Positions 1 through 32,581 are shown, counted from the first letter of the stretch. The stretch is DNA of 32,581 bases from a virus (IMGVR_UViG_3300034073_005079:1-32581), one strand, 5' to 3'. Notes: generated by a model from the sequence alone, not told the origin. Numbers and translations are program-made.

Positions 1-4
1 TGCA

Positions 5-28
5 AGGCGCCCCCCATTTTTTTCGCCT
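5..28. repeat. Left-end T-run with short inverted repeat, shared with right end
   Basis: AGGCG (5-9) can pair with CGCCT (24-28) around a loop of C-run and T-run. The 12-mer TTTTTTTCGCCT (17-28) recurs at 32546-32557 next to the terminase small subunit gene. If the ends are joined, the two copies lie about 52 bp apart. This could be part of a cos or pac region recognised by terminase, because such sites usually lie next to the terminase genes. No function can be shown from sequence alone. Confidence 0.4.
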
Positions 29-38
29 TTCCACACTC

Positions 39-47
39 GTGCTACCG
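39..47 (-). promoter_or_regulatory. Variant copy of the late-operon motif (GTGCTACCG)
   Basis: This nine-mer differs by one base from GTGRTACCG, found five times in the late operon. Its flanks (CTC before, GC after) match the copies at 25350 and 27761. If the molecule is circular or cos-joined, it lies about 100 bp upstream of the terminase small subunit gene, on the right strand to be the first late control site. The reading is inferred from motif similarity and depends on the ends being joined. Confidence 0.4.
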
Positions 48-133
48 GCGTCGAAGCCGTATTTACCGATGCTGCTGGACCTACGCCGCGCTTCGAGTAC
101 GCTCGGCTAGCCGGCCGCCGGCAGGAGGACTCA

Positions 134-505
134 ATGAAGTGCTGGATGTTGTTTGCGTTGGTCGCGTTGGTCGCGTGTTCGAGCTCGGAGACTGCAGAGA
201 CGTCGTCGACGTCGAACGCGGAGGTCAGCTGGCATCCCGTCGTGGCCGGCAACATCAACGACGACACGGTGTGCGGCTACATGGCGCCGAGCAACGATTG
301 CTTTGATTGCCTCGAGGTCAGCTCCGGCTGGTACGTGAGGTGGATGTACGAGGGCGAGGGCGACGCTGGCAGCGACCCGACGGCTTGGGACGCGATCGAC
401 GGCGGGTACTTCCATGCCGACACCGCCGTCGTCGACGAATCGCAGAGCTGCTTGCCCATCGACCTCGGGGCGCCGATGCCCGAGGGCGAGTCGGTGTTCG
501 GCTAA
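134..505 (+). CDS. Small secreted lipoprotein, probable lysogenic conversion protein
   Basis: This 123-aa protein starts with a short hydrophobic signal peptide (residues 4-14) ending in a lipobox, LVAC, with Cys15 as the lipidated residue. A Ser/Thr-rich linker and an acidic domain with several Trp and Cys (two in CFDC) follow. A strong AGGAGG site lies 6 bases before the ATG. It is the only gene at this end of the phage transcribed rightward and stands apart from both main operons, which is common for genes expressed from a prophage, such as superinfection-exclusion lipoproteins. No family is recognised, so the role is inferred from the lipobox and position. Its stop overlaps the stop of the convergent gene at 502-699. 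Confidence 0.8.
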   Translation: MKCWMLFALVALVACSSSETAETSSTSNAEVSWHPVVAGNINDDTVCGYMAPSNDCFDCLEVSSGWYVRWMYEGEGDAGSDPTAWDAIDGGYFHADTAVVDESQSCLPIDLGAPMPEGESVFG

Positions 506-699
506 GCGAGGCCGCAGTCGGCGCACCCGACGCATCGCTGTACGACCCCAGGCTCAAGGGCGTCCGCAGGCGGAATGTCGATTGGGCCCACCGATGCGTT
601 CCGATGTTCGTGGCCGCACCAAAGGCACCGCGCGATCTGCTCAAGCGGGCGTCGCTCGACGCGACACCCCCTGCACTGACACGATGGCGAACGCGTCAT
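502..699 (-). CDS. Small zinc-finger-like protein, last gene of the leftward operon
   Basis: This 65-aa protein has CxCxxC near the N-terminus, CLWC in the middle and CVGCADC near the C-terminus, a pattern typical of treble-clef or zinc-ribbon metal sites. Its ATG overlaps the stop of the winged-helix gene at 696-1640 by four bases (ATGA), as most genes in this operon do, which supports its being real. Its stop overlaps that of the convergent lipoprotein gene. It may bind DNA or RNA or mediate protein contacts. No specific family is recognised. Confidence 0.6.
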   Translation of the reverse strand: MTRSPSCQCRGCRVERRPLEQIARCLWCGHEHRNASVGPIDIPPADALEPGVVQRCVGCADCGLA

Positions 700-1640
700 G
701 CCCGAACTCGCAGCGCCTGCGCAACGCGGTGCACCGTGCGCTCGCGGTTGCCGAGCCCGGCGGCTGACACCAGCGCCCGCACGAGGGCGACGTCGCCGGC
801 GCGCACACGAGCCCGAGGGGACGCTCCGACCAGGCGCGGCCCGTCGCCGGCGCGCACCCGGGCCCGCACCCTGCCGACCTCGAGCGCCTCAACGACGTCG
901 TCGCGCCACCCGTCCACGTCCGGGTGCCAGACTTCGAGCACGCCGTCGGCGCCGGGCCAGTGCCGGACGTGCGCTGCGTCCTCGGGCCCAAGGTGGTCGG
1001 CAAGCAGGGCGGCGACCTCAAGCACGGACACGGGCTCGCCCTCGACCTCGACTGCCGGCGGCAGCTCCGAGGCCCGCTGCCAGTCGGCTTCGGCGCGGTC
1101 CAGCAGCTGCTCGACGAGCGCAAGCTCGCTCGGCTTGGCGCCGACGTCCGAGCGCTCGGTGCTCGGAGCGCGTTCCCCCCCGTCAGGGGGGGCTAGGGGG
1201 GGATCAGAAGTAGGGCAGAACACCAGGGCAGAACCCGGTCGCGTGGCGACCGGTTCCGCGGTCGTCTGGCGACCGGTTCCGCGGTCGTCTGGCGACCGGT
1301 TCCAGGGCTCAACCGGTCGCGAGACGACCCGTTCAGCGCGCCCCTGCTCGGCGAGCTCGCGGAGCCGGGCGATCACGACCTGGGTCCACGACACGCATCG
1401 CGCGCCGCCCCCGTTCTCGGGGCGCTCGACGAGGCCGAGCTCGACCAGCGTGCGCAGGGCCGCCTTGGCCGCGGTCAGGCCGAGGCCGGCGTCCTCGGCG
1501 AGGGTCTCGACACCCGTGCGAGCGCGCCAGGTCGCACCGTCGGCACGCAGCAGCAGCGCCCACAGCAAGGCCCGCGCCGTCGCGGGCAGCACGTCGCGCG
1601 AGATCTCGCGCACTGCCCGAAGGCCTTCAAGCGGGGTCAC
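696..1640 (-). CDS. Winged-helix DNA-binding protein, possible replication initiator
   Basis: This 314-aa protein has an N-terminal winged helix (about residues 15-75: TARALLWALLLRA, then TLAEDAGLGLTAAKAALRTL and VELGLVERP). That arrangement resembles the N-terminal domain of many phage replication or regulatory proteins. The middle is low-complexity and proline-rich. The C-terminal half is charged and not recognised. The gene itself contains five copies of a GCGACCGGTT element (1232-1320), reminiscent of phage initiators such as lambda O, whose origin lies inside the gene. No helicase or helicase loader gene is seen nearby, so replication initiation is only one option; a transcription regulator is the other. 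Its start overlaps the stop of the upstream gene (ATGA). Confidence 0.65.
   Translation of the reverse strand: MTPLEGLRAVREISRDVLPATARALLWALLLRADGATWRARTGVETLAEDAGLGLTAAKAALRTLVELGLVERPENGGGARCVSWTQVVIARLRELAEQGRAERVVSRPVEPWNRSPDDRGTGRQTTAEPVATRPGSALVFCPTSDPPLAPPDGGERAPSTERSDVGAKPSELALVEQLLDRAEADWQRASELPPAVEVEGEPVSVLEVAALLADHLGPEDAAHVRHWPGADGVLEVWHPDVDGWRDDVVEALEVGRVRARVRAGDGPRLVGASPRARVRAGDVALVRALVSAAGLGNRERTVHRVAQALRVRA
1232..1320. repeat. Iteron-like cluster: three direct 23-bp repeats flanked by inverted copies
   Basis: GCGACCGGTT occurs at 1246-1255, 1269-1278 and 1292-1301. The first two belong to identical 23-bp units, and all three are spaced exactly 23 bp apart. An inverted copy, AACCGGTCGC, is at 1311-1320, and a near copy with one inserted C (AACCCGGTCGC) is at 1232-1242. 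The unit length is not a multiple of three, so successive copies are read in different frames of the surrounding gene. Conservation is therefore at the DNA level rather than for the peptide. It could be a binding site for the protein encoded here, and possibly an origin. Confidence 0.65.
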
Positions 1641-2086
1641 GCGCCCTCCATCGTGGCCCGATCGATCCGGGCCCAGACGATCGGGAACTCCCTGCGCGCT
1701 GCCACGATCGCTTCCGCAGTGGCCAGTGTCCCGCTCAACACGAACGCCGAGAGCGATCCGTTGCGTGGATCACCGGTGCGGTCCCATGCGGCCAGCAGCG
1801 TCCAGTCGCCAGACGCGACGAGCGCGCCGACCTGCACGACTCCCGACCGATGCCACGTGCGCCATCGGTGCTGTGGAGCGTCGCGGGTCGCCGTCAGGTA
1901 TGTCGGCGAGTTCACGGGCATGCCAGCCAGAAGCGCGCTCACGGGACCGTCGAGGTTGGCGGTGCTCTCTGACCACGGCGTTACGCACCAAGTGCGCCAG
2001 CCGCTAGGCGTGTGCTCGTGGTGCCCTTCTTCCGAACGCGGCCAAACGCCAAAGTAGATGGCCGGCACCGAGCCGATGGTGGTCAT
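1637..2086 (-). CDS. Hypothetical Trp-rich protein
   Basis: The protein has 149 aa, with many Trp residues (WRTW occurs twice) and alternating hydrophobic stretches suggesting a beta-rich fold. The internal ATG at 2086 is chosen because the longer frame upstream only translates the GC-rich repeat region as Arg/Cys-rich sequence. Its stop overlaps the start of the winged-helix gene (ATGA), so the two are probably co-translated. It is the first gene after the repeat region at 2107-2257. No function is recognised. Confidence 0.65.
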   Translation of the reverse strand: MTTIGSVPAIYFGVWPRSEEGHHEHTPSGWRTWCVTPWSESTANLDGPVSALLAGMPVNSPTYLTATRDAPQHRWRTWHRSGVVQVGALVASGDWTLLAAWDRTGDPRNGSLSAFVLSGTLATAEAIVAARREFPIVWARIDRATMEGA

Positions 2087-2106
2087 GCCACCACCACATG
2101 GCCGTA

Positions 2107-2257
2107 GGTGGCCGCAACGGGCGCAGGCCGCACGCAGGCCGCACCAACGGGCGTCAGGTGGCCGCAACGGACCGCGGGTGGCCGCAACGGGCCGACCAAA
2201 GGCCGCGAACTACGGGTGTAGCGGCATTCTCGACGGTCAGAATTGATAATAAATGAA
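2107..2257. repeat. Direct-repeat array beside an AT-rich island: candidate origin or attP
   Basis: The gap between two leftward genes (2087-2290, about 200 bp) holds three exact copies of GGTGGCCGCAACGG at 2107-2120, 2157-2170 and 2177-2190. Partial GGCCGC copies lie at 2126, 2137 and 2201. The last four copies (2137, 2160, 2180, 2201) are spaced 20-23 bp, about two DNA turns. A 17-bp island with only two G/C bases (2241-2257) follows, very unusual in this GC-rich sequence. Repeats next to an AT-rich stretch fit a replication origin. They also fit a tyrosine-integrase attachment site with arm-type sites, since the integrase gene ends at 2677. A leftward promoter could also lie here. Confidence 0.55.
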
Positions 2258-2290
2258 CGCCTACCGGTCGCGCAGATCACGGCGTGTCTC

Positions 2291-2680
2291 CTAGGGTATT
2301 GATTCGGGCGCGGGCCATTGGGCCGCGCCGGGGCCGCGCTTGTTCATGTGCAGTCCAGAGGGCGGACGGGTCCTGGTGCCCGGGCAGCGCTCCGTCCTCG
2401 GCTTGCGCTGCCGGCCCTCGAGCGGCAGCTCGCGCTGGTGCCACACGAGTTCGCCGCCGGCGTTGACGCGCACGGACCGGCCGCACGCGTGACACGTCGC
2501 GTAGGTGGCCGTCGCGGCCTGGACGTACTGATCCCAGGCCATGCCGGCGGGCCTGGTCGTGTTGCCCGTGCCCTGGCCCGGGCACTGAATGCTCGCTGGC
2601 GTGCGGTGGCGCGGCTCCTCGCCGGCGGCGGGCCAGACCTCGCCGCAGCAGCGGCACATGACGTGTTCGTCGGGGTTCAT
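2291..2680 (-). CDS. Zinc-ribbon-like small protein downstream of integrase
   Basis: The 129-aa protein has a first cysteine knuckle (CRCC, residues 9-12), an isolated Cys and a second knuckle (CHAC, about residues 63-66), a pattern of paired metal ligands. The C-terminal third is basic and rich in Arg/Pro. The ATG overlaps the integrase stop by four bases (ATGA), so it is probably translated with integrase. No family is recognised. It could be a nucleic-acid-binding accessory protein. The Arg/Pro-rich tail carries little information, and the true end could be functionally shorter. Confidence 0.6.
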   Translation of the reverse strand: MNPDEHVMCRCCGEVWPAAGEEPRHRTPASIQCPGQGTGNTTRPAGMAWDQYVQAATATYATCHACGRSVRVNAGGELVWHQRELPLEGRQRKPRTERCPGTRTRPPSGLHMNKRGPGAAQWPAPESIP

Positions 2681-3789
2681 GGCGGAGTCCCCTTGCGGTC
2701 GAGCCGCACGACCGCCCCGCCGCCGGTGCGGTCGATCGGCGGCACGAGGTCGACCGACTCACGCAGCGGAAGCGCGCCGCGGTCGAGGTAGTAGGCCCGG
2801 GCGCCCTTCACGCTGTGCCCGACGAGGTGCTCGACGGCCTCGTTGTCGGCGCCCAGGCGCTTGAGCCCGCTTTCGAAGCCGTAGCGGAACGCGTGGTGGG
2901 GCCGGCGCCAGACGGCATCGTCGACCTCGGCCGCAGCCCACAGCCGGGCCATCCGCCAGCTCGGGTCATCGCGCTGTGCGAGGTGCGGCCCGATGAGCCA
3001 GCCCTCGCGCCGCCCCCACGTCGCGGCCTCGGACACCAAGTGGGCGCTCACCGGGATGCGGCGGCCGCTCTTCTCCTGCCTGCTCTTCCCGAGCTCGCCG
3101 CGGATGGTGAGCTCGGCCTCCTCGAGGTCGAGGTCGGCCCAGCGCAGGTGCATCGCCTGCGTCAGCCGCAGGCCGGTGCAACGCAGGACGACCGCGAGCC
3201 GAGCGCGCCAGGGCGCGCGGTCCCCGGTCTCGGCCTCGACGATCACGGCGTCCATCTGCGCCCAGGTGGGCGCGCGCACCGGCTGCCAGGCCACCGGCGT
3301 CAGGTCGATGCGACGAGCTCGGGGTGTCGCGTCACCCCACGCGTCCGAGTCTTCGAGCCAGCGCCACGCGCTCATCACAGCGATCGCGCGCAGGTTGGCC
3401 GTCGACGCGGCCTTGCCCGACTCAAGCAGCGAGCCGTGCCACCTCGACAGCAGCGCCTTGGACAGGTCGCCGACGACCGAAGGCCGGCCGAGCGCCGCGT
3501 CGGCGTAGTCGACGAACTGCCCGAGCGCCGTGACGTAGTTCCTCACGGTTTCGACCGTTCGGGTTCGGCGCAAATCGGCGAGGTAGTCGACGAGCCCGTC
3601 CTCGAGGCGGCGTCGAGGCGCTGCTGCAGGCGCCTCCCACCGCTCGCCGACGTCGACGGCCCGCTCGACGTCCCGGACGAGTTGTCGCGCCGCCGCGACC
3701 GACCGGACCGTTCGGCTGCGTTCGACCCCGTCGGGGTCGCGCCACCGGACCCGCCACCGCCCTTCTCCCCGCTTCTCGTAGTGCGCCAT
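2677..3789 (-). CDS. int: Phage integrase, tyrosine recombinase family
   Basis: This 370-aa enzyme catalyses site-specific integration and excision of the phage. Residues 1-50 look like an arm-type DNA-binding domain (RWRVRWRDPDG), 60-150 a core-binding SAM-like domain, and 175-345 the catalytic domain. Catalytic residues visible are Arg208 in TGLRLTQ, Lys235 or Lys240, His299 and Arg302 in HHAFR, His325 in LVGH and a nucleophile Tyr333 or Tyr334 in RAYYLD. The start at 3789 is chosen over a longer frame because GGGAGG lies about 7 bases upstream and the AHYEKRGEG start is typical. Its 5' part overlaps the excisionase-like gene, a known int/xis arrangement. Confidence 0.93.
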   Translation of the reverse strand: MAHYEKRGEGRWRVRWRDPDGVERSRTVRSVAAARQLVRDVERAVDVGERWEAPAAAPRRRLEDGLVDYLADLRRTRTVETVRNYVTALGQFVDYADAALGRPSVVGDLSKALLSRWHGSLLESGKAASTANLRAIAVMSAWRWLEDSDAWGDATPRARRIDLTPVAWQPVRAPTWAQMDAVIVEAETGDRAPWRARLAVVLRCTGLRLTQAMHLRWADLDLEEAELTIRGELGKSRQEKSGRRIPVSAHLVSEAATWGRREGWLIGPHLAQRDDPSWRMARLWAAAEVDDAVWRRPHHAFRYGFESGLKRLGADNEAVEHLVGHSVKGARAYYLDRGALPLRESVDLVPPIDRTGGGAVVRLDRKGTPP

Positions 3790-3989
3790 CGCTGTACCTC
3801 CCGGACCCAACGGTCCCACAGCGACCGGTCCGGGCACCAGCGACGAGCGCCCCGAGCCCGGCCGCTCGGCACGATGCACGGCGGCTCGAGCTGCGCGGTG
3901 CGCGCGTCCGCGAGAAGCGCGCGCAAGGCCTTGGTGGTCACGCGCAGGTGCGCGACGACCTCGTTGTCGGTGGCCCAGGTCGTGGTCAT
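3543..3989 (-). CDS. Excisionase-like small DNA-binding protein overlapping integrase
   Basis: The ATG overlaps the methyltransferase stop (ATGA). The first 65-70 residues read as a MerR/Xis-type winged helix: a helix-turn-helix (NEVVAHLRVTTKALRALLAD) followed by a wing with RARGARRWCPD and a last helix. Proteins of this kind direct integrase towards excision or act as regulators. The frame stays open for 148 codons, running about 247 bases into integrase in another frame. The C-terminal Ser/Gly/Arg-rich half looks like a by-product of GC-rich overlap, so the working domain is probably only the N-terminal half. Lambda xis also overlaps int, though by much less. Confidence 0.6.
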   Translation of the reverse strand: MTTTWATDNEVVAHLRVTTKALRALLADARTAQLEPPCIVPSGRARGARRWCPDRSLWDRWVREVQRWRTTRSGEKGGGGSGGATPTGSNAAERSGRSRRRDNSSGTSSGPSTSASGGRRLQQRLDAASRTGSSTTSPICAEPERSKP

Positions 3990-5572
3990 GCCAGGTCCAG
4001 GGCGCGCACGATCGCCTCCGCCACCGGCGGACACACGCTGTTGCCGATGCGGGCGACCTGCTCCCGAAGCGTGCCCGTCAGCTGGTAGTCGTCGCCGAAG
4101 CCCTGGGCGCGCGCAAGCTCGCGCGGCTGCAGCATCCGCAGGCCGATGTCCGTGATCACGTACGGCTCGCCGTCGATCGTCACGGTCACGAGGCCGAACC
4201 GGTCGACGGTCGGGATCGTGTGCAGGGGTTCGTTGGCCCCCTGCCACTGCCCACCCGAGCCGTAGAACTTCGTGAGGAACGTCGCGACGAGCGCGGCGTG
4301 TCCGCCACCTCGACCGCCACCCGAGGTCACCGTGGGCAACGGCTGGTCCACGGCGACGCCGCCGACAGCGGACCCGTGGAACTTCTCGATGTGCGCGGCC
4401 ACGAGGGCCCGGTCGGCCTTGGTCGTGACCGTGGGCAGGGGCACGACGATCGACGTCGGCGGCGACTGCGCAGCTCGCCCGCCGGTGCCGAGGGTGCAGC
4501 AGACCACGCTGTGATGATCGACCGCCGTGACCGTCCCGAGCGGGCGGTTCAGCGGCTGCCCGACGACTCCGTTGCCGTAGTGCTTGGCAAGCCAGGCCGC
4601 GACGAGCGCGTGCTTGGCACCCCCGGCGACGACGGTGCCGAGGGGCGCCTCGATGTCGAGGCAGCGGGGCGATTGCCCCTCGCGCTCGCCGTAGCCAGCC
4701 TGGACGAGGGTGGGGCTGACGAGGCCGAACCCATGGGCGCCCGTACCCGTCGCCACCGTGGTCAGCGGCCGGTCCAGGTCCTGGCTCCGGTTGACGTCGC
4801 GCCCGTGGTTGACCTGCACGATGAACGGCTTGGCTGCGGCCAGCACGTACCGGCGGATGCCCTCGGCCACCCGGCGCTGCGTAGCTTCCGCGAGCGGCTT
4901 CTTGCGCTCGAAGATGCTGAAGCAGGGGATCGACCAGTCGATGATGTCGGCGGCCGTGCGCCACGGCTGCGAGCGCCCAGGACCGTGCGTCGGCTCCGGC
5001 CACGCGATCGGCGCACCATCGTTCCGTGCGAGCAGGTAGAGGCGGCGCCGCGTCGTCGGCGCTCCGAAGTCAGCGGCGACGAGGCATCGCCACTCGACGC
5101 GGTACCCGGCCATCCGCAGCGCATCGACGAAGGCGCGGAACGTCTCGCCGGCGCGCGCCTTGATCGGCTGACCGGCCTCATCCAATGGGCCCCAGTTCTC
5201 GAACTCGGGCACGTTCTCGAGCGCGATGCACCGCGGCGACACCGCGCGCGCCCACTCGATCACGGCCCACGCCAGCATCCGCCGGCCCGTCAGGCGCGGC
5301 GCGCCGCCCTTCGCTCGGGAGTGGTGCGTGCAGTCGGGCGACGCCCAGAGCAGGTCGATGGCCTTCCGGCCCGGCCGACGCGGGCGCACCTCGAACACGT
5401 CTTCCTGCAGGTGGACGGTGTTCGGATGGTTGACCTCGTGCATCCGGATCGCGGCGGCGCAGTGGTTGACCGCGAGCACCGGCGAGACACCGAGCGCCCG
5501 CCGGATGCCTTCGCTTGCCCCTCCGCCACCAGCGAAGAGGTCGACCACAACCCTGTGCGCGCCGACGACCAC
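3986..5572 (-). CDS. DNA (cytosine-5) methyltransferase
   Basis: The protein has 528 aa. Motif I is DLFAGGGGAS (11-20, SAM binding), motif IV SPDC with catalytic Cys81, motif VI ENV (119-121), motif VIII TRRRLYLLA (about 174-182), and motifs IX/X at the C-terminus (ARAQGF and RIGNSVCPPVA, 508-518). The region between VIII and IX, about 255-460, is the target recognition part. It is built from repeated modules ending in PLxTV, with three closest copies around 322-348, 389-415 and 427-452. No restriction partner is seen, so it probably protects phage DNA from host restriction or marks it. The GTG start has GGGAGGA just upstream. It sits alone after a 62-base gap. Confidence 0.93.
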   Translation of the reverse strand: MVVGAHRVVVDLFAGGGGASEGIRRALGVSPVLAVNHCAAAIRMHEVNHPNTVHLQEDVFEVRPRRPGRKAIDLLWASPDCTHHSRAKGGAPRLTGRRMLAWAVIEWARAVSPRCIALENVPEFENWGPLDEAGQPIKARAGETFRAFVDALRMAGYRVEWRCLVAADFGAPTTRRRLYLLARNDGAPIAWPEPTHGPGRSQPWRTAADIIDWSIPCFSIFERKKPLAEATQRRVAEGIRRYVLAAAKPFIVQVNHGRDVNRSQDLDRPLTTVATGTGAHGFGLVSPTLVQAGYGEREGQSPRCLDIEAPLGTVVAGGAKHALVAAWLAKHYGNGVVGQPLNRPLGTVTAVDHHSVVCCTLGTGGRAAQSPPTSIVVPLPTVTTKADRALVAAHIEKFHGSAVGGVAVDQPLPTVTSGGGRGGGHAALVATFLTKFYGSGGQWQGANEPLHTIPTVDRFGLVTVTIDGEPYVITDIGLRMLQPRELARAQGFGDDYQLTGTLREQVARIGNSVCPPVAEAIVRALDLA

Positions 5573-5634
5573 GAGTCCTCCCAGTCAGAGCAGGTCGTTG
5601 ACGGTGGCGGGCGAGCCTCCGGCCAGGTCGATGA

Positions 5635-6069
5635 TCAAAACGGAATGTCCTGGTCGACGTCGAGCTTGGCCAGCCAGCCACCGACCTCGATCGGCCACAC
5701 GGCTTCACGGGCCACGCGCGAGCGTTGCCCGTCCGGCCATTCGATCACGACCTCGTCGGCGACGAGCGTGCCAGCGCGGTCGCCAAGCAGCACCCGGTCA
5801 CCGACGCGCGGGACGTACCCGCGTTCGACCACACGGCACTCCTCCGCATCCACGTTCGTCGCGCGCCCATCGAAGTCGACAATCAGGTCACCGTATCGAC
5901 GACCGATGACGCGACCGACCCGCGACCCGTGCAGGACCAGCATCCCGCGGCGCGGCGCCGAAGGCGTGGGCGGCATGGGCCCAGTCGGATCGATGTCGAC
6001 GCCGGCTTCGTTGACCGGGGCGTCGACCGTCAGCACGGCGGCGTCTTCGCCAACGACGACGCCGCTCAC
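5635..6069 (-). CDS. Hypothetical protein with SH3-like beta segment
   Basis: This 144-aa protein starts at a GTG that overlaps the stop of the upstream gene (GTGA). Residues about 45-130 contain repeated short beta-type segments (GRVIGRRYGDLIVDFDGR, then VPRVGDRVLLGDRAGTLV and VVIEWPDGQRSRV). These resemble KOW/SH3-like barrels that bind nucleic acid or protein. The acidic C-terminal end, DVDQDIPF, resembles the tails of single-strand DNA-binding proteins that recruit partners, though there is no visible SSB fold. No function is assigned. Confidence 0.6.
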   Translation of the reverse strand: MSGVVVGEDAAVLTVDAPVNEAGVDIDPTGPMPPTPSAPRRGMLVLHGSRVGRVIGRRYGDLIVDFDGRATNVDAEECRVVERGYVPRVGDRVLLGDRAGTLVADEVVIEWPDGQRSRVAREAVWPIEVGGWLAKLDVDQDIPF

Positions 6070-6962
6070 GACGCGCCGCCGACTTCGGCGTGCGCCGGCG
6101 GGTTCTCGGGAGCGACCGGGCGGCGGGGCCGGTACAGGGGATCGTAGCTGTACGCCTCCCGCAGCGCGGCAGCGCCGCACACGACCGTCACGGTGTCGAT
6201 GGCGCGGCGCGCGAGCAGCTTCCGCCGCAGCTCGAACGCGTAGTTGCGGCACTGGATGCGGCGCCACGCCGCCTCGTCGACCTGCGTGAACCGCACAAAG
6301 AGCTTGCTGTCCGTGATCTGCGCCGTCAGGCGCAGCCGCGCCGGCATGAGCGGAAACTCCGGGTCCTCACGCAACGGCACCGGAACGGTCTCCATGAACT
6401 CGGGGAGCTGCACGCTCATGCTGCGGCTCGCCGTAGCACTCGCGCTCTGGATCTCTCCGTTCGCGCCGACCGACATGGTCGTCCCGGTGCTTCCCTTGAC
6501 GTCGATCTGCGCGAGTTGCGCGATCATCCGCTGGACGAGCACGCGCTCACCGAAGTCCTCGGCACCGTACCGCGTGAGCCGCTCGAGCAGCTCGGTGTGC
6601 AACATGAGGCCCGTCCAGCGGCCGAGCACGTCGCCCGGGTCGGCCTTGACCGACACCTGGAACTCGACCTCCGGTCCCTCGTCCGTGTCGACGAAGACCG
6701 CCACCGTGCCGTCGTCGCCGACGACGGCGAGCACGCTGCGCCCGCGCTGGTCGAGCAGCTCGACCAGGTCGTCGAGGGTGCGCACCGAGTGCGCGGGCCG
6801 CGACATCGTGCGCTCGGGCAGGTCCTTGAGCGAGTACCCGTCGCGCACAGCGACGACGCTCCTCTTGCCGTCCGGCATCCGGGCGCTGACGGGGGCCACC
6901 ACGGCGGGCTGCACGGCCTCCCACAGCTTGTTGAACAGGTCTGCAAACGAGATCGACATCAC
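6066..6962 (-). CDS. DUF2303-like phage protein
   Basis: The 298-aa protein resembles the DUF2303 (YfdQ) family of phage proteins of unknown role: a short N-terminal segment, then DGYSLKDLPER, a helix DDLVELLDQ and a beta-rich middle with FVDTDEGPEVEF. The assignment is from remembered pattern and is tentative. GTG and ATG lie back to back at the start, with GGAGG upstream. The GTG overlaps the stop of the gene at 6959-7312, so the two are coupled. DUF2303 genes often occur in early phage operons near recombination genes. Here ERF lies in the other early operon. Confidence 0.6.
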   Translation of the reverse strand: MMSISFADLFNKLWEAVQPAVVAPVSARMPDGKRSVVAVRDGYSLKDLPERTMSRPAHSVRTLDDLVELLDQRGRSVLAVVGDDGTVAVFVDTDEGPEVEFQVSVKADPGDVLGRWTGLMLHTELLERLTRYGAEDFGERVLVQRMIAQLAQIDVKGSTGTTMSVGANGEIQSASATASRSMSVQLPEFMETVPVPLREDPEFPLMPARLRLTAQITDSKLFVRFTQVDEAAWRRIQCRNYAFELRRKLLARRAIDTVTVVCGAAALREAYSYDPLYRPRRPVAPENPPAHAEVGGAS

Positions 6963-7312
6963 TTCACCTCCGCGAACGGGATCGGTTGTTGGGTCTTGTC
7001 GGCGCTCGGGAACAGCACGATCGCCTGATCGTGCAGAAGTCCCGCGACGCCGCGCACCTGGCGCTTCGGCATCTTGACGGTGGCCGTCGCCGCGATGCCC
7101 ACCGAGCCCGTCTTGGGCTGGAAGCCAACGACGATCTTGATCGTGATCTCGCCCTTGAGCACGTCGCCAGCGTACCGGGGCTCGCCGTAGCCGTCGCGCC
7201 GTTCCTTTTCGTCGACGAACACCTCGAGCAGCGCGTCGCGGTGCTCTTCGAACAGCTCGGCGAGGCCCTCGATCGTGTCGAGCGCGAGGACCTCGGTACC
7301 GATCTCACCCAT
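6959..7312 (-). CDS. Hypothetical early protein
   Basis: The 117-aa protein has a helical N-terminal half (LAELFEEHRDALLEVFVDEKE) and a beta-rich C-terminal half (KGEITIKIVVGFQPKTGSVG, then IAATATVKMPKR). A good GGAGGTGA site precedes the ATG. Its stop overlaps the start of the DUF2303-like gene and its start overlaps the stop of the upstream gene by eight bases. Tight coupling suggests it works with the DUF2303-like protein. No family is recognised. Confidence 0.65.
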   Translation of the reverse strand: MGEIGTEVLALDTIEGLAELFEEHRDALLEVFVDEKERRDGYGEPRYAGDVLKGEITIKIVVGFQPKTGSVGIAATATVKMPKRQVRGVAGLLHDQAIVLFPSADKTQQPIPFAEVK

Positions 7313-7679
7313 GCTTCACCTCCACAGCGGCGTAGAAGCCGCCGCCCTTGTTGATCGCCTGCTTGCGCTGCACCAGGCCACGAAGGGCCCGCTGCGCGCG
7401 CTTCACGTTGTCGCCCTCGCCGAACGCGCGCTGCGCGATGAGCTCGACATCGATCCCGCCAACGCCGTCCGACTCGCGGAGCACGTTGAGCACGACGCCG
7501 GCGTCCAGGGGTCCGGGCCCAGCCTCGGGCTCGTCGACGAGCACCGCCGCGAACGCCGCCTCGGCCTCGGCCTGCGCAGCCTGCGCCGCTGCGAGCTGCT
7601 CGCGCGCCGCAGCCACGGCCAGCCGGGCATTCAACACAGTCTCCGCGAGCTTGAGCCCGCGTTCCAGCGTCTTCTTCAC
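7305..7679 (-). CDS. Hypothetical protein: coiled coil plus winged-helix-like end
   Basis: The 124-aa protein starts at a GTG overlapping the upstream stop (GTGA). The first 50 residues form a long Ala/Glu/Gln-rich helix likely to be a coiled coil. After a Pro-rich linker, residues about 65-120 (NVLRESDGVGGIDVELIAQR, then NVKRAQRALRGLVQRKQ and GGGFYA) look like a small winged helix. It may be an oligomeric DNA-binding regulator of the early operon. No family is recognised. Confidence 0.6.
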   Translation of the reverse strand: MKKTLERGLKLAETVLNARLAVAAAREQLAAAQAAQAEAEAAFAAVLVDEPEAGPGPLDAGVVLNVLRESDGVGGIDVELIAQRAFGEGDNVKRAQRALRGLVQRKQAINKGGGFYAAVEVKHG

Positions 7680-8236
7680 TCGATCCTCCAGACGCCCAGG
7701 GCGCCGTTCCGCGGCGCCGACCAAGCCGGGCGCACGTCGAGCAGCGGGAAGTGCCAGGCCCCGGGCACCGCCCACGGCGAGGAATGGTTCGTCACGGGCT
7801 CACCGATGCCGGCGGTGGCGACGATCCGCCTGCAAGTGACGCCGGCGGCCCCGACGTGCACGAGGTGGCCGTGAGCCCGCGACGCGGTCTCCAGCATCGC
7901 GTTGAGCCCGCTCCGCGTCGCGGCCTCGCCAGGGCGCCCGCCGATGTAGGCGCCGGCGTGGATCGCCAGTCGCTTGCCGACGAAGCGGTGCAGCGCCACC
8001 GTGTGTTCGCCGTCGCCCCGGTTCTCGACGTCTTTGCCGAAGCGGCTGATCGCGAACGCCCACTCGGGCCAGAGCGTGATTGCGTGCGTGACGCCCACGA
8101 GGCCCTCGTCGCGCTCCGGCGCTGGAGCCGGCGCGGGTGCCGCGGTCGCGAACAAGGCGACCTGGGCACACTGCCCCTCGGGGCAGGCCCAGGGCCCGAC
8201 CGTGCCACAGGTGTCGCAGTACGGGACGTCGGTCAC
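7676..8236 (-). CDS. ASCH/PUA-like domain protein with N-terminal cysteine knuckle
   Basis: This 186-aa protein starts at a GTG overlapping the upstream stop (GTGA). An N-terminal metal-site-like segment (YCDTCGTVGPWACPEGQC) is followed by an Ala/Pro linker. The domain over about residues 50-185 contains TLWPEWAFAI, KDVENR, KRLAIHAG and a late AWHFPLLDV...LGVWRI. This order is typical of ASCH/PUA-like RNA-binding domains common in phages. ASCH proteins are thought to bind RNA, and a few modify or hydrolyse nucleosides. The exact role here is unknown. Confidence 0.7.
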   Translation of the reverse strand: MTDVPYCDTCGTVGPWACPEGQCAQVALFATAAPAPAPAPERDEGLVGVTHAITLWPEWAFAISRFGKDVENRGDGEHTVALHRFVGKRLAIHAGAYIGGRPGEAATRSGLNAMLETASRAHGHLVHVGAAGVTCRRIVATAGIGEPVTNHSSPWAVPGAWHFPLLDVRPAWSAPRNGALGVWRIE

Positions 8237-8652
8237 GACCGACTCCGGGCCAGACGCAGCGCGCGCGACAGGAGGTTCTGGGTGCTCTGCGTGCCCGAGG
8301 GCCCGAGCACGTGCAGCTCGCCGTCGGGCGCGAGGCCGATGACGACGGGCACCCACCCGCCCTCAAGCAGCGTCCGCCACACGGTGTGCAGCGCCGCAGG
8401 ATCCGCCACCATGGCGTAGTGGGCGACAAGCCGATCGACGGCGGCCAACGCCTCCGAAGAGGGGGCGCCCGCCGGCGTGCCCGACCTCCCACGAGGCACG
8501 CAGGCGGGGCCCGACCGAGCACCCCACCGCAACGATCGGCGACCGAGGACCGCACGGGTTCCGCTGCCCGTGAGCCGGGCCCGGCCGACGTCGAGGATGG
8601 AAGGCCAGGCGCGAAGAACGCCCTCTAAGGACCGTGGGTACGCGATGATCAC
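8233..8652 (-). CDS. Hypothetical early protein
   Basis: The 139-aa protein starts at a GTG overlapping the upstream stop (GTGA), with GAGG about 8 bases before. It is basic in the first half (many Arg and Gly). Its second half has a clear helix and strand pattern (AVDRLVAHYAMVADPAALHT, then WVPVVIGLAPDGELHVLGP). No known family is recognised. Tight coupling on both sides marks it as a genuine member of the early operon. Confidence 0.6.
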   Translation of the reverse strand: MIIAYPRSLEGVLRAWPSILDVGRARLTGSGTRAVLGRRSLRWGARSGPACVPRGRSGTPAGAPSSEALAAVDRLVAHYAMVADPAALHTVWRTLLEGGWVPVVIGLAPDGELHVLGPSGTQSTQNLLSRALRLARSRS

Positions 8653-8966
8653 GAGGACCTCGCTTCGCCGATGGTCGGCTCGGTGGTGCCCTTGATGCGG
8701 GTCACCACGCCGTGCCCGATCAGCCGCGACAACGAGCGCTCGAACTCGAGGTGATCGAACCCAGCCGAGGCCGCCAGCACGCGGGCGCGACGAACGCTCA
8801 CGCCGCGCTCGGGCGCGTCGGCGAGCAGCTGCAGCAACCACGCCTCGCAGGGCGTGCGCTGCTCGGTGCCGCTGTGCCGCTCAACAAGCAGCAGGGTCGC
8901 GACGGCAAGGCCGAGGGCGATCACCACGACCGTCAACAGGTCGAGCACCGCGGGGTCAGAAGGCAT
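8649..8966 (-). CDS. Membrane-anchored winged-helix-like protein
   Basis: The 105-aa protein has an N-terminal transmembrane helix (about residues 8-27, rich in Leu, Val and Ala). A 70-residue soluble part follows that reads like a winged helix (AWLLQLLADAPERGVSVRRA, then FERSLSRLIGHGVVTRI). The ATG at 8966 overlaps the end of the upstream gene by 11 bases. A membrane-tethered DNA-binding domain is unusual in a phage and might place DNA or a protein partner at the membrane. The helix could instead belong to a small adaptor. Confidence 0.6.
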   Translation of the reverse strand: MPSDPAVLDLLTVVVIALGLAVATLLLVERHSGTEQRTPCEAWLLQLLADAPERGVSVRRARVLAASAGFDHLEFERSLSRLIGHGVVTRIKGTTEPTIGEARSS

Positions 8967-9633
8967 CGTCGGCCCCGATGTCGTCGCTGATGCCGACGAT
9001 CTCGTGGGGTTCGAGCGCGTACTCGCGGCACAGCGACGTCGCTTCGGTGCTGCCGAGCGCCGTGACGGCCTTGACGTGCGCCCACCGTGGGCCGTGCCAC
9101 CGGCCACGATGCGCGTTGCGCACGACCCGCCCGACCAGCAGCGCCTTCCGCAGCAGCGAGGCCATCTCCGCACAGGTCAGCGTGAAGTCGGCACCCTCCG
9201 CGGCGCCCTGCTCGGCCTCCGCAAGCCACTTGCGCCAGTGGGCCTCGATGTCCCCCACCACCACCACCGCCGACCGGCTGTCCAGGCCGGTCGGCGGCTC
9301 CGAAGGTGGGGCGGACCGCGCGACGGCACCGTCGTCGCGCGGGGCGTCAGGATGACGTGAGGCGGGGACGGCCTCGAAGGGGGACGGCATCGCACCGTCG
9401 GGCACGGGCTCAAGGTCGGCGTCGCGCAGCCGCGCCGGGAGCGTCCCGGCGACCTCGGGAGCGCAGTAGGCGATGTCGCGGAGCCACGCCGACAGCTCGG
9501 CCTTGGCGGCGGCGTGCGTCTCGAACTGCACGGCGTGGGTCATGGCGAGCGCCTCGCGCCGCTGGCCGAGCACCTGCCCCAGGTAGGTCCACTCGCCTGG
9601 GTTGCGGCTTGGGATGCGGACGACCCACCTCAT
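8956..9633 (-). CDS. Hypothetical early protein
   Basis: The 225-aa protein starts at an ATG overlapping the upstream stop (ATGA). The first 80 residues are a compact domain (RWVVRIPSRNPGEWTYLGQ, then AKAELSAWLRDIAYCAPEVA). A Pro/Ser/Asp-rich linker and a mostly helical C-terminal half follow (AHWRKWLAEAEQGAAEG, MASLLRKALLVGRVVRN). No family is recognised. Many phage early operons hold such proteins of unknown role. Confidence 0.6.
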   Translation of the reverse strand: MRWVVRIPSRNPGEWTYLGQVLGQRREALAMTHAVQFETHAAAKAELSAWLRDIAYCAPEVAGTLPARLRDADLEPVPDGAMPSPFEAVPASRHPDAPRDDGAVARSAPPSEPPTGLDSRSAVVVVGDIEAHWRKWLAEAEQGAAEGADFTLTCAEMASLLRKALLVGRVVRNAHRGRWHGPRWAHVKAVTALGSTEATSLCREYALEPHEIVGISDDIGADDAF

Positions 9634-9863
9634 GGGCCCTCCACCGGATCGGTCTCGACCACCTCGAACGAGGGCACCATCTCGGACTCGATGACCACCT
9701 GCCAGACATCGCCGTTCGCTTCGGTGACGATGCAGGTCATCCGCCACGGTTCGCCCATGTCGCGCCACTCCTGGCGCGCCCACACGGTGGCGGCCTCGGC
9801 TTCGTCGCTGGCCTCGACCTCGCGGCGCCGCGTGCCGTCCTTGGCCGTCACGATGCACTTCAT
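9630..9863 (-). CDS. Small hypothetical acidic protein
   Basis: This 77-aa protein starts at an ATG overlapping the upstream stop (ATGA). It has two similar beta-type halves (CIVTAKDGTRRREVEASDEA and CIVTEANGDVWQVVIE) separated by a helix containing two Trp. The repeat of CIVT suggests a small internally duplicated fold. No family is recognised. The longer open frame upstream is Arg/Pro-rich and was not used. Confidence 0.6.
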   Translation of the reverse strand: MKCIVTAKDGTRRREVEASDEAEAATVWARQEWRDMGEPWRMTCIVTEANGDVWQVVIESEMVPSFEVVETDPVEGP

Positions 9864-10168
9864 GGCGCACCGCCAGACGCCCGGTCCTCGGAGTCGGGGG
9901 AGGCAGCAGCGGGAGCCGACTCCGAGGACGAGCGAAGCGAGAACAGCAGCGCGACAAGCGCGGCGACGCGCGCGAACGCGCGGCGGCAGAGGGAGTCGTC
10001 GATGTCGACGGGGCGATGGCGCCACCGCCCGCCGAGCTCGACCGGGAAGGCCGGAAGTTCAGGGTGCCCGGTCGCCTGCGCGACGAGCGCGCCGACTACG
10101 GACGTAACGACCGCGAGTCCGAGCCAGACAGGCCCTTGGTGGGGCGCGTCGATGAGTAGCCACTGCAT
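9860..10168 (-). CDS. Small membrane protein, first gene of the leftward operon
   Basis: The 102-aa protein has two likely membrane helices (about residues 14-32 and 66-80) and a Ser/Ala/Asp-rich tail. It is first in the leftward early operon, about 20 bases after the predicted transcription start, in the position that N or cIII hold in lambda-like phages, but it resembles neither. Its ribosome site is weak (AGGACGCAGG). An early two-helix membrane protein may act in superinfection exclusion or toxicity, but this is speculation. Confidence 0.6.
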   Translation of the reverse strand: MQWLLIDAPHQGPVWLGLAVVTSVVGALVAQATGHPELPAFPVELGGRWRHRPVDIDDSLCRRAFARVAALVALLFSLRSSSESAPAAASPDSEDRASGGAP

Positions 10169-10180
10169 CAGCCTGCGTCC

Positions 10181-10237
10181 TGTGTAGAGGCACTACACAT
10201 ACCGAAGGCCTCAACGCCTGACAAGTCCTGTTACACA
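10181..10237 (-). promoter_or_regulatory. Leftward early promoter with operator
   Basis: On the minus strand, -35 TTGTCA (10224-10219) and -10 TATGTG (10201-10196) are 17 bases apart, and the first codon of the operon lies about 20 bases after the expected start. The -10 runs into operator O1, TGTGTAG-AGGCA-CTACACA (10181-10199), a perfect 7-5-7 inverted repeat. A degenerate second copy, TGACAAG-TCCTG-TTACACA (10219-10237), covers the -35. The same layout occurs at the rightward promoter at 10785-10829. Confidence 0.7.
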
Positions 10238-10293
10238 GATTTCGTGACGTTGCGGATAACCTCGCAACAACGCAGCCATACAAGGGAGCGCGC

Positions 10294-10596
10294 GTGTCTC
10301 GTTCCGACGATCGCTTCGACCTCGTTCGCTATGTTCTTAGCGCGTCCGAAGAAGAAATAGCCGAACTACTGTCGTTCGTGGCCGACCTTAGGCGCGCCCG
10401 ACCTTGTCTCGATGTGACGGGCAAGGACGCAAAGAGTCTCGATGTCGGAGGGATTGCCTCGAGCGAGCGCGCGGAGAAGACCGGCCGCCCGCTCGGCGTC
10501 CGACTCGTCGACCTCCTTCAAGGCCGCGGCGACGCCACGGGGCACGAAGACCACCTCCTGTTCCAGTTCGGCAAGCAGCGAGATCAGCGTCGGTAG
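10294..10596 (+). CDS. Possible small protein antisense to the repressor gene
   Basis: The frame is 100 aa. A GTG start follows AAGGGAG by five bases, and the first 33 residues (DDRFDLVRYVLSASEEEIAE, then LLSFVADLRR) look like a real amphipathic helical protein. From 10366 onward, however, the frame runs antisense to the repressor gene and becomes low-information. It may be a short real gene whose 3' part overlaps the repressor tail to tail, or the N-terminal part may be chance. If it is real, its transcript would oppose repressor expression. Confidence 0.35.
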   Translation: MSRSDDRFDLVRYVLSASEEEIAELLSFVADLRRARPCLDVTGKDAKSLDVGGIASSERAEKTGRPLGVRLVDLLQGRGDATGHEDHLLFQFGKQRDQRR

Positions 10597-10734
10597 CGCC
10601 GGGTAGGACCGCCCCTTTTCGATGCTTGTGATCGCCGAGCCGGTAAGCCCGATTCGACCCGCGAGGTCGCGCACCGTGAGGCCTGCGCCTTGGCGCAAGC
10701 GTCGAAGAATGACGGGGACGTCAGTGGCCTTCAT
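10366..10734 (-). CDS. XRE-family repressor, probable lysogeny regulator (CI-like role)
   Basis: The 122-aa protein has an N-terminal helix-turn-helix of the XRE/Cro-CI type (about residues 17-45: LTVRDLAGRIGLTGSAITSI with EKGRSYPALPTL). Its C-terminal half is helical, and no LexA-type protease domain is visible. It is divergent from the Cro-like gene at 10840, and the 105-bp gap holds two operators, as in lambda. Operator O2 (10760-10778) covers the probable -10 of this gene, so it may regulate itself. There is no strong ribosome site. Lack of a cleavage domain suggests induction is not by classical RecA-driven cleavage. Confidence 0.8.
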   Translation of the reverse strand: MKATDVPVILRRLRQGAGLTVRDLAGRIGLTGSAITSIEKGRSYPALPTLISLLAELEQEVVFVPRGVAAALKEVDESDAERAAGLLRALARGNPSDIETLCVLARHIETRSGAPKVGHERQ

Positions 10735-10759
10735 GGAAGCAAAGTAACAACGCCGCGTA

Positions 10760-10829
10760 TGCGTAGCATAGCTATACAAGGGGCTTGCCTCCGGTGCGTT
10801 CAGGTGACTATGTGTAGCGGTGTTACACG
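10760..10829. promoter_or_regulatory. Divergent control region with two operators and rightward promoter
   Basis: Operator O2 is TGCGTAG-CATAG-CTATACA (10760-10778) and O3 is TGTGTAG-CGGTG-TTACACG (10811-10829). Both share the 7-5-7 plan of O1 at 10181. The rightward promoter has -35 TTGCCT (10785-10790) and -10 TATGTG (10809-10814), 18 bases apart. The -10 is joined to O3 exactly as in the leftward promoter. O3 also touches the ribosome site of the Cro-like gene. O2 includes a TATGCT on the minus strand, a likely -10 for the repressor gene. Confidence 0.75.
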
Positions 10830-10839
10830 GGAGGTCGGT

Positions 10840-11067
10840 TTGACGGCGTTTCACGAGCGCATGGCCAGCGCCCGGACCAAGCACGGCGTTTCCGCCATAG
10901 AGCTTGCACGGCGCCTGGGTCTCTCGCGATCTGCGCTGTACCAGTGGGAAAGCGGGCGAGCGAGCCCGAGGGTCGCCAACTTGCGGGCATGGGCCGATGC
11001 CCTGAAGCTCGACGCTGTTGAGCGCGCTGCGCTTGGCATGGCGCTGCTTGAGCCGGCGGCGGCGTGA
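10840..11067 (+). CDS. Cro-like XRE-family regulator
   Basis: The 75-aa protein consists almost only of an XRE helix-turn-helix (about residues 16-45: VSAIELARRLGLSRSALYQW with ESGRASP). It starts at a TTG five bases after GGGAGG. The alternative ATG at 10861 has no ribosome site and would remove the first helix. It lies divergently from the repressor gene and directly after operator O3, the position and size expected of a Cro protein. It would compete with the repressor for the shared operators. Confidence 0.75.
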   Translation: MTAFHERMASARTKHGVSAIELARRLGLSRSALYQWESGRASPRVANLRAWADALKLDAVERAALGMALLEPAAA

Positions 11068-11095
11068 ATGTGCACAGCTCGTCTGTACATGCGGC

Positions 11096-11107
11096 CAAAC
11101 ATGTTTG
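11096..11107. other. 12-bp perfect palindrome in a convergent gap
   Basis: CAAACATGTTTG is a perfect palindrome in the 109-bp gap between the convergent Cro-like gene and the regulator gene at 11177. No T-run follows, so it is not a clear terminator. It may be a binding site for one of the local regulators. The rest of this gap shows nothing recognisable. Confidence 0.3.
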
Positions 11108-11176
11108 AAAACGCCGGCAATGCCAAGCGCTGCCTCGTTCCGGTGCCCTCGCATACAGGTCTGGACGGAAGCGCGA

Positions 11177-11542
11177 CTACTTCTCGGGCGCGCGCTTGTA
11201 GTTGTTGTCCGCGGAAAACGCGAGCAGAAGCCCTTCAATGGCGGCTCGCTGACGCTCGGGAAGCCTTCCCAGGGCAAGAGCAAGGTCGACAACGCGCTCC
11301 TGATCTTCGAAGGGCACGTCGACCAGCCTCTCGGCGAGGCTCGGCGCCATGATCCCGATTCGGCACCCGCACAGGCGCGTCCATTCGAAGAACAGCGGCA
11401 ACGGTGGCCAATGGTTGCCGGCTTCGATCAGGCTGACGTTGGATCGCGTGCAGCCCAACAGGGCGGCAAGCTGCTTCTGCGAGAGGCCGACGGCGATTCG
11501 CATCGCTCGTAAGGTGGCGCCGGTCTTGGCCGGGTCTTCCAT
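11177..11542 (-). CDS. XRE-family transcription regulator
   Basis: This 121-aa protein has an N-terminal helix-turn-helix (about residues 17-45: VGLSQKQLAALLGCTRSNVS with LIEAGNHWPPLPLFF) and a helical C-terminal part (RVVDLALALGRLPERQRAAI). It follows the regulator at 11556 with a 13-base gap, and they are probably one transcript. It may control the rightward operon that starts at 11936, from the divergent gap at 11877-11935. Ribosome-site match is modest. No toxin partner is seen, so it is probably not an antitoxin. Confidence 0.75.
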   Translation of the reverse strand: MEDPAKTGATLRAMRIAVGLSQKQLAALLGCTRSNVSLIEAGNHWPPLPLFFEWTRLCGCRIGIMAPSLAERLVDVPFEDQERVVDLALALGRLPERQRAAIEGLLLAFSADNNYKRAPEK

Positions 11543-11555
11543 GCTGCTCGTCCCC

Positions 11556-11876
11556 CTACGACAATGGACGTGCTCGGTCCGAGAGCGACAGCAGGGCGCG
11601 AACGATGACCGCCGCGTCGCGGTCGCGCCGCATCGCTTGCACAACGGCGGCAGCGACGGCGAGGTCCTCGTCGTCGCCGATCAGAATGTGCAGCGAACCG
11701 GCCCCGCACGCCGTGAGCCACTCCGCTGCGTTCGACATCGACGGTTCGGCTTGCCCGCGCTCCATCTTGGAAACCCAAGCCTGCGAGAAGCCGAGCCGTC
11801 GCGCCAGGTCGTCCTGCGAGAGACCGGCCCGCACGCGGCACGCCTTGAGTGCGTCGTTGATCTCGTGCCACTTCAT
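11556..11876 (-). CDS. XRE-family transcription regulator
   Basis: This 106-aa protein has a clear XRE helix-turn-helix (about residues 15-46: RVRAGLSQDDLARRLGFSQA with WVSKMERGQAEPS) and a helical C-terminus. It is transcribed away from the exonuclease gene, and the 59-bp gap between them holds an inverted repeat (11905-11927). This resembles an autoregulated repressor controlling a divergent operon, so a second switch beside the repressor/Cro pair is likely. Confidence 0.8.
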   Translation of the reverse strand: MKWHEINDALKACRVRAGLSQDDLARRLGFSQAWVSKMERGQAEPSMSNAAEWLTACGAGSLHILIGDDEDLAVAAAVVQAMRRDRDAAVIVRALLSLSDRARPLS

Positions 11877-11904
11877 CGCCCAATCCTAGAGCAGTTCACC
11901 GTGG

Positions 11905-11927
11905 GCTCCAAGCTCGACGACTGGAGC
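11905..11927. promoter_or_regulatory. Inverted repeat in the divergent gap, possible second operator
   Basis: GCTCCA (11905-11910) and TGGAGC (11922-11927) are perfect inverted arms with an 11-bp spacer in the 59-bp gap between the XRE gene (leftward) and the exonuclease gene (rightward). The sequence is unrelated to operators O1-O3, so it might be the site of the regulators at 11177 or 11556. The right arm overlaps the GGAG that may serve as ribosome site of the exonuclease gene. Confidence 0.4.
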
Positions 11928-11935
11928 GTTGTCCC

Positions 11936-12550
11936 GTGAGACGCATCTACGTCGACGTCGAGACCCTTCCCGAGGTCGCTGTCCCGCCACCGTCGTTCGC
12001 GGACGCCGACGCCGCACTCAAGTACGCGGAGGAGTGGCGCGGAACGGCCCTCGACCCGGGCCGCGGCCGCCTGCTCGCGATCGGCGTCGCGATCGACCGC
12101 GGGTCCGTGTCGGTCCGGTGCGACAACGACGAGCTCGTGCTGCTCAACTGGCTGCGCGATCTCCTCTCGGACTGCGGCATCACGGACCGCAAAGACGGCT
12201 GCTGGATTGCGTGGAACGCGCCGTTCGACATCTCGTTCCTGCGCACTCGCTCCGCCGTCTGGCACCTCGACCTGCCCTCGATCATCCCGTGGCGCCGCTG
12301 GGACCAGCGCATCCTCGACCTGCGCGAGGTCTGGCTGTGCGGTCGTCGCGACTCGGGCCGCTACGCGACCGCCATGCGGTCGGGCCTCGCGGACGCCGCG
12401 CAGGCGCTCGGCCTGGGCGGCAAGGCCGAGGGGCTGACCGGCGCGACCGTGCTCGACGCGTACCTCGCAGGCCGGCACGCCGACATCGCGGCGTACTGCG
12501 CACGCGACGTCGAGCTGCTCCGGATGATCGATCGGAGGCTGCTCCCGTGA
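11936..12550 (+). CDS. DEDDy-type 3'-5' exonuclease
   Basis: The 204-aa protein has the exonuclease motifs of the DnaQ/RNase-T fold: motif I YVDVET with Asp7 and Glu9, motif II WNAPFDISFL with Asp98, and motif III YCARD with Tyr187 and Asp191 (DEDDy type). It probably degrades DNA 3' ends in recombination or repair, working with the ERF-type protein in the same operon. GTG start with GGAG nine bases upstream. It is first in the rightward operon. Confidence 0.85.
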   Translation: MRRIYVDVETLPEVAVPPPSFADADAALKYAEEWRGTALDPGRGRLLAIGVAIDRGSVSVRCDNDELVLLNWLRDLLSDCGITDRKDGCWIAWNAPFDISFLRTRSAVWHLDLPSIIPWRRWDQRILDLREVWLCGRRDSGRYATAMRSGLADAAQALGLGGKAEGLTGATVLDAYLAGRHADIAAYCARDVELLRMIDRRLLP

Positions 12551-12627
12551 ACCCGCTCTTCCTCTTGTTCGCCCTGGCAGGTCCGCTCGATCTGCCGCCA
12601 CCCCCACCACCACCGAAGGAGGGCTTG

Positions 12628-13113
12628 ATGCCCAACAAGTTGACCCTGTCAGCCTTGATCGTGTTCGCGCTGTCGACGTCGTCGGCCTTGATCGAGTCCC
12701 TGACCCCGACCGAGTTCGACAAGACGCCGGCGGGTCAGGCCGTCCAGCACGTCGTGGACGCCGTCAAGGGCCTCGCGAAGGCGGGCGCGCCGTCGTCGGA
12801 CGAGGGCCGCGTCGTCACCGAAGACGAGCTGATCGCCATCATCAAGGACCTGGTCGAGGACTTCGAGCAGCTCGTACCGGACGACAAGTCGGTGCGCGTC
12901 GACCTGCGCGTCGTGCTCGCGCTCGACCTGGGCGCGCAGGCGCTCGGTTGGGCGCGAACCAACGCGGAGTCGACGAAGCTGGAGGCCCTGGCCGGCGCTG
13001 GCCGCGACCTGTTGCGCGACATCGGGCAGCTGGCGCGGGACGGCGCGCTGTCGAGCGCCGACGCGGTCGAGCTCGTGCACGAGGCGCTCGACCAGCTGCG
13101 GGAGGTCCTGTGA
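12628..13113 (+). CDS. Membrane-anchored or exported protein of unknown function
   Basis: This 161-aa protein starts with a hydrophobic stretch (residues 5-24, LTLSALIVFALSTSSALIES) that could be a signal or anchor. A mostly helical, acidic body follows (ELIAIIKDLVEDFEQL, ELVHEALDQL). The ATG has a very strong AAGGAGG. An alternative GTG at 12547 in the same frame overlaps the exonuclease stop (GTGA) and would add 27 residues: another hydrophobic run and seven prolines in a row. Two starts are possible. Its position before an M15 peptidase could hint at a lysis role, but no family is recognised. Confidence 0.65.
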   Translation: MPNKLTLSALIVFALSTSSALIESLTPTEFDKTPAGQAVQHVVDAVKGLAKAGAPSSDEGRVVTEDELIAIIKDLVEDFEQLVPDDKSVRVDLRVVLALDLGAQALGWARTNAESTKLEALAGAGRDLLRDIGQLARDGALSSADAVELVHEALDQLREVL

Positions 13114-13388
13114 CCCACTTCAAGTGGTCGGACAATCCGGAAGTCCAGGCCGAGTTCGAGGCCCGCATCACCGCTCGGCTGTTGGAGGCCACCAACAGCT
13201 CGCTGCCGATCCTGAAGTACTTCCAGTTCAATCACCTCCCGGCTCACCTGCGGGCCATCTCGGCGCGGTTCGCGGAAATGGCGTGCCGCATTGCCTTGTC
13301 GACGTCCTCGGACCGGGCAGAGCAGGTCGTCGCCCTGCGGAAGCTGCTCGAAGCCAAGGACGCCGCGGTCCGGGCAGGCCTCCAATGA
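13110..13388 (+). CDS. Acb2-like helical hairpin protein, candidate anti-CBASS sponge
   Basis: The 92-aa, wholly helical protein carries the pattern seen in phage proteins I associate with the Acb2/Tad1 hairpin group: NHLPAHLRAISARFAEMA, a loop, then ALRKLLEAKDAAVRAGL at the C-terminus. Acb2 forms hexamers that bind cyclic di- and trinucleotides and so block CBASS signalling; Tad1 relatives bind gcADPR from Thoeris. The family call is from remembered sequence pattern and is not proven. The GTG overlaps the upstream stop (GTGA) and has GGAGG five bases before. Early position and neighbourhood fit a counter-defence role. Confidence 0.65.
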   Translation: MTHFKWSDNPEVQAEFEARITARLLEATNSSLPILKYFQFNHLPAHLRAISARFAEMACRIALSTSSDRAEQVVALRKLLEAKDAAVRAGLQ

Positions 13389-13894
13389 GCCTCGCCAAGG
13401 TCTACATCGCCTCGAGGCTGGAGAACGCAGCGGCCGTCCGCGAGCTGCGCGACGAGCTCGCCAAGCACGACGTCGTCCTCACGTACGACTGGACCGAGCA
13501 CGGCTCGGTGCAGGGCGAGGGCGCCGAGAGGATGCGCGACGTCGCGCACGCCGAGGCCAAGGGCGTCGAGGAGGCCGACCTCGTGATCGTGCTCCTGCCC
13601 GGCGGGCGCGGCACGCACGTCGAGATCGGCATCGCGATCGGCGCCGGCGTCGACATCCTGCTCGTCGGCGAACAGGAGCAGGGCGGGCACGACTGCGCGT
13701 TCTACAACCACGATCACGTCTTCCGAGTGCCCCACGGCTTCGCGCGTGAGATCGCGGGGCACGTCGAGCACATGCTCAACCTCGAGGACCTCCGTGCCGA
13801 GCACGCCAGCGTGCTCGAGATGCGCGCCAGCGCCGGCAAGACCGCAGAGCCCGCGCGCGCCCCGCGCGGCCACCTCTGGCCGAGCGTCACATGA
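13385..13894 (+). CDS. Nucleoside 2-deoxyribosyltransferase-like protein
   Basis: The 169-aa protein has the Rossmann-like pattern of the family: KVYIASRLEN at the start, EEADLVIVLLPGGRGTHVEI with likely catalytic Glu80, and GAGVDILLVGE. These enzymes swap or hydrolyse nucleoside bases; phage relatives are used in nucleotide metabolism, and some relatives act on signalling nucleotides. The start overlaps the stop of the Acb2-like gene (ATGA), so the pair is co-translated. A nucleotide-related counter-defence function is an inference from this pairing. The C-terminal 30 residues are unstructured. Confidence 0.8.
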   Translation: MSLAKVYIASRLENAAAVRELRDELAKHDVVLTYDWTEHGSVQGEGAERMRDVAHAEAKGVEEADLVIVLLPGGRGTHVEIGIAIGAGVDILLVGEQEQGGHDCAFYNHDHVFRVPHGFAREIAGHVEHMLNLEDLRAEHASVLEMRASAGKTAEPARAPRGHLWPSVT

Positions 13895-14343
13895 GCACGG
13901 CCCCCGGCAACTTCTTCAGCTGGGACGAGTTCGAGGAGTCGAGCACCGCCGAGCGCCTCAAGCTGGACAACACGGCGCCGCCGCAGGCGCGGCGCGCGAT
14001 CGTCCACCTCGTCGAGACCGTGCTCGACCCGCTGCGCGAGGCGCTCGGGCGCCCGGTGCGCATCACGAGCGGCTTCCGGTCGGCGGCGCTGAACGCGGCG
14101 ATCAAGGGGTCGTCGTCGAGCCAGCACATGAAGGGCGAGGCTGCCGACATCAAGGTCGAGGGCATGGGCGCGGAGGCGATCGCGCGCGCGATCGTCGACC
14201 TCGGCGTCGAGTTCGACCAGGTGATCTGGTACGACCCGGTCCGCGGCGGGCACGTCCACGTGAGCTGCAAGGCGTTCGGCCACAACCGGCGTCAGACGCT
14301 CTGGGCGCCCTCGGGCGGGGGGTACGTGCCGTGGCGGCGCTGA
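13891..14343 (+). CDS. Peptidase M15 family endolysin (cell wall D,D-carboxypeptidase-like)
   Basis: This 150-aa single-domain peptidase has the zinc-site motif SQHMKGEAADI (His79, Asp86) and the third ligand His123 in GHVHVS, with SGFRS at 60-64. It would cut peptidoglycan peptides for lysis. No signal peptide is visible, so it needs a holin or other exit route. The candidate holin and spanin genes lie in the late operon on the other strand, so this enzyme is made from the early rightward operon. ATGA overlap with the gene before it. Confidence 0.88.
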   Translation: MSTAPGNFFSWDEFEESSTAERLKLDNTAPPQARRAIVHLVETVLDPLREALGRPVRITSGFRSAALNAAIKGSSSSQHMKGEAADIKVEGMGAEAIARAIVDLGVEFDQVIWYDPVRGGHVHVSCKAFGHNRRQTLWAPSGGGYVPWRR

Positions 14344-15209
14344 TCACCTGCCCCGACTGCGAGGGCGCGCAGATGTCGCGCACGTCCCGCCAGCCGTGCG
14401 GGACGTGCAAGGGCGCCGGCAAGGTCGCCGAGGGACACCCGGCCCTCGAGGTCGCGCGGGCTCGCGCGGCTGCGGAGGCCTCGGCGCTGGCGCCGGATGC
14501 GCCGACCAAGCCCCGGCCGGACGAGCCACAGCCTGCGCCGCCGCCGCCACCGCTGCAGCCGTCTCCCGCGCCGCCGGCGCCGGAGGGTCAGGAGGCGCTC
14601 CTGCGGGCGCTTCTCCGGGCGCAGACGTCCGCGCCCGAGCTGGTGACGACCGGCAAGAAGGACGACCGCTACGAGTACGCCACCGAGGCCGACTACCAAG
14701 CCGCGATGCGCGGGGTGCTCCTCCGCGAGGGTCTGGTCCTCACGACCGAACGAGTGGAGGTCGCGCCAGCCGAGGAGGTGCCGCAGAGGAGCGGGCCACC
14801 GGTCCCGAGCCGGCGGACGCTCCGACTCGTCGTGCGGATCTCGCACGTCGAGGGCGCGCACCTGCTTGTCGAGTCGGCGGGCACAGGCACCGACACCGAG
14901 GGCGGGACGACCGCCGGCGACAAGGCGGTGAGCAAGGCTCTGACGGCGGCGTGGAAGGCGCTCTGGCAGCACCTGTTCTGGTACCGCCGGGACGGTGATG
15001 TCTCCGCGGAGGTCGCGCTTCGGGCCCGGATCGGCGAGATCGTGCCGGCGGCGATGGCCGAGGCGTGGATGGTGCTCGTCATGGGTTGGCCCGATCTGTC
15101 CGTGCTCGTGGGCTCGCCGGACCGCATCGACCCACTGCTCGAGATGCTGCGCAAGCGAGCGCCCGAGATCAGAAGCTGGGCCGACGGGCAACGGCGGAAG
15201 CCGCAATGA
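14331..15209 (+). CDS. erf: ERF-type single-strand annealing protein with zinc-finger head
   Basis: The 292-aa protein begins with two CxxC knuckles (Cys7/Cys10 and Cys23/Cys26; CPDCEG and CGTCKGAGK resemble DnaJ-type CxxCxGxG repeats). A Pro-rich linker (60-85) follows. The domain at about 88-220 has the ERF pattern YEYATEADYQAAMRGVLLRE with GDKAVSKALTAAWKALWQH. ERF proteins anneal complementary DNA strands in phage recombination and genome circularisation. The GTG overlaps the M15 stop by 13 bases with a G-run before it. The zinc-finger fusion is unusual. Confidence 0.8.
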   Translation: MAALITCPDCEGAQMSRTSRQPCGTCKGAGKVAEGHPALEVARARAAAEASALAPDAPTKPRPDEPQPAPPPPPLQPSPAPPAPEGQEALLRALLRAQTSAPELVTTGKKDDRYEYATEADYQAAMRGVLLREGLVLTTERVEVAPAEEVPQRSGPPVPSRRTLRLVVRISHVEGAHLLVESAGTGTDTEGGTTAGDKAVSKALTAAWKALWQHLFWYRRDGDVSAEVALRARIGEIVPAAMAEAWMVLVMGWPDLSVLVGSPDRIDPLLEMLRKRAPEIRSWADGQRRKPQ

Positions 15210-15225
15210 AGCGGAGGAGACGCTC

Positions 15226-15747
15226 GTGACGCGGCAGCAGCTCGGCGGCGGGGGCGTCGAGTCCAGCGTCGAGTTCGACCTGCGCGACCACGCTACGCGA
15301 CGCATGGTGGCGCGCCTGTACCAGCGGTTCCACGCGCCCCGCGTGCGTGCGGCCGGCCTCGAGGTCGTGGACGTCGAACAAGAGATGCTGCTGCGGCTGC
15401 ATCGGCGACGCGACAAGTGGAACCCGGCGCGGGGCGCACGCAGCACGTGGGCGTACGTCCAGATGTGGGGCATCGTCACCAACCTGATCGACGGGCACCG
15501 CCGGCGTGGACGCCTGGAGGGCGTGCTCGGCATCGCTCGAGACGCTGCGCTCATGGCCGATCGCCACGGCGAGACGAGCGAGGGCGAAGCGCTCGACGCG
15601 ATCGCGCACCGGCTCGGAGCTCCGCCGAGCGCGCTCTTGGCCGTCGGCGAGGGCGAGGATCCGTTCGTCGCTGCCCGGCACGCGGGCCTCGGCTTGTTCG
15701 ACGCGCTTGACTTCGCAGACCGAGTCGCGCGATTCAGCCCTCGCTGA
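15226..15747 (+). CDS. Sigma-70 region-2-like protein, possible late sigma factor
   Basis: The 173-aa protein has a region like sigma region 2 at about residues 24-96: ARLYQRFHAPRVRAAG, then VDVEQEMLLRLHRRRDKWNP and RSTWAYVQMWGIVTNLIDGH. This is the part that binds core RNA polymerase and the -10 element. A typical region 4 is not obvious in the C-terminal 70 residues. GTG start with GGAGGAGA six bases upstream. It is the last gene of the early rightward operon, where a late-gene activator would be expected. Its stop lies 14 bases inside the end of the late operon. Confidence 0.7.
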   Translation: MTRQQLGGGGVESSVEFDLRDHATRRMVARLYQRFHAPRVRAAGLEVVDVEQEMLLRLHRRRDKWNPARGARSTWAYVQMWGIVTNLIDGHRRRGRLEGVLGIARDAALMADRHGETSEGEALDAIAHRLGAPPSALLAVGEGEDPFVAARHAGLGLFDALDFADRVARFSPR

Positions 15748-16096
15748 CGACGCAAACGGAAAGCGACCACAACGCGGCGATCTGCTCGTCCACCTGCAGG
15801 CGCTCGGCGAGCGCGAGCAACAGCACCAGGGTGCCGCCGCCGAGCGCGAGCGTGCCGAGCGTGAGGCGCAGTTGGGCGCGCCCGACGTCGACCTCCAGAA
15901 TCGGCAGCTTCGCCAGCCCGAGCAGCGTCTCGAAGAGCTGGTGTTGCCACCTGGCGCGCTGGGCGGCAGCGTCCAGGTGCTGCACGTACGTCGGCCACAT
16001 GACCTTGTAGCCGTCCGCCAGCACCTCCAAAGCTCGAAGCGCCCTCGCGTCCGCGGTCAGAGACGGCAGCTCGAGGTCGGGTTCATCCTCGGCCAC
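15734..16096 (-). CDS. Membrane protein at the end of the late operon
   Basis: The 120-aa protein has a long soluble N-terminal part with several helices (VMWPTYVQHLDAAAQRAR) and one strong membrane segment at about residues 78-98 (LRLTLGTLALGGGTLVLLLA). Its location beside the two-helix protein at 16083 suggests a lysis or virion-membrane role. No family is recognised. It converges with the sigma-like gene. Confidence 0.65.
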   Translation of the reverse strand: MAEDEPDLELPSLTADARALRALEVLADGYKVMWPTYVQHLDAAAQRARWQHQLFETLLGLAKLPILEVDVGRAQLRLTLGTLALGGGTLVLLLALAERLQVDEQIAALWSLSVCVVSEG

Positions 16097-16319
16097 GAGA
16101 CAGCCCCTGGATCAGGTCGGGGATGTCTCGAGACGGGCTGGTGCTTGACGGAGGCACGGGCGGTGCGGCCGGTCCAAACCAGTGCCGAGCCAGCAAGCCG
16201 GCGCTGACCACGAAGCCGAGCGCGATCGCCGTCTGGCCGACCGCGCCGGCGAACGACAAGATCAGCGACACGCCGAGCGCGAGCACGAGACCGGCGATGA
16301 ACAAGGGGCTGCAGCTCAT
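16083..16319 (-). CDS. Small two-helix membrane protein, holin candidate
   Basis: The 78-aa protein has two membrane helices (about residues 5-24 and 29-47), a Gly-containing turn and a polar tail (PVPPSSTSPS). Size and topology fit a class II holin that opens the inner membrane for the endolysin. The ATG overlaps the upstream stop (ATGA). The identity rests on size, topology and position in the lysis region, as no sequence family is recognised. Confidence 0.6.
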   Translation of the reverse strand: MSCSPLFIAGLVLALGVSLILSFAGAVGQTAIALGFVVSAGLLARHWFGPAAPPVPPSSTSPSRDIPDLIQGLSRGRG

Positions 16320-16621
16320 GGCCAGCCAGCCGAGGTCACCTGCACGTGCCAGATCTGCGCCGCGTCGGCGCGTTGGTCGGCGTCGAGCCCAGACCACCAC
16401 CCAGGCCAAGTCGAAGCGAGCGCTGACGCTGCGGCCGTTTCCGACACCTTCGCGGCGGCCGCGCACGCCAAGAACGTCGACGACGACACGTCGCCGCTCT
16501 GCGCGTTCCAGTTCTTGTTGTGGTGGTGGATCCTGATCGACCATCCGAACACCAACGCGCCGCCGTTTCCGTTGTCCTGGGCATGCCATATGGTCTCCAG
16601 GTTCGTACGGGTCACTCCCAT
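16316..16621 (-). CDS. Hypothetical late protein
   Basis: The 101-aa protein has Trp- and His-rich stretches (IWHAQDNGNGGALVFGWSIR, with HHHNKNW) and a helical Ala-rich middle. A very strong GAGGAGG lies six bases before its ATG. No transmembrane segment is seen. It sits between the coiled-coil membrane protein and the holin candidate. No family is recognised. Confidence 0.6.
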   Translation of the reverse strand: MGVTRTNLETIWHAQDNGNGGALVFGWSIRIHHHNKNWNAQSGDVSSSTFLACAAAAKVSETAAASALASTWPGWWSGLDADQRADAAQIWHVQVTSAGWP

Positions 16622-16905
16622 CGTGCCTCCTCGCGCTCGAGCGCGCTGCGCGTGTCCAGAAGCCGCTTCCGCGCACCCCGCACGCTGTGCAGGTACCCGC
16701 AGGTGCAACGATCCTGCAGCGTCAGCGCCTGCTGATCAAGCACGACAAGCACCTGCTCGGTCTCGGCGCGCAGCTCGCGAAGCAACACGCGCTGGCGTAC
16801 GATCCGCCTGTGACCAAGCACAGACAAACCAAAGATCGCAGCACACGCCGCGCCTATGATCGCCCATTGAACCACCAACGTGTAAGAAATGCTTACAAGT
16901 TCCAC
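16612..16905 (-). CDS. Membrane-anchored coiled-coil protein, spanin-like candidate
   Basis: The 97-aa protein has one N-terminal membrane helix (about residues 9-30) followed by a long charged coiled coil (31-95). That is the plan of inner-membrane spanins such as Rz. Two cysteines (67, 69) lie in the middle of the coil. The GTG start at 16905 is chosen because GGAG lies five bases before. A late-motif copy (16928-16936) lies 22 bases upstream. No lipoprotein partner (o-spanin) is seen next to it; the left-end lipoprotein is unlike one. Confidence 0.55.
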   Translation of the reverse strand: MELVSISYTLVVQWAIIGAACAAIFGLSVLGHRRIVRQRVLLRELRAETEQVLVVLDQQALTLQDRCTCGYLHSVRGARKRLLDTRSALEREEARWE

Positions 16906-16922
16906 AACGTCTCCATGGTTCG

Positions 16923-18650
16923 TCACTGTGGTACCGGAACCGCATCGGTCAGCGGCACCGACGACGAGGACCTCGCCGAAACCGACCACACGACCAGCGT
17001 GAGCGTGATCACGCCCGACACGCGCATGATCTGCCGAGCGACCTGCGCTCTCGATCCGAGCATGCCAACCTCCTCGTCGGTGACAAGCACCTGATCGCCG
17101 ACACGCAGCCAAGCGCGCTCCTGGTCGACGTCGAGGTCGACCTCGCGCCAGCCGGCCGCCAGCGCAGTCCGCCAGCTCGCCAGCGCGAGCACGGTGGCGC
17201 GGTCGTAGGTCCAAGCGACCGACAGCGACTCGTCCGCCGGACGCGGCGCCAGATCGTGAGCGCGTCGAGCCCACACGGAGGACACGACGCCCGCGTCGGG
17301 GTCCGGCTCCGGCGACATCTGCACGCTCTGGCGGTACTCTCCGGTGCTCGCGTCCACGGAGTACTCGACGTTCACCGACTTCGAGCCGGGCATCAACACG
17401 CGCACCGCGCTCGCCCGGCTGCAGTCGGACCGCACGCGCAGGTGATCCACTGCCGACGCCTCGTCCATGTCGGGGTCCCACAGAACCGGCGCGACGCCGG
17501 TGCCGGTCTGCACGAGCGACACCGGCAACGACTTCAACAGCGTGCTCACCAAGTAGTCGTACGGGCCTACGGCCTCGTCGAGGTAGGTGTCGACGCGCCA
17601 CGCGTCGAGCACGGTCCGCAGGCGCTCCCAAGCAGCCGCGTCGTACGGGATCGAGCTGCGGCGCAGCAGCCAGATCGCGACGCTGCCGACGCCGCGCAGC
17701 GCGCGAAAGTCGTCGCCGCGCAGCGCCGGGCTCTGGCTGTCGTAGTCGCCCCACACCCAAAAGAACTCCGACGCGCCCTGCACGTCGTCGGTCTCTCCTG
17801 ACAGATCGACGGTCGCGACAGCGCGACCGAGCGCGTCGTACCGGTTGACGATCGACAGCCCCTCGCGTCGGTACCAGCCGTCGGCAGTCGTCGCTCCGGT
17901 CGTCGACGGCGGCTTGTAGAGCAGCGTGCCTGTAGACGCCGCGACGTGGTGTTGAGCGATCGCCACCGTCAGCACGCGGAACTCGTCCTCTCCGCCGAAC
18001 GTCACGCTGGTCGTGCACTCGACCGCCCAGGCCGGCGAGCCCGGCGCGTTGAGGTACGCACCAAACGCCGCCGAGCGCGTGTCGTAGACGCGGTACGGAC
18101 CCGGCGCGCCGAACACAAGCGGAATCACGGCGCCTTCGTGCGAGGGCAACGGGCCCGCGGGCGAGCTGGAGGTGTCGGGCACCCACGCGTCCGTGTTCAC
18201 GTTGTGCGAGACGTCGGGCACGATCTGCGTCTCCGTGCCGGGGTCCTGCTCGATCGTCATCAGGACCGACTCGCCGTCGGCGCCGTGCTCGCCGATCGTC
18301 ATGCGACCGTTCAGCAGCACGCGCCGGCGATGCCACAGCGCGCCCTCCACTGTCCAAGCAAGCTCGGCCAAGCCGAGCAGCGGTCGACCCACGGCCACCG
18401 CAGCGGCGGCACCAGGCCAGTGCACCTCGACGGTGACCGAGATCGCCTCGGCGACGGTGTCGGAGGGAGACGCGCCGACCTCGACCTCCACCGTCGGCAG
18501 GCCGCCGTCGAACACCCACTCGGCGCCGGAGCGGTCGCTGATCACGCACGGCGACGACGAGAACCGCCACGTGCGGCCGAGCGCCTCGACCGTCAGGAGC
18601 CACAGGGCACGCGAGCCGCGCAGCTCGTCCGGGTGCAAGCTGTGGTGCAT
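16923..18650 (-). CDS. Tail protein, probable distal tail or baseplate component
   Basis: The 575-aa protein follows the large Asp-box tail protein with a four-base overlap (ATGA). Beta-rich stretches dominate (WVFDGGLPTVEVEVGASPSD, then VLLNGRMTIGEHG), with many Trp and Asp residues and a more helical middle (AAWERLRTVLDAWRVDTYLD). Position after tape measure and beside another tail protein suggests a tail-tip or hub role. No specific family is recognised. Confidence 0.6.
   Translation of the reverse strand: MHHSLHPDELRGSRALWLLTVEALGRTWRFSSSPCVISDRSGAEWVFDGGLPTVEVEVGASPSDTVAEAISVTVEVHWPGAAAAVAVGRPLLGLAELAWTVEGALWHRRRVLLNGRMTIGEHGADGESVLMTIEQDPGTETQIVPDVSHNVNTDAWVPDTSSSPAGPLPSHEGAVIPLVFGAPGPYRVYDTRSAAFGAYLNAPGSPAWAVECTTSVTFGGEDEFRVLTVAIAQHHVAASTGTLLYKPPSTTGATTADGWYRREGLSIVNRYDALGRAVATVDLSGETDDVQGASEFFWVWGDYDSQSPALRGDDFRALRGVGSVAIWLLRRSSIPYDAAAWERLRTVLDAWRVDTYLDEAVGPYDYLVSTLLKSLPVSLVQTGTGVAPVLWDPDMDEASAVDHLRVRSDCSRASAVRVLMPGSKSVNVEYSVDASTGEYRQSVQMSPEPDPDAGVVSSVWARRAHDLAPRPADESLSVAWTYDRATVLALASWRTALAAGWREVDLDVDQERAWLRVGDQVLVTDEEVGMLGSRAQVARQIMRVSGVITLTLVVWSVSARSSSSVPLTDAVPVPQ
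16928..16936 (-). promoter_or_regulatory. Late-operon motif GTGRTACCG (copy 1)
   Basis: GTGGTACCG on the plus strand (CGGTACCAC on the coding strand) is 22 bases upstream of the GTG of the coiled-coil membrane gene. It falls in the last codons of the preceding tail gene. It matches the copies at 25350, 27761, 28722 and 30644. Confidence 0.5.
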
Positions 18651-21600
18651 CAGACCTCGCCCTCGAGGCGGACCTGCATCCTGGCGACCTCGTTCTCGAG
18701 CTCGTTCCCCAGGTAGGTCTCGTACGTGACGTCGCCGACGGCGCGAGCGAGCACGTGCGTGCCGCGCCGGTTCAGCACGCGCAGTCCTTCCGCAGCTGCG
18801 AAGCGGGCGACGCGAGGCAGGTACACCACCACGCCGCCGCCGTCGTCCAGCCGACGGACCAAGCCCTCCATCTGACGCAGGGAACCACGCCGCAGGGCAA
18901 CGCCGAGCGCGCCGGACTCGGCGCTGGCTTCGATCCAGTCCGGCGACGCCGTGTCGCCGCTGACGTCGGTCTGATCGACGCCGCCGTTCGTCCAGCCGTA
19001 CTCAATGATTTCGCGGCTCGGCGCTGCCTTGTACGCGCGCCGCGTTCGGTCGCGCGCCTCGGTAATCTCGCGGCCCGGTTGCGTGGTGACCTTGCGCCCG
19101 TAGTCCGGGGTGTCCGCGTGGAACACGACCGGCCCCACCACAAGCGTGCCGATCCGCCAGTAGCTCTCGGCCGGCGCCGGCACAGTGCCGCTGGGCGTCG
19201 GAATCGTCAGCCGGAACGCGGAGTAGACCGCGCCGGCAAGGTCGACCAAGATCACGCAGGACGTGGGCAGCAGCACCCCGTCGGAGCCCGAGGACGGCTC
19301 GGACCCGGACACGTCCGCGAGCATCATCGTCGGGCGCCGACCCGCCGACCCGGACCACTTGCCCTCGGCGTTGTGGCTCACCAGACGCGTCGCTCCGTTC
19401 ATGCCGAACTGAAACGCCCAGCCAGCGCACTCTTCGAGGTGCAGCAGCGGCTCGGTGGTCGGCGTCCCGCTCGACGGACGCACCGTGTTGCCTTCCCTGG
19501 CGTACGTCAGTCCCTCCAAACCGGCGTACACCTTCGCGGTGCCCAACGACACCCAAGCCGAGGTGTCGTCGTCCCAGCCGTCGATCTCGACCTGCGTGAC
19601 GTTGGTGTTGTGCAGCGCGAACCCGATCACGTCCGACCCGAGCGAGGTGTCTCCCACCGACGACAGCTGCACCGCGAGCACCTGCTCGGCGGTCGAGCTC
19701 GACCGCCACGCCCACTGCGGCGACACCTGACCGGAGCTCGGCAGCAGCCGCGACGCCGGCCACTGGTAGCGCGTCGCGCCGGTCCACTGATCGCCGCGCA
19801 CGGCCGGTCCGCTGCGCGCGGCAAGCGCTACGCCGTCGGCCCAAGGAGTCGGCGTGGTGCCGATCGGAAACGGGTGAAGATCGTCGGGGTTCGTCGGCGC
19901 CGTGGCGAGCCCGGTACCGGCGAACTCCGCGTACGTGACGCACATCAGCCGCCACGTAGACGTTGCGGTGCCGTTCGCCCGGTGCCCCCACTGGATTCGG
20001 TTGGTGGCGAACGCCGCCGCGCCGTCCGTGAGCGTGGTCGAGCTCGGTCCCGCGATCCACTTGGATTCCGGGCTGCCGCTCTTCGCTCGGTGCCAGACCT
20101 GGCACGAGGTGCCAGCGATGCCCACGAGGAACTCGATGCCGCTGCTTGGCGCGACTCCCGTCTGCGTCGATCCGATCTGCGTTCCGGCGACGTCGTCGTA
20201 GACCCGGTAGCCAGTGGAGGCGGCACGGATCGAGATCGCGTAGCTGTTGGTGCCGTCGGCAGACACGACCTGCGCAGACACCACGTTGGTGGACACCGTT
20301 CCCGAGCTGGTGGTGAACGACAAGCGCGCAAGGATGCCCTGGGCCACAGTGCCGGACGGCGAAAGCACGTAAAACTTGGTGTCCGCCGTCGTCGTGATCG
20401 TCAGCTCGCCGCTCGTCGACAGCGCTGCTGTTCCCGCCCCCGTCGTGCTCCAGCCGGCGCTGTCCGGGAGGTCGAGCGGCACCCAGGTGTGCGCCCATCC
20501 CACCCGACGACCGGGCGCGATCCATCGCGCGTACCCGGGCCTCGTGACCGTGCTCCAGTCGCCGAGATGCCAGGCCACGAGGCTCGCCTCGTTCGCCGAC
20601 GTGCTGCTCTGCTGGAGGTTTGTCGCAAGCACGACGCGCCCGTTTGTGGGCGCTCCGGACAGGTAGTCGGGGTACACGCCCGCCACGCTCGCCGCCCACC
20701 AGCACGCCGCGTAGCTCGTGCTCGAGCTCGCGTAGAGTCCCGCCCACGTCGTGCCGTAGTCGATCGTGTACGCCGAGTGCCCCTCGGCCTGCGACGTCCG
20801 AGTCGCCGTCGGGTTCACCCAGTGTGCGTAGATCACGTCGCCGAGCTGGGTCAGCGTCGTTCCCGCCGTAGTGACGACGCCCGAGATCGCCGAACCGCCG
20901 ACCGTGCCGTACAGCGTCTCTGTGTCGATCAGGCTCGACACCAGGTCGCTGGCTGCGCCCGAGCTCGGCTCGTACGCAGAACCGAGGCGCACCCGGTACA
21001 GGCCGGCGGCTCCCGAGCCGCCGACGTACAGCAGCAAAAAGCCGGCCGGAGTCGCGATCACCGACTGCCCCGCGCCAAGCCACGTCCCCTCCGCGTCCCA
21101 CACCTCGACTTGCTGGAACGTCATGCCGAGGTCGTCGCTGGCGCACTGCAGGAGCACCGATCGAGCCGTGTGATCCGTGTCGTTGCTCTGCAACGACCCG
21201 AACAGAACGACCTGACCCAAGCTGTAAGCCGCGCGCAACCGGCCCACTCGCCACGTCGCGATTCCGGATCCAGTCGCGGACCCGTAGGTGATCGGCGTTG
21301 CCAACGCGTACTGCTGACCGACCGCCCAGGTCGCGCCGTCGTCATCGCTGTAGTGCACTCGCACAGAGGCCTGCACAAGCACGAGGTCGAACACCCAGTG
21401 GAACAGCAGCACGCGCCCCGAAGGCAGCCGGCACAACGCAGGACCGGCGATCTGGCTTGTCGGCGTAGCTGCCGACGACGAGTACACGGTCACCTCGGTC
21501 CACGCTCCGGTGCTCGCCGCCATGCTGGCGCAGCGCACTTGGTACAACGTCCCCGACGTCGTGTCGGTTGCCTCGTACGCCACCAGCACGGTTCCGTCGC

Positions 21601-21979
21601 GCAGGCCCAACGCGTCCGGAGACCGAGCCGACGTCACCGCGCTTGCGCCGTGCACCCAACGCACGGCCTCTTGCCGTTCCACCGCGTTGGGAGGGTTCCA
21701 TCCGAGGTATTCGGTGTCGCCCGCGCGCCGCCACGCCAAGCCCGCCGCCAGCGCTGGGTTGCTGCGCGCGTGACCGCCGCGCAACGCGAGCCACTCGATC
21801 TCCGAGCCCACGTCCTGCGTGCCCGTCGCCACGAGCTCCAGGTCGCCGGCGCCAGTCATGACCGGCACGCCGGCGAGCGGTCCGGCCTGGGTGTAGCTGC
21901 TCTCGTCCTCCCAGATCTCGGCGCGCTCGTCCGCGATCAGCAGCGCGCGCCAGGTCGAGCTTTTCGTGTCCTCCGCCAT
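18650..21979 (-). CDS. Large tail protein with sialidase-type Asp-box repeats
   Basis: This 1109-aa protein has at least three Asp-box (BNR) motifs: SDDDGATWA (about 211-219), SDDLGMTF (about 281-288) and IDYGTTWAG (about 406-414). Such motifs mark beta-propeller folds of sialidases and related glycan-binding proteins. They suggest that the first 450 residues form a carbohydrate-binding propeller, perhaps recognising the host surface. The remainder is beta-rich with Trp-rich segments. It lies directly after the tape measure gene, the place of tail-tip or receptor-binding proteins. Enzymatic activity is not shown: the catalytic Arg triad of sialidases was not traced. Confidence 0.7.
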   Translation of the reverse strand: MAEDTKSSTWRALLIADERAEIWEDESSYTQAGPLAGVPVMTGAGDLELVATGTQDVGSEIEWLALRGGHARSNPALAAGLAWRRAGDTEYLGWNPPNAVERQEAVRWVHGASAVTSARSPDALGLRDGTVLVAYEATDTTSGTLYQVRCASMAASTGAWTEVTVYSSSAATPTSQIAGPALCRLPSGRVLLFHWVFDLVLVQASVRVHYSDDDGATWAVGQQYALATPITYGSATGSGIATWRVGRLRAAYSLGQVVLFGSLQSNDTDHTARSVLLQCASDDLGMTFQQVEVWDAEGTWLGAGQSVIATPAGFLLLYVGGSGAAGLYRVRLGSAYEPSSGAASDLVSSLIDTETLYGTVGGSAISGVVTTAGTTLTQLGDVIYAHWVNPTATRTSQAEGHSAYTIDYGTTWAGLYASSSTSYAACWWAASVAGVYPDYLSGAPTNGRVVLATNLQQSSTSANEASLVAWHLGDWSTVTRPGYARWIAPGRRVGWAHTWVPLDLPDSAGWSTTGAGTAALSTSGELTITTTADTKFYVLSPSGTVAQGILARLSFTTSSGTVSTNVVSAQVVSADGTNSYAISIRAASTGYRVYDDVAGTQIGSTQTGVAPSSGIEFLVGIAGTSCQVWHRAKSGSPESKWIAGPSSTTLTDGAAAFATNRIQWGHRANGTATSTWRLMCVTYAEFAGTGLATAPTNPDDLHPFPIGTTPTPWADGVALAARSGPAVRGDQWTGATRYQWPASRLLPSSGQVSPQWAWRSSSTAEQVLAVQLSSVGDTSLGSDVIGFALHNTNVTQVEIDGWDDDTSAWVSLGTAKVYAGLEGLTYAREGNTVRPSSGTPTTEPLLHLEECAGWAFQFGMNGATRLVSHNAEGKWSGSAGRRPTMMLADVSGSEPSSGSDGVLLPTSCVILVDLAGAVYSAFRLTIPTPSGTVPAPAESYWRIGTLVVGPVVFHADTPDYGRKVTTQPGREITEARDRTRRAYKAAPSREIIEYGWTNGGVDQTDVSGDTASPDWIEASAESGALGVALRRGSLRQMEGLVRRLDDGGGVVVYLPRVARFAAAEGLRVLNRRGTHVLARAVGDVTYETYLGNELENEVARMQVRLEGEV

Positions 21980-23833
21980 CTACCGCCTCCGCCGTTGGCC
22001 TTGTCGGGGCGTTCCCGCGAGCTCGCGCAGCGCCGACCCTGGGCGACGTCCGCGATCGGCCATCACGCGATCCAGCGTGCGCCCTGCGTGCACCAGATCG
22101 ATCTGCAGCGGCGCGTCGCTGCCGGGCATTCCGACGTTGAGCCGTCCGAGTCCAGAGGGTCCACCTACGGCACGCACGCCTGCAGGCGTCAGCACGCCCT
22201 CGCCGTCGCGCACCATCGTGAGGCCTTCGTCGGGCGTGCGCACGCCCGAGCGCACGCCGCCACCGTGCAGCACGGGGGGCGGCGCCGTCGCGATCGCGGT
22301 CGCGTTGGCGACGCCGGCGGCGCCGGCGGCCGCTGCCGCTGCGATGCCTACCGGGCTCGGCGGCGGGCCGAACATCGCGAAGCCCTTCGAGATCGCCGCT
22401 ACGGTGTCAATCCCGACCTGCGCGAGGCCTGCGGCCTGGCTCGTGCGGAACGCCGCGAGCGCGGCCTTCTTGTTGAGCGCGCCGCTGGAGGCGAGCGCTG
22501 AACCCAGCGCAGCCACCGATCCGGCGAGATCGCTCGCGACCCCGACCGCGGCGTCGACCGACGCAGTGCGCATCTGCTGGGCCCAGCTAAGGAACTCGGT
22601 GACGGTTGCCTTAAGCGAGGCCGATGTGCTCGCCGCCGATTCCATCACAGCGCGCTCGGTGTCGGCCTGGGCGAGCGCCCACGCATCGGCTGCCGCTGCC
22701 GCCTCTCGCTCCGAGCGAGAGAACAGCGCGCTCTTCGCCTCGGCCACCGCCGAAACGATCTCTCCGTTCTCGGAGTACTTGGCGCCGATCGCGTCAAGCA
22801 ACGCCAGCTCCGTCTCGTACGGCTGCACGATGTCGGCGCTCACCTTGGTCTGCACGCCGAGCACCTGCTCGAGGGCCCGTGCGCGCTCGGCGAGGGCCTC
22901 GGCAAGCTCGCGCTCGCGCTTCGACTGCCCGGCCGTGTCCGCCTTCCCGTAGGTCCCCTGCATCTTCGCGAGGCCCTCGGCGAGCGCCCGCGCAGGCATG
23001 GCCGCGCCCTTGAGGCTCTTGGCGACGCCGTCGTAGCCCTGGGCGAGCTCCCGCCCAGCCGCCGCGTTCTTGATGGCTAGGGGCAAGACCTCGTCCATGC
23101 GGTCGGCCATCTCCGCCATCGGCCACAACCCGCCCGTGACGGCGCCTTTGAGGATGTCGAGCGCGGTCGCCTCGTCCGACACCACTTCCGCGAACGCGGA
23201 CACCACCGACACGCCGAGCGCGAAGTCGCTGATCAGCTGACCGGCCGCGCTCGCCACCTTGAGGATCACCGGCTCCAGGTTCAGCATCGTGTGCGTGAGC
23301 ACCTCGACGCCGTCGGAGCTTGCGAGCGCGAACGCCTCTTGCGCCCGCAACGAAACCGCCGACAGCCGGTCAATGCTGTCGCTGGCTGCGCCGAGCTTCT
23401 CGAGCTGTGCCGCGGTGAGCGCCGACCGCACGCCCAGCGCGTCGAGCTGCGCTTCCGTTTCCTCGATGCCGCCGATCGCAGAGAAGGCGGCCATGAGCCC
23501 GCCGACGGCGCCGCCGACGGACACCAGGCCTGCGACAGCCACTGCCGCGCCTCCGACGCCAAGCCCGCCGAGCGCGGCGCCCACGTCCTCGATGTCGCCG
23601 ACGACGCCGCCGAACATCACCGTGCCGGCCTTCTTGACCCCTTCCAAAGCTTGCTCGCCGTCGCGGCCCGCGCCAAGAAACGCCGAACGCAAGCTCTTGG
23701 CGCTGCTGTCGCCCAGCCGCTTCATCTCGGCAACGCTCTTCGAAGCGATCCGCTTGACCTTGTCGAGCAGCTTGTCGAACTCGGAGTCGGTCTCCGACAG
23801 ATCGGCTCCGAGCGTGACGATGTTGTCAGCCAT
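21980..23833 (-). CDS. Tail tape measure protein
   Basis: The 617-aa protein is mainly helical, with an N-terminal coiled region (EFDKLLDKVKRIASKS) and a Gly/Ala-rich hydrophobic stretch (about 88-118). The C-terminal segment has LHGGGVRSGVRTPDEG and RDGEGVLTPAGVRAVGG, a signature common in tape measure proteins. It sets tail length and occupies the tail tube before release with the DNA. By the usual 1.5 angstrom per residue, the tail would be about 90 nm. It follows the tail chaperone region. Its TAG is immediately followed by the next ATG. Confidence 0.9.
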   Translation of the reverse strand: MADNIVTLGADLSETDSEFDKLLDKVKRIASKSVAEMKRLGDSSAKSLRSAFLGAGRDGEQALEGVKKAGTVMFGGVVGDIEDVGAALGGLGVGGAAVAVAGLVSVGGAVGGLMAAFSAIGGIEETEAQLDALGVRSALTAAQLEKLGAASDSIDRLSAVSLRAQEAFALASSDGVEVLTHTMLNLEPVILKVASAAGQLISDFALGVSVVSAFAEVVSDEATALDILKGAVTGGLWPMAEMADRMDEVLPLAIKNAAAGRELAQGYDGVAKSLKGAAMPARALAEGLAKMQGTYGKADTAGQSKRERELAEALAERARALEQVLGVQTKVSADIVQPYETELALLDAIGAKYSENGEIVSAVAEAKSALFSRSEREAAAAADAWALAQADTERAVMESAASTSASLKATVTEFLSWAQQMRTASVDAAVGVASDLAGSVAALGSALASSGALNKKAALAAFRTSQAAGLAQVGIDTVAAISKGFAMFGPPPSPVGIAAAAAAGAAGVANATAIATAPPPVLHGGGVRSGVRTPDEGLTMVRDGEGVLTPAGVRAVGGPSGLGRLNVGMPGSDAPLQIDLVHAGRTLDRVMADRGRRPGSALRELAGTPRQGQRRRR

Positions 23834-24236
23834 GCCGCAGCCTCTGCTTGATGATCGCGTTCAGCCCGTCCACAAGCGACCGCGCCCAGTTGCCGCGGGT
23901 CGCACTCACGCGCGCTGCCAACTCGGCAGCGGGCGCGCGCCGAGCCACCTGCGCAGACCGCCGATCGCCGGTCTTGGTGCTTTCGATCTCCAACGCGTAG
24001 TCCGTGCTCGTGATCACCGCGGCCACGGCGTGGTCGTTGTGCGTCACGTGCGCCGCCAGCGCGTCACGCGACGCGCCCGAAGCCACCGGCCACGTCCGCC
24101 GCGCCTCCGCCACGAACGCCTCGGCGATCGCTGTCACCTTCGGCGCGAGCTCGCCGGTGGCGCCGCGCGTAGGACCCGGTTCGGCGATCGGGCCTCGGAT
24201 GGTGACTCGAGCGCGTCCGCTTGTCGCTCTGATCAT
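23826..24236 (-). CDS. Head-tail or minor tail component, HK97 gp10-like possible
   Basis: The 136-aa protein has a helical middle with FVAEARRTWPVASGASRDAL, a pattern resembling HK97 gp10-like tail-completion proteins, and a basic C-terminus. It lies between the tail chaperone frames and the tape measure gene, overlapping both neighbours by a few bases. Most long-tailed phages have no gene in this slot. The family link is tentative. Confidence 0.5.
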   Translation of the reverse strand: MIRATSGRARVTIRGPIAEPGPTRGATGELAPKVTAIAEAFVAEARRTWPVASGASRDALAAHVTHNDHAVAAVITSTDYALEIESTKTGDRRSAQVARRAPAAELAARVSATRGNWARSLVDGLNAIIKQRLRHG

Positions 24237-24438
24237 CGTCCTATCACCCTCGGCTTCTTCGGCTTCTTGGCTTCTGCCGCCTTCTTCGCTTCCGCAACCT
24301 TCGCTTCCTCAATGACGTCCTGCTCGCTGTAGGCGTACCACCAGCCGAGAAGCCGTCGCTGATCGCTCTCGTCGAGGTCCCACCATCCGCCCAGGCCGAG
24401 CTTCCACAGCCTTTCGATCTCGAGGATCGCAAAGTCTA
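24233..24438 (-). CDS. Tail assembly chaperone extension (T), made by -1 frameshift
   Basis: About 67 residues of clearly protein-like sequence follow the chaperone gene (IERLWKLGLGGWWDLDESDQ, then a Lys/Ala-rich tail), but the frame has no ATG, GTG or usable TTG start. Its frame is -1 relative to the gene at 24436-24810 and is open across the overlap. This is the G/G-T arrangement of long-tailed phages. No perfect slippery heptamer is visible; the nearest is CCCGAAG on the coding strand (24487-24481). A strong AGGAGGA lies about ten bases before the G stop and may stimulate slipping. Confidence 0.65.
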
Positions 24439-24810
24439 CGGTGCGCTGTCCTCCTGGGCGGACGTAGGGTCCGCCTCCGCCTTCGGGTCCACCACCCCGG
24501 GAAGTCCCGAGTCGAACAAGTGGTCGATGCAGGCGCAACCGACCTCGACGATCTGCTGGCGCATCACGCCGCGCTCGATGAGCTCGTCCCCGACCTGTCC
24601 GCCGAACGCGGCGATGTCGCCGCCGTACCGGGCTCGCAGCTGGTCTCGCCCCGGCGGCCAACACAGGCCGATTGCCGCCGCGCCCAGTCGGACTCGAACG
24701 TTGCCGTCCGCCGTTCGCGCAGCGTCCGCGAGTTCGAGCCGCGCCACCGCACTCCGCGGGAGCCGAAGCTGCCACGTATTCGAACCGATCACCAAGAGGG
24801 GCATCGACAT
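24436..24810 (-). CDS. Tail assembly chaperone (G)
   Basis: The 124-aa protein lies directly after the tail tube gene (ATGA overlap), where the G chaperone of long-tailed phages is found. It is mixed alpha/beta with RYGGDIAAFGGQVGDELIER. It probably holds the tape measure in shape during tail assembly, as G and the frameshift product GT do in lambda. The identity rests on position and the -1 frame relation to the next segment. The C-terminal acidic tail is poorly conserved in such proteins. Confidence 0.65.
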   Translation of the reverse strand: MSMPLLVIGSNTWQLRLPRSAVARLELADAARTADGNVRVRLGAAAIGLCWPPGRDQLRARYGGDIAAFGGQVGDELIERGVMRQQIVEVGCACIDHLFDSGLPGVVDPKAEADPTSAQEDSAP

Positions 24811-25328
24811 CAGCTCGGCCCCGTCCGGGTCACCGCGCCGTAGCAGATGTACGACAACGTGTACATGTCGAGCTCGCCCTCGACCCAGTCGAGCGAGATC
24901 ACGCAGTCCTCAAGCAGGATGACGTGGTCGGCGCCGTCTCCGTGACTTGTGCCCTCGACCGTGATCTCGAGGTCCAGCGTCTTGCGGCTTGCATTGGCGC
25001 CCAGGGTCGACACGTTCGCCGAGTAGGCGCCCGAGAACAGCACGAAGTCGGCCAAGTTCCCCGCGGACGCGTTGGTGAACTCGGTCATGCGAGCGGTCAG
25101 CGTGCCCGACGGAAACACCCGATCGCCCGAGCGCAGCCCGTCGAAGCGACCGCGCGTCACGATCACGACGTCCTCGTTCATCTCTCCGGTGATCGTGTCG
25201 ATCGCCCGCAGGCCCTGCAGGCTTGTGTCGCCGATCGACGAGGGCACGGTCAGCGTTACCGGCGTTCCGGATCCGTCCTTGAGCTTGACCGAGCCGTCGT
25301 GACTGGTCTTTTTCACCGTCGAAGCCAT
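24810..25328 (-). CDS. Major tail tube protein
   Basis: The 172-aa protein is beta-rich throughout (GTPVTLTVPSSIGDTSLQGL, then VIVTRGRFDGLRSGDRVFP and TLDLEITVEGTSHGDGADHV). This is the pattern of tail tube proteins, which stack as hexamer rings. It is encoded between a terminator-like gene and the tail chaperone. A GGAGGG ribosome site lies eight bases before its ATG, and a late motif copy lies upstream, as expected for a protein made in large amounts. Confidence 0.8.
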   Translation of the reverse strand: MASTVKKTSHDGSVKLKDGSGTPVTLTVPSSIGDTSLQGLRAIDTITGEMNEDVVIVTRGRFDGLRSGDRVFPSGTLTARMTEFTNASAGNLADFVLFSGAYSANVSTLGANASRKTLDLEITVEGTSHGDGADHVILLEDCVISLDWVEGELDMYTLSYICYGAVTRTGPS

Positions 25329-25349
25329 CTACGAGCCCTCCGTCGACTC

Positions 25350-25358
25350 GTGATACCG
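25350..25358 (-). promoter_or_regulatory. Late-operon motif GTGRTACCG (copy 2)
   Basis: GTGATACCG is in the 47-base gap before the tail tube gene, 21 bases upstream of its ATG. The context GACTC-motif-GCCCC matches the copy at 27761. Confidence 0.55.
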
Positions 25359-25375
25359 GCCCCTACGCGCTCACC

Positions 25376-25828
25376 TTACGGAGCGACCAGCGCGAACCGG
25401 TGTTCGATCACCATGTCGATCGCGATCAGCAGCCAGCGCCCGTCGGGCGACACCGACCGAGCAATCGGGAAGGGCGCCAGAATCCGCAAGTAATTGGGGT
25501 CCAGCGCCAGCATGCCCTGCAACACGCTGTGCTCGAGGTCAAGCGCGGCATCGTAGCTTGAGCGGGCCGCGTCTCCCTTTACCTGGTGCGCCATCCGCAC
25601 CCGAAACGTCGAGCGCGCCGCGCCCTCCGTCGGCGGCGGTCCTCGACCTCGGGTGTCCCAGCTCTGCACGGACGAGGCAGGCGCGGAGACCGAAAAGCCG
25701 CGGTGCAGTGTGCTCGACGGGTCTAGACCGAACGCTTCGGGGACCCACGTTGACTCGACCAGGCCGAGCGCCACCAGCGATGCGCTGATCCGTCCGCGCA
25801 CCTCGGCGACCGTGAGCGCCGCGCTCAA
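25376..25828 (-). CDS. Tail terminator or tail-completion protein (probable)
   Basis: The 150-aa protein starts at a TTG overlapping the upstream stop (TTGA). It has an N-terminal helix (VAEVRGRISASLVALGLVES) and a beta-rich rest (STFRVRMAHQVKG, RWLLIAIDMVIEHRFAL). Position just before the tail tube gene is typical for the terminator that caps the tail. No specific family is recognised, and the ribosome site is weak, so translation may depend on coupling. Confidence 0.55.
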   Translation of the reverse strand: MSAALTVAEVRGRISASLVALGLVESTWVPEAFGLDPSSTLHRGFSVSAPASSVQSWDTRGRGPPPTEGAARSTFRVRMAHQVKGDAARSSYDAALDLEHSVLQGMLALDPNYLRILAPFPIARSVSPDGRWLLIAIDMVIEHRFALVAP

Positions 25829-26556
25829 TCGGCACCGCAGAGGAACACGAGCGGCGCTACCTTCTGACGAGCTGCGTTGGCTGGCGCGCCGTCGTCGCTC
25901 GGATCGTACACGAACGACAAGCGGCCCCACTCGCGCTCGTAGGCTGCGTAGAAGTCCACCGCGATCTGACGGTACGCCTCGTTCAGCCGCTGCCCGAAGT
26001 CCTCGTAGATCATCCCCAGCGTCAGCTCGATCTCGACTTGCCGCAGCGCGCTGGCGCTGATGATGAGGTGCGGGCGCCGACTGTCCTGCAGCAAGCGCGT
26101 CTGAATGGTAGCAAACGCCTCGTCGATCTTGTCCTGAAACGTCGTCTCGGAGTGAATGCAGTGCGCACGAGAGGGGTCGAGCGAGCTCGCCCGGCGGTAC
26201 AAGTCGACGTCGGTGATCACCGGCGCCAACGTCACTCGCGCGAGCGCGGCGTCGTTCTGAAACACGCGCTCGACCCCGGCGATCGTCAATACCCACTCGA
26301 CACGCCAGCCCAGCGACCGCTGCAACGTGGATGGCGGCGTGTACGTGTACGACGCCGTGCCCGGCAGCCCCGTGAGCGTCGCCGTGACGACCACCGCGCC
26401 CGAACGGTCGTAGATGGTGATCGTGCCGGCCGACGCCTGCACCACCGCGCCGGACGCCCAAAGCGGGCACGTCAGCGTGTTCGGGCGCCCGCGCTCAAGG
26501 ACATCGGGCCCAAGGAACCGAGCGGTCACGTGCGTGCTGGCAGACCCCGCGCCCAC
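25825..26556 (-). CDS. Head-tail connector or neck protein (probable)
   Basis: The 243-aa protein has a beta-rich N-terminal half (TLTCPLWASGAVVQASAGTI, resembling an Ig-like domain). Its helical C-terminal half has FATIQTRLLQDSRRPHLIIS and RLNEAYRQIAVDFYAAYEREW. It lies between capsid-linked genes and the tail terminator, the place of neck proteins that seal the portal. GTG start directly after the upstream stop. The function is inferred from gene order. Confidence 0.55.
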   Translation of the reverse strand: MGAGSASTHVTARFLGPDVLERGRPNTLTCPLWASGAVVQASAGTITIYDRSGAVVVTATLTGLPGTASYTYTPPSTLQRSLGWRVEWVLTIAGVERVFQNDAALARVTLAPVITDVDLYRRASSLDPSRAHCIHSETTFQDKIDEAFATIQTRLLQDSRRPHLIISASALRQVEIELTLGMIYEDFGQRLNEAYRQIAVDFYAAYEREWGRLSFVYDPSDDGAPANAARQKVAPLVFLCGAD

Positions 26557-26910
26557 TCACAGCCACGCGTAGACGACGAACTTCTCGCCGGACGTCACCG
26601 TGACCACGACGTTCGTGCTGGTGTGCGTGCCCTCGGCGACGTCGTACGCACCGCCGGTGAGCTCGGTCGGCACGATCATCACCAGTGTGGGCGTCGCCGA
26701 CAGGCCGTGCGCAACGTTCTGGGCGGAGCCCGTGCCGGTCTGCTCGGTGCTCTTGAAGCGGCCCGCCGTCGCCAGCGCCGCGGCTCGCCCGTCCTGGATG
26801 AGGCACCCGTCGACCGTGACCCCGGCGCCGGACGTTGACTCGACGATCGTGTCCGTTTGCACGCCCAGGATCTTGAGCCAGCGCGACGCGATCTTGAACC
26901 AGTAGTTCAT
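26557..26910 (-). CDS. Small structural protein with fibre-like motif
   Basis: The 117-aa protein contains VTVDGCLIQDGRA (about residues 31-43), a motif often seen in phage fibre or decoration proteins. It ends in a compact beta domain (NVAHGLSATPTLVMIVPTEL, then VVVTVTSGEKFVVYAW). It could be a head decoration protein or fibre. GAGG lies before its ATG. Function inferred from this motif and its place among head genes. Confidence 0.5.
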   Translation of the reverse strand: MNYWFKIASRWLKILGVQTDTIVESTSGAGVTVDGCLIQDGRAAALATAGRFKSTEQTGTGSAQNVAHGLSATPTLVMIVPTELTGGAYDVAEGTHTSTNVVVTVTSGEKFVVYAWL

Positions 26911-26913
26911 GTG

Positions 26914-27063
26914 CTACCTCTTTCCCTGCTTTCGCAGGTCCCGATCGACGCGGATCATCGACTCGCGCGCCTTCTGTTGTGCCACGGAGGGCTTCACCCC
27001 GGACGCGACAAGGTCACGCGTGACGCGGTCCATGGCTGCACGGTCGCCGTCGCGCTCACCCAT
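26914..27063 (-). CDS. 49-residue late protein
   Basis: This short, highly charged helical protein begins MGERDGDRAAMDRVTRDLVA and ends KQGKR. Its ATG overlaps the end of the upstream gene, and its TAG is three bases before the next ATG, leaving no gap. It fills exactly the space between two structural genes, which argues it is real. Its role is unknown. Small helical, charged proteins in this position can be connectors or scaffold-like. Confidence 0.6.
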   Translation of the reverse strand: MGERDGDRAAMDRVTRDLVASGVKPSVAQQKARESMIRVDRDLRKQGKR

Positions 27064-27745
27064 TGTCGGCCCCCGCCGGCGTCCGCGGGCCCCTCTTCTT
27101 CTTCGCGTTCTCGCGCTCGGCCTTGCAGGCCTTCAGCGCTGCCTCGAGCACCTCGACCTCGGCCTTGAGCTGCGCCTCGCGCTCGACCGAACGCCCCGCG
27201 CCCTGGTTCTTGGCCGCGACGATCGCGGCTCGCCCCTGGCGCAGGCGCGCCTCCTCCAACATGCGCTCGATGACGTCGATCGGGCACGGCGTGAGCTTTC
27301 CGCTCTTGACGAGCCCTTCGAGCCACTCGGCGTAGCCCGTTTCGTCCGACACCGTCTGCGAGGCTCCCACAGGGGCCTCCTCCCACACGGAGATCCAGGC
27401 CTCCTTCACGTCCGCGCGCCCGCCCGGACGCGTGTCCACCGAATCGAGGTAGCTCTCGCCGTCCGGAGCCCAGCTGTACGGGATGATCGAGCGCCCCTCG
27501 GTCTCCAAGCGAGCTCGGTAGGACGCCAAACGCACGGCGCCCTTTCGGTCGATCGAGATCTGGTTGACCCCATCCGCCAACGGCTGGCGCGACAGCGAAG
27601 GCACCAGCTTCCCCGCGAGCACCATCCATCGACGAGGATGGAACACAAGCACGTACGGAGGCGTCTCCTCGATGTGCGGATGGCTCTGTCCGGTCGCGTT
27701 CGTCGCGAAATTCGGAACCCTCGATGCTCCAATCGCCTTCGCCAT
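27056..27745 (-). CDS. Late protein with C-terminal coiled coil
   Basis: The 229-aa protein has a mixed N-terminal domain (YVLVFHPRRWMVLAGKLVPS, then WAPDGESYLDSVDTRPGG). A long helical Lys/Glu-rich C-terminal part follows (QLKAEVEVLEAALKACKAER). The ATG at 27745 follows GGAGAGG; ten upstream codons were discarded. It lies directly after the major capsid gene. No family is recognised. It may be a minor head or connector-associated protein. Confidence 0.6.
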   Translation of the reverse strand: MAKAIGASRVPNFATNATGQSHPHIEETPPYVLVFHPRRWMVLAGKLVPSLSRQPLADGVNQISIDRKGAVRLASYRARLETEGRSIIPYSWAPDGESYLDSVDTRPGGRADVKEAWISVWEEAPVGASQTVSDETGYAEWLEGLVKSGKLTPCPIDVIERMLEEARLRQGRAAIVAAKNQGAGRSVEREAQLKAEVEVLEAALKACKAERENAKKKRGPRTPAGADNG

Positions 27746-27760
27746 GTGCCCTCTCCGCTC

Positions 27761-27784
27761 GTGGTACCGGCCCAACGCCGGTAC
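27761..27784 (-). promoter_or_regulatory. Late-operon motif GTGRTACCG (copy 3) with inverted repeat
   Basis: GTGGTACCG at 27761-27769, 15 bases before the ATG at 27745, is followed by a perfect inverted repeat GTACCGGC-CCAAC-GCCGGTAC (27764-27784). The repeat extends the motif to both strands. No T-run follows on the coding strand, so it is not a simple terminator. Confidence 0.6.
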
Positions 27785-27788
27785 CGGG

Positions 27789-28694
27789 TCAAGCGTCGGT
27801 CTTGAGCGTCACGCCGCAGCTGTCGATCGCCTTCGCAACGCCGGCGTGGTGGCTGTAGACGTACGACGTCGCCACGAACTGGCCCTGCCGCACGCGCTCG
27901 AGGCGGGCGGTGCCGAGGTCGACGATGTTCGGATCGTTCTCGGCAGGCATCTGCGCGTCCGCCCACGCCATGCCACCGCGACCGAACACGCATCCGGCCC
28001 GGTTGGCCCCCGAATCCGCAGTCGGCACCCCCGACGACACGAAGAAGTCAATGCCGGCGTACCGGCCCTTGTACAGATCGGTGCCGACTCCGATCAGCTT
28101 GCCGAACTCGAGGGCCGGCGCGAATCCGAGCGAGAACGTGTCCACCTCGAGATCGCCCCACTGGCGCGGATGCAGCAGCGCAACCAACGGACCGGCCACC
28201 TTGGCGATCGACAACAACGTCTTCGCGTCGATGATGTCGGTCCAAGCCGCATCCACTCCCGAGGACCCCGCCGTCGTGGTGAAGTCGTCGCCGACGTTCG
28301 CGAGCAGGTTGATCACCGTGTTCCCGACCGACAGGTACAGATCCTGCGCGAGCAGCGCAGGATCAACCTTCCCTCCGATGAGGAAGCGCGCCAGATCGTC
28401 GAAGTTGTATCGCTTGGCCCGCGTGGCGATCGTCACGTCCGTGCTGCCGTCCGCGAGAACGGTGTTTGCGACCTCGCTGCCCGGAGTCGTCGCGGACAGC
28501 GTGTCGTAGCCGCCCAAGCCGATGTGCGGCACGCGCACGACGTTCGAGGTGTTGTTGAGCGCGGTCGCTCGCAACAGCGCCGGATGCGCCAGGAAGGACA
28601 GGTCCCGCTCGGCGTTCAGCAACAAGTACTCGGCCGCGAGCACCTCACCTGCGATCAGGTCTCCGATTCCGGATGGGACGATCTCGTTCGCCAT
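27789..28694 (-). CDS. Major capsid protein
   Basis: The 301-aa protein has the layout of HK97-like capsid proteins without a long N-terminal delta domain: an N-terminal arm, a mixed alpha/beta body (VRVPHIGLGGYDTL, LVALLHPRQWGDLEVDTFSL) and a C-terminal segment with RVRQGQFVATSYVYSHHAGV and AKAIDSCGV. It follows the scaffold gene. AGGAG lies before the ATG and a late motif copy upstream, in keeping with high expression. The fold assignment is from gene order and pattern. Confidence 0.85.
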   Translation of the reverse strand: MANEIVPSGIGDLIAGEVLAAEYLLLNAERDLSFLAHPALLRATALNNTSNVVRVPHIGLGGYDTLSATTPGSEVANTVLADGSTDVTIATRAKRYNFDDLARFLIGGKVDPALLAQDLYLSVGNTVINLLANVGDDFTTTAGSSGVDAAWTDIIDAKTLLSIAKVAGPLVALLHPRQWGDLEVDTFSLGFAPALEFGKLIGVGTDLYKGRYAGIDFFVSSGVPTADSGANRAGCVFGRGGMAWADAQMPAENDPNIVDLGTARLERVRQGQFVATSYVYSHHAGVAKAIDSCGVTLKTDA

Positions 28695-28721
28695 GATGCG
28701 CTCCTGTCTGTTGGCTGCCCG

Positions 28722-28730
28722 GTGATACCG
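28722..28730 (-). promoter_or_regulatory. Late-operon motif GTGRTACCG (copy 4)
   Basis: GTGATACCG in the 48-base gap before the major capsid gene, 27 bases upstream of its ATG. Flanks are more diverged than in the other copies (CCG before, ACGCCC after). Confidence 0.5.
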
Positions 28731-28742
28731 ACGCCCAAACGA

Positions 28743-29282
28743 TCAGCTGCGCCGCGCCGCCACCGACGGCACCAACAACTTGCGGGCTTCGCGGTAGGCG
28801 CTCCAATCGCCGGTCCGCTGCGCCTCCATGCGCATGCGCCGCACGTCCGCGTCCGTAAGCTCGCTGCCGACCGCCGGCGGCCCGCCGGCCCCGCCCACAG
28901 CGCGCGGAGGCGGAGGCGGTGGCGCAGCCGGCGGCGGCGGAGGCGCGGACGCGGGCGCCGCCAACCAAGGACGCAGAAGCGCGGGCGCGGCGTCCGGAGC
29001 TGCCTTGAGGCCCGCTACCCAAGCCTCTCGAGTGGGGCGCCCCTCGGCTGGCAGACCTTCGTACCGCGCATCGAATGCGCCGAGCACGTCGGCGTCCAGC
29101 GTCCCAAGCGCCTTCCCAAACTCCCGCGTTGCGGCGAGCTGCCGCTCGGCGGCTGCTGCGCGTGCCAGCGCTGCGTCGTGCTCCGCCTGCGAAACTCCGA
29201 CGGGCGCAGGATCTTTCGGCGCTACAGGCGCCGGCTCGGGTGGCGCAGGTGGCGCTCCCTGGTTCGCATTTCCGTCCTCCAT
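28743..29282 (-). CDS. Capsid scaffold protein
   Basis: The 179-aa protein is acidic and Pro/Ala-rich at the start, has a coiled-coil stretch (SQAEHDAALARAAAAERQLA), long proline runs, and a helical C-terminus (ADVRRMRMEAQRTGDWSAYR). Low complexity, helical middle and position between portal and major capsid are the usual marks of a phage scaffold. GGGAGG lies seven bases before its ATG, just after the portal stop. Confidence 0.8.
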   Translation of the reverse strand: MEDGNANQGAPPAPPEPAPVAPKDPAPVGVSQAEHDAALARAAAAERQLAATREFGKALGTLDADVLGAFDARYEGLPAEGRPTREAWVAGLKAAPDAAPALLRPWLAAPASAPPPPPAAPPPPPPRAVGGAGGPPAVGSELTDADVRRMRMEAQRTGDWSAYREARKLLVPSVAARRS

Positions 29283-29285
29283 CCG

Positions 29286-30638
29286 TCAACCTCCCATCGC
29301 CGCGATGGCGGCCGTTGCCTCGATGTCCGACATCGCCGGGTGCAGCACTTGGTAGGCCTCCACCTTCGTCATCAGGCCTGCATCGACCAGGGCCACCAGC
29401 CGCTGCGCCTCTGCGGTCATTTCGCTCGCGTCGCGTCCGACGGCCTTGTACTGAATCCTCCAAGGCGCGGCCGTCAGGCCCATGAGTCCCGCCGTCAGCT
29501 GACAGAGCCGTCGGTCACTGCGCCCGAACACGGGCGCGTACGCAAGCTGCGCCTCGCGCTGCTGTTCGCGCGACACCGCGAGGCTCATCGCCGAGCGCAC
29601 GTCGCTCTCCCGGCGCGAGACTCCGACCTGCGACAGCGCCATCTCCACCAGCCGCCGCTCGTACCGCTCGATCGACGCCAGCACAACGTCGGGCGAGATC
29701 GGCGGCGCAAACTGCCCCACCGACCCGGGCGCCGCGTCGTCGCTGTTCTCGAGCGCAAGCATGGTCGCCGGGTCCGTCACGATCGCGCGCGTGCGGCCCT
29801 CCTCGTCGACCTCGCCACCTGCGGGACGGACGTTGATGCCGTACCTCTGCGACCATGCCGCGTTTCGAAGGATGTGCCCGAAGAACGAATAGTACACGCC
29901 GAGCTGCAGCGTCCCTTCGAAGACCTCCGCGCCCGTATACGGATCAAGCGCCAGCCCAGATTCCGCGGCGTGGTACGCCACGTACGGCAGCACCGGGACT
30001 CCATCGATTGCCCACGGGTATCGCTCTCCCGTGAAGTCGCCGCCAAGCACCCGCCTGGACACGTCGACGCCGCTTGTGTCGAACGCTCGGTACACCCGGT
30101 CCTGCGGCCGCACGTGCAAGCACACCCACTTCGTCGCGTCGTCCGGGTCCGCGATCCACTCGCGCACCGCCGTAGGCTGCTGCGGCCGCAGCGGATGCCA
30201 GTCGACCTCGTACAGGTCGGGCCAGCAGAGTCGATACGACGGTACGCCTGCGTCCAGATCGACCCGCACAAGCGAGTCGTTCAACCCGATCGTGTCCCGC
30301 TGCACACGCTGGGCGAGCTCCCAGTAACCAGCCTCCGTCATCGCCGCGGCGGCGTCCTCTGCCCCATCGGGCGGGTCAAGCTCGGGGATCTGTCGATACA
30401 GCGCGGCGAGCTGCGACGTCACGTACCACGCGGGGTTGCTGGTCATGTCCACCAGCCGCCAAGCGGCTGCGCGACTTCGACCGACCGCCTCTTGAATCCG
30501 CAGCTCGACGTCGCTTTGATGCAAACTGTATAGGATTCTTCGACGCAATCGCGAATGTTGCACGCGTGCCATCGCCTCCGCTCCGTTGGGCAGCGGCGGC
30601 ACGGACATCTGGGCTCGCATCGTCGAGGTCTGGATCAT
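29286..30638 (-). CDS. Portal protein
   Basis: The 450-aa protein lies between terminase large subunit and scaffold and has a portal-like plan. It has helical stems and a beta-rich wing (WVCLHVRPQDRVYRAFDTSG, then SFFGHILRNAAWSQRYGINV) and a C-terminal helical region with SLAVSREQQREAQLAYAPVF. It forms the ring through which DNA is packaged. The ATG at 30638 has only a weak AAGG close to it; internal ATGs at 30620 and 30608 are alternatives. The motif copy at 30644 is only five bases before 30638, which favours a later start if the motif is a promoter element. Confidence 0.85.
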   Translation of the reverse strand: MIQTSTMRAQMSVPPLPNGAEAMARVQHSRLRRRILYSLHQSDVELRIQEAVGRSRAAAWRLVDMTSNPAWYVTSQLAALYRQIPELDPPDGAEDAAAAMTEAGYWELAQRVQRDTIGLNDSLVRVDLDAGVPSYRLCWPDLYEVDWHPLRPQQPTAVREWIADPDDATKWVCLHVRPQDRVYRAFDTSGVDVSRRVLGGDFTGERYPWAIDGVPVLPYVAYHAAESGLALDPYTGAEVFEGTLQLGVYYSFFGHILRNAAWSQRYGINVRPAGGEVDEEGRTRAIVTDPATMLALENSDDAAPGSVGQFAPPISPDVVLASIERYERRLVEMALSQVGVSRRESDVRSAMSLAVSREQQREAQLAYAPVFGRSDRRLCQLTAGLMGLTAAPWRIQYKAVGRDASEMTAEAQRLVALVDAGLMTKVEAYQVLHPAMSDIEATAAIAAMGG

Positions 30639-30643
30639 GCCTT

Positions 30644-30652
30644 GTGGTACCG
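30644..30652 (-). promoter_or_regulatory. Late-operon motif GTGRTACCG (copy 5)
   Basis: GTGGTACCG lies in the 21-base gap between terminase and portal genes. It is only five bases before the annotated portal start, unlike the other copies (15-27 bases). Confidence 0.5.
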
Positions 30653-30659
30653 CTCCCGC

Positions 30660-32087
30660 TCACCCAAACTGGAGCACAGCGTCGTCCGTGAACTTCTTGG
30701 AGCTCCACACCGGCACCGGTCCGTACATGAGCGCGTCGAGCACGTCCTTTCGCTCGTGATTGTCGCTGTAGTCCCACAGGCCGAGCGCCTCGATCACCTC
30801 CACGCACCTCGGATGGATGCGAACTCGGTCGGCCGCCATCACGCCGTACAGCCAGCGTGACCGCACGTCCTTCGTTCGACGCCTGGCGCCGCTTGACGCC
30901 GTGCCCTCTTTCGCGTTCTGAATTCGCGGCAGCAGCCCCGCCGACGTCGTCTTGAGTGCCAGCGCAAGCGCCTTGGCGAGCTCGACGTTCGAGCTTGTCG
31001 CGTGCCTCGACCGCGCTGCGATGTCGCCGTAGACGTAGCTTAGGTCTCTCCAGGTCAGCCCCAAATCGCCCAGCATCCGCAAGATGCCGCGCGCAAAGTC
31101 CGTCATGCTCGTCGAGCCGACGACCACGTGTTCGCCGAGCACGTACCAAGCGTCCAGGGCCGGATCATGCCCGACAAGCACCGCGCAGAGTCCTCGCTCG
31201 CGGTCCGCTGCGGCGTAGTCGAGCCCGAGGTACCACGTCAGCTCCGCCGTCGGCAGCCGATCGGACACGTGCCGGTTTCGATCAAAACAACGGAAGAACT
31301 GCCCTTCAACGCGACTCTCCCACTCCCCGTCAAGCCGAATGGGCGCGATGATCGGGTTGGTCTTCCGACGCTCCTCCGCAATGAAGGCCTCATCCCAGAG
31401 CCGTCCGTCCTTCGTCCTGCGAGGTCGACCGGTCAGCGGCGAGATCTGCAGCCTCGCCTCCAGCCGGAAGTGGTAGTCCCGGATCAACCCCTGCTCACAT
31501 TTCGCGCGCAGCCACGGCAGCGGCGGACCGTTGATCGGCGTGAGCGTCAGCCCGATCGTGCCGCCCGTGTTCAGCACGCGCTTCTCCATCTCGTCGAAAA
31601 CGTCCTCGGGCAGCGGCTCGTCGCCAAGAATGTGATCGAACTCGGAACCTGCCAGCGCATCGGCCCCCTGGCCGGACGTGAAGATCGAGATCGAAGACCC
31701 GTTCTTGAACTCGACCATCGGCTTGTGCCCGCGAAACCCCGTGCGCGCCGAGAAGTCGCACCGCACCAGGTCCTGGCTGTTTCGGCCGCCGAGCAAGTCG
31801 AAGAGAACACGTTGGATCTCGACGCTCTGCGCCTTCTTCATGTTGATCATGGCGAGCCGAACCGGCGCACGCGGCACGGGCTTGAACGGGTGACGTCCCC
31901 GAGCGCGCCAGATGAGGTCGGCCGCGCCTGCGGTCGTCTTCCCCTGTCGGTTGCCCAAGCGAAGCAGCGACGGGCGCGGTTCGACGTGCGACAGCCAGGC
32001 GATCTGATGCGGCAGCCACGGCACGCAATCGACCGGGCTCTGCTTGCTGGCCAGGATCAGCCGCCGCGCGGAGGTTCCTGCGCTCAT
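30660..32087 (-). CDS. terL: Terminase large subunit
   Basis: The 475-aa packaging motor and nuclease has a Walker A, GNRQGKTT (45-52), and a Walker B with ILGDE (Asp156, Glu157). The nuclease domain shows LGLDYAAAD (Asp290) and a late KDVLDAL acidic motif. It drives ATP-dependent DNA packaging and cuts the concatemer. The ATG at 32087 overlaps the small subunit stop (ATGA). A six-codon longer frame was discarded. Confidence 0.93.
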   Translation of the reverse strand: MSAGTSARRLILASKQSPVDCVPWLPHQIAWLSHVEPRPSLLRLGNRQGKTTAGAADLIWRARGRHPFKPVPRAPVRLAMINMKKAQSVEIQRVLFDLLGGRNSQDLVRCDFSARTGFRGHKPMVEFKNGSSISIFTSGQGADALAGSEFDHILGDEPLPEDVFDEMEKRVLNTGGTIGLTLTPINGPPLPWLRAKCEQGLIRDYHFRLEARLQISPLTGRPRRTKDGRLWDEAFIAEERRKTNPIIAPIRLDGEWESRVEGQFFRCFDRNRHVSDRLPTAELTWYLGLDYAAADRERGLCAVLVGHDPALDAWYVLGEHVVVGSTSMTDFARGILRMLGDLGLTWRDLSYVYGDIAARSRHATSSNVELAKALALALKTTSAGLLPRIQNAKEGTASSGARRRTKDVRSRWLYGVMAADRVRIHPRCVEVIEALGLWDYSDNHERKDVLDALMYGPVPVWSSKKFTDDAVLQFG

Positions 32088-32524
32088 CCGATGAGCCGGA
32101 TGCACTCGTCTCGCAGCCGCGCGAGGTGCACTGGACTCATGCCGCCAATCACGTCGAGCAGCTCGGCGAGGGCTTCGTCGGGCGAGAGCTCCGGCGCCTT
32201 GACCTGGGCGCGGGCGAGCTCGTCTCGCTCCTGTTCGAGCGCGCGCTCGGCCTTGGCGAGCTGTGCGGCAGCCACCCAGCTCCCGTCCTGCGTCGCCGCG
32301 TTGCGCAGCACGCGCACGCGCTCAAGGGGCGTGCGCGCTGCGGCGGCTTCGGCATCGGCGTGCAGGCGCGCGATCTCGGAGCGCAGCTTGCTTCCGGCCG
32401 CGCGGGCGGCGACGGCGGCCGAGAAGTGCTCGGCGCTCTCGGCCGCTGTCGCGAGCCGATCGAACTCGGCGATCTGCTGCTCCAGCACGAGCTCGCGCGC
32501 GCTCTTCTTCTTCCTCCGAGCCAT
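32084..32524 (-). CDS. terS: Terminase small subunit (probable)
   Basis: The 146-aa protein is basic at the N-terminus (MARRKKKSAREL) and very helical with coiled-coil-like runs (EIARLHADAEAAAARTPLER, LAKAERALEQERDELARAQ). Position directly upstream of the large subunit gene, and first in the late operon, is the main evidence that it recognises phage DNA for packaging. The helix-turn-helix is not clear, so the call depends on gene order. Confidence 0.75.
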   Translation of the reverse strand: MARRKKKSARELVLEQQIAEFDRLATAAESAEHFSAAVAARAAGSKLRSEIARLHADAEAAAARTPLERVRVLRNAATQDGSWVAAAQLAKAERALEQERDELARAQVKAPELSPDEALAELLDVIGGMSPVHLARLRDECIRLIG

Positions 32525-32544
32525 GCGCCGCCTGGGATGGGCTG

Positions 32545-32576
32545 TTTTTTTTCGCCTGGCGCGCGCGCGCTAGGCG
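32545..32576. repeat. T-run and GC-only hairpin at the right end
   Basis: T8 (32545-32552) is followed by CGCCT (32553-32557), an alternating GC run of 12 bases (32559-32570) and AGGCG (32572-32576). The 24-base inverted repeat is perfect apart from one G-T position. On the coding strand of the late operon the hairpin precedes an A-run, so it is not a terminator for that strand. The T7CGCCT part also occurs at 17-28. A terminase recognition or cos region is plausible. Confidence 0.45.
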
Positions 32577-32581
32577 TGGAA

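Follow-up and report, generated by a model that had tools for sequence, protein, structure and literature searches.

Genome organisation and a repeated element in the late operon

The window, that is, the whole stretch of DNA analysed, is an entire linear virus record of 32,581 bases, in which the head, tail and lysis genes form an operon on the minus (late) strand (Table 1). Gaps in this operon were mapped using a seeded gene call to which the scaffold ORF was added by hand, and five late junctions exceed 15 nt. The portal gene is preceded by 21 nt, the capsid gene by 48, the 229-aa gene by 43, the tail-tube gene by 47 and the spanin-like gene by 17. The original prediction held that a nine-base motif, GTGRTACCG, recurs in the gaps of this operon, and an exact search of both strands bears this out, with five copies in 32.6 kb against 0.20 expected, a number attained by none of 100 shuffles of the window; as had also been claimed, there are no further exact copies. 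All five match on the + strand and read CGGTAYCAC on the late strand, in one orientation throughout. Nor are these chance-level copies spread through coding regions: each lies on the late strand upstream of a late gene, and a single copy serves each of the five junctions. The fifth copy is indeed present ahead of the spanin-like gene, at 16928 and 22 nt before its GTG, but it sits within the last codons of the preceding 575-aa ORF, which ends at 16923, and outside the 17-nt gap.

Table 1. Genes and predicted promoter elements in the window
Feature	Position	Strand	Basis or remark
CGGTAGCAC, relatives' form of element	39..47	-	left end, pointing outward
Putative phage sigma (173 aa, sigma-70 region 2 alone), which may read the element	15226..15747	+	Pfam Sigma70_r2, 27.5 bits (cut-off 24)
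Spanin-like 97-aa gene	16612..16905	-	seeded gene call
CGGTACCAC, predicted late -10 element	16928..16936	-	in last codons of 575-aa gene; 22 nt before spanin-like GTG (16905)
Tail-tube-like protein	24810..25328	-	gene call; relative in L006 at 8026-8520
CGGTATCAC, predicted late -10 element	25350..25358	-	21 nt before tail-tube gene (25328)
49-aa gene	26914..27063	-	seeded gene call; homologues in G001, G003, G028
229-aa protein	27056..27745	-	seeded gene call
CGGTACCAC, predicted late -10 element	27761..27769	-	15 nt before 229-aa gene (27745)
Major capsid protein	27789..28694	-	by position
CGGTATCAC, predicted late -10 element	28722..28730	-	27 nt before capsid ATG (28694)
Scaffold-like gene	28743..29282	-	position
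Portal	29286..30638	-	by position and relatives
CGGTACCAC, predicted late -10 element	30644..30652	-	5 nt before portal ATG (30638); leaderless mRNA predicted
Large terminase	30660..32105	-	Pfam Terminase_6N, phrog_2
Small terminase (terS), first late gene	32084..32524	-	by position

Five regions, each consisting of a gap plus the 20 nt upstream of it, were compared for shared words. CGGTAYCAC was the sole 9-mer with one two-fold position common to all five; the maximum sharing was three regions in 1500 simulated sets and four in 1500 sets of random window stretches. One-mismatch copies occur near chance (15 versus 10.5 expected), and the copy at 39-47 to which the original prediction had drawn attention is not significant alone; it becomes credible because its sequence, CGGTAGCAC, is a major form in the relatives described below. 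Divergent from this site, at the left genome end, lies a lipoprotein-like gene (134-505, + strand), possibly a cargo gene.

Two apparent motif-free gaps were rejected. The 145 bases at 26911-27055 contain most of the 49-aa gene (26914-27063), which has a homologue in relatives, and 24237-24435 falls within an overlapping-frame ORF ending at 24233. This second frame overlaps a 124-aa ORF (24436-24810), an arrangement resembling frameshift-made tail assembly chaperones.

The element recurs before homologous genes of related viruses

A capsid scan yielded ten related contigs and an alignment scan 28 viral loci with the capsid or a relative of it; searches of 50,697 phage records found no relatives of the terminase, the capsid or the sigma protein. 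As to a host, a single genome was hit, a proteobacterial metagenome assembly with a 61% capsid relative, and the element is missing there. A gap search in G003 revealed CGGTAGAAC, and the pattern CGGTANNAC then proved to precede the portal and capsid genes, the following gene, tail and further genes in G003, G028, G026, G032 and L009/L010, whose capsids are 62-67% identical to that of the window. Late-strand copies before homologous genes number four in G003, seven in G028, seven in G032, six in G026 and four in L010, the last with one more in coding sequence; CGGTAGCAC is the common form in G026 and G032. The motif is not confined to this phage, as CGGTAGMAC or a close variant stands ahead of the same genes in no fewer than four related uncultured genomes, although an exact search shows the window motif itself to be missing from the late gaps of the relatives.

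The CGGTANNAC pattern was chosen after inspection of G003; the ranking of gap words within each genome is independent of that choice and recovers the element de novo in G003, G028 and G032. We also built leave-one-genome-out matrices, which are independent of the pattern only in part, their training sites having been gathered with it. The top 4 of 43,534 positions in G003, the top 6 of 45,164 in G028 and the top 7 of 35,442 in G032 were all upstream of late starts. On the late strand, overlap of matches with non-coding DNA far exceeds expectation; on the opposite strand there is none. When trained on the relatives and run on the window, the matrix ranked the true sites less cleanly, an antisense coding match scoring highest, because the window copies are mostly CGGTAYCAC with a C before them and not the relatives' TCGGTAGMAC. 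The window is the most deviant member of the motif-bearing group.

The distribution has irregularities. In G003 and G028 the element is missing from some gaps, and G010 has two or three plausible sites. The more diverged G036 carries CGGTACGAT/CGGTATGAT plus CGGTACRGT in gaps before late genes, variants whose sequence is nearer to a classical -10 box than is the main-group element. Gap words of G001 and G030 were considered as alternative motifs and rejected, being mostly words adjoining the start codon and no equivalent of the element. An extended form, GGGCCGGTAYCACGAG, occurs among all viral contigs in 14, one copy each with few or no further CGGTAYCAC, which we judged to be chance; three of these 14 were tested and showed no sigma region 2.

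Two further observations concern the surroundings of the capsid gene. In the scaffold-capsid gap of L006, L011, L055, L057 and L062 there is an unexplained second conserved stretch, approximately CCACGTCACGGGC / CCACGACACGGGC, which is distinct from the -10-like element. In G036 (L080), the capsid gene is followed at 4992-5113 by a hairpin and T run resembling a terminator (CCCCGCCCCCGTGGCGGGGTTTTTC), which would fit separate transcription units.

The element resembles an extended -10 box without a -35 partner

Aligned, the sites show the conserved columns CGGTA..AC, preceded by T in 22 of 32 sites. Since the search pattern dictated seven of these letters, their conservation is not evidence, and the informative columns are the flanks and the middle bases. 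The upstream columns contain no conserved block that could represent a -35 partner, information being confined to the element and the preceding base. Placed at -15 to -7, CGGTANNAC reads as an extended -10 box, CG-G-TAnnAC as against TGnTATAAT. A T at the final -10 position (-7) is typical of sigma-70 boxes, and C is unusual there.

The distance from element to start codon spans 5 to over 100 nt and, in the called sites, is either 5-6 nt or at least 15 nt, with none at 7-14. In the longer class a ribosome site lies between element and start. All six sites of the shorter class lack a Shine-Dalgarno (SD) sequence, which is partly forced, since the element itself occupies the position of the ribosome site; they are mostly homologous portal genes, comprising portal in five genomes (the window, at 5 nt, and G003, G028, L010 and G026) and one lipoprotein-like gene of G032. 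If transcription starts 6-8 nt downstream of the element, as in phiEco32, a site 5-6 nt before the ATG with no SD leads us to predict that the portal mRNA is leaderless.

We found no shared RNA fold at the sites. The z-scores of the five window sites run from +1.8 to -2.9, and only 27761 folds unusually well. That site is overlapped by a perfect 9-bp inverted repeat, GGTACCGGC-GTTGG-GCCGGTACC, at 27761-27790, a hairpin absent from the other sites. A likeness of GGTAGA to a tRNA D-arm was likewise dismissed, as ARAGORN finds no tRNA in the window.

The phage encodes a predicted sigma factor with region 2 and no detectable region 4

The window sigma gene shares a rightward operon with genes for a 3'-5' exonuclease and an Erf-like protein. 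Homologues are present in all three of the longest motif-bearing relatives (G003 18384-18869, G028rc 18402-18872 and G032 15371-15745) and in the diverged G036 (27829-28338). The homologues of G003, G028 and G032 come after the tail genes, on the late strand; that of G036 is outside the late operon. Four of the five family members match Pfam Sigma70_r2 at E up to 1, and none of the five has a Pfam match to region 4. The G032 homologue has only 124 aa, and the window protein has a further C-terminal part beyond region 2. An AlphaFold model of the window protein has modest scores (pLDDT 76, pTM 0.49); its core is helical and region-2-like, the helices at residues 22-92 are confident and the C-terminal part is weaker. 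Sigma factors lead the PDB list in a Foldseek search with this model, at E-values that are not significant. Scanning viral contigs with the window sigma sequence found nothing, and with the five-sequence alignment only the already known G028, the homologues having come from the records of the capsid relatives.

Among the longer contigs, four (the window, G003, G028 and G032) have both the sigma gene and CGGTANNAC gap sites, and four have neither (G001, G030, G039 and G041, the motif scan of G039 and G041 covering ~15 kb around the capsid gene). Two contigs are mixed: no sigma was found in the 20.7 kb of G010, which has some sites, and G036 has the sigma with the variant element. Counting these two as exceptions, the association is not significant alone, and absence of the sigma is weak evidence because most contigs are incomplete. 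It is motif type, placement and partner taken together that make the case.

Discussion

The sequence of the element, its positions, its conservation and the sigma homology, all directly observed, lead us to infer promoter activity, reading by this sigma and late timing: very probably, CGGTAYCAC is the -10 of late promoters with a single element, which a minimal sigma encoded by the phage itself would read. Such a region-2 protein, together with the host core polymerase, would recognise the element without a -35 box, and RNA would start ~6-8 nt downstream of it. Within the head-tail-lysis operon this would create internal starts before portal, capsid, the 229-aa gene, tail tube and the spanin-like gene, and site 39 would probably drive terS after circularisation, across the joined genome ends. 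Of the three roles that the original prediction had offered, namely promoter, processing site and regulator site, our comparison gives good support to the late promoter, given the same placement in relatives, the extended -10 likeness, the lack of a -35 box and of a shared RNA structure, and the phage sigma region 2.

The element might instead be a -10 box read by a housekeeping or alternative sigma of the host, the phage protein serving otherwise. We consider this unlikely, even though CGNTANNNT without a -35 is an ordinary -10 form in some GC-rich bacteria (PMC3898074) and G010 has sites with no sigma gene detected, since the sites are restricted to late genes, a sigma homologue is found in every sufficiently long motif-bearing contig except G010, and the main-group element ends in C where sigma-70 has T, a C that is fixed by the search pattern but that the de novo searches also give. 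A parallel that we count in favour of the main reading comes from Mycobacterium tuberculosis, in whose promoters a -10 TANNNT is often preceded by CGN without a -35 (PMC3898074). The phage element likewise has CGG before TANNN and no -35, and leaderless starts are common in that bacterium (PMC3898074); it differs in having C for the final T, in the restriction of its copies to late genes of the phage and in its link with a sigma that the phage encodes.

It is very improbable that the copies are binding sites at which a phage repressor blocks transcription in the lysogen. Like L5-type stoperators they are short, asymmetric, aligned with transcription and placed in small gaps (PMC9283540), and the genome encodes an integrase and four HTH proteins. 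Stoperators of that type, however, are found genome-wide, including early promoters, whereas all five exact sites here are late and -10-like, with none in the early region; a non-systematic search of the relatives identified no conserved repressor, and repression would leave unexplained the -10 likeness, the constant distance of 5-6 nt at portal and the T-ending form in G036. Slightly less probable still is action at the RNA level, as a processing site or translation aid. The copies do lie on the coding strand close upstream of start codons, and in this they recall the start-associated sequences of cluster K phages, short repeats in one orientation upstream of starts (PMC3203893). Those sequences read GGGATAGGAGCCC, unlike the present element, which has a sigma partner and stands at a variable distance from the start; that variation, the lack of a shared fold with only 27761 folding unusually well, and the lack of a tRNA-like gene all speak against such a role.

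Returning to reading by the phage sigma, two systems are close in function. The phiEco32 promoters, read by a sigma without region 4, consist of one element, transcription starting 6-8 bp downstream of it (PMC8948821), and our case resembles gp36 of that phage in the absence of region 4, the single near -10 element without a -35 and its several late-gene copies (PMC8948821). It differs in sequence, the phiEco32 middle and late promoters having tAATGTAtA in place of the GC-rich CGGTANNAC, and in its small genome with an integrase and a portal site 5-6 nt before the ATG. Common descent with gp36 found no support, tblastn of the window sigma against the 50,697 phage records, assumed to include phiEco32, returning nothing at E up to 1. 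T4 gp55 is a sigma-family protein with similarity in domain 2 only, acting without a -35 on one box that precedes the start by about one helical turn (PMC2988020). The likeness to our case again lies in a region-2-only sigma-family protein and a single element lacking a -35, although T4 late promoters use an 8-bp TATA box, a co-activator and the sliding clamp, and CGGTANNAC is no TATA box. The window thus shows the sequence features of this functional class (region 2, no region 4, one element without a -35), and our best reading is that it works like the gp36 and gp55 systems and, by sequence, is assigned to neither.

We further lean, with some reserve, towards a lineage, not described so far, of small phages infecting GC-rich uncultured bacteria, with their own region-2-only sigma, which can be as small as 124 aa, together with GC-rich single-element late promoters, the two having co-diverged (AC-ending versus T-ending elements), and with a leaderless portal mRNA. 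To our knowledge, minimal sigma factors working without a -35 box come from few phages, of the T4 and phiEco32 types; if the proposal is true, this would be a further and apparently separate case, in small GC-rich genomes. For phages seen only in metagenomes it would provide a testable late-gene switch comprising a sigma and the DNA that it probably targets, each with natural variants, of use in asking how little of a sigma suffices and how base -7 is read, and in building compact orthogonal promoters. The element also helps to annotate late genes and start codons in related phages.

Genome ends and lifestyle

Six contigs (the window, G003, G010rc, G001, G036 and G028rc) have one end ~56-81 nt upstream of terS, an indication that the genome has a fixed physical end of the cos type. 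GGCGAAAAAAA lies near both ends of the window (32524-32581 and 1-47). The phage is probably temperate, as its tyrosine integrase (2677-3789) adjoins a C5 cytosine DNA methylase (3986-5572). Four XRE-type HTH regulator genes are clustered at 10366-11876, between the early and the rightward operons.
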